64,000 nucleotides of DNA from Kineococcus mangrovi (GCF_041320705.1 NZ_JBGGTQ010000003.1:310001-374000), one strand, 5' to 3'; positions 1 to 64,000 are shown, counted from the stretch's first letter. Translations and numbers: made by a program. Notes: a model not told the origin generated them from the letters alone.

Positions 1-1
1 C

Positions 2-1003
2 CCGGGGCTGGGCGCGGGGGAGCAGGCCGTCGCGGCCGAACTGCGGCCGTTCATCCGGATGGACCCCCCGGAGCACACCGACGTCCGGCGGATGCTGCTC
101 GGCGAGTTCACCGTCCGGCGCAGCGAGGCCCGCGAACCCGGGATCCGTGCCGTCGTCGACGAGGAACTGCGCCGGTTCAGCACCGGACCGCGACCGGCCG
201 ACCTGGTGGACGGGTTCGCCGCGCCGGTCGCCACCCGGCTCATCCTGCGGTTGCTCGGCGTCCCCGGCGACGACACCGCGTTCTTCCGCGGGGTCACCGC
301 GGTGTCCGGCGGCCGGAACTCCAGCGCCGAGGAGGTCGGTGCGGCGCTGCGGGAGATGTTCGGCCTGCTCGACGCCCTCGTGGAGCGCAGGACCGCCGAC
401 CCCGGTGACGACCTCATCAGTCGCCTGGTCACCGGGCCGTTCGCCCGCGGTGAGATCAGCCGGCCGTCGCTGCTCAGCCAGATCGGCATCACCCTCAACG
501 CCGGTCACGAGACGACCCGCAACATGATCGCGCTGTCGGTCCTCACCCTGCTGGAGCACCCCGACCAGCTCGCCCTGCTGCGCGCCGAACCCGAGCGGTG
601 GCCGGACGCCGTCGAGGAACTCCTGCGCCACCTGTCCGTGGCCGACACCGTCCCCCTGCGGGTCGCCACCGCCGACCTGGAGGTGGGTGGGCGGACCGTC
701 CGCGCCGGTGACGGGGTCGTCGTCCCGCTGGCCGCGGCGAACCACGACCCGGCCTCCTTCGACCGCGACGACGTGACGGCCGGGCAGTTCGACCTGCGCC
801 GCAGCCCGAACCGGCACCTCGCCTTCGGGTTCGGGCCGCACCAGTGCCTGGGGCAGCACCTGGCCCGGGTGGAACTGCGGACCGCGCTGCGCCGGCTCGT
901 CGAGGAACTGCCGGACCTGCGGCTGGCGCGGCCCGCGGCGGACCTGCCGCTGGCGTTGAACTCCTCCATCTTCGGCGTCGACGAGCTCCCGGTGACCTGG
1001 TGA
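2..1003 (+). CDS. Cytochrome P450 (5' end outside window)
   Basis: Haem-thiolate monooxygenase; the first codons lie upstream, because the frame is open from base 2 and the ATG at 59 falls inside the conserved RMDPPEHT segment. Visible hallmarks: I-helix AGHETT (codons at about 500-517), the K-helix ExxR in EELLR, and the Cys-ligand loop FGFGPHQCLG near 826-855. The 334 codons present suggest that only some 60-80 N-terminal residues are missing. It overlaps the next gene, a ferredoxin, by 4 bases (GTGA), so the pair probably forms an electron-transfer couple. Being in one operon with dihydroxybenzoate genes suggests that it tailors the siderophore or a precursor; the substrate cannot be read from the sequence. 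Confidence 0.93.
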   Translation, partial: PGLGAGEQAVAAELRPFIRMDPPEHTDVRRMLLGEFTVRRSEAREPGIRAVVDEELRRFSTGPRPADLVDGFAAPVATRLILRLLGVPGDDTAFFRGVTAVSGGRNSSAEEVGAALREMFGLLDALVERRTADPGDDLISRLVTGPFARGEISRPSLLSQIGITLNAGHETTRNMIALSVLTLLEHPDQLALLRAEPERWPDAVEELLRHLSVADTVPLRVATADLEVGGRTVRAGDGVVVPLAAANHDPASFDRDDVTAGQFDLRRSPNRHLAFGFGPHQCLGQHLARVELRTALRRLVEELPDLRLARPAADLPLALNSSIFGVDELPVTW

Positions 1004-1194
1004 GCGCCCCCCTCGCCGCCGACCGCTCGGTGTGCACGGGTGCGGGGCAGTGCGTCCGTGCCGCCGCCGACGTCTTCGACCAGGGGGACGACGGGCTCGT
1101 CGTCGTCCGTCGCCAGCCCGCGCCGGCCGAGCACCTCGACGTCCTGGCGGCCGTCGACGCCTGCCCGTCCCGAGCCCTGAGCTGGTCGGCGTGA
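1000..1194 (+). CDS. Small 3Fe-4S ferredoxin (P450 partner)
   Basis: A 64-aa ferredoxin. Cysteines are arranged as CTGAGQC (Cys-x5-Cys) near the N-terminus and a late DACP cysteine, the three-cysteine pattern of 3Fe-4S ferredoxins that feed actinobacterial P450s. The GTG start overlaps the P450 stop (GTGA), and the stop overlaps the following dehydrogenase start, so all three are likely translationally coupled. It should be cytosolic and pass electrons from an NAD(P)H reductase, not seen nearby, to the P450. Confidence 0.9.
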   Translation: MSAPLAADRSVCTGAGQCVRAAADVFDQGDDGLVVVRRQPAPAEHLDVLAAVDACPSRALSWSA

Positions 1195-1958
1195 GCGGCG
1201 CGGGGGCCGGTGCGGGAGTCGTGGTGGTGACGGGGGCCGCCGGGGGGATCGGTTCGGCCGTCGTGGCCGAGTTCACGGGGACCGGGTCCAGCGTCCTGGC
1301 CGTCGACCGGGACGCCGACGGCCTGGCGCGCCTGCCGGCGGAGGTGACGCCCCTGGCGCTCGACCTGACCGGAGCGGTTGCGGCGCAGCAGGTCGCGGAC
1401 GTGGCGGGGGAACTGGGCGGGGTGGACGCCCTCGTCCACTGCGCCGGTGTCCTGCGCCCGGCGCCGGTGGCCGAGGCCACCGACGCCGACTGGGACGCCA
1501 CGTTCGCCGTGAACACGACGGCGCTGTTCCGGTTGTGCCGGGCGATCGTCCCGGCGATGGCCGCCCGCGGCCACGGGTCGGTGGTGGCCGTGGCCTCCGA
1601 CGCCGCCCGGACCGCCCGGCAGGGGATGGCCGCCTACTGCGCGTCGAAGGCCGCGGTCGTGGCCCTCGTGCGCAGCCTCGGCCTCGAGGTCGCCGCCTCG
1701 GGGGTCCGGTGCAACACCGTCAGCCCGGGCGCCACCGACACCGCGATGCAGCGCTCGCTGCCGGGCGGGGGTGACCCGGCCGTCCTGGACCGGGTGGTGA
1801 CGGGTGACCCCGGGCGGTTCCGCTCGGGGATCCCGCTGGGCCGCCGGGCGGACCCGCGCGACGTCGCCGCCGTCGTCGCGTTCCTGGTCTCGGGCCGGGC
1901 GCGGCACGTCACGCTGCAGGACGTCGTCGTCGACGGAGGAGCTGGTCTCGGTGCGTGA
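1191..1958 (+). CDS. dhbA: 2,3-dihydro-2,3-dihydroxybenzoate dehydrogenase
   Basis: Short-chain dehydrogenase (255 aa) that would oxidise 2,3-dihydro-DHB to 2,3-dihydroxybenzoate with NAD+, the last step of DHB synthesis (EntA/DhbA). Seen: the Rossmann motif TGAAGGIG at the N-terminus, the NAG-like HCAGV segment, the catalytic YCASK (Tyr-x3-Lys), and a C-terminal HVTLQDVVVDGGAGLG typical of EntA-type enzymes. The GTG start overlaps the ferredoxin stop. SDRs are functionally broad; the specific call rests on the adjacent isochorismate synthase and isochorismatase. A broken copy of this gene lies at 16900-17200. Confidence 0.88.
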   Translation: MSGAGAGAGVVVVTGAAGGIGSAVVAEFTGTGSSVLAVDRDADGLARLPAEVTPLALDLTGAVAAQQVADVAGELGGVDALVHCAGVLRPAPVAEATDADWDATFAVNTTALFRLCRAIVPAMAARGHGSVVAVASDAARTARQGMAAYCASKAAVVALVRSLGLEVAASGVRCNTVSPGATDTAMQRSLPGGGDPAVLDRVVTGDPGRFRSGIPLGRRADPRDVAAVVAFLVSGRARHVTLQDVVVDGGAGLGA

Positions 1959-3048
1959 ACCCCGCACACCCCCGCCGCGGACGGTGACCTTCGCCGGTCC
2001 GCGGGCCCGGTGGTCGGTCACCGCGACCCCCGTCGACCCCGGCGCGCCTGCCCGCGTCCAGGCCGGTGCCGCGCGGAACGCGCTGCGGGACGGGGACCGG
2101 ACGGTCCTGGCCGGGTTGTTGCCGTTCGACGTCGACGTGGCCGGGACGTTCCTCACCGGGCACCGCGAACGGGTTCCCGAACCCCGCGCCGACCTCCCCG
2201 CCGGCCGGCTCGTCGAGGACCCCGGCGCGCGGGATCGGTACACCTCCGCCGTCGCGGACGTCCTGCGCCGCATCGACTCCGGTGAGGTCGACAAGGTCGT
2301 GCTGAGCCGGTCGGTGCGGTTCGAGACCACGACCCCCGTCGATCCGCAGGCGTTGCTGGACCGCCTCGCCGCGGTGAACCCCGCGGCCCAGGGCTTCTGC
2401 GCCGACCTGCCCGTGGGGACCCTGGTGGGGGCCAGCCCGGAACTGCTGTGCCGTCGTTCGGGTCGGGAGGTGCTCTCGCACCCGCTCGCCGGGTCGGTCC
2501 CCCGGCAGGCCGACCCGGTGCTCGACGAGGAGGCCGGGGCCCGGCTGGCGGTCTCGGCCAAGGACCTGCGCGAGCACGCCGTCGTCGTGGCCGACATCGT
2601 CGAACGGCTCGGGCCGCTGGCCGTGGTCGCGCCCGTCGGACCGCCGCGGCTGGTGCGCACACCGGCGATGTGGCACCTGGGCACCGAGGTCCGCGCCCAC
2701 CTGCGGGACGAGGCGACCGACAGCCTGGACCTCGCCCTCGCGCTGCACCCCACCCCGGCGGTGTGCGGGACCCCGCGTCGCGCCGCGGCGGAGGTCATCC
2801 GCCGGCTGGAGGAGGGTGAGCGCGGCGGGTACGCGGGCGCGGTGGGTTTCCAGGACCGCGCCGGCGACGGGGCCTGGTGGGTCGCCATCCGGTGCGCCCT
2901 GGTCGACGGGAGGACCGTCCGGGCCCACGCCGGTGGTGGGATCGTCGCCGGTTCCGATCCTGCGGCGGAGCACGCGGAGACCACGGCGAAGCTGCGGACC
3001 GTCCTGGCCGCCCTCGCGCGCGAACGGACCACGGAGGTGCTCGCGTGA
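1951..3048 (+). CDS. dhbC: Isochorismate synthase (copy 1)
   Basis: Chorismate-binding enzyme (365 aa) converting chorismate to isochorismate, the first committed step to DHB. Family motifs in order: DKVVLSRSVRF, LVGASPELL, HPLAGSVPR, SAKDLREHAVVV, LHPTPAVCG, GYAGAVGFQD, and a C-terminal GGGIVAGSDPAAE. The GTG at 1951 is chosen because GGAGGA precedes it at a suitable distance (1936-1941); this gives an 8-base overlap with dhbA. The length fits DhbC/EntC. A second, more diverged copy is at 17219-18463. Confidence 0.92.
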   Translation: MREPRTPPPRTVTFAGPRARWSVTATPVDPGAPARVQAGAARNALRDGDRTVLAGLLPFDVDVAGTFLTGHRERVPEPRADLPAGRLVEDPGARDRYTSAVADVLRRIDSGEVDKVVLSRSVRFETTTPVDPQALLDRLAAVNPAAQGFCADLPVGTLVGASPELLCRRSGREVLSHPLAGSVPRQADPVLDEEAGARLAVSAKDLREHAVVVADIVERLGPLAVVAPVGPPRLVRTPAMWHLGTEVRAHLRDEATDSLDLALALHPTPAVCGTPRRAAAEVIRRLEEGERGGYAGAVGFQDRAGDGAWWVAIRCALVDGRTVRAHAGGGIVAGSDPAAEHAETTAKLRTVLAALARERTTEVLA

Positions 3049-3731
3049 GCGGACTGCCCCGGGTCGCGCAGTACCCGCTGCCCACGATCGAGGACCTCCC
3101 CGCCCCCCGGGTGCCGTGGCGGGTGGACGCCGAACGGGCCGTGCTGCTGGTCCACGACCTGCAGGAGCACTTCCTGCGTCCCTTCGACCGGGTCGGGACC
3201 CCCTGCGCGCCCATGCTGCGGGCCGTCGCGGACCTCGTGGCGGCGGCCCGCTCCCGGGAGGTCCCCGTCGTCTACTCCGCGCAGCCGGCCGTGCAGAGCG
3301 CCACCGACCGCGCGCTGCTGCAGGACTTCTGGGGCCCCGGCCTCGGGGCGGCCCCGGCGGCCGCGGCCCGGATCGTGGACGAGGTGGCCCCCGCCGCGGG
3401 TGACGTCGTCCTCACCAAGCACCGGTACAGCGCCCTGGTCCGCACCGAGCTGCTGGACCTCGTGCGGGCCGCGGGACGGGACCAGCTCGTCGTCACCGGC
3501 GTCTACACCTCGATCGGCTGCTGGGCCACGGCGCTGCACGCGTTCATGGAGGACGTGCAGCCGTTCGTCGTCGCCGACGCCACGGCCGACTTCGACGCCG
3601 CCGACCACGTCGCCGCCCTCGACCACGTCGCCCGGCGCTGCGGCCGGGTGGTGACGGCGGGGGACGTGCTGGCGGCGTTCGCCGCGGGGGGCCGTGGCCG
3701 GGCCGCCCGGGCCGGCGGGGAGGAGCGGTGA
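3045..3731 (+). CDS. dhbB: Isochorismatase, stand-alone (no carrier domain)
   Basis: Hydrolyses isochorismate to 2,3-dihydro-DHB plus pyruvate. 228 aa. The catalytic set of the family is intact: Asp38 in LLVHDLQEHF, Lys125 in LTKHRYSA and Cys159 in YTSIGCW. EntB and DhbB usually carry a C-terminal aryl carrier domain; this protein stops after the hydrolase domain, and a free carrier protein is encoded instead at 38668-38925. The GTG start overlaps the dhbC stop (GTGA). A decayed paralogue lacking Lys and Cys is at 20220-20774. Confidence 0.93.
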   Translation: MSGLPRVAQYPLPTIEDLPAPRVPWRVDAERAVLLVHDLQEHFLRPFDRVGTPCAPMLRAVADLVAAARSREVPVVYSAQPAVQSATDRALLQDFWGPGLGAAPAAAARIVDEVAPAAGDVVLTKHRYSALVRTELLDLVRAAGRDQLVVTGVYTSIGCWATALHAFMEDVQPFVVADATADFDAADHVAALDHVARRCGRVVTAGDVLAAFAAGGRGRAARAGGEER

Positions 3732-4486
3732 CCAGCACCTACGGTCCAGCGACCCCGTTCGTCCACCTCTTCCTGCGCGCGGCGTGGCAGCGCACCGGAC
3801 CCGGGCTGGTGCAGGTGCTGGCGGACTCGCCCCCGGGACGCGTCCTGGACCTGGGCAGCGGGACGGGCGCCGCCCTGCCGTGGATCGCGGCCGCCGCTCC
3901 CGGCCGGGACCTTCTCGCGGTCGAACCGGAAGAGGGGCTACGGGCCGTGCTCCTGGCCCTCGTCGCCGGCGACGACGGGCTGCGGCCCCGGGTCACGGTC
4001 CTGGACGGGACCTTCCCGCGAGACCCGCTGCCGACCGACCTGGCCGCGGTCGTCGTCGGCAACGCCCTCGGGCACTTCGACCCCGCCCAGCGCGATGAGT
4101 TCTGGCGCCAGTGCGCGCAGGTGCTGCCCGCCGGTGGCCGAGTCCTGGTCGACGTCGCAGCCCACGAGGACCCGTCCCCCTCGCCCGAAGCGCCCGGTGC
4201 GGTGCCGGTGCAGGTCGGGCGACGGCGCTACGAGGCGTGGGCGACGTGCGACGTCACGGGCCTGCAGACGGTCCGCTGGCGGATGAGGTACCAGGTCCTG
4301 GAGCCGACCACCGGAGCCGACGGCGGGGACCGGGTGATCGAGGAGCGGGTCGCGTCCTACGACTGGTGGGTCGTCGGTCCCCGGCGGGTGCGGACGGAGG
4401 CCGCCGCGCACGGTCTCGTCCCGGCCGCGCCGGCGGCGCCGGAGGGCTGCCTGCTGCTGGAGAAGGGCCGGCGGGCCCGGCGGTGA
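3728..4486 (+). CDS. Class I SAM-dependent methyltransferase
   Basis: 252-aa methyltransferase with a clear SAM-binding motif I (VLDLGSGTGAALPW), an acidic residue after strand 2 (LAVEPEEG) and a motif II-like VVVGNALGHFD. The GTG start overlaps the isochorismatase stop (GTGA), so it belongs to the DHB operon. Known mixed siderophores can carry methyl groups on the aromatic ring or backbone nitrogen, so a tailoring role is reasonable, but the acceptor cannot be deduced. It may instead act on an unrelated small molecule. Confidence 0.85.
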   Translation: MTSTYGPATPFVHLFLRAAWQRTGPGLVQVLADSPPGRVLDLGSGTGAALPWIAAAAPGRDLLAVEPEEGLRAVLLALVAGDDGLRPRVTVLDGTFPRDPLPTDLAAVVVGNALGHFDPAQRDEFWRQCAQVLPAGGRVLVDVAAHEDPSPSPEAPGAVPVQVGRRRYEAWATCDVTGLQTVRWRMRYQVLEPTTGADGGDRVIEERVASYDWWVVGPRRVRTEAAAHGLVPAAPAAPEGCLLLEKGRRARR

Positions 4487-4692
4487 GCGGCGCGCCCGGG
4501 GTGGCGGGTCCGGGAGAGGCCGGGGAGAGGTCCGGCTGGTGGGTGGACCTGGCCCAACGCTTCGACGACCTGCAGCCGTCCTCCGGGCCCGAGCCCTCGT
4601 ACTGCGTCCCTCGCGTGCAGGAGGCCCTGGACCGGGCCCGCCGACGGGCCGTCGGCCCACCCCGGCGCAGGGGTGGGTCCTCACGCGCGGGC
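4483..4692 (+). other. Possible truncated ORF coupled to the methyltransferase
   Basis: A reading frame opens with GTG at 4483, overlapping the methyltransferase stop in the same GTGA manner as the other genes of this operon. Its codons look coding (G/C third positions, Trp-Trp, segments such as WWVDLAQRFDDLQ and CVPRVQEALDRAR) for about 200 bases. It has no stop before it runs antisense into the oppositely oriented oxidoreductase gene. It may be a remnant whose 3' end was lost in a rearrangement, or chance. No family was recognised. Confidence 0.25.
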
Positions 4693-6300
4693 TCAGGCGG
4701 TCCGGACGGCGCGGAACACCACGTCCTCGACGTGGTGGGAGCTGACCGCTCCGGCAGGTCGCGGGCGGGTCTCGTGCACCTCCACGCGCCACCGCCCGGA
4801 CGCCGCCGCGGCCGCGGCGATCTCGTCGATCCCCACGTACGCCTGCGCGTCCCACAGGACCGTCCGCTCGGCGGGGTCGACCGGTTCGCCGGCCCGGTGC
4901 GGTGCGTGCCCGACGACGAGCAGGGTCCCCCCGACGGCGACCGCGTCGAGCAGGTTCCGCAGTGCACGCTGCTCCGGCGTCCGGAGGAACGAGCCGTACT
5001 GCAGGCTCACCAGGTCGTACGTCCGACCGTCGTAGCCGGCCGCGTCGTCGGCGTCGCGGTGCAGCGTCTCCACGCGGGTCCCGCGGCGGGCGGCCTCGTC
5101 CCGGAGGCGGGCCAGGGCCCGGTCGGAGACGTCGGAGGCGGTGACCTCCCAGCCGTTCTCGCTGAGCCACAACGCGTCCGCGCCCTCGCCGGCGCCGACG
5201 TCCAGCGCCCGGCCGGGGGCCGTCCCGGTGACCTCGGCGACCAGCGTGCCGTTGGGGTTGGCGCTCCAGACGCGGTCGGCGTCGCCGTACCGCTCGTCCC
5301 ACTCGACCTGCGCGGCCGAGGGGCGGACGCCGGCGGCGACGTCCTCGCCCGCCAGGTCGAACGCGATCTGCGCGCCCACCCAGCTCCCGTTCGCCGCCGC
5401 CGGCAGGACCTGCAGGCCGGGGTCGGTGACGTTGCCGGCGGCGAAGACGCCGGCCACGCCGGTGCGGCCCGTCGGGTCGGCGACGAGCACGTCGCCCAGA
5501 CCGCTGGGGTGCGGGGCGGTGTCCACCCCGAGACCGTCGAGCACCGCCGTGCGGGGGGAGAAGCGGGTCCCGACCAGCACGGCGTCGGCCGGCAACGACG
5601 TCCCGACGGCCAGCTCCACGACGAGGGCGCCGTCCGGGCCGTCGCCGACACGGGTCACGGCGGACTCGAGCACCGGGACCCCCGAGGCGGCCACCGCACC
5701 GACCGCGGCGCGGTCCAGACCCGCACCGTCGTGCAGGACGACGGTGAGGCGGTCGGTCAGGTGCCGCACCAGGGACGTGGGGTGCAACCCCACCGGTGAG
5801 GTGACGACCTGGACGACGCGTCGGTCCCGGACCTCGTAGCCGTGGCAGAAGGGGCAGTGGACGACCTGCCGGCCCCAGCGCTGCGCCAGGCCGGGGATGT
5901 CGGGCAGTTCGTCGACGATGCCGGTGGCGACCAGGACCCGGCGGGCGCGCAGCCCGCTCCCGCCCGTCAGGTCCAGGTGGAACCTGCCGTCGGCCTCCGC
6001 GCGGACCCCCAGCACGCGCCCGGTGAGGATCTCCCCGCCGTAGCTGCGCACCTCCTCCCGGCCCTTCGCCAGCAGTTCTCCCGGCGGCACGCCCTCGTGG
6101 CCGAGGAAACCGTGCACGTGCGTGGCCGGGGCGTTCCGGGGGGTGCCGTCGTCCACGACGAGGACCGATCGGCGCTGGCGGACCAGTTGCAGCGCAGCGG
6201 CCAGGCCCGCGGCCGAACCGCCGATGACGGCGACGTCGCACGCGCGGGTGAAGGCCGGGGGCGTGGTGGTCCCGCGTTCTGCGGGGTCGTTCGAGGTCAT
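4693..6300 (-). CDS. Thioredoxin-reductase-like oxidoreductase fused to SAM methyltransferase
   Basis: 535-aa fusion. Residues 1-300: FAD/NAD(P)-dependent thioredoxin-reductase-like domain with VIGGSAAGLAAAL (FAD), a redox CPFCHGYE motif in place of the usual CATC, and GVFAAGNVTD. Residues about 330-530: class I methyltransferase with ALDVGAGEGADALWL and a downstream YDLVSLQY. This two-domain architecture occurs in actinobacteria. The ATG at 6300 is preferred over longer options because homology begins shortly after it (CDVAVIGG). It is transcribed against the siderophore operon and is not obviously part of it. The physiological substrate is unknown. Confidence 0.88.
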   Translation of the reverse strand: MTSNDPAERGTTTPPAFTRACDVAVIGGSAAGLAAALQLVRQRRSVLVVDDGTPRNAPATHVHGFLGHEGVPPGELLAKGREEVRSYGGEILTGRVLGVRAEADGRFHLDLTGGSGLRARRVLVATGIVDELPDIPGLAQRWGRQVVHCPFCHGYEVRDRRVVQVVTSPVGLHPTSLVRHLTDRLTVVLHDGAGLDRAAVGAVAASGVPVLESAVTRVGDGPDGALVVELAVGTSLPADAVLVGTRFSPRTAVLDGLGVDTAPHPSGLGDVLVADPTGRTGVAGVFAAGNVTDPGLQVLPAAANGSWVGAQIAFDLAGEDVAAGVRPSAAQVEWDERYGDADRVWSANPNGTLVAEVTGTAPGRALDVGAGEGADALWLSENGWEVTASDVSDRALARLRDEAARRGTRVETLHRDADDAAGYDGRTYDLVSLQYGSFLRTPEQRALRNLLDAVAVGGTLLVVGHAPHRAGEPVDPAERTVLWDAQAYVGIDEIAAAAAASGRWRVEVHETRPRPAGAVSSHHVEDVVFRAVRTA

Positions 6301-6310
6301 GACCGGAACG

Positions 6311-6787
6311 CTAGGCGGGTTCTGCGCACGACGGGTCCGGCGTTGCCGGTCCGGCAACGCCGGACCGGTGGTCGGGCCGTGCCGCCGGCGTTTCCCCGAG
6401 CGGGCACCGGTCGCACCGCCCGGTCAGCGACACCACCACCTGCGACACCGCGAACCCGTGCTCGGCCGCCACGTCGTGCGCCCACCGCTGGACCTCCGGC
6501 GCAGCCACCTCCACGGCCCGCCCGCACGCATCGCACCGGACGTGGTGGTGCCGGGAACTGCTGCAGGGCAGGTAGACCGCCTCGCGCCCAGGGGCGCGGA
6601 CGACGTCCAGCAGCCCGTCCCGGGCCAGGGCCTGGACGACCCGGTACACCGTCGACTGCCCGATGCCCGACCCCTGCGCCCGCAACCTGCGGTGCACCGC
6701 GCGCGCGGACAGGAACGTGGTCGACCCCCGCAGCAGCTCGAGCACCTCGGTCCGCTGCGGGGACCCGTCCGCGGGAGCGCTCAGCAC
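6311..6787 (-). CDS. Fur-family metalloregulator
   Basis: 158-aa winged-helix repressor. DNA-recognition helix STVYRVVQALARDGLL (residues 45-60), then the HHHVRCDACG metal site (His80-82, Cys85/Cys88) and a second CxxC in GRCDRCPLG (Cys125/Cys128), the structural zinc pair. GTG at 6787 overlaps the ABC ATPase gene by 7 bases, so it is the last gene of the importer operon. A near-perfect 7-1-7 Fur-type box sits in front of that operon at 11564-11578, suggesting autoregulation. Fur and Zur cannot be separated from sequence alone; the siderophore neighbourhood favours iron sensing. Confidence 0.9.
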   Translation of the reverse strand: MLSAPADGSPQRTEVLELLRGSTTFLSARAVHRRLRAQGSGIGQSTVYRVVQALARDGLLDVVRAPGREAVYLPCSSSRHHHVRCDACGRAVEVAAPEVQRWAHDVAAEHGFAVSQVVVSLTGRCDRCPLGETPAARPDHRSGVAGPATPDPSCAEPA

Positions 6788-8187
6788 GGTGCGAACCGTC
6801 CCTCGTGCACGCGCAGCACCCGGTCGGCGCTGCGCCTCGCGACCTCGAGGTCGTGGGTGACGAGCACGACGGCCAGGCCGAGGTCGGCGCGCAGACCGGC
6901 CAGCAGGTCCAGGACGGCGCTCGCCGTCCGCTCGTCCAGCGCCGACGTCACCTCGTCGCACAGCAGGACCCGGGGGCCGGCGGCCAGGGCCCGGGCCAGG
7001 TTCACGCGCTGGCGCTGGCCACCGGACAACTGCGGGGACCGGCGGTCCAGGACGTCCGGCGACAACCGCACCCGCTCCAGCAGCCGGGCGACCTCCTGCT
7101 CGACGGCTCGCGGGTCCAGGCCCCGCAGCGGCCGCGACAGCGAGGTGCGCACGCTCTCGCGGGGGTTCAGCGCCGAGGCGGAGTCCTGGGCGACGAGGGC
7201 GACGGCCCGCCGGTCCGGCCCCCGCCGGCCGGCCGGCCAGGGGAGGGGGCGGCCGGCGAGGTGCAGGGTGCCGCGCGCGTCGGGGTGCAGCCCGGCCAGG
7301 GCGCGCAGGAAGGTGCTCTTGCCCGACCCCGAGGGCCCGGTGACCGCCACGCACTCCCCGGCCGCCACCGACAGCTCCGCTCCGTCCAGGACCGGCCCAC
7401 GCCCGTGCCCCGCCGTCACGACCACCCTCAGGACCTGTTCGGACGACGCCGAGACCCGTTCTGCAGCGACGGGTCGAGGAACCGCCGGCGCGGGGACGAC
7501 CCGGCCGCGCTCGAGGTGCACCACCCGGTCGGCGGTGCTCGCCAGGAACCGCGCGTCGTGGCTCACGACCAGCGCCGCGCGCCCGTCGCCACCGCGCACC
7601 CGGCCGGCGACGAGCCGCCCGACCCGGTCGACCAGCACGGGGTCCAGCCCGCTCGTGGGTTCGTCGAGCACCAGCAGGTCCGGGTCCCCCGCGAGGGCCG
7701 AGGCCAGCGCCACCCGTTGGGCCTGCCCGCCGGAGACCTCGTGCGGCCGGCGGCGCAGGAAACCCCGGTCGGTCGGCAGGCCCACGAGGTCGAACAGGGC
7801 GTGCACCCGGGTGTGCACCTCCCCGCGGGCCGCACCGGTGCGCAGGCGGACGAGTTCGCCCACCAGGTCACCGACCCGGCGCGCGGGGTTGAGCCCGGCG
7901 GCGGGGTCCTGCCCCAGGTACGTCACCCGCCGTCCGCGCAGGGCGTCCCGTCCGCGGGGACGGAACGGGTCGTGCCCGGCGACCACCACCGACCCCCCGG
8001 TGCGCTCCAGCCCCGGGCGCACATCGCCCAGCAGGGCCCTGGCCAGCGTCGTCTTGCCGGAACCGGACGTCCCCGCCAACCCCACGACCTCCCCGGGCGC
8101 CACCGCGAGGTCGACCGCGTCCAGGAGGTGGGCGCCCGCCGCGGAACGGATCGACAGGGAGCGCACCTGGACCACGTGGTCGCTCAC
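6781..8187 (-). CDS. ABC importer ATPase, two fused nucleotide-binding domains (DppDF type)
   Basis: 468 aa containing two complete ABC domains. The first has Walker A GTSGSGKTT, signature VSGGQAQR and Walker B LLVLDEPTSG. The second has GPSGSGKST, LSGGQRQR and VLLCDEVTSA. This is the fused form of the DppD/DppF ATPases of peptide/nickel importers. GTG at 8187 overlaps the permease stop (GTGA). The operon order is SBP-permease-permease-ATPase-Fur. The link to a Fur gene and a Fur-type box suggests uptake of a metal chelate or siderophore fragment instead of nutritional peptides. Confidence 0.92.
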   Translation of the reverse strand: MSDHVVQVRSLSIRSAAGAHLLDAVDLAVAPGEVVGLAGTSGSGKTTLARALLGDVRPGLERTGGSVVVAGHDPFRPRGRDALRGRRVTYLGQDPAAGLNPARRVGDLVGELVRLRTGAARGEVHTRVHALFDLVGLPTDRGFLRRRPHEVSGGQAQRVALASALAGDPDLLVLDEPTSGLDPVLVDRVGRLVAGRVRGGDGRAALVVSHDARFLASTADRVVHLERGRVVPAPAVPRPVAAERVSASSEQVLRVVVTAGHGRGPVLDGAELSVAAGECVAVTGPSGSGKSTFLRALAGLHPDARGTLHLAGRPLPWPAGRRGPDRRAVALVAQDSASALNPRESVRTSLSRPLRGLDPRAVEQEVARLLERVRLSPDVLDRRSPQLSGGQRQRVNLARALAAGPRVLLCDEVTSALDERTASAVLDLLAGLRADLGLAVVLVTHDLEVARRSADRVLRVHEGRFAPC

Positions 8188-8999
8188 CCCCGACCCACCC
8201 GGTCCGCGACGGTGTCGGCCAGGGTCCCCACCAGCAGCGACGACGCGACGAGCAGCGCCGCGGGGACCAGGACCGCGAACGGGTTCAGCTCGATGCCCGG
8301 GAGGTCGTCGGACACCATCCGCCCCCAGTTCGGTGCCGGCGCCCCGCGCCCCAGCCCGAGGAACCCCGCGGTCGCGCTCAGGTGCAGCGCGGCGACGAAG
8401 CGGATCGCGGTGTCGGTCAGCAGCGGACGGGCCACCGACGGCAGGAGGTCGTACCGGAACACCGCCCGGGCCGAGTCGCCGCGGGCCCGTGCCACCTCGA
8501 CGAACCCCGTGCGCAGCACCGAGGTCACGGCGGCCCGGACGATGCGGGTCGAGTAGGGCACGCTCACTACCGCGATCCCCACCACCAGGGCCCACGGGCT
8601 GCCCGGCCACCCCGTGGCCAGGACGAGCAGCACCAGCAGCGCCGGGACGACCGTCACGACGTCCAGCACCCGGACGAGCAGTTCGCCGGACCGTCGGCCC
8701 GCCATCGCCGCCGCGGTCCCCAGCACCGGGGCCAGCAGCCCCGACACCGCCGTCGCCCCGAGGGCCACCAGGACGACGTCGCGCCCCCCGTGCAGCACCC
8801 GGGCCCAGACGTCGCGGCCGATGCCGTCGGTGCCCAGCGCCAACCCCTCCCCGGAGGTGTCGCCGGGGGGCAGGTACGGCAGGCCCCGAGGCGCAGTCGG
8901 CGACCCCGGGGACCACCACGGCCCGGTCAGCGCCCCGGCGACCAGGACGACGGTGCCCACGACGAGCAGGGCCGTCGCCGTGCGCCTCGCCCGGCTCAC
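8184..8999 (-). CDS. ABC importer permease (DppC type)
   Basis: 271-aa inner-membrane permease with about six hydrophobic segments. The EAA-type cytoplasmic loop is recognisable (VEVARARGDSARAVFRYDLLP), and the protein begins with a membrane segment and the GTDGIGRDVWARVLHG stretch typical of DppC/OppC. GTG start at 8999, overlapping the upstream permease by four bases. It pairs with the 8996-9949 product to form the membrane channel of the Fur-linked importer. Confidence 0.9.
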   Translation of the reverse strand: MSRARRTATALLVVGTVVLVAGALTGPWWSPGSPTAPRGLPYLPPGDTSGEGLALGTDGIGRDVWARVLHGGRDVVLVALGATAVSGLLAPVLGTAAAMAGRRSGELLVRVLDVVTVVPALLVLLVLATGWPGSPWALVVGIAVVSVPYSTRIVRAAVTSVLRTGFVEVARARGDSARAVFRYDLLPSVARPLLTDTAIRFVAALHLSATAGFLGLGRGAPAPNWGRMVSDDLPGIELNPFAVLVPAALLVASSLLVGTLADTVADRVGRG

Positions 9000-9949
9000 C
9001 GGGACGACCCCGCGCGCGGGTCCAGCACCCTGGCTACGACGTCTCCCACCAGGAGCACGACCAGACCGGCCGCGCTCAACGCCAGCACCGTCCCCTGGAC
9101 CAGCGGCACGTCCCGGTTGAGCACGGCCTGCTGCAGTTCCCGCCCGATGCCGGGGTAGTCGAAGAGGGTCTCCACGACGACGGCCCCACCCAGGGACCCC
9201 ACCGCGGTCACCGCGACCACCTGCACCAGCGGAGCGACGGCGCCCGGCAGGACGTGCCGGAGCCCCAGCCGCCACCCGCGCACACCGGCCAGCCGCGCGG
9301 CGTCCACGTACGGGGTCGTGACGACGTCCACGACGCTCGCCCGCACCATCCGCACACCGACCGCCGCCGCCGTCAGGGACAGGCTCAGCACCGGCAGCAC
9401 CAGGACCCGCGGGTCCGCGACCGGCGAACTGCCCAGCGGTACCAGCGAAACCCGCGGGAACCACCCCGCCCACGTGGCCAGCACCAGCAGCAGGACGGTC
9501 GCGGCGAGGAACTCCGGAACCCCCACCACCACCCGGGCGACCGTCGAGACCAGCCGGTCGGTCGCGCTGCCCGGGCGCATCCCCGCGGACAGCCCCGCCG
9601 CCACGGCGACGGCCGTGGCCAGGACCAGGGACAGCGCGGCCAGCAGGGCGCTCGCGGGCAGGCGCGCCGCGAGGACCTCGGCGACGGGCCGACCTCCGAC
9701 GAACGACGTCCCCAGGTCCCCCCGCAGGGTGTCCGTGGCCCAGTCCCGGTACCGGACCGCCACCGGGCGGTCCAGGCCGAGCTCGGTCCGGATCCCCGCG
9801 CGCTCGCCGGCCGTGGCCGTCGGGCCGGCCAGCCGGGCGACGACGTCACCCGGCAGCACGTCGGTGGCGGCGAACACGAGCACCGAGAGGGCGAGGAGGA
9901 CGCCCGCCGCGCCGAGCACCCGGCCCAGGAGGAGGCGGACCCAGCTCAC
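8996..9949 (-). CDS. ABC importer permease (DppB type)
   Basis: 317 aa, six predicted membrane segments, starting with the DppB-like N-terminal helix (LLALSVLVFAATDVLPGD). The EAA loop is YVDAARLAGVRGWRLGLRHVLP, and the C-terminal VETLFDYPGIGREL is a hallmark of DppB/OppB permeases. GTG at 9949 overlaps the stop of the substrate-binding protein gene (GTGA). Confidence 0.9.
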   Translation of the reverse strand: MSWVRLLLGRVLGAAGVLLALSVLVFAATDVLPGDVVARLAGPTATAGERAGIRTELGLDRPVAVRYRDWATDTLRGDLGTSFVGGRPVAEVLAARLPASALLAALSLVLATAVAVAAGLSAGMRPGSATDRLVSTVARVVVGVPEFLAATVLLLVLATWAGWFPRVSLVPLGSSPVADPRVLVLPVLSLSLTAAAVGVRMVRASVVDVVTTPYVDAARLAGVRGWRLGLRHVLPGAVAPLVQVVAVTAVGSLGGAVVVETLFDYPGIGRELQQAVLNRDVPLVQGTVLALSAAGLVVLLVGDVVARVLDPRAGSSR

Positions 9950-11514
9950 CGCACCGTGGCCGAGGAGAAGTCGGTGAAGTTCGCCACGCCGATGCCGGTG
10001 ACCGAACTGCTCTGCGCGCTGACGGTCCGGGTGAACACCGGGATCACGGTGTTCCCGTTCTCCCACCGCAGCCGCTGGGCCTGTTCGAGCAGCGACGCGC
10101 GTTCCGCGGCGTCGGCCGTCGAACGGGCCTGCGCGAACAGGGCGTCGGCCTGCGGGTCGGCGTACCCGAACGCCGCGGGAGAACCGGCCGACCCCGACGC
10201 CGAGGCCAGGAACAGCGGCTGGGGCGGGGAGTAGCTCGTCGTCATCGGCAGCGTGAAGTAGTTCGGGTCGCTGAACAACTGCCCGGGGGCGCGCTCGTCG
10301 AGGGTGACGTCGACACCGATCCCGCGCAGGTTCTCGGCGTACAGCGTCGCGGTCTCCAGCATCCCGCTGATCTCCGGTCCGGTCGTGAACGTGACGGACA
10401 TCCCGTCCGCGCCGGCCTGCGCGAGCAGTTCTCGGGCCTGCTCGGGGTCGTGCTCACGCTGCTCGAGGTCCCCGGCGTACCCCGGGAAACCGATGGCGGG
10501 CAGGTCGTTGCCGACGACACCGGCGCCGTAGAGGACGCTGTCGACCATCGCCTGGCGGTCGGCGGCGAGCTTGAACGCCCGGCGCACGCGGACGTCGCCG
10601 AACTCCGGGACGGTGGCGGCGTTCAGGGCGAACACGATCGGCGTCACGTACGGGACCTCCGACGTCGTCGTCGTGATGCCGTCCTGGTTCGACAGGGTGC
10701 GCGCCGACACGGGGGACAACCCGTCGGCGTACTCGACCTGTCCGCCGGTGAGGGCGTTCGAGCGTGCCGCGGAGTCGGCGATCGTGAGGATCTCCAGGCC
10801 GTCGAGCTTCGCGCCGCCGTCGACCGTCCACCCGTCGTGGCGTTCGTAGGCCGCGCCCTGCCCGGCCTCGAAGGAGGTGAGCCGGAAGGGGCCGCAGGTG
10901 GGGGTGTCCACGGTGAAGTCGGTCGTGCCGTCCTTGATGACCAACGTGCTCTGGCACAGCACTTCCCGGCCGTCGGCGATGGGGGCGGCGGTCGGCAGGA
11001 CGAGGGTGTTCTCGTCGGTCACCTGCGCGGCGTCGAGGGTGAACAACCGGGTGGGGGGCAGCAGGAACGGCAGTGCGCCGAGGGTGGTCGCGGCCTGCAG
11101 GGAGTACAGGACGTCGGTGGCGGTGACCGGGCTGCCGTCGGTGAACGTCAGGCCGGGGCGGACCCGCAGGGTGTAGCTGGACAGGTCGGGGGCGGCGTCG
11201 ATCCCCTCCAGCAGCAGGTAGCGCACCCCGTCCTCGGCCTCGGGGTCGAGGACCCCCAGAGCGCCGTGGGCGGCCCGGGCCCGGACGTAGTCGACGGAGG
11301 TCGGGCCCTTGAAGTAGTTCAGGGTCTCCGCGGCGCCGCCGCCGACGAACGCGGCCCGCAGCGTCCCGCCGGTGGTGGGGGAGGACGCGTCCGAGCCCGA
11401 CGGGGAGTTCGCCGGTCCGGTCTCGCCGGAGCACCCCGTGAGCAGCGTCGTTCCGGTCAGGGCCGTGAGGCCGCCGCCGAGGAGCAGGTGCCGGCGGGTG
11501 GGGGACGTGCGCAC
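9946..11514 (-). CDS. Family 5 substrate-binding lipoprotein of the Fur-linked importer
   Basis: 522-aa solute-binding protein of the peptide/nickel class. N-terminal Arg-Arg stretch, hydrophobic segment and lipobox LLTGC indicate a Tat- or Sec-exported lipoprotein. Internal landmarks: TFTDGSPVTATDVLYSL and RRAFKLAADRQAMVDSVL. The start GTG at 11514 is chosen because GGAGG lies about eight bases upstream. First gene of the importer operon; its promoter region contains the Fur-type box. The ligand is unknown; a ferric siderophore or other metallophore is an inference from context. Confidence 0.9.
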   Translation of the reverse strand: MRTSPTRRHLLLGGGLTALTGTTLLTGCSGETGPANSPSGSDASSPTTGGTLRAAFVGGGAAETLNYFKGPTSVDYVRARAAHGALGVLDPEAEDGVRYLLLEGIDAAPDLSSYTLRVRPGLTFTDGSPVTATDVLYSLQAATTLGALPFLLPPTRLFTLDAAQVTDENTLVLPTAAPIADGREVLCQSTLVIKDGTTDFTVDTPTCGPFRLTSFEAGQGAAYERHDGWTVDGGAKLDGLEILTIADSAARSNALTGGQVEYADGLSPVSARTLSNQDGITTTTSEVPYVTPIVFALNAATVPEFGDVRVRRAFKLAADRQAMVDSVLYGAGVVGNDLPAIGFPGYAGDLEQREHDPEQARELLAQAGADGMSVTFTTGPEISGMLETATLYAENLRGIGVDVTLDERAPGQLFSDPNYFTLPMTTSYSPPQPLFLASASGSAGSPAAFGYADPQADALFAQARSTADAAERASLLEQAQRLRWENGNTVIPVFTRTVSAQSSSVTGIGVANFTDFSSATVR

Positions 11515-11563
11515 GAGGGGAACCTCCAAGAGGATTGGCGGGGTCGGCCGGACCGTAGCAGAC

Positions 11564-11578
11564 TGATAATCAGTATCA
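11564..11578. promoter_or_regulatory. Fur-type 7-1-7 operator between divergent transport operons
   Basis: TGATAATCAGTATCA matches the 7-1-7 Fur-family consensus (TGATAATnATTATCA) at 13 of 14 defined positions, and its outer TGATA/TATCA arms are perfectly inverted. The site is AT-rich in otherwise GC-rich DNA and overlaps plausible -10 elements in both directions. It lies 50 bases from the SBP start and 10 bases from the ABC gene at 11588. One box could therefore control both operons, including the Fur gene at 6311-6787. Confidence 0.75.
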
Positions 11579-11587
11579 TCAAGTGCC

Positions 11588-13387
11588 ATGACGGCAACCA
11601 CGGTGCAGACCGGACCACCGCCACCGACCCCCGGGCTGGCCGCCCACCTGCGTGCGGAACGACCGCGACTGGCGGGAGCCGTTGTCGCGCAGGCGGTCGG
11701 ATCGGTCCTCGGGGTCGTGCCCTTCGTCGCCCTCGCCGACGTCGCCCGCACCGCCCTGGCGGCCGGCACCCCGGCCGAGCTCGGCACCGACCGACTGTGG
11801 GGGGCTCTGCTCGTGGCGGCGGGAGGAGCGCTGGGCGCCCTGCTGCTCGCCGAGCTGGCGACCGTCCTGACGCACCTGGCCGACAACGACCACCAGTTGC
11901 GCGTGCGCCGCGACCTGGCCCGCCACGTGGGCCGCCTGCCGCTGGGGTGGACCACCAGCCGCGGCGCCGGTGCGGTCGAGCGGGCGCTGCACGGCGACGT
12001 CGCCGCCGTCCACGTGCTCATCGCCCACACGCTGCTCGACGTCGTGAACCTCGCCGTGACCACCGTGGTCGCCGTCGTCCTGCTCGCCGTCGTCGACTGG
12101 CGCCTGGCGGTGCTGACGGTGGCTCTGCTGGTGCTGGGCAGCTGGTTGTTCGCCCGTGCGATGTCCGGCGGCCGGGCCCGGATGGCCGAGTTCGGAACGG
12201 CGGCGGCGGCCACGGGGTCGGCCGTCGCGGAGTTCGTGCAGGGCATCCGGACGGTCAAGTCGTTCGGACGGGGTCGTGCCGCGCACGCCGCCTACACCGC
12301 CGCTGCCGACGACTTCGCCACCTTCTTCTCCGGCTGGGTGCGCGCCACCACCGCCGTGACCGCGGCCTCGCAGATCGTCCTGTCACCGGTCGTCGTGCTG
12401 GCCGCGGTCGCCACCGCGGGGACGGTGCTGGTGAGCACCGGGTACGCCGACCCCCTCGACCTGGTGCTGCCGCTCCTGCTGGCCCCGGCCGTCACCGCCC
12501 CCGTGGCCGCCGTCGGGGGGCGGGTCCAGCAGATCACCGCCGCGCGCGATGCCGCCGTCCGCATCGACGAGCTGTTCGCCCAGGAGCCGCTGGCCGAACC
12601 CCCCGGCCCGGCCACCTCGCCGCGCGGGTCCGCCGTCCGCTTCGAGCAGGTCCGCTTCACCCACCCCGGGGCCGACCGGCCCGCCCTCGACGGCGTCGAC
12701 CTCGACCTGGCCCCCGGCACCCTCACCGCGCTGGTCGGCGCCTCCGGCGCGGGCAAGTCGACCCTGGTCTCCCTGCTGGCCCGCTTCCACGACGTCGACG
12801 CCGGCGCGATCCGCGTCGGGGGCGTCGACGTGCGGGACACGACCTCGCGCGACCTGCTGCGCCGCGTCGGGCTCGTCCTGCAGGACGTCCAGCTCCTGCG
12901 GGCGAGCCTCGCCGACAACATCCGTCTCGGCCGCCCCGAGGCCACCCTGGACGAGGTCAGGGCCGCCGCCCGGGTGGCGCAGATCGACGAGCGCATCTCG
13001 CGCCTGCCCCAGGGCTACGACGCGGTCGTGGGTCAGGACGTCGTCCTGTCCGGGGGGGAGGCCCAGCGCGTCTCGATCGCCCGCGCCCTGCTGGGGGACA
13101 ACGACCTCGTCGTCCTCGACGAGGCGACGTCCGCGGCCGACCCCGAGGCGGAGGCCGCGGTGCAGGACGCGCTGTCCGCGCTCGTCGGCGAGCGGATGGA
13201 CGGGGGCGGCAGCGTGCTCGTGGTCGCGCACCGGCTGGCCACCACCACCGGCGCCGACCAGATCGTGGTCCTGGACGCCGGTCGCGTCGTCGAGCGCGGC
13301 CGCCACGAGGACCTGCTGGCCGCCGACGGCGCCTACGCGCGGTTGTGGCGCAGCCAGCAGGGACCGACCACCGGGGGGACGCCGTGA
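11588..13387 (+). CDS. ABC transporter, TMD-NBD half (IrtA/YbtP-like siderophore transporter)
   Basis: 599 aa: an exporter-fold membrane domain (residues about 1-320) followed by an ATPase domain with Walker A GASGAGKST near residue 384, signature LSGGEAQRVSIARAL near 487 and Walker B DLVVLDEATSA. Exporter-fold half-transporters paired in this way in siderophore loci (IrtAB, YbtPQ) import ferric siderophores. An export role cannot be excluded. No Shine-Dalgarno sequence is seen before ATG 11588, and the Fur-type box ends 10 bases upstream, so the transcript may be nearly leaderless. Overlaps its partner gene by four bases. Confidence 0.87.
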   Translation: MTATTVQTGPPPPTPGLAAHLRAERPRLAGAVVAQAVGSVLGVVPFVALADVARTALAAGTPAELGTDRLWGALLVAAGGALGALLLAELATVLTHLADNDHQLRVRRDLARHVGRLPLGWTTSRGAGAVERALHGDVAAVHVLIAHTLLDVVNLAVTTVVAVVLLAVVDWRLAVLTVALLVLGSWLFARAMSGGRARMAEFGTAAAATGSAVAEFVQGIRTVKSFGRGRAAHAAYTAAADDFATFFSGWVRATTAVTAASQIVLSPVVVLAAVATAGTVLVSTGYADPLDLVLPLLLAPAVTAPVAAVGGRVQQITAARDAAVRIDELFAQEPLAEPPGPATSPRGSAVRFEQVRFTHPGADRPALDGVDLDLAPGTLTALVGASGAGKSTLVSLLARFHDVDAGAIRVGGVDVRDTTSRDLLRRVGLVLQDVQLLRASLADNIRLGRPEATLDEVRAAARVAQIDERISRLPQGYDAVVGQDVVLSGGEAQRVSIARALLGDNDLVVLDEATSAADPEAEAAVQDALSALVGERMDGGGSVLVVAHRLATTTGADQIVVLDAGRVVERGRHEDLLAADGAYARLWRSQQGPTTGGTP

Positions 13388-15129
13388 TCACCCGACTCCT
13401 CGCCGTCCTGCCCCCGCAGCACCGACGGGACCTGCGGCGCGTCATCACCGGGTTCGCCGTCGCCGCGTTCGCCCAGGGACTGGCCGCCCTGGCCCTCCTG
13501 CCCCTGCTGCAGGCCCTGGTCGAGGGGGACACCGGTGCCGCGTGGTGGTGGCTCGCGGCCCTGCTGCTGGCGTCCGCCGTCTTCGCCGCCGTCCGGGCCC
13601 GCACCCAGGCCGCGGCCTTCTCCGTCGGTGCCCGGCTGTCGGCCGGCGTGCACCACGAGCTCGCCGACGCGTTGCTGCGGCTGCCGCTGGCCTTCTTCAC
13701 CCCGGCGCGCACCGGTGCGCTCAGCCAGGTGGCGGGACGCAACGTCCCGGCCCTCATGAGCGTGCCCGCGCACCTCGTGCGCCCGCTCGTCGACGCCGTC
13801 GTGGTGCCCGCCACCGTCGTGCTGGGCCTGCTGGTCGTGCAGTGGCGGCTGGGCCTGGTCGCCCTGGCGTGCGGGCTGCTCGTCGTCCCCGTCCTGCGCT
13901 GGAGCACCCGGGCGGTCGAGCGCTTCGACGCCGCCCGCGACGGCGCCCGCGCCGAGGCGTCCAGCCGGGTCCTGGAGTTCGCCCGGCTGCAACCCGTCCT
14001 GCGCAGCACGGGCCGGGACGCCCACGGGCTGGGGCAGCTGGACGCGGCGCTGGTCGCCGAGCACGACGCGGACCGTCGCCTGCTGCTGCGGGGCACCCCC
14101 GCGCTGCTGGCCACCGCGGCCGCCGTGCGGACCGCCCTGCTCGTCCTGCTCGCCGTCGTGGTCCTGCTCGCCACGGGGGAGGTGGTGGACGCCGTGCTCG
14201 TCCCCGGGCTGCTCGTCCTCGTGGTGCGGGCGCTGGAACCGCTGGGCACCGTCGGTGAGACGGGGGCCTCGCTGCGGCTGGCGTCCAACGCCCTCGCCGG
14301 GGTGGAGGAGGTGCTGGCCGAACCCGCCCTCCCGGCGCCGACCGCACCGGCACGACCGTCCGGGCACCGGATCGCCTTCCGGGACGTGTCCGTGCAGGTC
14401 GCGGGGAACACCGTGCTGCACGAGGTCTCGGCGACGCTGCCGCACCCCGGGCTCACCGCCGTGGTGGGCCCGTCGGGGGCGGGCAAGTCGACGCTGGTCG
14501 GGCTGGTGCAGCGCGCGCTCGACGTCACCGCCGGCGGTGTCAGCATCGGTGACGTCGACGTGCGTCAGATCCCCGACGAGGACCTCGTCGACCTCGTCAG
14601 CTACGCCTCCCAGGACGTGCACCTGTTCGCCGGGACCCTGGCCGACAACGTCCGCGTCGGTGCACCGGACGCCGGCACCGCCGACCTGGACCGGGCCGCG
14701 GAGCTGACCGGGCTCACCGAACTGGTCGCCGGGCTGCCGCAGGGGTGGGACAGCCCGGTGGGACCGGGCGGTGCCCAGCTCTCCGGCGGGCAGCGCCAAC
14801 GGGTGGCCCTGGCGCGGACCGTGCTCAAACCGGCCCCCGTCGTCGTGCTCGACGAACCGACCTCGGCGCTGGACGGGATCAGCGCAGCCGTCGTCCGGGC
14901 CACGGCCCGGGAACTGGCGCGCGAACGGTCGGTGCTCCTGGTCACCCACCGCGTCGGGCAGGTCGCCGAGGCCGACCACGTCCTCGTGCTGGACGGGGGC
15001 CGGCTCGCCGCGGCGGGAGCCCCGGGGGAACTCGCCGGGGTGCCCGGGCCCTACCGCAGGCTGCTGGACGCCGACCGCCGCTCCGGCGGCTGGCGCCTGG
15101 GCACCCGGACCAGGAGCGCTGCGCCGTGA
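13384..15129 (+). CDS. ABC transporter, second TMD-NBD half (IrtB/YbtQ-like)
   Basis: 581 aa, again membrane domain then ATPase: Walker A GPSGAGKST near residue 362, signature LSGGQRQRVALART near 466, Walker B VVVLDEPTSALD. GTG at 13384 overlaps the stop of the first half (GTGA), consistent with a heterodimer made in equal amounts. Together they probably move the locus's siderophore across the membrane, with the SIP-type reductase at 22289 releasing iron inside. The 200 bases after the stop hold no recognisable gene. Confidence 0.87.
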   Translation: MITRLLAVLPPQHRRDLRRVITGFAVAAFAQGLAALALLPLLQALVEGDTGAAWWWLAALLLASAVFAAVRARTQAAAFSVGARLSAGVHHELADALLRLPLAFFTPARTGALSQVAGRNVPALMSVPAHLVRPLVDAVVVPATVVLGLLVVQWRLGLVALACGLLVVPVLRWSTRAVERFDAARDGARAEASSRVLEFARLQPVLRSTGRDAHGLGQLDAALVAEHDADRRLLLRGTPALLATAAAVRTALLVLLAVVVLLATGEVVDAVLVPGLLVLVVRALEPLGTVGETGASLRLASNALAGVEEVLAEPALPAPTAPARPSGHRIAFRDVSVQVAGNTVLHEVSATLPHPGLTAVVGPSGAGKSTLVGLVQRALDVTAGGVSIGDVDVRQIPDEDLVDLVSYASQDVHLFAGTLADNVRVGAPDAGTADLDRAAELTGLTELVAGLPQGWDSPVGPGGAQLSGGQRQRVALARTVLKPAPVVVLDEPTSALDGISAAVVRATARELARERSVLLVTHRVGQVAEADHVLVLDGGRLAAAGAPGELAGVPGPYRRLLDADRRSGGWRLGTRTRSAAP

Positions 15130-15330
15130 GCCGCCCCACCGCGCCCGACCTCGCCGCTCCCCGAACGTCCCCGGAACGTCCCCGGCCGGCGACGAACGCT
15201 CGACCCCGCGCTCGCGGGTCGTGTCGTCGGGGTGCGCTGAGCGGCCGGTTCGGCGCGACCGGCACGGCCTCCTCGCGGTCCCGCGACGACCCGGACCTGA
15301 CCGGGTGCCCGGCGCCCTACGCTCGGGACC

Positions 15331-16542
15331 GTGCCCCGCAAACCCCGTCCCCGTCGTCGCGTCGGGGTCCTGCCGGGGTTGCTCGTCGCGTTGTCGCCCG
15401 TCTCCCAGCTCGGGTTCACCCCGGTGTCGGTGGTGCTGGGGGAGCGGCTCGACCTGAGCGTCGGGCAGGTCGGGCTGACGGTCGGCGTCTACGCCGCGGC
15501 CGCCGCCGTCGCGACGGCCGTCCTGGGCCCGGTCGTCGACCTCGTCGCGCCCCGCCGGGTGCTGCCGGTGGCGGTCACCGCCAACGTGCTCCTGTCCGCC
15601 GCGCTGCTGCTGGAACCGGGGTACGCCGGGATCCTCCTGGCCCGCGTGCTGTCCGGCGTCGCCAACAGCGCGCTCGTCCTGTGCGCGGCCGTCGTCGTCG
15701 CCGACGCCCACCGCGACGACCCCGGCGGGCGGGACCGCGGGTTCTCGGTCCTGCAGACCTTCACGAGCCTGGGCGCCGTCGCCGGTCTCGGCCTCGGCGC
15801 CGCCGCCGCCGGGCTGGGCGCGCCCGAGGTGTGGTCGTGGACGGTGGTCGCCTACGGGCTCCTCGTCCTGGCGCTGACCCCCCTCACCGTGCGCCGGATG
15901 CCCCCGGTGCGGTCCCACGTCGGGGGTCCCGCGGCCCGGGCCGGGCTGCGGACCGTCGTGCGGGAGGCGTCGGTGGCGCTGCGGGTCCCGCGGACGGCGG
16001 CGCTGCTGCTGGCCGCGGCGGGCGTCGGCTGGGCGATCCAGGCCACCCACTACGCCGTGAGCCTGCTCGCCCAGGAGCTCGACCCGCCGCTGGCGCAGCG
16101 CGTCGCGCTGTCGGTGATGATCCCGGCCGGGGTGTTCCTGGGGGCGAGCGCGAACCAGGTCGTGCTCGGCCGCCGCAGCGCCGAGGACCTGTTCCGCCGC
16201 GCCTACCCCGTCCTGCCGGTCGCCTGCGCGCTGCTGGCCCTCGTCGTCGGGGGCCGCGGGAACGGGGCGGTGGCGCTCCTGCTCGCGCTCCTCGTCGGCC
16301 TCGGCACCGTGCTGGGGGTGCTCATGCCGTTGAGCCCGGCCGTCCTCGTCGGCCGGCACCCGGACCTGCGCGGCAGCGTCACGGCCGCCGACTCCGTCGC
16401 CAAGGGTCTCGGCTCGACCGTCAGCCCCGTCGTGCTCGGAGCCGTCGCCGCGGCCTCCTCCCTCGGTGGGGGGTTCCTCCTGCTGGCCGGTGTGGTGGCG
16501 CTCGCGGCCGTGTGCGCCCGGGCGCAGCGGGCCACCGTCTGA
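15331..16542 (+). CDS. MFS transporter
   Basis: 403-aa major facilitator with about 12 hydrophobic segments and the loop 2-3 motif as VVDLVAPRRVLPVAV. GTG start at 15331; the start of homology is not sharp, and about 15 basic residues precede the first helix. It stands alone between the ABC pair and the main siderophore operon. A role in siderophore or precursor movement is likely by position only. It is not closely like the EntS-type carrier at 37406. Confidence 0.8.
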   Translation: MPRKPRPRRRVGVLPGLLVALSPVSQLGFTPVSVVLGERLDLSVGQVGLTVGVYAAAAAVATAVLGPVVDLVAPRRVLPVAVTANVLLSAALLLEPGYAGILLARVLSGVANSALVLCAAVVVADAHRDDPGGRDRGFSVLQTFTSLGAVAGLGLGAAAAGLGAPEVWSWTVVAYGLLVLALTPLTVRRMPPVRSHVGGPAARAGLRTVVREASVALRVPRTAALLLAAAGVGWAIQATHYAVSLLAQELDPPLAQRVALSVMIPAGVFLGASANQVVLGRRSAEDLFRRAYPVLPVACALLALVVGGRGNGAVALLLALLVGLGTVLGVLMPLSPAVLVGRHPDLRGSVTAADSVAKGLGSTVSPVVLGAVAAASSLGGGFLLLAGVVALAAVCARAQRATV

Positions 16543-16860
16543 CGCGCCGCCGGGAGTTCCCCGCCCCGCGCCGCGCCCGTCGTGGGCGCCGAACAGCTCC
16601 TCGTCCGGGCCGGGCCGGGCCGGGCCCCGGGTCCGCTTCCCCGCGGGTCGGGTCGAGGGTCTCGTCGACGGTGGCCTCGGCGGGTCCCGCGTCGAGGCCG
16701 GCGGGGAGAACCGCGCGAGGCGGCGTGCGAGCGAGCGCGAACCTGTTCGCGCACAGCGCGTCGCGCGCGTTCCCGTCGGGTGCGGGCGGGTCCGGCGCCG
16801 CGGCCCGGGAGGTGAGGTCTGCGGCGGCGGGGAGTGAGACGCAGGTCATGTCGCCTCGGC
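16543..16860. other. Non-coding stretch with a GC-rich palindrome
   Basis: No convincing gene. It contains short GGGCC tandem units near 16608-16630 and a perfect 18-base palindrome-like element, GCGCGAAC-CT-GTTCGCGC (16735-16752), which could act as a terminator for the MFS gene or as a protein-binding site. No T-tract follows it. Confidence 0.4.
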
Positions 16861-16893
16861 TTGACGGTGGTCAGTGAGGTAAGCCTAGCCTTC
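16861..16893 (+). promoter_or_regulatory. Promoter region with DtxR/IdeR-like iron box
   Basis: TGAGGTAAGCCTAGCCTTC at 16875-16893 matches 13 of 19 positions of the actinobacterial DtxR/IdeR/DmdR iron-box consensus (TTAGGTTAGGCTAACCTAA). A TTGACG hexamer precedes it at 16861-16866. It lies immediately before the dhbA relic and the main siderophore operon, so an iron-loaded DtxR-type repressor may block transcription here. This differs from the Fur-type box at 11564. Confidence 0.6.
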
Positions 16894-16899
16894 TACCTC

Positions 16900-17200
16900 G
16901 TGAGCGAGGGAGGGGGTGCGGTCGTGACGGGCGTCGTCGGAGCCGCCGGTTCCGCCGTGGCCGACGTGCTCGCCCGGCGGTGTCCCCCCTCGTCCCGGTC
17001 GACCGGGACGGCGACGCGCTGGACGGTGCCGCCAGGACCGTCCGCGCGGGGTTCCGCGGGCTTGTCGGGTGGGCGCCCCCCCGGGGTGCGCGGCCCGTCC
17101 CGTGGCCGGGGCCGTCGGGTCCCCGTCCGCCGACGCGGCCCGGCACACCGCCCTCACCGACCTGCTCGTCGACGACGGCGCCCCGCTGCGCGACCGACCG
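16900..17200 (+). pseudogene. Relic of a second dhbA, frameshifted and internally deleted
   Basis: Three reading frames successively resemble the intact DhbA at 1191-1958. From GTG 16900, AVVTGVVGAAGSAVADVL aligns with its Rossmann start VVVTGAAGGIGSAVV. After a shift near 16980, LVPVDRDGDAL aligns with VLAVDRDADGL. After another shift, ARHTALTDLLVDDGAPL (to about 17190) aligns with the C-terminal ARHVTLQDVVVDGGAGL. About 150 central residues, including Tyr-x3-Lys, are missing. The relic is followed directly by an intact dhbC copy, the same order as in the left cassette. Confidence 0.75.
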
Positions 17201-17218
17201 CCCTACTCCTGGAGCGTC

Positions 17219-18463
17219 ATGCCCCTCACCGGACCAGCACCGACACCAGCCGGAACACCCGCGCCGGGACCGACCCGCGCCCCTCGGCCCGCGGGAGACG
17301 CCGGCCGACTCCTCGCCGACTACCGCGACGGCTCGGTGTGGTTCTCGGCCGACCGGCGCCACCACCTCGGGACGGGAACCCGCCGTGAACTCTCCAGCGC
17401 CGAGGGCATCGGTCCCGGCCTGAGCGCGTCGACGACGTCTGCCCTGCGTCACGACCGTGACCACGGTGGCCCCGGCATCGCCCTGGGCGCGCTGCCCTTC
17501 GGTCCCGGAACCCCCGCGGCGCTCCGCATCCCGGACACGGTGCACCGAGCTGCCGGAACCGTCGGGAACGTCACCGCCGGGCTGCCCGCCGATCTCGTCG
17601 ACCTGGTCCCGCACCCGGGAGAGGCCGACTACGCGCACGCCGTCGCCACCGCCCTCCTGCGCCTGCGCGCCGAGGACGACGACCTGCGCAAGGTCGTGCT
17701 CAGCCGCACCCTGCGGGCCAGGACCCCCGCCCCCGTCGACGTCCGGGTGCTGCTGACCCGGTTGCTGTCCGCGGACCCCGACGCGTTCGTGTACGCCGTC
17801 GACCTGCCCCGCGACCCTGCCCGCGACGAGCCGGGCGGCGGTCCGCGCACTCTGGTGGGGGCCAGCCCCGAACTCCTGCTGGCCCGCCACGGCGACACCG
17901 TCACCGCGTGCCCGCTGGCCGGTTCGGCGCCGCGCTGCGAGGACCCCGCCGAGGACGCCCGCCGCGCTCGCGCCCTGCTGAGCTCGGCCAAGGACCTGAC
18001 CGAGCACGCCGTCGTCGCCGACGCCGTCCGCGGCGCCCTGGCGCCCTGGTGCCGGGACCTCGACGTGCCCGCCGTCCCGGAACTGCGCAGCAGCGCCACG
18101 CTGTGGCACCTGGCCACCCCCGTGACCGGTGTGCTCGCCTCCTCCAGCACGACCTCGCTGGACCTGCTGGCTGCCCTGCACCCGACCCCGGCGGTGTGCG
18201 GGGTCCCCGTGGACGCCGCGCGCCGGCTCATCGGCGACCTCGAACCGTTCGACCGCAGGTACTTCACCGGTGCCGTCGGCTGGTGCGACGCCGACGGGGA
18301 CGGGGAGTGGGCGGTCACCATCCGGTGCGCCGAGGTCCACGACCGCACGGTGACCCTGTTCGCCGGCGCCGGCATCGTCGCCGCGTCCGACCCCGACGCC
18401 GAGGTCGCCGAGACGGCCGCGAAGTTCCGGACCTCCCTCGCGGCGCTGGGGGTGGGCGCGTGA
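17219..18463 (+). CDS. dhbC: Isochorismate synthase (copy 2)
   Basis: 414-aa chorismate-binding enzyme with the key motifs retained: RKVVLSRTL, LVGASPELLLARHGD, CPLAGSAPR, SSAKDLTEHAVV, LHPTPAVCGVPV, FTGAVGWCDADGDGEW, GAGIVAASDPDAE. It is therefore likely active, unlike its relic neighbours. The frame extends upstream into the dhbA relic; ATG 17219 is chosen because GGAG lies six bases before it and similarity starts afterwards. It carries an extra 15-residue stretch (DPARDEPGGG region) compared with copy 1. Overlaps dhbE by GTGA. Confidence 0.88.
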   Translation: MPLTGPAPTPAGTPAPGPTRAPRPAGDAGRLLADYRDGSVWFSADRRHHLGTGTRRELSSAEGIGPGLSASTTSALRHDRDHGGPGIALGALPFGPGTPAALRIPDTVHRAAGTVGNVTAGLPADLVDLVPHPGEADYAHAVATALLRLRAEDDDLRKVVLSRTLRARTPAPVDVRVLLTRLLSADPDAFVYAVDLPRDPARDEPGGGPRTLVGASPELLLARHGDTVTACPLAGSAPRCEDPAEDARRARALLSSAKDLTEHAVVADAVRGALAPWCRDLDVPAVPELRSSATLWHLATPVTGVLASSSTTSLDLLAALHPTPAVCGVPVDAARRLIGDLEPFDRRYFTGAVGWCDADGDGEWAVTIRCAEVHDRTVTLFAGAGIVAASDPDAEVAETAAKFRTSLAALGVGA

Positions 18464-20190
18464 GGACCACCGCGACCGGGAGCACCGCGCCGGTGGACCC
18501 GGCGTCGTGGGAGCAGGCGTCGTGGGAGCAGGCGTCGTGGGAGCAGGCGTCGTGGGAGCAGACGCTGTGGGGCCAGTTCGACCGCAGCGCGCAGCAACGG
18601 CCCGGGGCGCTCGCGCTGGTCGCCTCCGACGCCCACGGCCACGACGTCCGCTGGTCCTACGCCGAGCTGCGCGATCGTGCGGTGCGGACCGCGGCCGGCC
18701 TGCTGCGGTCCGGCACGGCCCCCGGCGACCCCGTGCTCGTGCAGCTGCCCAACCGGGCCGAGTTCGCCGTCCTGGTCCTGGCGTCGTTCCGGCTCGGCGC
18801 CCGGCCCGTCTTCGCCCTGCCGGCGCACCGCTCCGGCGAACTGCGCCACGTGGCCCGGACGAGCGGCGCCGAGGTCTTCGTCACCGCCGACGTCACCGGC
18901 AGCGGGCGGGCGGCCTGCGACCACCGTGACCTGGCGCGCGACCTGACGACCGCCGACGACAGCGCCGTGCGGACCGTGCTGGTCGCCGGGGTGGCGCAGG
19001 AGTTCGCAGACCTCGCCGAGGTGGCGGTGGACGACGTGCAGGCCGCCGAGGCCGCGTTGCCCGCCCCGCCCGGACCCGCCGCGACGGCGTTCCTGCAGCT
19101 GTCCGGGGGCACCACCGGTCTGCCCAAGCTCATCCCGCGGACCGGGGGGACCTACGCGTACACCGTCTCGGAGAGCGCCCGGCTCTGCGGCTTGACGCCG
19201 GACAGCGTGATGCTCGTCGTGCTCCCGGTCGCGCACAACTACCCCATGAGTTCCCCCGGGATCCTGGGCACCTGGTGCGCCGGAGGCACGGTCGTCCTGG
19301 CCGCCGACCCGTCCCCGGCGGCCGCGTTCGAGCTCATCGCCCGCGAGGGCGTCACGCACACCTCCCTGGTCCCGCCGTTGGCCCTGCTGTGGACCGCGGC
19401 CGCGGAGGCCCGTGCCGACGAGCGCGGTACCGGTGCCGGCGCGCCCGACCTGTCGTCGCTGCGGGTGGTCGGTGTCGGCGGGGCCAAGTGCACCCCCGAA
19501 CTGGCCCGCCGCGTGCAGGAACTCCTCGGGGCCCGGTTGCAGCAGGTGTTCGGGATGGCCGAGGGGCTGGTGAACTACACCCGCCTGGACGACCCCGACG
19601 ACGTCGTCCTCACCACCCAGGGCCGCCCGCTCAGCCCGCGGGACGAGATCCGCGTCGTGGACGAGCAGGACCGTGACGTCCCCGACGGTGAACCCGGGTT
19701 CCTCCTCACCCGCGGCCCGTACACGATCCGCGGGTACGTCGCGGCCGACGGTTCGGCCGAGGCGCACAACCGCACCGCGTTCACGGCCGACGGGTTCTAC
19801 CGGACCGGTGACCTCGTCCGCCGCCGTCCCGACGGGAACCTCGTCGTGGAGGGCCGGGACGCCGACCGCATCAACCGCGGCGGGGAGAAGCTGTCCGCCG
19901 AGGAGGTCGAGGACGTGCTGCTCACCCTGCCCGGGGTGCACGACGTGGCCGTCGTCGGCCTGCCCGACGAGTTCCTCGGCGAACGCACCTGCGCGTTCGT
20001 CGTCCCCCGGCCCGGTGCGAGCCCCACCGTCGGCGACGTCCGCCGGCACGTGCGGGCCGCGGGCCTGGCCGAGTACAAGGTCCCCGACCGCGTGGAACTC
20101 CTCGACTCCTTCCCGCCCACGGCCGTGGGCAAGACCAGCCGGCGCCGGTTGCGCGCCGCCCTCGCCGAGCTCGTCCGCGCCCGCGCGTGA
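18460..20190 (+). CDS. dhbE: 2,3-dihydroxybenzoate-AMP ligase
   Basis: Stand-alone aryl adenylation enzyme (576 aa) that activates DHB and loads it on the aryl carrier protein. Motifs: LSGGTTGLPKLIPRT (P-loop), [47 protein letters not shown], and the C-terminal catalytic Lys in AVGKTSRRRL. Ser in MSSPG and Val in GLVNY are the residues I recall for DHB rather than salicylate enzymes (Cys/Leu there). Only one copy exists in the window. Its N-terminus contains a 15-bp tandem repeat (18502-18576). GTG start overlaps the dhbC stop. Confidence 0.93.
   Translation: MRTTATGSTAPVDPASWEQASWEQASWEQASWEQTLWGQFDRSAQQRPGALALVASDAHGHDVRWSYAELRDRAVRTAAGLLRSGTAPGDPVLVQLPNRAEFAVLVLASFRLGARPVFALPAHRSGELRHVARTSGAEVFVTADVTGSGRAACDHRDLARDLTTADDSAVRTVLVAGVAQEFADLAEVAVDDVQAAEAALPAPPGPAATAFLQLSGGTTGLPKLIPRTGGTYAYTVSESARLCGLTPDSVMLVVLPVAHNYPMSSPGILGTWCAGGTVVLAADPSPAAAFELIAREGVTHTSLVPPLALLWTAAAEARADERGTGAGAPDLSSLRVVGVGGAKCTPELARRVQELLGARLQQVFGMAEGLVNYTRLDDPDDVVLTTQGRPLSPRDEIRVVDEQDRDVPDGEPGFLLTRGPYTIRGYVAADGSAEAHNRTAFTADGFYRTGDLVRRRPDGNLVVEGRDADRINRGGEKLSAEEVEDVLLTLPGVHDVAVVGLPDEFLGERTCAFVVPRPGASPTVGDVRRHVRAAGLAEYKVPDRVELLDSFPPTAVGKTSRRRLRAALAELVRARA
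18502..18576 (+). repeat. 15-bp in-frame minisatellite in dhbE
   Basis: Four exact copies of GCGTCGTGGGAGCAG (18502-18561), encoding Ala-Ser-Trp-Glu-Gln four times, followed by a degenerate fifth unit (ACGCTGTGGGGCCAG, 18562-18576). The last unit corresponds to the normal conserved start of DHB ligases (a Trp shortly before the first helix). Copy number can change by replication slippage without breaking the frame. Confidence 0.95.
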
Positions 20191-20219
20191 CCCGCAGCCC
20201 CGTCCACCCAGGAGCCACC

Positions 20220-20774
20220 GTGACCAGCACCACCCTGCCCGGGACCACGATCCCCACCCTCGTCGACCACCCCCTCCCGCGGCCGGCGGAGCTGCCCGCG
20301 CCCCGGGTGGACCGGGCCCCCGACCCCGCGCGTGCCGTCCTGCTCCTGCACGACCTGCAGGAGCACTCCCTCGACGCCCCCACCCCCACGTCGCGAGCGC
20401 AGCCGCCGGCCGCCGTCCGGCGGGTGCGGGGGAGCGGGCGCCGTCCCGAACGCGCCGGGACCGCGGCCGAGGTCGCCCCCCGCGGTGGGGACACCGTCCT
20501 GCCCGAGCGGCGCCACTCCGCCTCCCACCGCTCCACCCCCGGCGCGGACCCGGCCCGGTCCGGGCGCGACCAGCTCCTGGTCACCGGGGTCTGCGCGAGC
20601 ACCGGCCGCCAGGTCAGCGCCTGCGAGGCGTTCACGGGCGACGTGCAGCCGTTCCTCGTCGGCGACGCCGTGGCCGACGTCGACCGCGCCCGCCACGACG
20701 GGGCGCTGGGCTGGGTGAGCGCCACCTGCGGGGTCGTGCTGTCGGCCGACCGGGTGGACGAGGTGTTCGCGTGA
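20220..20774 (+). pseudogene. Decayed isochorismatase (frame intact, catalytic residues lost)
   Basis: 184-aa product clearly related to the intact DhbB at 3045-3731: LLLHDLQEHS at the N-terminus and RDQLLVTGVCAS, DVQPFLVGDAVADVD at the C-terminus. The nucleophile Cys is replaced by Arg130 (STGRQ against SIGCW), the Lys region LTKHRYSA has become LPERRHSA, and some 35-40 central residues are missing with low similarity in between. Only the Asp is kept. No stop or frameshift is present; AGGAG precedes GTG 20220 and the stop overlaps the next gene, so it is probably still translated, perhaps just to keep coupling. Confidence 0.8.
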
Positions 20775-22060
20775 GCGGCACCCTGGACCTGCTCGGGGTC
20801 GGTCTCGGCCCCGCCAACCTCGCCCTCGCCCTCGCCGTGGACGAGGTGACCACCCCGTTCGAGGCGTTGTTCGTGGAGCGCCAGCCGACCTTCGGCTGGC
20901 ACCGGGGGATGCTGCTGCCCGGGGCCACGCTGCAGGTGTCCTTCCTCAAGGACCTGGTGACCCAGCGGAACCCGACCAGCCCGGCGAGTTTCGTGTGCTA
21001 CCTGCACGAGCGGGGCCGGCTGGCGGACTTCGTCAACGCCCGCACCTTCTACCCGACGCGGTTGGAGTACCACGACTACCTCGAGTGGGCCGCCGCCCGG
21101 GTGCGCACCCCCGTCCGCTACGGCACGTCGGTCACGGCGCTGCGCGGGGTGCGCGAGGACGGGCGGGTCGTCGCCGTCGAGGCCGAACTGTCCGACGGTT
21201 CGCTCGCCCGCGCCCGGTCGGTGACCCTCGGCACCGGGTTGCGTCCGCGGCTGGCGCAGGGTCTGACCCACAGCGACCGGCTGCGGCACACCGCGACGTT
21301 CCTGCCGGACGTCGAGGAGTTCGAGGCCACCGGCGCGCAGCGACCCGTGTTCGTCGTCCTGGGTTCGGGGCAGAGCGCCGCGGAGGTGGTGCACCACCTG
21401 CACCAGCGGTTCCCCACCGCCCACGTGCACTCGGTGTTCCGCTCCTACGGGTTCTCCCCGGCCGACGACAGCCCGTTCGCCAACCAGGTGTTCGACCCCG
21501 AGGCGGTCGAGGAGTTCCACGCCGCACCGGCGGCGGTGCGCGAGGAGCTGCTGCGCCGGCACGCGGGGACGAACTACTCCGTGGTGGACCTCGACCTCAT
21601 CGAGGAGCTGTACCGCCTGGAGTACGCCGAACGCGTGGCCGGGACCCACCGCCTGCACCTGCACCGCGCCAGTGAGGTCGTGGACGTGTCCGAGACGACC
21701 GACGCGGTCGCGGTGACGGTCCGGGAACGCACGACCGGTGCCGTGCAGCACGTCCGGGCCGACCGGGTGTTCTGCGCCACCGGGTACGACCACCTCGACC
21801 CCGCGGAACTGCTGACGGACCTGGCCGGGTCCGTCCTGCGCGACGCCGCCGGGCGGGTCCGCGTGCGCCGCGACCACCGACTGGTCACCACCGACGACGT
21901 GACCGCGGCGATCCACCTCCTGGGCGGCACCGAGCACACCCACGGGTTGAGTTCGTCCCTGCTGTCCAACGTCGCCCCCCGGGCGGGGGAGGTGCTGGAC
22001 GCCGTGCTGGCCGACGCTTCGGCGCCCGCGCGTCCCGGCCGCCCCGCCCTCGTCCCCTGA
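20771..22060 (+). CDS. L-ornithine N5-monooxygenase (PvdA/SidA type)
   Basis: FAD- and NADPH-dependent hydroxylase (429 aa) making N5-hydroxyornithine, the hydroxamate building block. Seen: FAD motif [12 protein letters not shown] at residues 9-20, [20 protein letters not shown] near 60, [12 protein letters not shown], the NADPH motif [11 protein letters not shown] and the late [10 protein letters not shown]. The QRNPTSP and FYPTR segments resemble PvdA-type ornithine enzymes more than lysine hydroxylases, from memory. GTG start overlaps the preceding gene. The hydroxyornithine code read from the third NRPS A domain supports this. Confidence 0.92.
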
Positions 22061-22076
22061 CCGAACGGAGAGACCT

Positions 22077-22292
22077 GTGACCAACCCCTTCGACGACCCC
22101 GACGGCCGCTTCCTGGTCCTCGTCAACGCCGAGGACCAGCACTCCCTGTGGCCCGCGTTCGCCGCCGTCCCCGCCGGGTGGGACACGGTCTTCGGGCCGG
22201 GTTCCCGCGAGGACGCGCTGGCCCACGTGGAGGCGCACTGGACCGACCTGCGCCCGCGGAGCCTGCGCGAGGCGATGGCCGACCGGTCGTGA
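22077..22292 (+). CDS. MbtH-like NRPS chaperone
   Basis: 71-aa protein with the family fingerprint: [15 protein letters not shown], then [10 protein letters not shown] (Asn-x-Glu-x-Gln-x-Ser-x-Trp-Pro), PAGWDTVFG and [12 protein letters not shown]. MbtH proteins bind adenylation domains and are often needed for their folding and activity. It sits three genes from the NRPS it presumably serves. Its stop overlaps the start of the reductase gene (GTGA). Confidence 0.97.
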
Positions 22293-23101
22293 GGGCCGGT
22301 CTCGCCGCGTCGCCCGAGGTGCCCACCAAGGTCGGGTACCCCGTCGGCCTGCGGCGACTCGTCGTGCTGCGCCGGGAACAGCTGAACCGGTCGCTGCTGC
22401 GCGTGGTGCTGGGCGGTGCGGACCTCGCGGGTTTCTGCAGCCGGGTCCCCGAGGAGCACGTGCGCCTGCTGTTCCCCGATCCCGACGGGAGCCTGCGGCT
22501 GCCCGTCCCCGAGGGACCCGACCTGCGCTGGCCCCGGCCGCTGCCGACCTCGCGGGAGTACACCGTCCGCCACCACGACCCCGACGCCGGGGAACTGTGG
22601 ATCGACCTGGCCGTGCACCCCGGGGGGTTGGCCTCGGACTGGGCCGTGGCCGCGGCCCCGGGGACCCGCGTCCACGTCGCGGGTCCTCCCGGCGGGATGG
22701 TGCTGCCCGGGGGCTTCGACCGGTTCCTGTTCGCCGGGGACCTCACCGCCCAGCCCCAGATCGCCCGTTACCTCGAACGCCTGCCGTCCACCGCGACCGG
22801 CTGGGCCGTGCTCGACGTGGTCGACGCGGGTGAGGAACTCCCGATGACCGCACCCGCCGGGGTGCAGGTGAGCTGGGTGCACCGCGGCGACGTCCCGGTG
22901 CACCCCGGCGGTGCCTTCGAGCGGGTCCTGCGTTCGCTCCCGCTCGACGGGGGCGCCCGGACCTTCCTCTGGATCGCCGGTGAGGCGGGGGTCCTGAAAC
23001 CCCTGCGCCGCTGGGTCCGCCACGACCTGGGCCTGCCCCGCTCCGACCACCTCGTCACCGGTTACTGGAAACGCGGCGTCGCCGACTACGACGAGGACTG
23101 A
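22289..23101 (+). CDS. Siderophore-interacting protein (FAD ferric-siderophore reductase, ViuB type)
   Basis: 270-aa cytosolic flavoprotein expected to reduce ferric siderophore and release iron. Motifs of the SIP family: [10 protein letters not shown] (flavin binding R-x-Y-T), [26 protein letters not shown] and the C-terminal [15 protein letters not shown] (Tyr-Trp-Lys-x-Gly). GTG 22289 overlaps the mbtH stop. Present in the same operon as the NRPS, it completes the cycle of synthesis, import and iron release. Confidence 0.93.
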
Positions 23102-23133
23102 CCACCCCGGAACCCCCGGGAGACAGGAACACC

Positions 23134-26100
23134 GTGAACTCCGTGGACCCCACCCGCACCGGCCTGCCGCTGACCGCGGCCCAGCTCGGCATCTGGAACG
23201 CCCAACGCCTCGACCCGGCCTCCCGCGACTACCTCGTCGGGGAGGTGCTGGAGGTCCGCTCCGAGCGCCCGGTCGACGTGGACGCGTTCGCGGAGGCGGT
23301 GCGGCGCACCGTGGACGAGGCGGAGACCCTGCGGGTGCGGGTGCACGAGACCCCCGACGGCCCCCGGCAGGTGGTCGACCCCGCCCCCGCGACGGGGCCC
23401 GACGTGATCGACCTGCGCGGGGAGAGCGACCCGCGGCTGCTCGCCGAGACCCTGGTCGAGGCCGAACGCGCCCGCGCCTCGGAGGCCTGCCGGGCCGTGG
23501 TGGACCGTGAACTGCACACCCACGTCCTGCTGCGGTTGTCCGACACCGAGGTGTGGTGCGTGCAGCTCTACCACCACCTCGTCGTCGACGGGTACTCCGC
23601 CGCCGTCCTCACCCGCCGCGTCGCCGCGCACCACACCGCGCTGGTCACCGGCCGACCGGTCGCGCCCTGCACCTTCGGCACCCTGGAGCAGGTCGTGGCC
23701 GCCGACGCCGCCTACCGCGCCGGCGAGCGCGCCGGCGTCGACCGTGAGCACTGGCGGCGCGCCCTCAGCCCGCTGCCCACCGACCGCGCCGGTCTCGTCC
23801 CCCTCGCCGGTCCCGACGCCGCGCGCCGGACCCTGCGCAGTCGCGCGGTGCTCGGCGTCGAGCAGGTGCAGCGGCTGCACGCCGTCGCCGAGGGGCTGCG
23901 CAGCACCTGGGCGGACGTCCTCATCGCCGGGTACGCCGGGTTCCTGCACCGCTGGCACGGGTGGCGCGACGTCGTGCTCGCCCTGCCCGTGATGGCCCGC
24001 TCCGGGGTGCTGCTGCGCACCCCGGCGATGGCCGTGAACGTGCTGCCGCTGCGGGTCCGGGTCGAGGGGCAGGACACCGCCGCCGACCTCGTGGCCCGGG
24101 TCGGGGAGGACCTGACCACCCTGCGCCGCCACCAGCGCTACCGCGGCGAGGACCTGCCCGCCGACCTGGGCGACCCCCGCGCCGCGGACCTGCTGCACGG
24201 GGTGGGCATCAACGTGAAGGCGTTCGACCTGCACTTCGACTTCGCCGGCGCGCGGGGGGAGCTGCGCAACGTCGCCGGCGGGCCCCCGGAGGACCTCGGC
24301 CTGACCGTCACCCCGCTGCCCGGGGGGGAGCTGTTGCTGGGGTTCGAGGTCGCGGCCGCGGGCACCGACCAGATCAGCCTGGACCGGCGCACCGAGGCCC
24401 TCGTCCACGTCCTGGACCGGTTCCTCGGCCTGGGCGGCCCCGACGAGGCCGCCACGGGTGTCTCGCTGGCCGACGTCGAGCTGCTCACCCCGCAGCGGCG
24501 CACGCAGGTGCTGGCCGAACGCGCCGTCCCCGGCGCCGGTCCCCTGGTTCCCGGCGCGGTGCCTGAGCACCCCGTGGACGCCCTCGTGCGGCTGGCGCTG
24601 GCCGACCCCGACGCGCCCGCGCTGACCGCCGGCGCGGTCCGCTGGAGCCGCGGCGAGCTGGCGCAGCGGGTGCACCGGCTGGCCCGGGTGCTGCGCTTGC
24701 GCGGGCTCGGCCCCGACGACGTGGTCGCGCTGGCCCTGCCCCGGACCGGGGACCTCGTCGTGGCCCTGCTCGCCGTCCTGGAGGCCGGTGCCGCCTTCCT
24801 GCCCCTGGACCTGACCCACCCGCCGACCCGTCGCCGCGAGCTCGTCGTCGAGTCCGGTGCCGTCCTCGTCCTGGGCGCGGAGCAGGACTGCCCCGTCCCC
24901 GTGCTCGGGCTCGACGGGACCGGGGACGGGGACGCGACCCCGGTGCGCCCCGAGGAGCTGGCCGCCCCCCGGCACCCCGAGCACCTGGCCTACGTGACCT
25001 GCACGTCGGGTTCGACCGGGCGGCCCAAGGCGGTCGGCACCCGGGTCGGCGGGTTGACCGCCCTGCTGCAGCACCAGCGCGGCACCGTCCACGCCGACGC
25101 CGCGGCCCGGGCCGGGCACCGGTTGCGGACCGCGCACTCGGCCTCCTTCGCCTTCGACGCCGCGATCGACCAGCTGCTGTGGCTGCTCACCGGCCACGAG
25201 GTGCACCTCTACGACGAGGACGTCGTCCGCGACGCCGCCGCGCTGGTGCGGGCCCTGCGCGCCGACGCCGTCGACGTGCTGGACACCACCCCCGCGATGG
25301 CCGGGCAGCTGCTGGACCACGGGCTGTTCGCCGACGCGGCCCCGCTGAGCACCGTTCTCGTGGGGGGAGAAGCGGTCCCGGCCGCGCTGTGGCGACGGCT
25401 CGCGGACGCGGCCGGTGCCGCGGGGGCGGTGGTGTGGAACGTGTACGGCCCCACCGAGGCCACCGTCGACGCCCTGCTCGGCCGGGTCGAGGGGCCGGAC
25501 GTCGTGGTCGGCGGACCGCTGGCCGGCACTCGCGCCCACCTGCTCGACGAGACCCTGCGCCCCGTCCCGGACGGGCAGCGCGGGGAGCTGTACCTGGCGG
25601 GTCCGCACCTGGCCCGCGGCTACCTCGACCGCCCCGGGGCCAGCGCGGAACGGTTCGTCGCCGACCCCTTCGGCGCTCCCGGCGAGCGGCTCTACCGCAC
25701 CGGGGACCTGGCCCGCTGGGTGCCCGGGCGGGGTCTGCAGGTGCTGGGCCGCGGGGACGGGCAGGTCAAGGTCCGTGGACACCGGGTCGAGCTGGGCGAG
25801 GTCGAGACCGCCCTCGGCGCGCTGCCGGGGGTGGCCGCGGCGGCCGCCGTCGTCCGCACCGACGGCCCCGCCCCCCGGCTGGTCGGGTACGTCGTGCCGA
25901 CCGGCGCCCGGGAACTCACCGGGACGGTGCTGCGGACCGAGCTGACCGGGGTCGTGCCCGACCACCTCGTGCCCGCCGCCGTCGTCGTGCTGGACGTCCT
26001 GCCGCTGACCGGGAACGGGAAGCTCGACCGTGCCGCACTACCTGCGCCGCAGCGTGTCCCGACGTCGGGCGGGGTGGTCCGCACCCCCGCGGAGGAGGCC

Positions 26101-29100
26101 GTCTGCCGCGTCGTGGGGCAGGTGCTCGGGGTGCCCGCGGTGGGTCCGGAGGACGACTTCTTCGCCCTCGGCGGGGACAGCATCTCCGCGATCAGCGTGA
26201 GCGCCCGGCTGCGGGCCGACGGTCTGGACCTGCGGCCCCGGGAGGTGCTGGCCCGCCGCGACCTCGCCCTCACCGCAGCGACCGCCCGGCCGCTGGTGGG
26301 GGCGCCGGACGGCGGCCCGGGGGCGGCCCCGGCCGCACCCGCGGCGCAGGACCACGGGGTCGGCCGTGTGGAGGCCCCGCCCGTCGTCCGCGACCTGCTG
26401 GCCGCCACCCCCGACGCCGCCGCCCTCGTCGGCTACGCGCAGTGGACCGTCCTGGAGGTCGAGGAGACCACGCAGGAGCAGGTCGGGGTGGCCGTCCAGG
26501 CCCTGCTCGACCACCACGACGCGCTGCGGCTGGTGCTGCGGGCCGGGACCCGTGAGCTGTTCGTCCGCGCGCCCGGGGCGGTGCGGGCGAGGGACCTGGT
26601 GTCGGTGACGGACGCGGGAGACCTGCCGGAGGCGGGGGCCCGGGCCGCCGCGACCCTCGACCCCCGCCGCGGCCACGTCCTGCACGTGGTGCTGGTCCCC
26701 GGCGCCGACCGGGCGCGGCTCGTCGTGGCCGTGCACCACCTCGCTGTCGACGGGGCGTCCTGGCGCACCCTGCTGCCCGACCTCGCCGCGGCCTGCGCCG
26801 ACGCCCGCCGGGGTGCTGCACCGCGCCTCGCCCCGGTCGCCAGCTCGTGGCCGCAGCACACCGCCGCCCTCGCCGAGCAGGGCCGGACCGGCGCCCGCGG
26901 TGACGAGGTCGAGCACTGGCGGGGCGTCCTCGCCGGTGGTGACGACGTGCTCGGCGCACGGGTGCTGGACCCGGTGCGCGACACCGCCGCCACCCTGCGC
27001 ACCGAGCGCACCACCACCCCCGCCCCCCTCGCCCGGCCCCTGCTGGACGACCTGCCGCGGGCCTACCGCTGCGGCCCCGACCACGTCCTGCTCGCGGCCC
27101 TCGTGCTGGCGCTCACCGCCTGGCGCGACGGGGCCGGGACGTCGGCGCTCGTCGGGCTGGAGGGGCACGGACGCGACGCCGAGGCGGGTCTGGACACCTC
27201 GCGCACGCTCGGGTGGTTCACCACCGAGTTCCCCGTGCGGGTCCCGACCACGGCGATCGGCACCCCGGCGACGCTCCTGGACGCCCTGGGCGGGGGACCG
27301 GCCGCCGGGCGGTTGCTGCGCGCGGCCAAGGAGGCCGTGGTCACCACCCCGGGCGCGGGAACGGGGTTCGGGGTGCTGCGCCGCCTCGACCCGCGCACCA
27401 CGCCGGAGTTCTCCGCCCGGCCCACCCCGCAGGTCCTGCTGAACTACCTCGGGAACGCACCGTCGGACCTGTCCGTCGCCGAACCCGCGGCCAAGTCGCT
27501 CACCGAGTGCCTCGTCGTGAACGTGGTCGTGACCCCCGAGGGGGCGCTGGACGTCGAGTGGTCCGTTGCCGGGAACGTGCTCGACGCGGCGGAGACGGCT
27601 GCGCTGCAGGAGCACTGGCACGAGGCGGTCGCGGCGCTGGCCGTGCACGCCGGCCGCAGCGCGGGGGGCCTGAGCCCCTCGGACACCACCGCGGACCTCA
27701 CCCAGGACGACCTGGACAGCCTCGAGGCGACCCACGGCCCCCTCGACGACGTCCTCCCGCTGACCCCGCTGCAGGAGGGGTTGCTGTTCCACGCCGTCCT
27801 CGCGGCGGAGGGGGGTGCCGCGGACGCCTACGGTCTCGCCGCCCGCCTCGACCTGGCCGGGGACCTGCACCCCGACGGGGTGCGCGCGGCCCTGGACACC
27901 GTCCTGGCCCGGCACCCCAACCTCGGGGGCGCCTTCGTCCCGGACCTGCTCGACGTCCCCGTCCAGGTGCTGCCCCGCGACCCGCGGGTGGGCTGGCGCA
28001 GCCTCGACCTGTCCGCGCTGCCCGCCCGCGCGGCGCAGCGGGCCGCACGGGCCGTCGAGGACGAGCTGGCCGCCGACACCCCGGCCGTCACCGCCGCGCC
28101 GCTGCTGCGCGCGGTCCTGGTGCGGCTGCCCGAGGAGTCGGGACGGGCGCGGCACCACCTGCTGCTCGGCACCCACCACCTGGTCACCGACGGCTGGTCC
28201 ACCCCGGTGGTGGTCGCCGAGCTGCTGACCCTGCTGCGGGGCGGCACGTTGCCGGCCCCGGCCGACGTCCGCGTCCACCTGCGCGCCCTGGCCGGCCACG
28301 ACCGCGCGGGCGACCGGGAGTTCTGGGCCGCGCAGCTGGCGGGGTTGGCGCGGCCCACGCTGCTGGCCCCCTCGCCCGCGGGTCCCGGGTCGGTCGAGAC
28401 CGTCCCCGTCCCCGTCCCCGCCGGGGTCGAGAGCTTCGCCCGCGACCACGGCCTCACCCTCACCACCCTCGTGCAGGGCTGCTGGGCGGCGGTGCTGGCC
28501 GAGAGCACGGGCGATCCCGACGTCGTGTTCGGGGCCGTCGTCTCCGGACGCCCCGCCCACCTGACCGGGGTGGAACGCATGGTCGGGCTGTTCAGCAACA
28601 CCGTGCCGGTCCGGGTCCGCCTGGACCCCGACCGTCCGCTGCTGGAGCAGTTCCCGGCACTGCAGGAGAACAGGTTCGCCGCCCAGGAGCACGAACTCAC
28701 CAGCCTGGCCGAGATCGAACGCGACACCGGTCTCGGGCGGTTGTTCGACACGTTGCTGGTGGTCGAGAACTTCCCGGCCGCCGCGCCGCACGACGGGGCG
28801 GACCCGGAACTCCTGGGGATCGTCAACCGCGGGGGTACGCACTACCCGCTGACCCTGCTCGTCCTGCCCGGCGGCGACCTCGCGGTCCAGCTGCAGCACG
28901 ACCCGGCCGCCGTGGACGTCGAGCGGGCCCGGGCCCTGGTGGACCGGTTCGCCGCGCTCCTCGCCGGGCTCCTCGAGGGCCCCGGCGCCGGTCCGGCGCT
29001 GGACCTGGGGCCGCGGCCGGGGGTGGTCGAGGCTCCCGCGGCGGGGGAGCGGACCGCGCTCGACCGGCCCGCGGCCCCCGGCCCGCACGGTCCCGGACCG

Positions 29101-32100
29101 GTCGAGGTGGTGCGCGCGGAGTTCGCCGCCGTCCTGCCGGTGGCGGCCCCGGCCCTCGTGGGCGCCGAGGACGACTTCTTCGCCCTCGGCGGGCACTCGC
29201 TGCTCGCCCTGCGGTTGGTGTCCCGGCTGCGCCGCCGGGGGGTGGTCGTGCGCGTCGCCGACGTGTTCGACGCGCGCACCCCGCTCGCGCTGGCGGCCGT
29301 GGCCGGGGTCGGGGGGGCACCGGCCGACGCACCGTCCCCGGCCCTCGCCCCCGCACCGGTCCCGCCGACCGCGACCGGTGACCCGCTGTCCCCGGCGCAG
29401 GAGCGGTTGTGGTTCCTGCACCGCCTGGAGGGGCCCTCGACCAGCTACGACGTCCCCCTGCTGCTGCGGCTGCGGGCCCCGGGGCCCGCCCTGGACGTCC
29501 CCGCGCTGAGGGCAGCCTGGGCCGACGTGCTGGAGCGTCACGCCGTCCTGCGCACCACCTACCCCGAGGTGTCGGGGGTGGCCACCCGCCGCGTGCTGGA
29601 CCCCGGCGCGGTCCGGGAGCTGCAGGTCCACGACACCACCCCCGAGGAGGTGCCCGCCGTGACGCGCGCCGTCCTCGCCGACCCCGTCGACCTGACGACG
29701 ACCGCCCCCGCCCGGGCGCACCTGCTGCGCACCGGCCCGCGGGAGGCGCTGCTGGTCCTCGTCGTGCACCACATCGCGGTCGACGAGTCGTCCTTCGCGC
29801 CCTTGCTGGCCGACCTCGACGTGGCCCTCACCGCCCGCAGGGCCGGCACCGCCCCGCGCTGGAGCACCGTCGCGCCGTCGGACCTGGAGCACGCCCGACG
29901 GCAGCGGGCCGCCGCGGGCGACCCCGCGGGGGAGGAGTTCTGGCGCTCGGAGCTGGCCGACCTGCCCGCGGAACTCGACCTCCCGGTGGACCGGCCGCGA
30001 CCGGACTCGCCCGCCCACCGCGGGCGGGTGCTGCAGCAGGACCTGCCCGCGGCGGTGCGGCACGAGATCACCGCGCTGGCCACCGCGCACGGGGTCAGCC
30101 CGTTGATGGTGCTGCAGTCCGCGGTCGCGGCCACCTGGCAGGCCCTCGGCGCCGGGGACGACGTGCCCCTGGGCACGACGGTGACCCAGCGCGAGGACGA
30201 GGACGAACCGCGGGCCGTGGGGTACCGGGTGAACACCCTCGTGGTGCGCTGCGACCTCACCGACCACCCGACCTTCTCCGCGGTGCTGCACCGGGTCCGG
30301 CGCGCCGTCCTGGACGCGGTGCAGCACGCCGCCGTGCCCTTCGAGCGGGTCGTGGAACTCCTCGACCCGCCCCGGTCGCCGGCCCGGGCGCCGCTGTTCC
30401 AGACCCTCGTCTCGCACGAGGTGCTGCCCGCCGAGCCCCCGCGGCTGGGGGACCTGGAGACCGCGGTGGTGACCCCCGAGGTCGACACCTCCCGGTTCGA
30501 CACCGCGTGGTGGCTGGTCGACGGTCCGGGGGGTTCCGCGATCCGGCTCGTCGTGGACGCGGACCTGTTCGAGGCGCCGACCGCCCGTTTCCTGCTGGAC
30601 GCGGTGCTGCGCCTGCTGACGCAGGCCGTGGCCGAGCCCGAGCGCGGGGTGCACGAGCACGCCCTCGCCGGCACCGCGCAGCGCACCGACCCGCCGCGGC
30701 GACCGGAGCTGCCCGCCGGGGTGGCGGTGGACTTCGCCACCCAGGTCGCCCGCATCCCCGACGCCGAGGCGCTCGTCGCCGACGGGGTGTCGCTGAGCTA
30801 CGCCGAGCTCGGTGCCCGGGTCGACGCGCTGGCCGCGCGGCTGGTGGCCGCGGGGGCCGGACCCGAACGACTGGTCGCCGTCGGGGTGCCCCGCGGCGCT
30901 GACCTCGTCGTCTCGCTGCTGGCCGTGCTCCGGGTGGGGGCGGCGTACCTGCCCTTGGACGTCGACCACCCGCGGGACCGGCTGGAGCAGGTCCTGACCG
31001 ACGCCCGTCCGCTGTGCCTGCTCACCGGCCCGGGGACCCCGGCCGCGATCGGCGCGCTGGTGCCCGACGTGCCCGTCGTGGCCGTGGACGCCCCGGCCGC
31101 GGCCGGGACCGTCGGGGAGCGGCGGACCCCCGACGGGGTCGTGCTGCCCCCGCCCCCGCCGGCGGGGGAGCACCTGGCCTACGTCCTGCACACCTCCGGC
31201 TCGACCGGGCGGCCCAAGGGCGTCCTGGTGACCACCGCGAACCTGGCCTCCTTCGCCGCCACCGTGGTGGCCGACGGCTGGGTGGGCCCGGGGGACCGGC
31301 TCGTGGCCGTCACGACGGTGTCCTTCGACATCGCCGTGCTGGAACTGCTGCTGCCGCTGACCACCGGGGCGAGCGTCGTCCTGGCCGACCGGCGCACCGT
31401 GCGGGACCCGGACGCCCTGCACGACCTGCTGGCCGCGCAGCGGGCGACCGTCGTGCAGGCCACCCCCTCGTTGTGGCGGCCGCTGGTGGAGCACGAGCGA
31501 GCCGCGGAGCTGGGCGGGGTCCGCGCCCTCGTGGGCGGGGAGGCGCTGCCGGAGGACCTGGCCGCGCAGCTGCTCTCCGTCTGCGGCGGGGTCCGCAACG
31601 TCTACGGCCCCACCGAGGTGACCGTCTGGGCGACCGGTGCGCGACTGCGGGCGGGGGAACCGGTCACCATCGGGGAACCCTGGACCGACGTGCGGGTGCG
31701 GGTGCTGGACGCAGGGTTGCGCGAGGTCCCCGACGGGGTCGCCGGCGAACTCCACCTCGGTGGCGCGCAGGTCGCCCGCGGCTACCTCGACCGCCCGGGG
31801 CTGACCGCCACCCGGTTCGTGGCCGACCCCGGCGCGGCGGGGGAGCGGCTGTACCGGACCGGGGACCTGGTGCGCCGCCGCCACGGCCGCCTGGAGTTCC
31901 TGCGCCGCGTCGACGACCAGGTGAAGGTGCGGGGTTTCCGCATCGAACTCGGTGACGTCGAGACGGCGTTGTCCCGGGTCGAGGGGGTGGCCCGGGCCGC
32001 GGCCACGGTGCGAGCCGACGAGTCCGGTGCGGGGCGCCTGCTCGGCCACGTCGTGCTCGACCCGGGTGTGGCGCCGCAGGGGGAGCGCGTGCGGGCGGCG

Positions 32101-35100
32101 GTGGCCGAGGTGCTGCCGGAGTACATGGTCCCGCAGGTGGTCACCGTGCTGGACGACCTCCCGCTGACCCTGAACGGCAAGGTGGACCGGCGTCGGCTGC
32201 CCGTCCCGCAGGACGCCGCGGTCGTCGGTCGCCGACCGGGGACCGCGGTCGAGCAACTCGTGTGCACCCTCGTCGACGGGCTGCTCCACCGTTCCGGGGC
32301 CGGACCCGACGACACGTTCTTCGGTCTGGGCGGGGACAGCATCTCCTCGGTGCGCCTGGTCGCCGCGTTGCGGGACAACGGGTGGGCGGTGCGGGTGGCC
32401 GACGTGTTCGAACGGCCCACGCTCGGGGACCTCGCGGGTCTGGCCGAACCCGTGCGGGCCGACGCCCCGCGAGCCGAGGAGGTGGGGTCGGCCCGCCCCG
32501 GACCGACCCGCGAGCAGCGGGCCCGGCTGGACCGGCTCAGCCCCGGTTGGCGGGAGACCCTGCCCCTCGGGCCGTTGCAGGAGGGGATGTACTTCCAGTC
32601 CGTCACCGAACCCGGCGCCGACCGCTACCTGGTGCAGCACGCGCTGGACCTCGCACCCGGGTACGACGCGACCGCCTGGCGGCGCGCGGTCGGTGGCCTG
32701 CTCCTCCGCCACGACGCCCTGCGGGCCGGGTTCACCCACACCGGGTTCGACGGCCCGGTGCAGTTCGTCGCGGCCCCGGGTCCCGTCCCGTTCCGCGAGG
32801 TCGACGTGGACGGCCCGGCAGCGGCCTGCGACCTCGCGGCGGCGGAGTTCACCGCGGGTTTCGACCTGGCCGCACCCCCGCTGGTCCGGTTCGTCCTGGC
32901 CCGGTTCCCGGACGGGCGCGCGCGGCTGCTGTTCACCCAGCACCACCTGCTGACCGACGCCTGGTCCCAGGGGATCCTCCTGACCGAACTCCTGCGGTTG
33001 CACGACGCCGCCCGCGGCGGCCGTGACGTCGAGACCGAGCTCCCGCCCGCCCCGCAGGTCCGGGCGCACCTGGAGCGGGTGGCGGGGATCGACACCGTCG
33101 CAGCGCAACACCGCTGGTGCGAGCACCTGGACGGTCTGGAGGGACCCACGCTCGTCGGGGGTGCGTGGGGTCCCGGCCCGGAGCCGGACGCCGTCCCGTT
33201 GCCGCACCGGCGGCGTCGGCGGGTCGAGGACTCGACGGCCGGGGCCCTCACGCGCAAGGCCCGGGAGGTGGGCTGCACGCCGTCCACGGTCGTGGCCGCG
33301 GCGTGGGGCCTGACCTTGCGCGGGCTCACCGGTCGTGACGACGTCGTGTTCGGTTCCACCGTCTCCGGGCGCGACCCGGAGGTGCCCGGGGTCGAGGAGA
33401 TCGTCGGGTTGCTGCTGAACACCGTCCCGGTGCGCATCGCCACGACGCCGGGGGAACCCGTGGCGGACCTGCTGCGGCGCACCGGCAGCGAGCAGGGCCT
33501 CCTCAGCGCCCACCACCAGCTGGGTCTGGGCCGGTTGCAGCGCGCGAGCGGGCACCCGGTCCTGTTCGACACGTTGTTCGTGTTCCGCAACCTGCACCGC
33601 GACCCCGCGGCCCGGGACGTGCTCCTGTCGGCGTCCGGGGTCGACGCGGTGGAGGCCGTGGACGGCACCCACTACGCCCTGACGCTGGACGTGGACCCGC
33701 AACTGGACGGGGGCGCGGGGCTGGGGGTGACCCTGGAGAACCGCCCGGACCTGGTCCCCGACGCAGTGGCCGAGGAGGTGCTGGACCGCTTCGTGACGGT
33801 GCTGACCCGGGTGCTCACCCCCGGCGCGCGGGTGGCCGACACGGCTGTCGCGGTGGCAGCGGACGAGCGGTTCACGCCCGAGCCGGTCGCCGTCCCCGGA
33901 CCCGGTCAGGCGGGGGGCAGCGTGGACGCGCTGCTGCGGCAGCGGGCCGCCGACGACCCCGACGGACCCGCCCTGACCTGCGGGGACACCCGGCTGAGCG
34001 CGGCTCAGGTGGACACGCGGGTGGATCGGCTGGCCCGGCTGCTCGCCGCGCGCGGTGCGGGAGCGGGAACGGTCGTCGCCCTCGCCCTGCCCCGCACCGC
34101 CGACCACGTGGTCGCGATCTTCGCCGTGCTGCGGACGGGTGCGGCCTACCTCCCGCTGGAGGCGGGCGCCTCACCGGAACGCGCCCGGCGACTCGTCGCC
34201 GACGCCGGGGCGGACCTCGTCGTCGGCACCGCCGACCGCTGCGCGCCCCTGCGCGGCGCCGACGCGGAGCTCCTCCTGCTCGACGACCCGGTCCTGGCCG
34301 AGGTGCTGGACGGCACCCGGCCCGCACCCGCGGTCGCGGACGGCGCCGTCGCCGGACCCCTCTGCGCCGACCAGCCGGCCTACGTCATCTACACGTCCGG
34401 TTCCACGGGAACTCCCAAGGGGGTCGTCGTCGGGCACCGCGGGTTGACGACGATGTTCCACAACCACGCCGCGGAGATCTTCGACCCCACCACCCGCGCG
34501 GCCGGGAACCGCCGGTTGCGGATCGCGCACACCGTCTCGTTCTCCTTCGACATGTCGTGGGAGGAACTGTTCTGGATGCTCGCCGGGCACGAGGTGCACG
34601 TCGTCGACGAGCAGGCCCGCCTCGACCCGGCCCGTCTCGTCCAGCACTACCGGGAGGTGGGGATCGACGTCGTGAACGTCACCCCGTCCTACGCCCGGGA
34701 ACTGCTGGCCGGCGGTCTGCTGGACGGCGACCGCACCCCGGTGCTGGTGCTGCTCGGCGGGGAGGCCGTCCCCCCGGGGCTGTGGGACCGGTTGCGGGAG
34801 CAGGAGGGGGTCGAGGGGTACGACCTGTACGGGCCGACCGAGTTCACCGTCAACGCCCTCGGGTCGTCGGTCCGCGACAGCGCGACCCCGTGCCTGGGGC
34901 GGCCGGTCCGCAACGCCCGGGCCCACGTCCTGGACTCCGGGTTGCGCCCCGTCCCGGTCGGGGCGGTCGGTGAACTGCACCTGTCCGGGGACGGGACCGC
35001 CCACGGCTACCTGGGACGGCCGGGTGCGACCGCCGCGGCGTTCGTGGCCGACCCCTTCGCGGCCGACGGGTCCCGGATGTACCGCACGGGAGACCTGGTC

Positions 35101-36384
35101 CGACGCCGCCCCGACGGGGAACTGCAGTACCTGGGCCGGTCCGACGGTCAGGTCAAGGTGCGCGGTTTCCGCATCGAACTCGGTGAGGTCGAGGCCGCGC
35201 TGGCCCGCTGCCCCGGGGTGGTGCAGGCCGCGGCCTCGGTGCGGACCGAAGGCCCCGCCCCGCGCCTGGTCGCCCACGTCGTGCTGGCCCCCGGGACGAC
35301 CGCGCCGAGCGACCTGCGCACTGCGGTGCGGACGTGGTTGCCCGCGCACGCCGTCCCGTCGCAGGTCGTCGTGGTCGAGGAGATGCCGTTGACCCCGAAC
35401 GGGAAGCTGGACCGGGCCGCCCTGCCCGCCCCCGCTGCCGACCGCCCGGCCCGTCCGCCCGCCGACGACGCCGAACGGCGGGTGTGCGAGGTCGTGGGGG
35501 AGGTGCTGGGGCTGACCGAGGTGGACCCCGACGCCGGTTTCTCCGACCTCGGCGGGGACTCGCTGACCGCCATGCGGTTGGTCGCCGCGTTGGAGGCCCG
35601 GACGGGGACGACCGTCCCGGTCACCGACCTCCTTGCCCAGCCCACCATCGCCGGGATCGCTCGCCGGGCCCGTGCGGCGGGAGGTCCCCCGGCCTCCGAG
35701 GCGCTCGTCGTGCTGCGGTCCGAGGGACGTGCGGAACCGGTGTTCTGCGTCCACCCGGCCGGGGGTTCGGCCTGGCCGTTCGCGGGGTTCGCCGCCTGGT
35801 CCTGCGCCGACCGCCCGGTGCTGGGGTTGCAGCTCACGGCCCCGGAACCGGAGACGTTCGACGACCTCGTGGACCGCTACGCCGCCCTGGTCCGCGGCCG
35901 CCAACCCGTCGGGCCCTACCACCTGCTCGGTTACTCCTTCGGGGGGAACGTCGCGCTCGCCCTGGCCGAGCGGCTGACGGCGACCGGGGCCGAGGTCGCG
36001 TTCGTGGGGGTCTTGGACGCCGCGCCGGTCGACGGGTCCCCGCGGGCGGTGACCACCCCGGTGGACCCCGCCTGGCCCGCCGCCGTGCAGCGCGCCCACC
36101 GCACCTGCGTCCGGTTGCTGGCCGAGGCTGGACCTCCCGAGTTCGGCGGTGAAGTGACCCTGGTCACCGCGGGGGTTCCCGCGCCACCCCACGACGGGGA
36201 GGGTCCGGCCGCTGTGACCGCGGCGTGGTCCCGGGCCCACCGCGGCCCCCTCGTCACCCACCACGTCCCGCACGACCACGACGGGTTGGTGAGCGACGCC
36301 GGCTGGGCCGACGTCGTCCCCCTGCTCGACGCGGCACTCGCGGTGCGACCCCAGGAAGACACGACGAACGGAGACGCACGATGA
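23134..36384 (+). CDS. Siderophore NRPS: C-A-T-E-C-T-C-A-T-C-A-T-TE
   Basis: 4416 aa. Domains (approximate residues; carrier serine or active His given): C1 10-460 (His147/148, HHLVVDG); A1 476-970 (Lys963); T1 Ser1016 (GGDS); E1 1050-1510 (HHLAVDG 1201-1207, EGHGR); C2 1537-1960 (HHLVTDG 1681); T2 Ser2022 (GGHS); C3 2085-2520 (HHIAVDE 2212-2218); A2 2533-3025; T3 Ser3069; C4 3143-3580 (HHLLTDA 3270-3276); A3 3594-4100; T4 Ser4143; TE with Ser4268 (GYSFGG). Specificity codes read by hand: A1 DADDLGVVDK (unclear, several acidic residues, suggesting a basic substrate), A2 DILQLGVVWK (glycine type), A3 DMENLGLVNK (N5-hydroxyornithine type). C2-T2 has no A domain. C1 would accept DHB from the free carrier protein. 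Predicted product: DHB-(D-basic residue)-Gly-hydroxyornithine, released by the TE. Starts with GTG; ATGA overlap with the next gene. Confidence 0.95.
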
Positions 36385-37409
36385 ACTCGCCCACCACCCC
36401 CCGCCCGCTGCGGCGGCGGGGCGTTCTCGCCGGGGTCACCGGCTTGGCCCTGCTGCTGGCCGGTTGCGGGGGCTCCGGTGACACGGCAGGTGGTGAACCG
36501 TCGGCCGCGGCCACCTCCTCGACGGCCCCGGAGGAACGGACGATCAGCACCGAGCAGGGCGAGGTCACCGTCCCGGGCGACCCCCAGCGGATCGTGGTGC
36601 TCAGCGGGGGTCTGGCGGGTTACCTGTTCGCCCTCGACGCGCCCGTCGTCGCCACCGACACCCGGGTCCTGGGCGTCACCGACCTCGAGGGCGGGTTCCC
36701 GCCGTCGTGGTCGCAGGCGGCCCAGGAGCAGGGCACGACCGCGCTGCCGGCCGGTGAGGAACTGAACGTCGAGGCCGTCGCCGCCGCGTCTCCCGACCTC
36801 ATCATCGGTGGGGGGCAGGGCATCACGGCTGTGCAGGCGCAGGAGTCCTACGACCAGCTGACCACCATCGCGCCCACCGTCCTGGTCCCGACGACCACCA
36901 CGGCCTGGCAGGACCAGCTGGCCGCGGTGGCCGAGGCGGCGGGGCGGACCGACGGGGTCGAGGCTCTCACCGACGCCTACGACGACAAGGTCTCGCAGGT
37001 GAGGTCCGCCATCACCGTGCCGCAGGGGAACGCGGTGTTCATCCTGTCCCTGCCCAACGGCAAGCCCTACCTGATCCCGGCGACGGCGGCGCTGCCGCAA
37101 CTGACCGCCGAACTCGGGTTCACCCCCGACGACGTCGTCACCAAGGCGGGGAACCCGCAGTTGTACGGCAGCGGTGACTCCTTCGAGGTGAGTGCGGAGC
37201 TGTTGTCCCAGGTGGCCGACGCCCCGAACGCGTTCGTCGTGAACCTGGGTGGTCGCAGCCTGGCCGAACTCCAGCAGGACCCGATCTACGCGGCGTTGCC
37301 CGCCTTCGCCTCCGGTCAGGTGCACGAACTCCCCGCGGTCAGCTACCGCCCCGACTACGACGGGGCCATGACCGCGCTGGACGCCCTCGCCGAGCGGTTC
37401 TCGTCCTGA
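36381..37409 (+). CDS. Ferric-siderophore-binding lipoprotein (FepB/FhuD type)
   Basis: 342 aa. Signal with Arg-Arg-Arg, hydrophobic stretch and lipobox LLLAGC, so probably a membrane-anchored lipoprotein. The body has the class III periplasmic-binding fold landmarks [28 protein letters not shown] and the C-terminal [15 protein letters not shown] 36381 overlaps the NRPS stop (ATGA). No FecCD-type permease or matching ATPase is encoded in the window, so it may hand ligand to the ABC proteins at 11588-15129 or to a permease elsewhere. Confidence 0.9.
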
Positions 37410-38671
37410 CCCGGCTGCTGCTGGACACCAGTCCGCTGCGCGACAGCGGCCCGTTCCGCGCGGCGTTCGCCGCGCGGGCGGTGTCGCTGGTCGGCATCGG
37501 GTTGCTGGTGGTGACCGTGCCCGCCCAGACCTACGCGCTGTCCGGGTCCAGCCTGCACGTCGCGGCGGTGTCGGTGGTGACGGCCGCCGGGGTGTTCCTC
37601 GGTGCCCTGGGGGGTGGGGTGCTCGCCGACCGCTGCGAGCGGCGGCGGACGATCTCGTGGGCGCGGGCGGTGGCCGGACTCTGCTTCGTGGCCCTCGGGG
37701 TCAACGCGCTGCTGCCGCAACCGTCGCTGCTGGTGGTCTACCTGGCCTCCGCGGTCGACGGGGCGGCCGGTGGGGTCAGCAGTGCGGCCTTGATGGCGGT
37801 GAGTTCCACGCTGGTGCGCCGCGACCAGCTGGCCGCGGCGGGGGCGCTCATCGTGCTCACCACCGACGTGGGCACGGTGGCCGGTCCCGCGCTGGCCGGG
37901 GTCCTGCTCGCCGCCGGCGGGACCGCGGCCACCTACTTCGCCGCGGCGGGGGCCACCGCGGCGACCGTGCTGCTGCTGCGCGGCCTCGGCCCGTGCCCGC
38001 CCCCGCCGCGGCGGGACACCTCCGGGGCGCTGCGCGCGGTGGCCGACGGGATCGGGTTCGCGGCCCGGCACCGCCTCGCGCGGGGGGTGCTCGTGGTGGG
38101 CACCCTGGCGGTCGTGCTCGCCGGACCGCTCGTGCTGCTGCCCGCCTACGTGGAGGAGGTCCTCGGCGCCGGACCGCGCACGCTCGGACTGCTCTACGCG
38201 GCCCCCGCCGTCGGCGCCGTCCTCGCCTCGCTCACCAGCGGGTGGACCGCCCGGGCGAGCGGCGGGGTCGCGGTCCTCGCGGTGGCGGTGATGGCGGCGG
38301 GTCCGCTCGGTGCGGGGGTCGCCGGGACGACGGTGGTCGCGGCGCTGGCCCTCGCGGTCCACGGTGCCGCCCGGGCGGTGGGGGACGTGGTGCGGTTCGC
38401 GCTGCTGCAGGCGGGGATCCCGGACGCGGTCCGCGGCCGGGTGTCGGGGTTGTGGCAGGTCCAGGTCCTGGCGGGCACGGCGATCGGCTCGGGACTGGCG
38501 GGTCTGCTGGGGCGCTGGTTCGACCCGGCGACCGCGCTCGTGGTGCACGGTGCGGTGGGGGTCGTGGCGGCCGCGGTGGTCGCGGTCTGCCTGCGCCGCA
38601 CCTGGCGGCCGCCCGACGGGCGGGCCGTCCAGGCAGGAGAGATGACGACGACGACAGGAGGAGCACGATGA
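37406..38671 (+). CDS. EntS-like MFS siderophore exporter (probable CTG start)
   Basis: 421-aa major facilitator resembling enterobactin exporter EntS: FRAAFAARAVSLVGIGLLVV, GGVLADRCERRR, NALLPQPSLLVVYLASAVDG and GLWQVQVLAGTAIGSGLAGLLG. Similarity to the EntS N-terminus (LLLDTSPLRDSGPFRAAF) begins 25 codons before the first conventional start, GTG 37481. The only in-frame candidate further up is CTG 37406, overlapping the previous stop as CTGA, which mirrors the GTGA couplings of this operon. GTG 37481 would cut into the first membrane helix. The function is probably export of the apo-siderophore. Confidence 0.85.
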   Translation: MTRLLLDTSPLRDSGPFRAAFAARAVSLVGIGLLVVTVPAQTYALSGSSLHVAAVSVVTAAGVFLGALGGGVLADRCERRRTISWARAVAGLCFVALGVNALLPQPSLLVVYLASAVDGAAGGVSSAALMAVSSTLVRRDQLAAAGALIVLTTDVGTVAGPALAGVLLAAGGTAATYFAAAGATAATVLLLRGLGPCPPPPRRDTSGALRAVADGIGFAARHRLARGVLVVGTLAVVLAGPLVLLPAYVEEVLGAGPRTLGLLYAAPAVGAVLASLTSGWTARASGGVAVLAVAVMAAGPLGAGVAGTTVVAALALAVHGAARAVGDVVRFALLQAGIPDAVRGRVSGLWQVQVLAGTAIGSGLAGLLGRWFDPATALVVHGAVGVVAAAVVAVCLRRTWRPPDGRAVQAGEMTTTTGGAR

Positions 38672-38925
38672 CGGACGGGACGGGGACCCACGAGGTGGAC
38701 GCGGCACGCCTGCGCACCGACGTGGCGGAGATCCTGGGACTGGACCCTGCGGAACTGACCGAGGACGAGGACCTGTTCGACCGCGGGATGGACTCCGTGC
38801 GGTTGATGGCCCTGTTGGGGCGCTGGCGCGCGGCAGGGGTGGGCGACCTGGAGTTCGCCGACCTCGCCGAGCAGCCCGAGCTGAGGCACTGGGCCAGACT
38901 GGTGACGTCGACGTGGACACGCTGA
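38668..38925 (+). CDS. Free-standing aryl carrier protein
   Basis: 85-aa acyl-carrier-type protein. The phosphopantetheine site is Ser43 in FDRGMDSVRLMALL, a variant of the aryl carrier motif found at the C-terminus of EntB. DhbE would load DHB here and C1 of the NRPS would accept it. AGGAGG precedes ATG 38668, which overlaps the exporter stop (ATGA). It replaces the carrier domain missing from both isochorismatase genes. Last gene of the operon. Confidence 0.93.
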   Translation: MTDGTGTHEVDAARLRTDVAEILGLDPAELTEDEDLFDRGMDSVRLMALLGRWRAAGVGDLEFADLAEQPELRHWARLVTSTWTR

Positions 38926-38942
38926 CCGGCCCGGTCGTGGCC

Positions 38943-38978
38943 CCGGTGTCGGAGCGGATCCCGGGCGGCGGACACCGG
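38943..38978. terminator. Possible hairpin between convergent genes
   Basis: CCGGTGTC (38943-38950) and GACACCGG (38971-38978) are perfect inverted arms with a 20-base loop, located 17 bases past the siderophore operon's last stop and before the convergent hydrolase stop. No T-run follows, as is common in GC-rich actinobacteria. Confidence 0.45.
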
Positions 38979-39050
38979 TGCAGCACCTCGGGAACCGGTT
39001 CCTGATTTCACGGCGGGGCGGGGACGTCCGGGGCGCAGAGGTCGGGGAGG

Positions 39051-39959
39051 TCACGGTGCACCCGGTGCTCCGGTGTGCTGCAGGAAGGTGCTGACGGCGG
39101 CGGCGACGGTGGTCGGGGCGCCGGTGTTCCACGGGCCGTCGTGGCCGAGGCCCTCGAACTCGGTCCGTCGAGACTGCGGGATGAGGTCGTGCAGGGTCGC
39201 GACGGCTCGCCGCAGGAACAGCGGGCTCCTCGTGCCGCTCAGCAGCAGCACCGGCTGGGTCAGGGAGGCGTACTGCCCGATGCGGCCCTCGACACCGGCG
39301 ACGTCGTGGAAGTCGAACCGGACCCCGGGCAGGAGGTCCCGGGAGGTCGATGCCGGACCGCGGCGGAGGGTGTCGGCGGCGAGCACCGCCTGCGCCACCG
39401 CGCGCGCGAGGGGCCGGGGTGCGCGCCGGAGGAGGGGCGGTGCGGTGCCTGCCGCGAGGAGGGAGTCGATGAGCGCGGCGGGGAGGTCCCCGCGTTCCAG
39501 GTCCGCGAACAGGCGCGCGATCGCGGCCCGGTCGATGCCGTCCGCCGGTGGGGGACCCAGGTAGAACGGGGGCTCGTACACCACCGCGCGTTCGACGACC
39601 CCGAGGACCCGGGCGGCTTCGAGGGTGATGACCGCCCCTAAGCTCAACCCGAACACGGCCCGTACGCCGGTGGCCGCCATGACCGCGTCGAGGTCCTCGA
39701 CGTCGCGCCGGATGTCGTGCCCGGGGTCGTAGGGGTGCGGACTCGCACCGCGGCCCCGGCGTTCGGCGGAGACGACGGTGTGCGAGGTCGACAGTGCCGC
39801 CGCGAGGTCGCGGTAGGCGTGCACGTCCGCCATCGCCCCCTGCACCAGGACGACGCCCGGCCCCCTCCCGCGGCGCAGGAAACCGATCCGGGTGCCGTCT
39901 CGCGAGCGGACGTGTTCTGCCGTCGGTGGCGAGGTCGGGGACGCTGTCGCCACGACCAC
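39051..39959 (-). CDS. Alpha/beta hydrolase
   Basis: 302-aa alpha/beta-fold hydrolase. Nucleophile elbow GLSLGA, oxyanion region VVLVQGAMADVHAYRDLA, and a late GHDGPWNT that probably supplies the catalytic His. It is divergent from a MarR-family gene, with an inverted repeat in between, so it may be a MarR target. Its position next to the siderophore locus invites the idea of siderophore cleavage, but it resembles generic hydrolases and nothing in it proves that. Confidence 0.85.
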   Translation of the reverse strand: MVVATASPTSPPTAEHVRSRDGTRIGFLRRGRGPGVVLVQGAMADVHAYRDLAAALSTSHTVVSAERRGRGASPHPYDPGHDIRRDVEDLDAVMAATGVRAVFGLSLGAVITLEAARVLGVVERAVVYEPPFYLGPPPADGIDRAAIARLFADLERGDLPAALIDSLLAAGTAPPLLRRAPRPLARAVAQAVLAADTLRRGPASTSRDLLPGVRFDFHDVAGVEGRIGQYASLTQPVLLLSGTRSPLFLRRAVATLHDLIPQSRRTEFEGLGHDGPWNTGAPTTVAAAVSTFLQHTGAPGAP

Positions 39960-39978
39960 CTCCTGGTTCCCGAGGTAC

Positions 39979-39991
39979 TTCCACGCTGGAA
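39979..39991. promoter_or_regulatory. Inverted repeat in hydrolase/MarR divergent promoter
   Basis: TTCCA-CGC-TGGAA, a perfect short palindrome 20 bases upstream of the hydrolase start and some 45 bases upstream of the MarR reading frame. MarR proteins commonly bind such sites between themselves and a divergent target. TAGTTAGTACC downstream is locally AT-rich and may include a -10 element. Confidence 0.4.
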
Positions 39992-40035
39992 TGGTCCAAG
40001 CCTAGTTAGTACCCTCTCCTGGTGCTGAGGGTGAC

Positions 40036-40519
40036 GTGAGGTCAAGTCCGGATCAGCGCGCGGAGGTGATCGCCCTGCTGCGCGTTCAGCGCCGCGGATT
40101 CAGCCCTCGGCCGGCAGTTCGCCAGGCAGCAGCGCATGCACCCCACCGACGCCGCGGCCGTCGTGGCGATCCTGGACACCGAGCGCGGCGGCGGTTCGAT
40201 CACACCCGCTCGGCTCGCGGAGCGGATCGGGCTCAGCGCCAACGCGACGTCCGCGGCGCTCAACCGTCTCGAGGGAGCAGGCCACGTCGTCCGGACCCGG
40301 GACCACCAGGACCGACGACTCGTCAGCCTGCACACCACCGCGAAGGTCCACGCCGACGCGGCAGCCTTCTTCGCGCCGACCGCGTCAGCTGTGGACACGG
40401 CCCTCACCGGGCGGCCGCCCCGGCAGCTCGAGTCGCTCACGCAACTGCTCACCGATCTCATCGACGCCCTGGGGGCCGGCCTTCGAGGAGCGGGAGGTGC
40501 GACCCGCACCCCCACCTGA
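40036..40519 (+). pseudogene. MarR-family regulator with apparent N-terminal frameshift
   Basis: From ATG 40136 a 127-aa product shows a MarR winged helix: TPARLAERIGLSANATSAALNRLEGAGHVVRTRDHQDRR, with the wing Asp-x-Arg-Arg. Upstream similarity does not stop at that Met: the same frame reads FSAADSALGRQFARQQR back to about 40085, then hits a stop. The expected beginning (RSSPDQRAEVIALLR from GTG 40036) is in another frame. A two-base loss or one-base gain near 40081-40085 would reconcile them. If it is real, only a shortened protein lacking part of the dimerisation helix can be made; a sequencing error is also possible. Confidence 0.65.
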
Positions 40520-40606
40520 ACCGCGCCCGTTCGCACGTCCCCGGCCCGCGGGACGACCGCCCACCCGCGCACCGCGGGACGACAGGGCGTCCGCTCCTGA
40601 TGCAGG

Positions 40607-40996
40607 TCAGCGTGGGTGAGGGCGGCGCAGGCGCCGGTGCAGCACGGTGGTCTGCTCCTCAGCCAGGGTGCTGCCGCTGCTGAGCGCGTACAGGAAGAAC
40701 GGTCGTCGGCCGTCGACGTGGAGCAGTGGTGCAGCCGCGCCCCACCGGAGAGCCGGCTCGATGGCGCTCACCTCAGCGGCGTCGAGGACGCGAGTGCGCC
40801 AGAAACCGACGTGGCGCAGTTCCCGGGCAGTGACCTCGACACGCATCCGCAGCGCCAAGGCGGCGGCCGTCCAGGCAAGCACCGCGAAGACGTACAGGGA
40901 GGCATCGTCGTGGCCGAAGCAGAGGATCAGCACCGTGTACCAGACAGCCAGGCCGAGGACAGCCCAGCGGTTCCGGCCCCGCAACGTCGTGGTCAC
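40607..40996 (-). CDS. Small membrane protein, two TM helices plus PH-like tail
   Basis: About 129 aa. Two adjacent hydrophobic helices (WAVLGLAVWYTVLILCFG and SLYVFAVLAWTAAALAL) followed by a beta-rich segment (MRVEVTARELRHVGFWRTRVLDAAEVSAIE) resembling bacterial PH-like domain proteins that sit on the membrane. GTG 40996 is used; in-frame GTGs 11 codons or more upstream are alternatives. No clear partner; function unknown. Confidence 0.6.
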   Translation of the reverse strand: MTTTLRGRNRWAVLGLAVWYTVLILCFGHDDASLYVFAVLAWTAAALALRMRVEVTARELRHVGFWRTRVLDAAEVSAIEPALRWGAAAPLLHVDGRRPFFLYALSSGSTLAEEQTTVLHRRLRRPHPR

Positions 40997-41039
40997 GCAC
41001 TCAGCGTTCGGAGGCTTCCTGTCCACCACGCCAGTCTGA

Positions 41040-42054
41040 TGCTCAGTGGGCGCCTCACGGGACCGTGCGCTCCTCGCAACCGCGTTCCCGGGATCACGCT
41101 GTGGAAGAGCGCCCGGCCTGCGGGATGGTCGAGCGTCCACCTCCAGACCGAGCGTGCCGCGAGCCCGGTGGACGGGTACTCGTGAGGCGTCGGCGAGCCG
41201 GGTGGCGCCACGTCCAGCACCCGCCACCACCGAGCAGCGCAGCGAGTCCGCCGAGCCCGGCCACCGTCACCGCTCCCGGTACCGCTTCGTCGAGGCAGTA
41301 GCTCGAATGTTCAGCAGACCTGGTCGTCGAGAGGCTGTGAAGGGTCACGTGAGACGTGGGAGCGATCGCGTCAGACGGGGAGAGATCAGAGAACAGCGGG
41401 CAACAGGCTGCGCGGGACGGTGGTGCGGGTGCGGTGCCTGGACAACACGGGAACTCCTGTTCGTCGGGGTCGTGCGCCCGGTCGGCGTCTCGTGGTGAGG
41501 ACCGGGCGCCGTGCTGGTCCAGCGGCGTCGGCGGCGCTCTGGCCGACCGGGCTGCCGCGATCAGTGCCTCGGGCCCGGCACCGATCGCCACGGGGTGCGC
41601 GGTCGGCGTCGACCTCCCCGAGGGCGGTCGGACCGCGAGGGTTCGGCCGGATGCGGTGACCCCGCGCAAGGGGGAGGGCACGCGCCCGGGAACCGTGCAC
41701 CGGGGACGTGGCAGTTCCCGTTCGGGGTGGGGCGGGTCGCGCGGTGACCGGCGGGGAGAACCTGTCGACCTCCGACACGGTCGTGTCCGTCTCCACCGCC
41801 GGGGTGCGCTCCCCGTTGTTCGCGCCCCGCCGCGGGAACCCGTCTGCGGTGCGTTCGCCGACCACCCGTGGGTGGGGGCGCCGTTCGTCGCGGGTCTGCA
41901 CGCGCTCGTCGGACGTCGAACTGCTCCACCCGCACCGGCCGACGGCGCGAAACACCCTGGTGCCGAGTGCGGATCGGGGTTACCGTGTGGGCCGCAGAGG
42001 TGTTGAGCGTCGAGCTGTCGGCGTCCCGCTTCGCCCGATCGCGAGGAACCCCTC
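41040..42054. other. Gene-poor kilobase
   Basis: No gene on either strand could be supported: open frames overlap in several phases with low-complexity Arg/Pro/Ala content and no recognisable motif. On the minus strand near 41450 an AGGAG is followed by a short GTG frame (20 codons). Further along the same strand (about 41180-41290) a different frame encodes a hydrophobic stretch and basic tail (AVTVAGLGGLAALLGGGGCW). These may be relics of a small surface protein, but they are not joined in one frame. Confidence 0.4.
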
Positions 42055-42399
42055 ATGGAATTCGCCGTCTCCTGCGACCGTCGCCCCGGTTTCTCCGTCG
42101 TGCGGGTCAGCGGCGGACTCAGCGCGGAGACCGGCTGCCTGGTGCTCGCCTGTGCCGAGGTCGCGTTGCGGTGGAGCCCACACCTCGTCGTCGACCTGTG
42201 CGGTGCCACGTCGGCCGACGGCTGTGTGCCCGGCGTGCTCGCCGAACTGCGGGACCGCGCCCGGCGTTCGGGAGGTCGGGTGTCCACGACGAACGACTGG
42301 ACGGTCCCACCCGTGACGCTGCACCTGGGCGGGGGTGGCGGTGGAGCTCCGGTGGGCGGCAGCCGACGGGTGGAGATCGGGTCCCGGAGGGTCGGGTAG
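42055..42399 (+). CDS. STAS-like anti-sigma-antagonist protein
   Basis: 114 aa. The first 85 residues follow a STAS layout: a beta strand with FSVVRVSGGLSAETGC, the core strand LVVDLCGATSADGCVPGVLAELRDRAR, and a helix. The usual phosphorylatable Ser/Thr after the VVDL strand is represented by Thr-Ser. The Gly-rich tail is atypical. GAGG lies about nine bases before ATG 42055. Its neighbours include another STAS gene and a GAF-ANTAR gene, suggesting a stress-signalling cluster. Confidence 0.6.
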   Translation: MEFAVSCDRRPGFSVVRVSGGLSAETGCLVLACAEVALRWSPHLVVDLCGATSADGCVPGVLAELRDRARRSGGRVSTTNDWTVPPVTLHLGGGGGGAPVGGSRRVEIGSRRVG

Positions 42400-42637
42400 C
42401 CGGGCCCGGGGTTCTGCACCGGTCGGAGGTGCAGCAGGAGGACCACGGGGAGGGGCGGCGGGAGAACCGCGAAACCGTGGGCCCGCGGTCGCACGTGCGG
42501 TGCGGAGGTGGAGATCCACCAGAGCCGAGAACGTCGACCGAGAACGGCTGCGCAGGAACCGCCTCGGGCACGGCGAGCCGGTGACGACCGGTGCCGACGA
42601 CAGCATCGACGATCTGGTGGCCGCCACGAGCGAGAAC

Positions 42638-42698
42638 CGCGTCGAACGCCTACCGGTCGCCGGCAGTCCGGCGAGGCGACCGGTAGGCGTTCGACGCG
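42638..42698. terminator. 24-bp perfect hairpin after the GAF-ANTAR gene
   Basis: Bases 42638-42661 and 42675-42698 are perfect reverse complements (24 bp) around a 13-base loop; the arm core reads GTCGAACGCCTACCGGTCGC. It begins two bases past the GAF-ANTAR stop. The stem is unusually long for an intrinsic terminator and no T-run is seen. It could also protect the 3' end of the mRNA. Confidence 0.75.
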
Positions 42699-42699
42699 C

Positions 42700-43491
42700 T
42701 CACCGCGGGGGCTCGTCGAGGGCGCCGGTGGCGGCGACGTCCCACGCCACGTCGCGCAGTCTGCGGTTGGTGTCCTGGCTGAACCGGGCCAGCACGGCGA
42801 ACGCCTGGTCGGCGGTGAGCCGGTGGTGGGCCATCAAGATGCCCTTGGCCTGCCCGATGAGGTCCCGGCTGTCCAGCGCGACGCGCACGTTGGCCAGGTC
42901 CTGGGCGTCGGCGACCGCGACGGCGGCGTGGGAGGCCAGGACGGCGCCGATGTCCTCGGACTCGTCGTCGAAGGCGAACCCCTGCGGGGAGAGCAGGTTC
43001 AGCGCGCCGAGGTTGTCGCCGTCGACGTACAGCTGGAAGCACAGCGCGCTGCGCACCTGCACCTCGCCGGCGTGGTGGGCCAGGTCGGGCCAGCGGGCGT
43101 CCTCGGTCAGGTCCTCCACGCGGATGGTGCGTGCCTCGAACAGGGCGTCCAGGCACGGGCCCTGCCCCACCTGCGTCTGCACGGTGTCGAAACCACCGGC
43201 TTGTTCGCTGGTCGCTGCGACCGAGGTGACCTGCTGACGGCGTCGGGCGCGGCTGATGGTGGCCTGGTGGGCGCCGGGGACCAGGCCCACGGCGGCTTCG
43301 ACGATGCGGTCCAGCACCTGCTGCGGGGTGTCCTGGCGTCGCAGCTGACGGGCCAGTTCACCGAAGTGGCTGGCCAGCTCACTGGCCGGGGCCCCCTGCC
43401 GGTGGTGGCGGGAGCGGCGATCACCGGTCGTGTCCGGGCCGGGGGCCTCCCCGGTCGTGCCGGTGAGGACCTGGTCGGTGGGAGAGGTCAC
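42700..43491 (-). CDS. GAF-ANTAR signalling/antitermination protein
   Basis: 263 aa. A GAF sensor domain (residues about 60-190: GPCLDALFEARTIRVEDL, RSALCFQLYVDGDNLGALNL) is followed by a C-terminal ANTAR RNA-binding domain (about 205-255: LIGQAKGILMAHHRLTADQA, AFAVLARFSQDTNRRLRDVA). ANTAR domains bind paired RNA hairpins and prevent transcription termination. GTG 43491 is selected for its GGAGG six bases upstream. The long hairpin just past its stop is more likely its terminator than its target. Confidence 0.9.
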   Translation of the reverse strand: MTSPTDQVLTGTTGEAPGPDTTGDRRSRHHRQGAPASELASHFGELARQLRRQDTPQQVLDRIVEAAVGLVPGAHQATISRARRRQQVTSVAATSEQAGGFDTVQTQVGQGPCLDALFEARTIRVEDLTEDARWPDLAHHAGEVQVRSALCFQLYVDGDNLGALNLLSPQGFAFDDESEDIGAVLASHAAVAVADAQDLANVRVALDSRDLIGQAKGILMAHHRLTADQAFAVLARFSQDTNRRLRDVAWDVAATGALDEPPR

Positions 43492-43647
43492 GACGTCCTC
43501 CTGCCCGTGGTGGGGCTCGTGTGCACCGTTCTGGACACCGGCCCCGAGGCGTGGCCCACGGTAGCGGTCCCGCACGGGGCCGGACCACCCCGACGAATCG
43601 ACGTGGGCGATCGAGCCGGTGGAGCGGGTGCGAACTCCGGCTGCCGC

Positions 43648-44100
43648 TCACTCCCAGGAGGTCGTCAGCGCGAACGCCGGTTGCCGCGGTGGGACCTCAC
43701 CGCTCACCCCACCGTCGGCGTCGGCGTCGGCGTCGGCAACGGGGCTGGTCTCGGCCCAGGCGGCGAGGGCGGCGGCCCGTTCCTGGGCGACGGTGCCCCG
43801 CCCACCCAGCAGAGGTGTCAGGTCCAGGGCGTCCAGCAGCAGCTGGACCACTGGACGGGCCTCGGCCAGGACGAGGCGGCCGCCTCGCCGGGAGGCGTCG
43901 CGGGCGGCGGACAGGAGCACGCTGACGGCGGCGCCGTCCACGAAGGGGACCCTGGACAGGTCCACGACCACCGTGCGGCCGTCGTGGACGGCGCCGGTGA
44001 GGCACAGGTGAGCGCTGTGCGCGGTGGTGAGGTCCAGGTCGCCGCGGACCTCGACCGTCACGACGCCGGCGCGGGGGCGGGAGCAGATGCTGAACGTCAT
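43648..44100 (-). CDS. STAS-domain anti-sigma factor antagonist
   Basis: 150 aa. STAS core: VTVEVRGDLDLTTAHSAHL, TVVVDLSRVPFVDGAAVSVL (the phosphorylatable residue is usually Ser in the position after VDL), GRLVLAEARPVVQLLLDALD. The first Met with a Shine-Dalgarno sequence (GGAGG) is at 44100. The C-terminal tail contains an (Ala-Asp)4 run encoded by a hexamer repeat. Likely part of a partner-switching stress response with an unseen anti-sigma kinase. Confidence 0.85.
   Translation of the reverse strand: MTFSICSRPRAGVVTVEVRGDLDLTTAHSAHLCLTGAVHDGRTVVVDLSRVPFVDGAAVSVLLSAARDASRRGGRLVLAEARPVVQLLLDALDLTPLLGGRGTVAQERAAALAAWAETSPVADADADADGGVSGEVPPRQPAFALTTSWE
43714..43737. repeat. Hexanucleotide repeat (GTCGGC)4
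   Basis: Four tandem GTCGGC units within the 3' part of the STAS gene, read on the minus strand as alternating Ala-Asp. In frame, so length changes would only alter a flexible acidic tail. Confidence 0.9.
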
Positions 44101-44236
44101 GCGTCCTCCAGGGAGGTCCATCGCATGGGTGCCCTCGGTAGGACGCGATCAGCCTAGAGCACGCGCACCCGTTCGGACAGACCGTCACCGACACCGGTCG
44201 TCCCGAGGCGCGCACCGGCCGCGCCGGTCCCGGCGC

Positions 44237-45223
44237 TCAGGTCGTCGCGGGTGCCCAGCCGAGCCGGGGCCCGAGGTGGGCGGCCATGTCGGTGAGGATC
44301 TGCACGTAGTCGTCGTGCTCGAACCCGAAGGGCAGCGCGAAGACGACCTCCTGGACGAGCTGGAACCCCTCGTCGGCCCACAGCCGTTCGGCCAGTTCCC
44401 CGCTCGTCCCCAGCAGGTCCTGCGCGAAGAGCAACCGCCCCGGTCCCTGGGGCGTCCCGACGCGCGCGGACCGTTGCTCGACGTAGGCGCGGTACCGCTC
44501 GCGCTGCGCCGCGGTCGCGGAGTCGGTGGGGATGACGACGAGGCCCTGGGACGTGCGGCCGGCGGGGTGCAGCTCGCCGAACGCGCGCAGGTGCGACGCC
44601 TGGATCGAGGGGAAGTCCGTGGAGCCGCCCTCGGCGCGCACGACGCTGGAGGCCAGCAGGTGCAGGCCCTGCTTACCGGCCCACTGCGCCGAGCGCAGGC
44701 TCGCCCCGCCGTACCAGAGCCGGTCGGCCAGGCCGGGGGAGTGCGGTTCGACGCGGTCGGAGAACACCTCGATGCCCTGCGTCCCGGCGAAGTCGCTGGC
44801 CCGGTCCCCGCGCAGGAACCGGTGCAGCCGTAGGACCCGTTCGTAGCCGAAGTCCTCCACGTCGGCCGTGTCCGGGTACAGGGCCCCCCTCACGTGCTCG
44901 AACTGCATCGGCGGGCCGACGCTGACGCCCGGCTGCAACCGCCCGCCCGCCAGCACGTCGACGGTGGCGAGGTCCTCGGCCATCCGCAGCGGGTTCTCCC
45001 ACCCGAGCGGGGTGACGGCGGTGCCGAGGTGGATCCGGCTCGTGCGCTGCGTCAGCGCCGCCAGGACGGCGACGGGGGAGGAGATCCCCGGCTGCAGGTG
45101 CCGGTGGCGCAGCCAGGCGCTGTCGAACCCCAGGCGCTCGCCGAGCTCCACGACGCGCAGGGTGCTCTCGTGCCCCGGTCGCGGGTCGGTCGGGTCGAAC
45201 GACCCGATGGTGAGGAACCCCAT
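44237..45223 (-). CDS. Luciferase-like (LLM) flavin-dependent monooxygenase
   Basis: 328-aa (beta/alpha)8 protein of the bacterial luciferase/F420 family: GFLTIGSFD at the N-terminus, RLGFDSAWLRHRH, RTSRIHLGTAVTPLGWENPLRMAEDLATVDVLAGGRLQPGVSVG. The segment after that aligns with oxidoreductases that use FMN or F420. ATG 45223 is chosen because similarity starts there; a GTG ten codons upstream (45253) is possible and would place it two bases from the PTH2-like gene. The substrate is unknown. Confidence 0.83.
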   Translation of the reverse strand: MGFLTIGSFDPTDPRPGHESTLRVVELGERLGFDSAWLRHRHLQPGISSPVAVLAALTQRTSRIHLGTAVTPLGWENPLRMAEDLATVDVLAGGRLQPGVSVGPPMQFEHVRGALYPDTADVEDFGYERVLRLHRFLRGDRASDFAGTQGIEVFSDRVEPHSPGLADRLWYGGASLRSAQWAGKQGLHLLASSVVRAEGGSTDFPSIQASHLRAFGELHPAGRTSQGLVVIPTDSATAAQRERYRAYVEQRSARVGTPQGPGRLLFAQDLLGTSGELAERLWADEGFQLVQEVVFALPFGFEHDDYVQILTDMAAHLGPRLGWAPATT

Positions 45224-45254
45224 GCGTCGCAACGGCGCTCCTTGCTGCGGCACG

Positions 45255-45950
45255 TCAGACCGTCCCTTCGAAACCTGCGCTCGCGGTGACCGTCCCCGGA
45301 GCGACCTCGGTGAAACCCCCGTCGCGCACGTCCACCCGGTCCGCGGGCGGGAGCACGACGGGGCCGGTGAGGACGCGGACGCCGAAACCGCCGCGCCGCC
45401 AGGCGTCGGTGCGCGGCAACCGCTCGTGCGCGAGCTGGGCGGCGTGACCGACCTGGGCCGCGGCCTTGCCCGTCGTCATCGCGACCCCGGGCGTCAGCCG
45501 GACCGTCAGCACGTCGTCCGGGCCGGGGACCGCGAGGCCGTCGGGGTCGTCGAGGTCGAGCCCGCCGACCTGCAGGGGGCGCAGCAGGTCCGGGACCTCC
45601 TCGCGCGGGTGGGGTGCGAACACCCGCACGACGGCGTCGCCGCTGGCGGCCTCGCTGTGCGGCAGCCCGGCCGTGCGCTCCCACGCCGCCCCGCGGGCGC
45701 GGCGGCAGATCTTGCGGATGCGCCGGTCCCGCCACGCCTGGACCGCGGCGTGCAGTTCCCCGTCGGGGTCGGTGACGCGCGGGTCGTCCAGGAGCAGCAC
45801 GACGGCGCGGGCCGCGGCGACGAGGACGTCGGTGTGCGCGGGCCGCCGGCGGCCGGGGGCGTCGCGTTCGACGCGGGCGACGAGCGAGAGCGACCAGGGG
45901 TCCGGTTCGTCGTCCGGCGGCGGCAGGGGCCGGGTCGGGGGCCGGGTCAC
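45255..45950 (-). CDS. Peptidyl-tRNA hydrolase 2-like protein
   Basis: 231 aa. The C-terminal half holds the PTH2 signature: VRLTPGVAMTTGKAAAQVGHAAQLA (a Met-x2-Gly-Lys core), then GVRVLTGPVVLPPADRVDVRDGGFTEVAPGT. The N-terminal 100 residues are actinobacterial and of unknown role. GTG 45950 overlaps the esterase stop. The family recycles peptidyl-tRNA; whether this version does so is uncertain because the N-terminal extension is unusual. Confidence 0.75.
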   Translation of the reverse strand: MTRPPTRPLPPPDDEPDPWSLSLVARVERDAPGRRRPAHTDVLVAAARAVVLLLDDPRVTDPDGELHAAVQAWRDRRIRKICRRARGAAWERTAGLPHSEAASGDAVVRVFAPHPREEVPDLLRPLQVGGLDLDDPDGLAVPGPDDVLTVRLTPGVAMTTGKAAAQVGHAAQLAHERLPRTDAWRRGGFGVRVLTGPVVLPPADRVDVRDGGFTEVAPGTVTASAGFEGTV

Positions 45951-46933
45951 CGCAGGCCGCGCCGCTCGAGGAACCGCAGCTGCCGCTGGACCTGGAACCC
46001 GATGCCCCCGGCGTGGTCGGCGAACTCCCACACGTCGATCTCGCGGTCCTCGTGTCCCCAGCGGTTGTAGGCCGCGAACACCGTCGACGGCGGGCACACC
46101 GGGTCCATGAGGGCGACGCTGAACAGGGCCGGGACGCGGGCGCGGGAGGCGAGGTTCGCGCCGTCGACGTGGGCGAGGGTGGCGAACGCGCGCTCGACGT
46201 TCTCGGGGGAGTGCCGGCGCAGGTAGTCGACCACCTCGAGGTAGGGGCCGTCGCCGGCGACGTGCGTGCCGCGGCGGACGTGGCACAGGAACGGGACGTC
46301 GACGAGCGCGGCCGCCACGCGGTCCCCGGACAGCGCGGCGGCGGCGATGGAGAACGCCCCGCCCTGGCTGCCCCCGCGCACCACGACGCGGGAGGTGTCG
46401 ACCTCGACGCCCAGGCCGGGCAGCGCGTGGGCGACGTCGACCGCGCGGGCGCAGTCGACGAGGGCGCGGCGGTAGTAGTACGTCGTCGGGTCCTCGATGC
46501 CCTTGGTCATGAACCCGCGCGCCCACTGCCCGCCGGTGACGTCGGGGTCGGGGTCGGGGGTGTCGTGGCCCTGGCCCCGGGTGTCGACGACGAGGTGGGC
46601 GAAACCGGCGGCCGCCCACGCGGTCCGGTCCACGGGCAGTCCACGGCCCCCGGAGTACCCGATGAACTCCACCACGACGGGCAGCGGCCCGGGCAGGTGC
46701 GCCGGGCGCAGGAGCCAGGCCGCGATGCGGTCGCCGTCCCACCCCGCGAACCGCACGTCGTCCACGTGCAGCGCGGGCAGCGCCGGACCGGTGTACGGGG
46801 TCAGCTCGACGGCGAGGTCGTGGCGGCGGGCCCGGGCCAGGCTCCCGGCCCAGAACGCGTCGAGGTCGGCGGGTTCGGCGAGGTCCCCCCGGTAGGTCCG
46901 GAGCGCGTCCAGCGGCAGGTCGGTGAGCGGCAC
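45947..46933 (-). CDS. Acetylxylan esterase / cephalosporin-C deacetylase family (CE7)
   Basis: 328 aa. CE7 landmarks in order: RIAAWLLRP, DTRGQGHDTPDPD (the RGQG motif), VVVRGGSQGGAFSIAAAALS (nucleophile Ser in GGSQGG), ALMDPVCPPSTVFAAYN (Asp) and EFADHAGG (His). It removes acetyl groups from xylo-oligosaccharides or similar substrates. The length is normal for the family. No signal peptide, so cytosolic. GTG start at 46933. Confidence 0.92.
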   Translation of the reverse strand: MPLTDLPLDALRTYRGDLAEPADLDAFWAGSLARARRHDLAVELTPYTGPALPALHVDDVRFAGWDGDRIAAWLLRPAHLPGPLPVVVEFIGYSGGRGLPVDRTAWAAAGFAHLVVDTRGQGHDTPDPDPDVTGGQWARGFMTKGIEDPTTYYYRRALVDCARAVDVAHALPGLGVEVDTSRVVVRGGSQGGAFSIAAAALSGDRVAAALVDVPFLCHVRRGTHVAGDGPYLEVVDYLRRHSPENVERAFATLAHVDGANLASRARVPALFSVALMDPVCPPSTVFAAYNRWGHEDREIDVWEFADHAGGIGFQVQRQLRFLERRGLR

Positions 46934-46962
46934 GTGCTGACGCTACTGCCCGCCCCGCCCGC

Positions 46963-47838
46963 TCACGCGGGGGCGGGGACCGCGCTCGCGCGGAACTGCT
47001 CGATGGTGTCCCGCAGGGCGGCGAGGATGTAGTCCGGCACCCGCATCCCCTGGTCCCGGGCCCACAGCAGCTCGCGCTCGACGAGCCCGATCTGCGCGCC
47101 GAAGTCCTCGACCTTCTCGGCCAGGCCGAGCGTCGTCAGGACACCGCCGAACTGCGCGCGGTGCTGCGGGGTGTGCGCGCCGACGGGGCTGAAGGAGGCG
47201 CGGCGCAGCACCCTGGCCAGCCGCAGCTGCCAGGGGGACAGGACGTTCTGCTGGAACATCTCCGTCGCCGACAGCCGGTAGAAGGCGAAGTGCCCCGGCT
47301 CCTGCCGGCGGATGGGCTGCACGATCGTCCGGGAGACCGCCTCCTCGCCCATGTCGTCGAGCCCGTCGACGAGGAGGTTGTAGGCCACGACCGCGGCCTT
47401 CTCCGTCGCGGCCCCCGTCAGGTAGTAGAGGAGGCGCGCGACCTCCTGCACCGGCTTGAGGTGGGCGAGGGAGCCGAGGATGCGGATCTTGGGGCTCACG
47501 TGGTCGGTGTTCGGGTCGGCCGGGGACAGGTCGATGTCCTGCTGCAGCCGGTCGAGGATCAGGCCGTGCTGGATCTCCTGCGGCTGCCACACGTCGGCGT
47601 AGAAGAGGCGGTCGGTCTCGGAGACGTCCGGCAACAGCGTCAGCAGCTCCAGGACGTTGCGGTCGACCTCGAGCTCCACGCGCGCCAGGTAGTCGATGAC
47701 GTGCCCGAAGCGCTCACGGACGCCGCGGGGGTCGTGGACCGTGCGGTCGACGGAGTCCAGCGCGATGGGCGGGTACTTCTCGCCCAGGCGGAGGACGTGG
47801 TCGCGGATGTCCCCGGGGGTGATGATCTTTCGCGACAC
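46963..47838 (-). CDS. Ferritin-like (di-iron) protein of unknown function
   Basis: 291 aa, largely helical. Two likely carboxylate/His metal motifs: QPQEIQHGLILDRL (Glu-x2-His) and RRQEPGHFAFY (Glu-x2-His), with an extra Glu in TEKAAVVAYNLL, as in ferritin-like and acyl-ACP desaturase-like proteins. GTG 47838 is preferred over GTG 47844 because AGGAG is five bases upstream of the former but abuts the latter. Upstream (47909-47922) is a TGAGGG-CA-CCCTCA inverted repeat that may be an operator. The reaction is unknown. Confidence 0.75.
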   Translation of the reverse strand: MSRKIITPGDIRDHVLRLGEKYPPIALDSVDRTVHDPRGVRERFGHVIDYLARVELEVDRNVLELLTLLPDVSETDRLFYADVWQPQEIQHGLILDRLQQDIDLSPADPNTDHVSPKIRILGSLAHLKPVQEVARLLYYLTGAATEKAAVVAYNLLVDGLDDMGEEAVSRTIVQPIRRQEPGHFAFYRLSATEMFQQNVLSPWQLRLARVLRRASFSPVGAHTPQHRAQFGGVLTTLGLAEKVEDFGAQIGLVERELLWARDQGMRVPDYILAALRDTIEQFRASAVPAPA

Positions 47839-48000
47839 GTGCACTCCTGCTTCGAGGTCGAACCGGACGAGAGCCCCCGCACAGTGTGCACCGAGACGCG
47901 CACCGGTGTGAGGGCACCCTCAGTTCGCAACCGATCGGTGACCGGATGGGTTCCCTGAGTCGTTGTGGCCTGGATCACCCCTCCAGGCCCGGGACGCGGC

Positions 48001-48807
48001 TCAGGCGCGGGTGCGGCGGTGGGCCGTCACCAGCTGGAACACCCCGAAGGCGATGACCCCCGCCGCCACGACGAGCAGCAGCACCACGCCGTACGGCTGC
48101 GCCGCGATCTCGTGGAAGGCGGCGTCGAGACCGCGCGACTTGCCCGTGTCCCCGGTGGCCGAGAGCGCGACCAGCACCCCCAGCACCGCGAAGGCGATGC
48201 CCCGGGCGAGCTTGCCCGCCATCCCCAGGCGGCGCAGCGCCGGCGACAGGGTCCCCTCGATCTTGTCCTCGAAGTCGCCCTTCAGGCCCTTGACGGCGGT
48301 GACGACCCCGACCACCACGACGGCCAGGCCGACCAGGACGACCAGGACCGCCCCGCCGGGGGCCTCTAGGACGCGCTGGGTGACGGTCTGCTGCTGGGAC
48401 CCCGACGAGGACCCGCCCCCCGTGGCGAAGCGCACGCAGGAGAACCCCAGGGCGGCCGCGGCGACGCCCTTGACCACCGCCCGCGCCCGGTGCGGGAGCT
48501 CGTCCTCGGTGACGACCTCGACGACCTGCCACAGCAGGAGGGCGCCGAAACCGACCGCGAGGACCACCAGCAGGACCGTCCCGAACGGCTGCTGCGCGAT
48601 CTGGGCCAGGGCGCCGCTGGAGTCGGCCGAGGTCGAGGCGCCGCCCAGCGCCACCTGGGCGGCCAGCCACCCGATGAGCAGGTACACCACCCCCTCGGCC
48701 GCCACCCCCACCCGCCCGAGCTTGCGCAGGCCCTGTTCGTGCCGCTGCGCGAACGCCTCACCGCGCCGGGCGTGCTGCTTGACCTGGGACTGCGCCGAAC
48801 CTGCCAT
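48001..48807 (-). CDS. DUF1206 membrane protein
   Basis: 268 aa, six hydrophobic segments arranged as three internally similar pairs (for example GRVGVAAEGVVYLLIGWLAA, then RAVVKGVAAAALGF, then GKLARGIAFAVLGVLVAL), the threefold-repeat structure of DUF1206. ATG at 48807. Divergent from the LacI-type gene. The family is widespread in actinobacteria and without a known role. Confidence 0.88.
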   Translation of the reverse strand: MAGSAQSQVKQHARRGEAFAQRHEQGLRKLGRVGVAAEGVVYLLIGWLAAQVALGGASTSADSSGALAQIAQQPFGTVLLVVLAVGFGALLLWQVVEVVTEDELPHRARAVVKGVAAAALGFSCVRFATGGGSSSGSQQQTVTQRVLEAPGGAVLVVLVGLAVVVVGVVTAVKGLKGDFEDKIEGTLSPALRRLGMAGKLARGIAFAVLGVLVALSATGDTGKSRGLDAAFHEIAAQPYGVVLLLVVAAGVIAFGVFQLVTAHRRTRA

Positions 48808-48940
48808 GGGAGCAGGGAATCGTCGCCGCGTCCGCTCCGCAACCGGGCGGGAGCACGGTGAACACGGTGAGGTGGCGGCCGGCCCACGTCGTAGCATCGG
48901 CCGACCCGTCCGGTGCCGGAGCAGAGCAGGAGGCCGGGGC

Positions 48941-50092
48941 ATGGCCCGCCACCCGTCCCGTGGGGAGACCGCCGTCGAGGGCAGGACCCCGACCGTCTAC
49001 GACGTGGCCGACCGCGCGAGCGTGTCGATCGCGACCGTCTCGCGCGTCCTGCGCACCCCGGAGGCCGTCCGCGAGGCCACCCGCGAACGCGTCCTCGCCG
49101 CCGTCCGCGACCTCGGCTACGTCCCCTCGGGCAACGCGCGGGCGCTCGCGGGCCGCAAGACCGGTGTCATCGGGCTGTGCTTCCCCGACCACGACGCCCT
49201 GGAGGAGGAGGACCGGCCCGCCGGTGCCGGGGCGGGCGGCGTCCGCGTCGTCGACGACCGTCGGCGCGGCGCCGCGCCGAGCAGTCCCAACCTGTACTTC
49301 GACGAGGTGCTGCGCGGGGCGGAGGCGGAGGCGTGGCGGCGGGGGTTCGCCCTCATGGTCGCCGCGGGCCGGGGTCCGGCGCGCGACGTCGTCGTCAACG
49401 ACGTCGCGGGCCGCTGCGACGGGCTGGCGGTCCTGGCCCGCACCGTCTCCGACGAGCTGCTGACCCACGTCGCCCGGCGTCTGCCCGTCGTCCTGCTGGC
49501 CGACGCGGCCCGTGCCGGCGGGGACCTGCCGGACGGCCTCGACCACGTCAGCGTCGACAACGCCGCCGGCATGCAGGCGCTCGTGGCCCACGTCGTGAGC
49601 GGTCTGGGGGTGCGCGACGTCGTCTACGTGGCGGGGCCCGCGGACTCCCCCGACGACGCCGAGCGGCAGCGCGGGCTCCTCGCCGCCCTCGACGCGGCCG
49701 GTCTGGACCGCGCGGCCGTCGAGCACGTGCGGGGCGACTTCCGGCGGGACGCGGCCGACGTCGCGGTCACCGGGCTGCTGGGGCGGCGGGTGCCGCGGGC
49801 GCTCGTGTGCGCCAACGACCAGTCGGCGCTCGGTGCGATGGACGCGCTGCGGCGGCGGGGGCTGCGCGTGCCGGACGACGTCTACGTGACCGGCTTCGAC
49901 GGCCTGGACGTGGGGCGGTTCACGCAGCCGCCGCTGACCACGGTGGCCCAGCCGATGGCCGAGCTGGGCCGGGCCGCCGTGCGGGCCGTCGTGGCGCGGT
50001 TGACGGACCCCGCCGCCGCGCCGCTGTCCGCCCGGCTGCCGGTCGAGGTGTTGCTGCGGGAGAGCTGCCCCCCGGTTGACACACCGATGTAA
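48941..50092 (+). CDS. LacI-family transcriptional regulator
   Basis: 383 aa. N-terminal helix-turn-helix TVYDVADRASVSIATVSRVL with hinge helix PSGNARALAGRKTGVIG, then a sugar-binding domain (LDHVSVDNAAGMQAL, ALVCANDQSALGAMDALRRRG, TGFDGLDVGRFTQPPLTTV). It has a charged loop insertion of about 30 residues (EEEDRPAGAGAGGVRVVDDRR) early in the effector domain. AGGAGG precedes ATG 48941. It probably represses the downstream importer/beta-glucosidase operon through the operator at 50088-50101, releasing it on binding an oligosaccharide. Confidence 0.92.
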   Translation: MARHPSRGETAVEGRTPTVYDVADRASVSIATVSRVLRTPEAVREATRERVLAAVRDLGYVPSGNARALAGRKTGVIGLCFPDHDALEEEDRPAGAGAGGVRVVDDRRRGAAPSSPNLYFDEVLRGAEAEAWRRGFALMVAAGRGPARDVVVNDVAGRCDGLAVLARTVSDELLTHVARRLPVVLLADAARAGGDLPDGLDHVSVDNAAGMQALVAHVVSGLGVRDVVYVAGPADSPDDAERQRGLLAALDAAGLDRAAVEHVRGDFRRDAADVAVTGLLGRRVPRALVCANDQSALGAMDALRRRGLRVPDDVYVTGFDGLDVGRFTQPPLTTVAQPMAELGRAAVRAVVARLTDPAAAPLSARLPVEVLLRESCPPVDTPM

Positions 50093-50103
50093 GCGCATAC
50101 GCT
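50076..50103 (+). promoter_or_regulatory. Promoter and LacI-type operator of the ABC/beta-glucosidase operon
   Basis: TTGACA (50076-50081), a 16-base spacer and TACGCT (50098-50103) form a good sigma-70-type promoter that begins inside the last codons of the lacI-type gene. TGTAAGCGCATACG (50088-50101), matching 10 of 14 positions of its own reverse complement and having the CG centre usual for LacI sites, covers the spacer and the -10. Repressor binding here would exclude polymerase. Confidence 0.75.
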
Positions 50104-50133
50104 GACTCCCACGACGAACGTGGAGGTCGAGCG

Positions 50134-51804
50134 ATGACGCTTCGGCAGGGACCGGTGCTGGGACGCCGGGGGATCCTCGCAGGGCTCGGTGCAGGAGCCG
50201 CCCTCGTGGGGACCGGACTGAGCGGTTGCAGCGTGCAGGTGCGCAGCCGACCCGATCCGACGATCGGGCAGGACACGATGCTCATCAACGCGGACAAGGG
50301 GAACCCCCTGTTCAACCGCGTCTTCAACCCGTTCCTGGTGAACACCAGGACGGCGGCGAAGTGGATCTACGAACCGCTGATCCTCGTCAACCCCCTCGAC
50401 GGCGAGCAGATCCCGTGGCTCGCGCAGTCGTGGGAGCTGCCCGACGCGCGCACGATCGTCCTGACGGTGCGCGAGGCGCAGTGGAGCGACGGGGAGCCGT
50501 TCACCGCCGACGACGTCGTGTTCACCCTCGAACTGCTGAAGCAGGTCCCGGCGCTGGACGGCAAGGGGGTCTGGCAGCACCTGGCCTCCGTCGAGGCCGA
50601 CGGCGACCGCGTCGTGTGCCGGTTGCAGACCGACGACGTGCCCGCGCTGCCGATCATCGGCGTCACCTACGTGGTCCCGCGCCACCGCTGGGCCGAGGTC
50701 GCCGACCCCGGGACGTACCGCGACGAGAACCCCGTCGGCACCGGGCCGTTCGTGCTGGGCAACTACAACCCGCAGCAGTACTCCATGGACAGGAACCCCC
50801 GGTACTGGCAGGCCGACAGCGTCGAGATCGAACACCTCGTGCTGCCCGCCACGGACAACCAGCTCGACACCGTCACGCGCGGGTACGACTGGAGCTACTC
50901 GTTCATCTCCGACGTCCAGGGGACGTGGGGCGCGGCCAGCCCGCACAACCGCTGGTGGTTCCCGCCCGGTGGCATCGTCGCCCTGCTGCCCAACCACACC
51001 GTCGCCCCCTTCGACGACGTGGCCGTCCGCCGCGGGCTGTCGCTGGCGCTGGACCGGGGACGCATCGCCGACGTGGCCAGCGAGGGGTACATGCAGCCCG
51101 CCGGTCAGACCGGCCTCGTGCTGCCCAACCAGCAGGACTGGCTCGACCCCGCCATCCCCGACGCCGGGATGGTCGCGCAGGACACCGCGGCGGCCCTGGA
51201 GTCGTTCGCCGCGGCCGGGTACACCCAGCGCGACGGCAGGCTCGTCGGCCCCGACGGCCGGCAGTTCGCGTTCGCCCTGACCTCGGCGAACGGCTACACC
51301 GACTGGACCCGCGCGGCCCAGGAGGTCGCCGGGCAGCTCGGTGCCCTCGGCATCGAGGTCAGCCTCCAGCTCCCGCAACCGGCCGGGTACCAGTCGGCCG
51401 TCGCCAACGGCCAGTTCCAGGTGGCCCTCGGCGGCATGGGGGGCGGTGACGTGTTCCGCGCCTTCAACGACCTCATGTCCAGCGAGTTCCTGACCGACGT
51501 GGGCACCTCCACCCAGGCGAACTACGAGCGGTTCTCCGACCCCGAGGTCGACGCCCTGCTCGCCGAGTTCAGGTCCAGCACCGACCCGGCCCGCCAGCTC
51601 GCCGCGGCCCGGTCCCTGCAGCGGAAGGTCTACGAGGAGCTCCCGGCCATCGGCCTGTACTACGGCGGGCTCTGGGGCCTGTACAACGACGAGAAGTTCA
51701 TCGGCTGGCCCACGGCGGAGGACCCCTACATGGCCCCGCAGAACTACGACTCCGCGCCGCTGGGGATCTTCACGCGGCTCAAGCTCGCCGGAGGTGCCGC
51801 GTGA
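50134..51804 (+). CDS. Family 5 substrate-binding lipoprotein (sugar/peptide importer)
   Basis: 556 aa. Twin-arginine-like start (GRRGILAGLGAGAALVGTGL) and lipobox LSGC. Family 5 landmarks: SDGEPFTADDVVFTLELLKQ and VRRGLSLALDRGRIADVASEG. Actinobacterial relatives with a LacI regulator and a beta-glucosidase often import cello- or other oligosaccharides, although the family is named for peptides. First gene of the operon. Confidence 0.92.
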   Translation: MTLRQGPVLGRRGILAGLGAGAALVGTGLSGCSVQVRSRPDPTIGQDTMLINADKGNPLFNRVFNPFLVNTRTAAKWIYEPLILVNPLDGEQIPWLAQSWELPDARTIVLTVREAQWSDGEPFTADDVVFTLELLKQVPALDGKGVWQHLASVEADGDRVVCRLQTDDVPALPIIGVTYVVPRHRWAEVADPGTYRDENPVGTGPFVLGNYNPQQYSMDRNPRYWQADSVEIEHLVLPATDNQLDTVTRGYDWSYSFISDVQGTWGAASPHNRWWFPPGGIVALLPNHTVAPFDDVAVRRGLSLALDRGRIADVASEGYMQPAGQTGLVLPNQQDWLDPAIPDAGMVAQDTAAALESFAAAGYTQRDGRLVGPDGRQFAFALTSANGYTDWTRAAQEVAGQLGALGIEVSLQLPQPAGYQSAVANGQFQVALGGMGGGDVFRAFNDLMSSEFLTDVGTSTQANYERFSDPEVDALLAEFRSSTDPARQLAAARSLQRKVYEELPAIGLYYGGLWGLYNDEKFIGWPTAEDPYMAPQNYDSAPLGIFTRLKLAGGAA

Positions 51805-52859
51805 CCGTCCTGGATCCCACCACGGACCCCGGTACCGCCGCGGCCCCCGCCGCGCGGACCGGCCGGGGGTCCTTCCCCGGCCGGTACCTGCTCGGCCGGC
51901 TCGGGTTGTTCGTCCTGACCCTGTGGGCCGCCGTCACCGTGAACTTCGTCCTGCCGCGGCTCATGCCCGGCACGCCCGCCGACGCGGCCGTCGCCAAGCT
52001 CGCCCAGAACGGCCCGGTGAGCGAGGCCACCCGCGCGGCCATCGAGGCTCAGCTCGGGGTGCCCGACGGGAACCTGCTGGCGCAGTACGGGTCGTACCTG
52101 CGACAGGTCGCGACCCTGGACTTCGGGGTCTCGTACACGTTCTACCCGCAGACCGTCTCCTCGATGGTGTCCCAGGCCCTGCCGTACACGCTGCTGCTCG
52201 TGGGGCTGGTCACCGTCCTGGCCTTCGTCCTCGGCACCCTCGTGGGCGTGCTGTCGGCCTGGAAGCGCGGGACGTGGCTGGACGCGCTGCCGACCCTGTC
52301 GGGCAGCTTCCTGTCGACGTTCCCGTACTTCTGGACCGCGCTGCTGCTGCTGTTCTTCCTCGGGTTCGTGCTGCACTGGTTCCCCACGACGGGGGCCTAC
52401 TCGGCCACGACGACCCCGGGGTTCACCCTCGCGTTCCTCGGCGACGCCCTGGCCCACGCCGCGCTGCCGGCCATCACGATCCTGCTGACGTCGCTGGGCG
52501 GGTGGATCCTCGGGATGCGCAACGCGATGATCAACACCCTCGGCGACGACTACGTGACCTTCGCCGAGGCGAACGGCCTGCGGGGGCGGACGGTCGCCCT
52601 GCGCTACGCGGCCCGCAACGCGATCCTGCCCAACCTCACCGGGTTCGGGCTCTCCCTCGGCGGCGTCGTCGGCGGGTCCGTCCTCGTCGAGCAGGTGTTC
52701 GGGTACCCCGGGATCGGGTACCTGCTCTTCAACGCCGTCATCGGCCAGGACTACCCGCTGATGCAGGCGCTCTTCCTCATGATCACGGTCAGCGTGCTCG
52801 TCGCGAACTTCCTCGTCGACGTGCTCTACGGCCTCCTCGACCCGCGGACCCGGAGGTGA
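51801..52859 (+). CDS. ABC importer permease (DppB type)
   Basis: 352 aa, six membrane segments; starts with a leader helix (FVLTLWAAVTVNFVLPRLMPG). EAA loop: YVTFAEANGLRGRTVALRYAAR; the C-terminal EQVFGYPGIGYLLFNAV is typical of DppB/OppB. GTG 51801 overlaps the SBP stop (GTGA). Confidence 0.93.
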   Translation: MTVLDPTTDPGTAAAPAARTGRGSFPGRYLLGRLGLFVLTLWAAVTVNFVLPRLMPGTPADAAVAKLAQNGPVSEATRAAIEAQLGVPDGNLLAQYGSYLRQVATLDFGVSYTFYPQTVSSMVSQALPYTLLLVGLVTVLAFVLGTLVGVLSAWKRGTWLDALPTLSGSFLSTFPYFWTALLLLFFLGFVLHWFPTTGAYSATTTPGFTLAFLGDALAHAALPAITILLTSLGGWILGMRNAMINTLGDDYVTFAEANGLRGRTVALRYAARNAILPNLTGFGLSLGGVVGGSVLVEQVFGYPGIGYLLFNAVIGQDYPLMQALFLMITVSVLVANFLVDVLYGLLDPRTRR

Positions 52860-52864
52860 GCGGC

Positions 52865-53806
52865 GTGGCGACCCCGCACACGGGCACGACCCCGTCGACG
52901 TCGGAACCCGACGTCCAGCACGCCCCCAGCGCGTGGCGCAGCGTCGGCCGCGTCCTCGCGACGCTGTGGGACAACCGCAAGGCGCGCGTCGGTCTCGTCC
53001 TGCTGGCGTTCTTCCTGCTCCTCGCCCTCGTCGGCCCCCTCCTGGCCCCGTACGGCGCGAAGGACAACACCTTCCCCCGCAGCCAGGACGCCGGCACGGC
53101 GCACTGGCTGGGCACCACGGCGGCCGGGGAGGACGTGCTGTCCCAGCTCGTCCACGGCGCCCGCACCAGCGTGCTCGTCGGGTTCACCGCCGGCCTGCTC
53201 GCCACGGCCGTCGCCGTGCTCATCGGCCTGTCCTGGGGGTACACGCGCGGCTGGGTCGCCGAGGTCATCGGGTTCGTCGTGAACCTGTTCCTCGTCGTCC
53301 CCGCCCTGCCGTTCATGATCGTCATCGCGGCGTACCTGCAGAACGGCGGCGTCGCCGTCATCGTCGCCGTCATCGTCATCACCGGCTGGGCCTGGGGGGC
53401 CCGCGTCCTGCGCTCGCAGACGCAGTCGCTGCGTTCGCGCGACTTCGTCGAGGCGGCCCGGTTCTCCGGCGACAGCGCCCCGCGCATCGTGTTCCGGGAG
53501 ATCCTGCCGAACATGACCTCGCTGATCGCCGGCAGCTTCTTCGGGGCGGCCACGGCGGCGATCCTGGCCGAGGCGGGCCTGGAGTTCCTGGGCCTCGGCG
53601 ACACGTCCGTCGTCAGCTGGGGCACGATGATCTACTGGGCGCAGAACTCCAGCGCCCTGCTCACGGGGCAGTGGGCGCTGCTGTTCGCGCCCGGTCTGTG
53701 CATCGCGCTGCTGGCCCTGTCCCTCACCCTCGTCAACTTCGGCGTCGACGCCGTGAGCAACCCGCGACTGCGCGAGGGGTCGCGGGCCCGGAAGGCGGAC
53801 CGATGA
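52865..53806 (+). CDS. ABC importer permease (DppC type)
   Basis: 313 aa, six membrane segments. The cytoplasmic N-terminus is followed by LVLLAFFLLLALVGPLLAP, HWLGTTAAGEDVLSQLVHGAR (DppC signature) and the EAA loop FVEAARFSGDSAPRIVFREILP. GTG 52865 has GGAGG eight bases upstream; GTG 52856 (overlapping the previous stop) is an alternative. Forms the channel with the DppB-type protein. Confidence 0.93.
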   Translation: MATPHTGTTPSTSEPDVQHAPSAWRSVGRVLATLWDNRKARVGLVLLAFFLLLALVGPLLAPYGAKDNTFPRSQDAGTAHWLGTTAAGEDVLSQLVHGARTSVLVGFTAGLLATAVAVLIGLSWGYTRGWVAEVIGFVVNLFLVVPALPFMIVIAAYLQNGGVAVIVAVIVITGWAWGARVLRSQTQSLRSRDFVEAARFSGDSAPRIVFREILPNMTSLIAGSFFGAATAAILAEAGLEFLGLGDTSVVSWGTMIYWAQNSSALLTGQWALLFAPGLCIALLALSLTLVNFGVDAVSNPRLREGSRARKADR

Positions 53807-55494
53807 GCACGCAGGCCACGAGCACCGGAAGCCCCACCACCGTGCAGGAGGACCTGCTGCAGGTCCGCGACCTGTCCGTCGTCTACGAGTCGCACGGGCA
53901 GCGCGCCGTGCAGGCCGTCGACCACGTCTCCTTCGGCCTGCGCCGCGGGGAGTTCGTCGGGCTGGTGGGGGAGTCGGGGTCGGGCAAGTCGACCCTGGGC
54001 TACGCGATCACCCGGCTGCAGAAACCGCCGGCCCGCACGAACGGGGGGCAGATCCTCTTCGGCGGCCACGACGTGCGCGACCTGGACGCGGAGGGGTTGC
54101 GCCGCCAGCGCCAGGGCGGGTTCGCCATGGTCCTGCAGTCCGGCATGAACGCGCTGAACCCGGTGCGCCGGGTCCGTGACCACTTCGCCGACATCTACCG
54201 CGCGCACGGCCACGTGCCCAAGCAGCGGTGGGAGGAGCGGTCGGCCGAGCTGCTGGCCAAGGTCGAGCTGGACCCGAAGGTCCTCGACCGCTACCCCGGG
54301 GAGCTGTCCGGCGGGATGCGCCAGCGCGTGTCCATCGCGCTGGCCCTGTCCCTGGACCCGCAGCTCGTCGTGTTCGACGAGCCCACCACGGCGCTCGACG
54401 TCCTCGTCCAGCACGCCGTCATGGACACCATCGTCGACCTGCAGCGCACCGAGGGGTTCACGGCCGTCCTCATCAGCCACGACCTCGGGATCGTGCTCGA
54501 GGCCACCGAGCGGGTCCTCGTCATGCACGAGGGGCGCATCGTGGAGGACGCGCCCTCGCACGACGTCCTGCGCTCCCCGCAGGACGAGTACACGCGGATG
54601 CTGCTCAGCCACTACGCCGACCCGCGCGCGCAGACCGTCTCCCTGCCCGGGTTCCCGGACCGGTCGCTGCGGCCGCGGCCGGCCCCGCCGGCGGGCGGCG
54701 AGGCCGTCGTCGTCGAGGGGGTCTCCCAGACGTACCCGCCGCCGCGGCGCGGGGAGGCGGAGGTGCACGCCGTCTCCGACGTCTCCTTCACCCTCGAACC
54801 CGGTGCCGCCCTGGCCCTCGTCGGGGCCAGCGGGTCGGGCAAGTCGACGATCGCCAAGATGGTGACCGGGGTCGAGGCGCCCACGTCGGGCTCGGTCCGG
54901 TTCGGCGACCTCGACGTCGGCCGGCTCAAGCGGCGAGAGGTGAAGACGCTGCACCGCAGCGTGCAGATGGTGTTCCAGGACCCGTACGCGGCCCTGAACC
55001 CGCTGCACACCGTCGAGTACGCGCTCACCCGACCGGTCCTGAACCACACCGGGCTCACGGGGGCGGACGCGCGCCGCCGCGTCCACGAACTGCTCGAGAC
55101 GGTCGGTCTCACCCCGACGGGGCAGTTCGCCCAGAAGCTGCCGCACCAGTTGTCCGGGGGCCAGCGCCAGCGCGTCGTCATCGCCCGCGCCCTGGCGTGC
55201 GAACCGCAGGTCATCGTGGCCGACGAACCCGTCTCGATGCTCGACGTCACCCTGCGGGCGGGCGTCCTGGCGCTGCTGGAGGACCTGCGCGAACGCCTCG
55301 GGGTGTCGCTGCTGTACATCACCCACGACCTGCTGAGCGCCCGCCTCATCACCGACGACCTGCTCGTCCTGCACTCCGGGCGCGTCGTCGAGCGCGGACC
55401 GACGGCGCAGGTGCTGCAGCACCCCACCCACCCCTACACGGTGTCCCTGCTGGACGCCGTCCCGAACCCCGCCCGAATCCGCCAGGAGTCCTGA
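53803..55494 (+). CDS. ABC importer ATPase, two fused domains (DppDF type)
   Basis: 563 aa with two ABC modules. Module 1: Walker A GESGSGKST, signature LSGGMRQRVSIALAL, Walker B LVVFDEPTTALD. Module 2: GASGSGKST, LSGGQRQRVVIARAL, VIVADEPVSMLD. ATG 53803 overlaps the permease stop (ATGA). Same architecture as the Fur-linked importer ATPase at 6781, but the sequences are clearly different, so these are two separate systems. Confidence 0.94.
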   Translation: MSTQATSTGSPTTVQEDLLQVRDLSVVYESHGQRAVQAVDHVSFGLRRGEFVGLVGESGSGKSTLGYAITRLQKPPARTNGGQILFGGHDVRDLDAEGLRRQRQGGFAMVLQSGMNALNPVRRVRDHFADIYRAHGHVPKQRWEERSAELLAKVELDPKVLDRYPGELSGGMRQRVSIALALSLDPQLVVFDEPTTALDVLVQHAVMDTIVDLQRTEGFTAVLISHDLGIVLEATERVLVMHEGRIVEDAPSHDVLRSPQDEYTRMLLSHYADPRAQTVSLPGFPDRSLRPRPAPPAGGEAVVVEGVSQTYPPPRRGEAEVHAVSDVSFTLEPGAALALVGASGSGKSTIAKMVTGVEAPTSGSVRFGDLDVGRLKRREVKTLHRSVQMVFQDPYAALNPLHTVEYALTRPVLNHTGLTGADARRRVHELLETVGLTPTGQFAQKLPHQLSGGQRQRVVIARALACEPQVIVADEPVSMLDVTLRAGVLALLEDLRERLGVSLLYITHDLLSARLITDDLLVLHSGRVVERGPTAQVLQHPTHPYTVSLLDAVPNPARIRQES

Positions 55495-55495
55495 G

Positions 55496-56680
55496 ATGCG
55501 CACCTTCCCCGACGGTTTCCTCTGGGGCGCGGCCACGGCCGCGCACCAGGTCGAGGGCGGCAACGTCGCCGGCAACTGGTGGGTCCACGAGCACGACCCG
55601 GCCCTGGCCGCGGCGTGGGGCATCGTGGAACCCTCCGGTGACGCCGCCGACAGCTACCACCGCTACCGCGAGGACGTCCGGATCCTGGCCGACCTCGGGC
55701 TGACCTCCTACCGGTTCAGCATCGAGTGGGCCCGGATCGAGCCCGAGCGGGGGTTCTTCTCGCGCGCCGCCGTCGACCACTACCGGCGGATGGTCGACAC
55801 CTGCCGGGAGTTCGGCGTAGACCCCGTGGTCACGCTGATGCACTTCACGGTGCCGCGCTGGTTCGAGCGCGACGGGTTCTGGCGGGCCGACGACGCCCCC
55901 GACCTGTTCGGCCGGTACGTCGAGGCGGCGTTGCCCGTCGTCCGCGACGTGGAGTGGATCTGCACCGTCAACGAGCCGAACATCGCCGCGATGCTCGCCG
56001 GCGGTGAGGACGCGTCGAACCTCGTCGCGCACGGCCTGCCGAACCCGGACCTGCGCGTCGCCGACCAGCTGCTCGCCTCCCACGAGCGGGCGCGGGACGT
56101 GCTGTCGCAGCTGCCGGGGGCGAAGACTGGCTGGACGGTCGCGACCCAGGCGTTCAAGAGCACCGGCGAGCCCGGCGCCGACGACGCGACCGCGGAGTAC
56201 GGCCACCCGCGCGACGACTGGTACCTCGAGGCCGCCAAGGGCAACGACTTCGTCGGCGTCCAGGCCTACACCCGCACCTTCGTCGGGCCCGACGGCCCGC
56301 TGCCCGTGCGCGAGGACGTCGAGACCACGCTCACGGGCTGGGAGTTCTACCCGCAGGCCGCCGCCGACGGGTTGCGCGCGGCGTGGGAGCTCACCGGGGG
56401 CGTCCCGTTGGTGGTGACCGAGAACGGCATCGCGACGGCCGACGACACCCGGCGGATCGCCTACACCCAGGCGTCGCTGGAGGGGATCCACGACTGCCTC
56501 GCCGAGGGGATCGACGTGCGCGGGTACCTGCACTGGAGCCTGCTCGACAACTACGAGTGGGCCTCGGGGTACCGGCCGACGTTCGGTCTCGTCGCGTGGG
56601 ACCGGGAGACGTTCGAGCGCACGCCCAAGCCCAGCGCCCACTGGTACGGCGGGGTGGCGCGGGCCAACGCGCTGCCCTGA
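55496..56680 (+). CDS. GH1 beta-glucosidase
   Basis: 394-aa retaining glycosidase. FLWGAATAAHQVEGG at the N-terminus, RFSIEWARIEPERG, acid/base Glu160 in TVNEPN and nucleophile Glu309 in VTENGIA, then YLHWSLLDNYEWASGY. Shorter than most GH1 enzymes (often 440-460 aa), with loops trimmed between the two catalytic residues. No signal peptide, so it acts on imported oligosaccharide, matching the upstream importer and LacI regulator. Starts one base after the ATPase stop. Confidence 0.94.
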   Translation: MRTFPDGFLWGAATAAHQVEGGNVAGNWWVHEHDPALAAAWGIVEPSGDAADSYHRYREDVRILADLGLTSYRFSIEWARIEPERGFFSRAAVDHYRRMVDTCREFGVDPVVTLMHFTVPRWFERDGFWRADDAPDLFGRYVEAALPVVRDVEWICTVNEPNIAAMLAGGEDASNLVAHGLPNPDLRVADQLLASHERARDVLSQLPGAKTGWTVATQAFKSTGEPGADDATAEYGHPRDDWYLEAAKGNDFVGVQAYTRTFVGPDGPLPVREDVETTLTGWEFYPQAAADGLRAAWELTGGVPLVVTENGIATADDTRRIAYTQASLEGIHDCLAEGIDVRGYLHWSLLDNYEWASGYRPTFGLVAWDRETFERTPKPSAHWYGGVARANALP

Positions 56681-56697
56681 CGCCCGGCCGGGGGTTC

Positions 56698-56748
56698 GCC
56701 TCGTTGGCCCCACGGGGTCGGTGATCGGCCGAGTGGGGCCAACGAGGC
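56698..56748. terminator. Bidirectional terminator hairpin
   Basis: GCCTCGTTGGCCCCAC (56698-56713) and GTGGGGCCAACGAGGC (56733-56748) are perfect 16-base arms with a 19-base loop, between the convergent beta-glucosidase and copA genes. Confidence 0.85.
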
Positions 56749-56773
56749 GTTCTCGCCCCGGGGCGGTGGAGGG

Positions 56774-58987
56774 TCAGCGGAACCGGCGCAGCCGCAGGGA
56801 GTTCGTGACGACGAACACCGAGGAGAACGCCATCGCCGCCGACGCGACGACGGGGTTCAGCAGTCCCGCCGCGGCGAGCGGGAGCGCGGCCACGTTGTAG
56901 GCGAACGCCCAGAACAGGTTGCCGCGGATCGTGGCCAGCGTCCGGCGCGACAACCGCACGGCGTCGACGGCGGCGAGCAGGTCGGCGCGAACGAGGGTCA
57001 GGTCGCCGGCCTCCACGGCCACGTCGGTCCCGCTGCCCAGGGCGATGCCGAGGTCGGCGACGGCCAGCGCGGCGGCGTCGTTGACGCCGTCCCCGACGAC
57101 CGCGACGACCCTGCCCCGCGCCTGCAGCGACCGGACGTGGGCGAGCTTGTCCTCCGGACGGGCCCCGGCCACGACGTCGTCGATCCCGACCGCGCCCGCG
57201 ACCGTGCGGGCCGTCCGCTCGTGGTCGCCGGTGAGGAGCACGGGGTGCAGACCGAGGGCCCGGAACCCGGTGACGGCGTCGCGGCTCGTCGGGCGCACGG
57301 CGTCGGCGACGGCGAGGACGCCCACCGGCCGCTCGTCCGCGACCACCACGAGCACCGTCCGGCCCGCGGACTCGTGCTCGGCCAGAGCGTCGCGCACCCC
57401 GGCCGGCAGGTCGGCTGCGGACCAGTCCGGCCGGCCCACGCGCAGGGCCACGCCCTCGACCGTGCCGGCGATCCCGGCGCCCGCGGTCACGACGACGTCG
57501 CCGGCCGGGGCGAGCGGGCCGGCCTCGCGGGCCGCGGCGGCCACGGCCCGGCCCACGGGGTGCTCGGAGGCGTCCTCGAGGGACCCGGTGCGCCGCAGCA
57601 GCTCCGCGGCGTCGACCCCGTCGACGGGGACGACGGCCGCGAGGGTCATCCGGCCCGTGGTGACGGTGCCGGTCTTGTCGAGCACGACGGTGTCGACGCG
57701 CCGGGTCGCCTCCAGCGCCTCGGGCCCCTTGACGAGGATGCCGAGCTGGGCGCCCCGGCCGGTGCCGACGAGCAGCGCCGTCGGGGTGGCGAGCCCGAGC
57801 GCGCAGGGGCAGGCGATGACGAGGACGGCGACGGCCGTCGTGAGCGCCCCGGCCGCGCTCGCCCCCGACAGCCACCAGGCGCCGAACGTGGCGAGGGCGC
57901 CGACGAGCACGACGGGGACGAACACGCCCGAGACGCGGTCGGCGAGGCGCTGGGCCGCGGCCTTGCCCGACTGGGCCTCCTCCACGGCCCGGCCGATGCG
58001 GGCCAGGGCCGTGTCGGCGCCGACCCGGGTGGCGCGCACGACGAGCCGGCCCCCGGCGTTGACCGTGCCGCCGACGACGTCGTCACCGGCGGCCACCTCG
58101 ACGGGCACGGACTCGCCCGTGACGACGGACGCGTCGACCGCGGAACTGCCGTCGAGGACCGTCCCGTCGGTGGCGACCGTCTCGCCGGGGCGCACGACGA
58201 ACTCGTCGCCGGGCTGCAGGTCGGCGACGGCGACCCGGTGCTCGGCCCTGCGCCCGTCGACGTCGCGCAGGACGCCGACGTCCTTGGCGCCCACGGCGAG
58301 CAGCGCCCGCAGCGCGGCGCCGGAGCGGCGCCGGGCCCGCGCCTCCAGGTACCGGCCGGTCAGGACGAACACCGTGACGACGGCGGCGACCTCGAGGTAC
58401 AGCTCGTCGCCGGTCGAGCCCCAGAGCCGGAACTCCATGTGCATCCCGGGCATCCCGGCGTCGCCGAGGAACAGGGCCGCGCACGACGTCAACCACGCGG
58501 CGGCGACGCCGATGCTCACGAGGGTGTCCATCGTGGCCGCGCCGTGCCGCGCGTTCACGACGGCGGCGCGGTGGAACGGGAACGCGCCCCACACCGCGAC
58601 GGGGGAGGCGAGGGCGAAGGCGAGCCACTGCCAGTTCGTGAACTGCAGGGCCGGGACCATCGACAGCAGCAGCACCGGCAGGGCCAGCGCCGCCGTCGCG
58701 GCGAGCCGGCGGCCGAGTTCGGTCGTCACCGGGTCGTCCTGCGGCGCAGCGGGTTCAGGGTCCGGCAGGGTGGCCGTGTACCCGGTCTTCTCCACGACGG
58801 CGATGGCCTCGGCCACGTCCGTGCCCGCCGGCAGCCGGACCGTGGCCTTCTCGGTCGCGTAGTTCACGCTCGCCTCGACACCCGGCATGCGGTTGAGCTT
58901 CTTCTCGACGCGGTTCGCGCAGGACGCGCAGGTCATCCCGCCGATCGTGAGCTCGACCGGGGCGAACCCGTCCACGGGCGCGGCCAT
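56774..58987 (-). CDS. copA: Copper-exporting P1B-type ATPase
   Basis: 737 aa. N-terminal heavy-metal domain with GMTCASC (Cys20, Cys23), then eight membrane helices. Transport motif CPCALGLATPTA in helix 6, actuator TGES, phosphorylation site DKTGTVTTG, an SEHPVG motif and hinge GDGVNDAAAL. CPC plus the MTCxxC domain indicates Cu(I) export. ATG 58987 overlaps the copZ stop by one base. In one operon behind csoR and copZ. Confidence 0.95.
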   Translation of the reverse strand: MAAPVDGFAPVELTIGGMTCASCANRVEKKLNRMPGVEASVNYATEKATVRLPAGTDVAEAIAVVEKTGYTATLPDPEPAAPQDDPVTTELGRRLAATAALALPVLLLSMVPALQFTNWQWLAFALASPVAVWGAFPFHRAAVVNARHGAATMDTLVSIGVAAAWLTSCAALFLGDAGMPGMHMEFRLWGSTGDELYLEVAAVVTVFVLTGRYLEARARRRSGAALRALLAVGAKDVGVLRDVDGRRAEHRVAVADLQPGDEFVVRPGETVATDGTVLDGSSAVDASVVTGESVPVEVAAGDDVVGGTVNAGGRLVVRATRVGADTALARIGRAVEEAQSGKAAAQRLADRVSGVFVPVVLVGALATFGAWWLSGASAAGALTTAVAVLVIACPCALGLATPTALLVGTGRGAQLGILVKGPEALEATRRVDTVVLDKTGTVTTGRMTLAAVVPVDGVDAAELLRRTGSLEDASEHPVGRAVAAAAREAGPLAPAGDVVVTAGAGIAGTVEGVALRVGRPDWSAADLPAGVRDALAEHESAGRTVLVVVADERPVGVLAVADAVRPTSRDAVTGFRALGLHPVLLTGDHERTARTVAGAVGIDDVVAGARPEDKLAHVRSLQARGRVVAVVGDGVNDAAALAVADLGIALGSGTDVAVEAGDLTLVRADLLAAVDAVRLSRRTLATIRGNLFWAFAYNVAALPLAAAGLLNPVVASAAMAFSSVFVVTNSLRLRRFR

Positions 58988-59202
58988 CAGCGCACCAGTT
59001 CGTAGCCCGCCTCGTCGACGGCGGCCGCGACGGCGGACTCCTCGAGGGGGGTGGTGCTGGTGACGGTCAGGGTCGAGGTGCCGTCGGGGACGAGGTCGAC
59101 CTGGACCGCCTCGACGCCCGGCAGCGCCGAGACCTCCTCGGTGACCGCGCCGACGCAGTGGGCGCACGTCATGCCGCTCACCTGGAACTGGTTCGTGCTC
59201 AT
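58987..59202 (-). CDS. copZ: Copper chaperone CopZ
   Basis: 71-aa heavy-metal-associated domain: SGMTCAHCVGAV (Cys13, Cys16), ferredoxin-like fold ending AVDEAGYELV. It delivers Cu(I) to CopA. Its stop overlaps the copA start and its start overlaps the csoR stop. Confidence 0.94.
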   Translation of the reverse strand: MSTNQFQVSGMTCAHCVGAVTEEVSALPGVEAVQVDLVPDGTSTLTVTSTTPLEESAVAAAVDEAGYELVR

Positions 59203-59492
59203 CAGGACCTCACCAACCGCGCGATCGCCGCGCTCGCTTCCTTGATCTTCTCGTCCGCCACCGCACCGCCCTCGGCCGCCGCGTGCGCGACGCAGTGCCC
59301 GAGGTGGTCGTCGAGCAGGGACAGGGCCACGGCCTGCAGGGCCTTCGTCGCGGCGGAGACCTGGGTGAGGACGTCGATGCAGTAGGCGTCCTCCTCGACC
59401 ATGCGCTGCAGCCCGCGCACCTGGCCCTCGACGCGGCGCAACCGCTTGAGGACCTCGTCCTTCTCCCCGGCGTACCCCGGTCCGTGCTCCAT
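59202..59492 (-). CDS. csoR: Copper-sensing repressor CsoR
   Basis: 96-aa helical DUF156 protein. The Cu(I) ligand triad is Cys38 (DAYCID), His63 and Cys67 (HLGHC). LKRLRRVEGQVRGLQRM is the family's first helix. The metal-free form should bind the operators at 59503-59546 and repress its own operon. ATG 59492. Confidence 0.94.
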   Translation of the reverse strand: MEHGPGYAGEKDEVLKRLRRVEGQVRGLQRMVEEDAYCIDVLTQVSAATKALQAVALSLLDDHLGHCVAHAAAEGGAVADEKIKEASAAIARLVRS

Positions 59493-59502
59493 GCCTCCTT
59501 GG

Positions 59503-59546
59503 TACCCCTCGGGGGTACGTTTCGCAACCCCTACCCCCTACGGGTA
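59503..59546. promoter_or_regulatory. Two CsoR-like operators
   Basis: TACCCCTCGGGGGTA (59503-59517) and TACCCCCTACGGGTA (59532-59546) are each 15-base TACCC-N5-GGGTA palindromes, 29 bases apart centre to centre. The first lies 11 bases upstream of csoR; the second is 36 bases from the divergent hemW. Such G-tract palindromes are the known type of CsoR site. Confidence 0.75.
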
Positions 59547-59581
59547 CCAGGGCACCCGAGGGCAGGGGTGACACTGGGGGC

Positions 59582-60787
59582 GTGCCGAGCACCCTGCCCG
59601 ACGGCGAGACCGTCCCCACCGACGGCGCCCTGCCGGCCGAGGCCCTCGCCGGGGCCGGCGACCGCACGTTCGGCGTCTACCTGCACGTCCCGTTCTGCGC
59701 CGTCCGCTGCGGCTACTGCGACTTCAACACCTACACCGCCACCGAGCTCGGCGGCGGTGCGTCGCAGGCCGCCTACGCGCGCACGGCCACCGCCGAGGTC
59801 CGGCTGGCCGCGCGGGTGCTGGGGGAGGCGGTGCGCCCCGCCGAGACGGTGTTCTTCGGCGGCGGCACCCCCACGCTGCTGCCCGCCGACGACCTCGCGA
59901 CGATGCTCTGCGCCGTCCGGGAGGAGTTCGGCCTCACCCCCGGCGCCGAGGTCACCACCGAGGCCAACCCCGACTCCGTGACCCCGCAGGGCCTGGCCCG
60001 GCTGCGCGAGGCCGGGTTCACCCGCGTCTCGTTCGGGGTGCAGTCGGCCGTGCCGCACGTCCTGGCCGTCCTGGAGCGCACCCACGACCCCGCCCGCGTC
60101 CCGCTCGCCGTCCGCTGGGCCCGCGAGGCGGGCCTCGACGTCAGCCTCGACCTCATCTACGGCACCCCCGGGGAGTCCGTCGACGACCTGCGCACCAGCC
60201 TGGACGCCGCCCTGGACTGCGCCCCCGACCACGTCTCGGCCTACGCGCTCATCCTCGAGCAGGGCACGAAGCTGGCCGCCCAGGTCCGCCGCGGGGAGGT
60301 CCCCGAACCCTCCGACGACGACGAGGCCGACAAGTACGAGGTCGTCGACGACGCCCTCACCGCCGCCGGGTACGGCTGGTACGAGGTGAGCAACTGGGCC
60401 CGCGAGCCGCAGTTCGCGTGCCGGCACAACCTCGCCTACTGGCGCGGCGGGGACTGGTGGGGGATCGGGCCCGGGGCGCACAGCCACGTCGGCGGGGTGC
60501 GGTGGTGGAACGTCAAGCACCCCAGCGCCTACGCGGGACGGCTGGACGCGGCGACGTCCCCCGCCCACGCCCGCGAACGCCTGTCGGCCGACGACCGGCG
60601 GGTCGAGGACGTGCTGCTGCGCTCCCGGCTGGCCGAGGGTTTCGACCCCGCCTGGTGGGGCGTGCGGCCGCAGACGGCGCAGCTCCTGCTCGACGGGTTG
60701 CTCGCCCCCGCCGCCGGGGGCCGGGTCGCCCTGACCCGCCGTGGGCGGTTGCTCGCCGACGCGGTGGTGCGGCGGCTGCTGGACTGA
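59582..60787 (+). CDS. hemW: HemW, radical SAM haem chaperone
   Basis: 401 aa. Radical SAM cluster Cys39-x3-Cys43-x2-Cys46 (HVPFCAVRCGYCDF), GGGTPTLLP, FGVQSAVPHVL, and the HemN/HemW segment CRHNLAYWRGGDWWGIGPGAHS. Often annotated as coproporphyrinogen oxidase; the HNxxYW motif and the neighbourhood (upstream of hrcA) fit HemW, which handles haem insertion. GTG start at 59582. Confidence 0.92.
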   Translation: MPSTLPDGETVPTDGALPAEALAGAGDRTFGVYLHVPFCAVRCGYCDFNTYTATELGGGASQAAYARTATAEVRLAARVLGEAVRPAETVFFGGGTPTLLPADDLATMLCAVREEFGLTPGAEVTTEANPDSVTPQGLARLREAGFTRVSFGVQSAVPHVLAVLERTHDPARVPLAVRWAREAGLDVSLDLIYGTPGESVDDLRTSLDAALDCAPDHVSAYALILEQGTKLAAQVRRGEVPEPSDDDEADKYEVVDDALTAAGYGWYEVSNWAREPQFACRHNLAYWRGGDWWGIGPGAHSHVGGVRWWNVKHPSAYAGRLDAATSPAHARERLSADDRRVEDVLLRSRLAEGFDPAWWGVRPQTAQLLLDGLLAPAAGGRVALTRRGRLLADAVVRRLLD

Positions 60788-60810
60788 CCGGCGCCGGTAG
60801 CGTGCGGGCC

Positions 60811-61842
60811 ATGGACCTCGGGCTCAGCGTCGGCTACCTCACCGGCCCGGTCGGGCCCGCCGCCGCGCGAGCGCTGGCGCTGACCCGCGCGGCCGAGGAC
60901 GCGGGGTTCTCCTCCGTCTGGGTCGCCGAGGCCTACGGCACCGACGCGGTCAGCGTCCTCGGCTGGTTGGCCGGGCAGACGAGCCGCATCGGCCTGGGGT
61001 CGGCCGTCCTGCAGGTCCCCGCACGGGCTGCGGCGTCGACCGCGATGACGGCCGCCACCCTCGACGGGTTGTCCGGCGGCCGGTTCCGCCTCGGCCTGGG
61101 GGTGTCCGGGCCGCAGGTCGCCGAGGGCTGGTACGGGCAGCCCTTCGCCAAACCCCTCGCCCGCACCCGCGAGTATGTCGCCCTCGTCCGGCAGCTGCTG
61201 GCCCGGCAGGACTCGACGTTCGCGGGAGAGCACCTCACGCTGCCGCTGCCGGGCGGGCCGGGGATCCCGCTGAAGCTCATGCAACCCCCGCCGCGGGCGG
61301 ACCTGCCGATCCACCTCGCGGCCGTCGGACCGCGGAACGTGGAACTGGCGGGCGAGATCGCGGACGGCTGGCTGCCCTCGTTCCTCGTGCCCGAGAACGT
61401 CTCCGAGTCCACCGAGCGCCTGGCCGCGGGCTTCGCGCGCCGGGCGAGCCCCCCGGAGCGGTTCGAGGTCACGGCGTCGGTGCCGTTCGTCCTGACCGGC
61501 GCGACGGGGGAGGACCGCGAACGCGCGGAACTGCCGGTGCGCCGGCTCATCGCGCTCTACGTCGGCGGGATGGGCTCGAAGGAGGCGAACTTCTACGCCG
61601 ACCTCGGCCGCCGCCTGGGGTTCGGCGAGGCCGTCGACGCCGTCCAGGACCTCTACCTCGCCGGCCGCAAGGACGAGGCGGTGCAGCGGGTCCCGGCCGG
61701 TCTGGTGGAGGCGACCAGCCTCGTGGGGTCCGTCGACGCCGTGCGCCGGCGGCTCGCGGACTACGAGCGGGCCGGCGTCACGACCGTCGCGCTGGTCCCG
61801 CTCGGCACGGACGCCGTGGCGGACCTGGGCGCCGTGGCGTGA
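60811..61842 (+). CDS. LLM-class F420-dependent oxidoreductase
   Basis: 343 aa of the luciferase-like/F420 group: SSVWVAEAYGTDAVSVLGWL, TSRIGLGSAVLQVPAR, LDGLSGGRFRLGLGVSGPQVAEGWYG and IHLAAVGPRNVELAGEIADGWLP, typical for F420-dependent enzymes of actinobacteria. ATG 60811 follows hemW by 23 bases. Reaction and substrate unknown. It ends three bases from the convergent gene's stop. Confidence 0.88.
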   Translation: MDLGLSVGYLTGPVGPAAARALALTRAAEDAGFSSVWVAEAYGTDAVSVLGWLAGQTSRIGLGSAVLQVPARAAASTAMTAATLDGLSGGRFRLGLGVSGPQVAEGWYGQPFAKPLARTREYVALVRQLLARQDSTFAGEHLTLPLPGGPGIPLKLMQPPPRADLPIHLAAVGPRNVELAGEIADGWLPSFLVPENVSESTERLAAGFARRASPPERFEVTASVPFVLTGATGEDRERAELPVRRLIALYVGGMGSKEANFYADLGRRLGFGEAVDAVQDLYLAGRKDEAVQRVPAGLVEATSLVGSVDAVRRRLADYERAGVTTVALVPLGTDAVADLGAVA

Positions 61843-61845
61843 GCC

Positions 61846-62259
61846 TCAGCGCACCAGCCGGAAGATCAGCGGGTAGCGGTAGACCTCACCGCGGTTCGCG
61901 GCGACGGCCGCCAGGATCGTGAACACGAGGAACACGACGGGCGGGATCCACGCCACCCACAAGAAGATGAAACCTGCGCCGAACGTCACGAGGGTGAAGA
62001 GCCCTAGCACGAGACCCAGCGCGAGCTCGTAGACGATCACCGAGATCGTCATGTTCAGCGCCTCGGCGCTGTGCCCGCGCACGAACCCGCTGCGGTCCTT
62101 GAAGACCAGGAAGATGATCAGCGGGCCGAGGAACGGCAGGCTGATGAAGCTCGCCGCGATCGCGGACAGGTGCCCGAACATCCCCCACATCCGCTCGTCG
62201 GACGGCGACATCGGCGCGGGGACGTGCGGCGGCTGCTGGGGGTACGGCGGTTGGCTCAC
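61846..62259 (-). CDS. DUF4870 membrane protein
   Basis: 137 aa. Pro/Gln-rich start ([13 protein letters not shown]), then [19 protein letters not shown] and three to four membrane segments, with [11 protein letters not shown] between the first two and a late [11 protein letters not shown]. This matches DUF4870 (Tic20-like small membrane proteins). GTG start. Function unknown. Confidence 0.88.
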
Positions 62260-62281
62260 GGTCTCGATCCTCCCGGTTCGC

Positions 62282-63178
62282 TCAGCGGTCCGCCAGGTCG
62301 GCGGTGACGAAGTCGACGAGTTCCTCCACCCGGCCCAGCAGCGCCGGCTCCAGGTCGGCGTAGGTGCGGACGGTGCCGAGGATGCGCTTCCACCCGTGCG
62401 CGACGTCGGCCTGCGTCGCGTGCGGCCAGCCCAGCTCGGTGAGGATCCCGTGCTTCCAGTCCTGTCCCTTCGGGATCGTCGGCCACCGCGTCCAGCCCAG
62501 CCGCTGCGGCCGGACGGACTGCCAGACGTCGATGAACGGGTGCCCCAGGACGAGGACGTGCGGGCTCGTGGCGACCTTCGCCACGAGGCGGGACTCCTTC
62601 GAGCCCGGCACGAGGTGGTCGACGAGGACGCCGATGCGGCGGCCGGGGCGGGGCCCGAACTCCCGGATCGCGGCGTCGAGGTCGTCGACGCCGTCGAGCA
62701 TCTCCACGACGACCCCCTCGACGCGCAGGTCGTCGCCCCAGACCTTCTCGACGAGCTCGGCGTCGTGCCGGCCCTCGACGAGGATGCGGGAGGCGCGAGC
62801 GGTGCGGGCGGTGGCCCCGGTCACGGCGACGGAGCCGCTGGCGGTGCGGGTGGGCCGGGCCGGGCCGGCGGCGGTGGGCGCCACGAGGCGGACGGGCTGG
62901 CCGTCGACCCAGAACCCGGGGCCGAGGGGGAACGTGCGGGTGCGGCCCCTGGCGTCCTCGAGGACGACGACGTGGACCCCGCCGCTCTTCTCGACCCGCA
63001 CCACGGCCCCGACCCAGCCGGTGTCGACGTCCTCGACGACGAGCCCGCGCACGGCCGGTTCGTCGCGGTGGACGGGCTTGGCGCGGGTGCGGGCGTGCGG
63101 GTCCGACGACAGCACGTCGGTGCCGTACCGGTCGTGGGCGCTGTCGCTGGCGCGGGGCGTGGGGCTCACCCGCGGCAC
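62282..63178 (-). CDS. DUF3097 family protein
   Basis: 298 aa. Conserved actinobacterial protein: [75 protein letters not shown] and [12 protein letters not shown]. The [18 protein letters not shown] segment and the later Asp-rich strand look like a Toprim-type fold, so a nucleic-acid-related role is possible. GTG 63178 is used; longer forms are possible. Divergent from hrcA. Confidence 0.85.
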
Positions 63179-63235
63179 GCTAACGAGCGACCCGCGCCGG
63201 AGGGTGGAGGCGCGGCCGGGGCGCACGTCCTAGAC

Positions 63236-63262
63236 TTGGCACTCGCAGGTGATGAGTGCCAA
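63236..63262. promoter_or_regulatory. CIRCE element
   Basis: TTGGCACTC-N9-GAGTGCCAA, a perfect inverted repeat of the HrcA-binding CIRCE type, 21 bases upstream of the hrcA start. TAGACT (63231-63236) just before it may be the -10. Indicates autoregulation of hrcA and, with it, downstream chaperone genes outside the window. Confidence 0.95.
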
Positions 63263-63283
63263 CAGCGAGACCGGGAGGGGTGG

Positions 63284-64000
63284 ATGAGCGACGACCGCAG
63301 GCTCGCAGTGCTGCGGGCCATCGTGGAGGACTACGTCTCCACGCACGAACCGGTGGGGTCCAAGGCGCTGGTCGAGCGCCACCAGCTCGGGGTGTCCCCG
63401 GCGACCATCCGCAACGACATGGCCGTGCTGGAGGACGAGGGGTACATCACCCAGCCGCACACCAGCGCCGGGCGCATCCCCACCGACCGGGGCTACCGCC
63501 TGTTCGTCGACCGCCTCGCCAACGTCAAGCCCATGACGCCGGCCGAGAAGCGCGCCATCGAGACGTTCCTGCACGGCGCCGACGACCTCGACGACGTCGT
63601 GGACCGGACCGTGCGGCTGCTGGCCCAGATCACGCGGCAGGCCGCGGTCGTGCAGTACCCCTCGCTGTCGCGGGCCAGCGTGCGCCACGTCGAGCTCGTG
63701 GGTGTCGGCGGGCGCAGCGCGCTGCTCGTGCTCATCACCGACTCCGGCCGGGTCGAGCAGCGCGTCCTGGACGTCCGCTCGGCCGTCGACGTCGAGACGC
63801 TCGGGGTCTCGCTCGCGGCGCTGCGCACGCGCGTGAACGCCTCGGTCGCGGGCAAGCGGCTGCGCGAGGCCCGCGAGGCGCTCACCGACCTCGTGCAGCA
63901 GACGCCGCCGGCCGACATCGCCATCGCCGCGGAGGTGGCCGCCGCCCTCGGCGACTGCCTCGCCGCCTCCCTGGAGGAGCGCGTCGTCATCGCCGGCACG
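63284..64000 (+). CDS. hrcA: Heat-inducible repressor HrcA (3' end outside window)
   Basis: The first 239 codons are present. Winged-helix start [25 protein letters not shown], then [36 protein letters not shown] and a GAF-like middle domain ([21 protein letters not shown]). Represses heat-shock chaperone genes through CIRCE. GGGAGGGG precedes ATG 63284. In actinobacteria dnaJ usually follows. Confidence 0.96.

Follow-up and report, generated by a model that had tools for sequence, protein, structure and literature searches.

An adenylation-less C-T module in a heterobactin-type synthetase of Kineococcus mangrovi, and its probable charging by the downstream glycine domain

What does an NRPS module add to its product when it has a condensation (C) and a carrier (T) domain and no adenylation (A) domain? 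The question is raised by a synthetase gene in a 64,000-nucleotide stretch of the Kineococcus mangrovi genome (the window, analysed at full length), in which C2 runs through a short linker into T2 and then into C3. The initial annotation of this DNA had listed loading of T2 in trans or by another A domain of the line, mere relay of the chain, and excision of an A domain as explanations.

The synthetase gene and its neighbours

Pfam counts five Condensation, three AMP-binding, four PP-binding and one Thioesterase domain in the 4416-aa NRPS, and a parse with custom-built HMMs, which supplied the domain boundaries in Table 1, agrees with Pfam on their order. Both bear out the description of a module with C2 and T2 that leads into C3 without an A domain, and the intact C2 motif, the Pro/Ala/Gly-rich linker and the T2 motif with its serine were all located. 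No A-domain remnant is recognisable in the 41-residue linker. At the 77% G+C of the window long open frames are cheap, as illustrated by a 2689-aa antisense ORF in the ORF listing, and ORF length was not used as coding evidence. The NRPS is judged to be coding because of its codon-position composition (GC2 0.53, GC3 0.95), intact motifs and homologs. The substrate names given to A1, A2 and A3 depend on Stachelhaus positions and general code tables, according to which the three codes presumably denote a basic (Arg-like) residue, glycine and a hydroxy-ornithine type, respectively.

Table 1. Features of the siderophore locus, in window coordinates, with NRPS residue ranges from the HMM parse.
Feature	Position	Strand	NRPS residues	Remarks
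Isochorismate synthase-like	17069-18463	+		Chorismate_bind
2,3-dihydroxybenzoate-AMP ligase domain	18541-20154	+		TIGR02275, 580 bits, under its cut-off of 723.55
L-ornithine/lysine N-monooxygenase	20780-21790	+		PF13434; source of hydroxy-Orn
Siderophore-interacting protein	22148-23101	+		Ferric reductase type
NRPS gene	23134-36384	+		C1-A1(basic, Arg-like)-T1-E-C2-T2-C3-A2(Gly)-T3-C4-A3(hydroxy-Orn)-T4-TE
C1			11-431	
A1 adenylation	24601-26049	+	490-972	Code DADDLGVVD; basic residue, probably Arg
T1			989-1045	
E epimerization	26380-27654	+	1083-1507	Turns first residue D
C2 condensation	27754-28986	+	1541-1951	DCL-like, after E; HHLVTDG at 28174-28194
C2-T2 linker	28987-29109	+		41 residues; site normally occupied by A domain
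T2 carrier	29110-29295	+	1993-2054	Carrier of A-less module; GGHSLL, residues 2019-2024; Ser2022 codon 29197-29199
C3 condensation	29383-30645	+	2084-2504	LCL-type; HHIAVDE, the HHxxxDE variant as in fuscachelin C3
A2 adenylation	30742-32208	+	2537-3025	Glycine-type code DILQLGVVW; proposed loader of T2 and T3
T3 carrier	32260-32436	+	3043-3101	Carrier of Gly module; GGDSIS
C4			3143-3563	
A3 adenylation	33943-35433	+	3604-4100	Code DMENLGLVN; N-hydroxy/formyl-hydroxy-ornithine type
T4			4117-4176	
TE			4202-4396	
Siderophore-binding periplasmic-type protein	36225-37409	+		Peripla_BP_2
Free-standing carrier-protein-like domain	38707-38904	+		PP-binding, 35 bits; candidate aryl carrier for DHB

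Genes flanking the NRPS form a catecholate-hydroxamate siderophore set, which also includes an MFS exporter gene. The isochorismatase copy in the NRPS cluster is decayed, and an intact copy lies in a second DHB operon. The isochorismatase ORF lacks a carrier domain, which led us to consider T2 as the aryl carrier for DHB; given the free-standing carrier-like domain and the role of T2 in the C-T-A form described below, this function for T2 is unneeded. By its sequence the NRPS is a heterobactin-type line. Genes for DHB synthesis and activation and for ornithine N-hydroxylation are in the cluster, and the domain order is that expected for the family (starter C-A-T-E-C-T-...-A(Gly)-...-C-A(hydroxy-Orn)-T, with orthologous domains). 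A joint tree with the Rhodococcus globerulus line and the Gly and hydroxy-Orn codes place the window NRPS in the heterobactin family. It is not an HtbG in the strict sense, with a C-PCP-A second module and no C3 or T3, as both of these domains are present.

Four forms of one orthologous line

Orthologs were sought by a C2-T2-C3 scan of one genome per species, by extra genus searches and by whole-gene parsing. Form 1, in Hoyosella (n=2; L033 and L034), reads C2-A-T2-C3-A(Gly)-T3; the line, the codes and the positions of C2, T2 and C3 are those of the window, but an A domain absent from the window lies between C2 and T2. Form 2, C2-T2-C3-A(Gly)-T3 within the overall order C-A-T-E-C-T-C-A-T-C-A-T, comprises the window and 11 further complete relatives: Pseudonocardia acaciae, Nocardia brasiliensis, N. 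vulneris, a Kocuria MAG, four Rhodococcus/Rhodococcoides and three more genomes from a search of the genus of N. brasiliensis. The form also occurs in incomplete or split copies (L024, L137 and L156). All 11 have A-domain codes that match those of the window (basic/Arg-like, Gly, hydroxy-Orn) and C2-T2 linkers of similar length (about 37-56 aa), and this recurrence marks the C2-T2-C3 junction as more than chance. As to the ortholog comparison proposed in the initial annotation, the A domain is missing from these relatives and present in Hoyosella. In form 3 (R. globerulus and eight congeners) T2 is followed by a C-terminal remnant of C3, then by A(Gly) and C4; the N-terminal half of C3, including the HHxxxD motif, is gone in these nine synthetases. 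Form 4, found in two nocardiae, lacks C3 entirely (C2-T2-A(Gly)-C4). T3 is missing and the Gly code is kept in 11/11 synthetases of forms 3 and 4. No other ortholog was found in 11 genomes of the window's genus, its own included, or in one more of its family. A class-wide search (n = 250) returned two more distant C-T-C lines of other kinds.

A tree built on C1-A1-T1-E-C2 and rooted with outside synthetases has form 2 lineages at its base and Hoyosella nested within them; the long branches of the window and Kocuria call for caution on the exact branching. A topology that groups all A-less members against Hoyosella plus the outgroup, so that Hoyosella branches first, is rejected by the AU test (p-AU 0.0006). 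Our first placement of Hoyosella as the ancestral full form is ruled out by these two results. The extra A domain of Hoyosella (code DVAEYGTVD) looks intact, and its nearest relatives among those compared are A domains of Nocardia synthetases (50-52% identity), not the neighbouring A domains of its own line. The rooted tree, the AU test and these affinities indicate that the A-less module is ancestral in this synthetase family, that Hoyosella gained the A domain between C2 and T2 later, as a derived insertion, and that forms 3 and 4 arose by loss of T3 and of C3 (gutted or complete).

Repetitive NRPS genes of high G+C are at times collapsed during assembly, and such a collapse, named in the initial annotation as the finding that would overturn it, or a recent deletion could in principle have taken an A domain out between about 28960 and 29110. 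The same junction, with similar linker lengths, is shared by independent assemblies of several genera, and the state is ancestral in the rooted tree. This reading is refuted for the family, and we give it practically no weight. The same tree contradicts a recent excision; an older loss is possible.

In close pairs of form 2, dN/dS is about 0.04-0.1 for T2 and about 0.1-0.25 for C3, both like neighbouring domains, and the two domains are under purifying selection in these relatives. In most pairs the C3 remnant of form 3 has the highest dN, about 2-5x that of most neighbouring domains. The active-site His of C3 and the Ser of T3 are kept in those complete C-T-C-A-T synthetases that were examined. 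With the T2 serine and the active-site His of C2 and C3 conserved and dN/dS low in relatives, the earlier impression of a functional module appears well founded. C2-T2 is an old, conserved, probably glycine-relaying module and not a defect.

Charging of T2

The most likely loader of T2, as judged from the comparison of forms, is the downstream Gly A domain (A2), because T2 is the only glycine carrier left in forms 3 and 4. The gap between A2 and C4 in these forms is 31-41 aa, too short for a carrier to fit. Their T2 is orthologous to that of form 2 (mean identity 58%, vs 43% to T3). Loss of T3 with survival of the line is easiest to understand if T2 could by then already be loaded by the Gly A domain. 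As counterpoints, T2 may have been rewired to this A domain in the gutted form itself, only upon loss of T3, and A domains seldom reach a carrier on the far side of a C domain. Of the options in the initial annotation, the A domain of the next module (there called A3, here A2) is favoured; A1 and pure pass-through are disfavoured, as T2 is the sole carrier left for glycine in the derived C-T-A form.

If T2 were charged by A1 in cis, or in trans by an A domain from another locus, the second residue would be something other than glycine, following the logic of syringomycin, ramoplanin and albicidin. The textbook solution for a module without an A domain is to be loaded in trans (PMC8949500), further NRPS A domains elsewhere in the genome make distant partners possible, and the Hoyosella A domain in the same module has a different code. 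However, the orthologs have no recurring neighbour that encodes a stand-alone aminoacyl A or A-T protein, those free A domains that were tested are DHB ligases, and the orthologous T2 of the C-T-A form appears to carry Gly. We consider loading of this kind decidedly unlikely.

With the downstream Gly A domain as loader, C2-T2 would be an elongation module that borrows its adenylation domain. A2 would charge T2, across C3, and its own T3, both with glycine. C2 would couple DHB-D-Arg from T1 to Gly-T2, C3 would couple DHB-D-Arg-Gly to Gly-T3, and C4 would append N-hydroxy-ornithine. The predicted chain, DHB-D-Arg-Gly-Gly-(N-OH)Orn, is one residue above the three aminoacyl A domains, and the surplus residue that the initial annotation had anticipated is, we infer, the best reading. 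The closest PDB structure to C3 is fuscachelin C3 (8fx6/7kvw, a PCP2-C3 didomain; E about 3e-73). That domain condenses a DHB-D-Arg-Gly donor with a Gly acceptor, and its motif is HHxxxDE, a variant associated with small acceptors (PMC8097023). The HHxxxDE of the window C3 would fit a Gly acceptor, although the argument from acceptor size is only suggestive because the Gly position of HHxxxDG varies across C3 domains (E, A, T or G).

Two further readings concern what becomes of the residue on T2. T2 may carry glycine from the downstream A domain while C3-T3 is bypassed or structural, so that the chain passes from T1 to T2 to C4 and a heterobactin-sized DHB-D-Arg-Gly-hydroxyOrn results. The derived C-T-A-C form appears to operate in this way without C3 and T3; the retained C3 His and T3 Ser in form 2, and purifying selection in the close pairs tested, are unlike idle domains, and we regard a bypass as unlikely. 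Module skipping is known in NRPS, and T2 might never be aminoacylated, with the chain merely passed on and no residue added. Yet a C domain requires an amine-bearing acceptor for chain transfer, and the T2 Ser and the HHxxxDG of C2 are conserved and T2 is strongly constrained, which makes this reading very improbable. Forms 3 and 4, the constraint on T2 and C3 and the fuscachelin-like C3 favour glycine on both T2 and T3, and we assign a probability of about 0.6 to a single Gly A domain that loads both carriers and yields DHB-D-Arg-Gly-Gly-hydroxyOrn. The wider account, in which charging of T2 across an intact C domain is the ancestral state, followed by deletion of C3/T3 (the heterobactin C-T-A form) and by insertion of a foreign A domain (Hoyosella), has in our estimation even odds.

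Known systems and implications

Heterobactin is DHB-Arg-Gly-hydroxyOrn with a second DHB on the guanidine. Its synthetase HtbG, of Rhodococcus erythropolis PR4, is said to have a second module of the type C-PCP-A and to use Arg, Gly and hydroxy-Orn, and we take form 3 (C-T-A(Gly)) of the R. globerulus group to match it. HtbG and the window line have in common a starter C, a basic/Arg-type A, E, a DCL C2, T2, a Gly A, C4, a hydroxy-Orn A and nearby DHB genes. The HtbG-type line, represented here by R. globerulus NBRC 14531 and its eight congeners, is orthologous to that of the window but has lost the N-terminal half of C3 and all of T3; with both retained, the window synthetase could add one residue more.

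A-less modules as such are already known. Those of syringomycin and ramoplanin receive their residue from separate A-T proteins that act in trans (PMC8949500), and in HMWP2 (yersiniabactin synthetase) a single A domain serves three carriers, PCP1 and PCP2 in cis and PCP3 in trans (PMC9547227). Sharing of one A domain between modules, proposed here, resembles HMWP2, although in that enzyme the A domain is upstream of the module that lacks one and supplies Cys for heterocyclization, whereas in the window it would lie downstream and load Gly. SyrE module 9 (C-T-TE) and the ramoplanin and enduracidin modules likewise have no working A domain of their own. They have a dedicated A-T partner, whereas in the flanks examined here we found no stand-alone aminoacyl A or A-T gene, the free A domains being DHB ligases. 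The fuscachelin synthetase of Thermobifida fusca shares the HHxxxDE of C3 but has, judged by residue numbering (PCP2 Ser2514), an A domain of its own in module 2, and the rest of its line involves Ser, hydroxy-Orn and non-linear assembly. A limited literature search, in which absence counts for little, returned no account of the C-T-C-A-T form, of how widespread it is or of a role as forerunner of HtbG.

Where a line contains an A-less module, its product cannot be predicted reliably from sequence. With four forms of the orthologous synthetase side by side, the present case yields a concrete answer that can be put to the test, namely the A domain that would load T2 and one extra glycine. The C-T-C-A-T form suggests how the unusual C-PCP-A module of heterobactin synthetase evolved, and the insertion in Hoyosella points to a C-T boundary where an A domain has been added in nature, which is useful for NRPS engineering. 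If true, the four forms would make up a natural series of the steps by which residues are gained and lost along NRPS lines.

Isochorismatase copies and adjacent clusters

The isochorismatase copy that adjoins the otherwise intact heterobactin-type cluster is decayed: approximately 35 residues that include conserved motifs are absent, and the Lys of a TKWRYSA-type motif is changed. The copy within the second DHB-type operon, at the window's start, is better preserved. The operon's upstream neighbour is an NRPS cluster whose adenylation codes are of the Cys type, so two aryl-capped siderophore clusters may lie next to each other.

Features by location (G000, K. mangrovi genome; G046, a genome of the Rhodococcus search)
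Feature	Location	Content
Decayed isochorismatase	window 20187-20774
Better preserved isochorismatase	window 2877-3731
Second DHB-type operon	window 1032-3731	SDR, chorismate-binding enzyme, isochorismatase
Upstream NRPS cluster	G000:C3:292-304 kb	codes DLFNLSLVW, DLFNLSLIW
Another NRPS line (L003, L004), three ORFs	G000:C6:250984-267595	C-A(DGDDTGLVD)-T, C-A(DADDVGLVD)-T-C-T-E-C-T, C-A(DMENLGLIN)-T-TE
Split window-type line (L137), two ORFs	G046	C-A-T-E-C-T-C; A-T-C-A-T-TE

Split and additional lines with A-less modules

The window-type line is encoded in two ORFs in the Rhodococcus-search genome, with the break directly after C3. Two further A-less modules occur in another K. mangrovi NRPS line (L003, L004), which has an Orn/Lys N-monooxygenase gene nearby and appears to be kept in the congener G002.

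A-less modules after epimerization domains

A different synthetase, found in Streptomyces (including S. scabiei 87.22) and Lentzea (L030-L032, L035, L045, L050), has the order E-C-T-C-A, with the A-less module directly after E, and the codes DVWHSGSVT, DVWHVGAVD and DLTKVGEVG. A-less modules following E domains may be a recurrent design.
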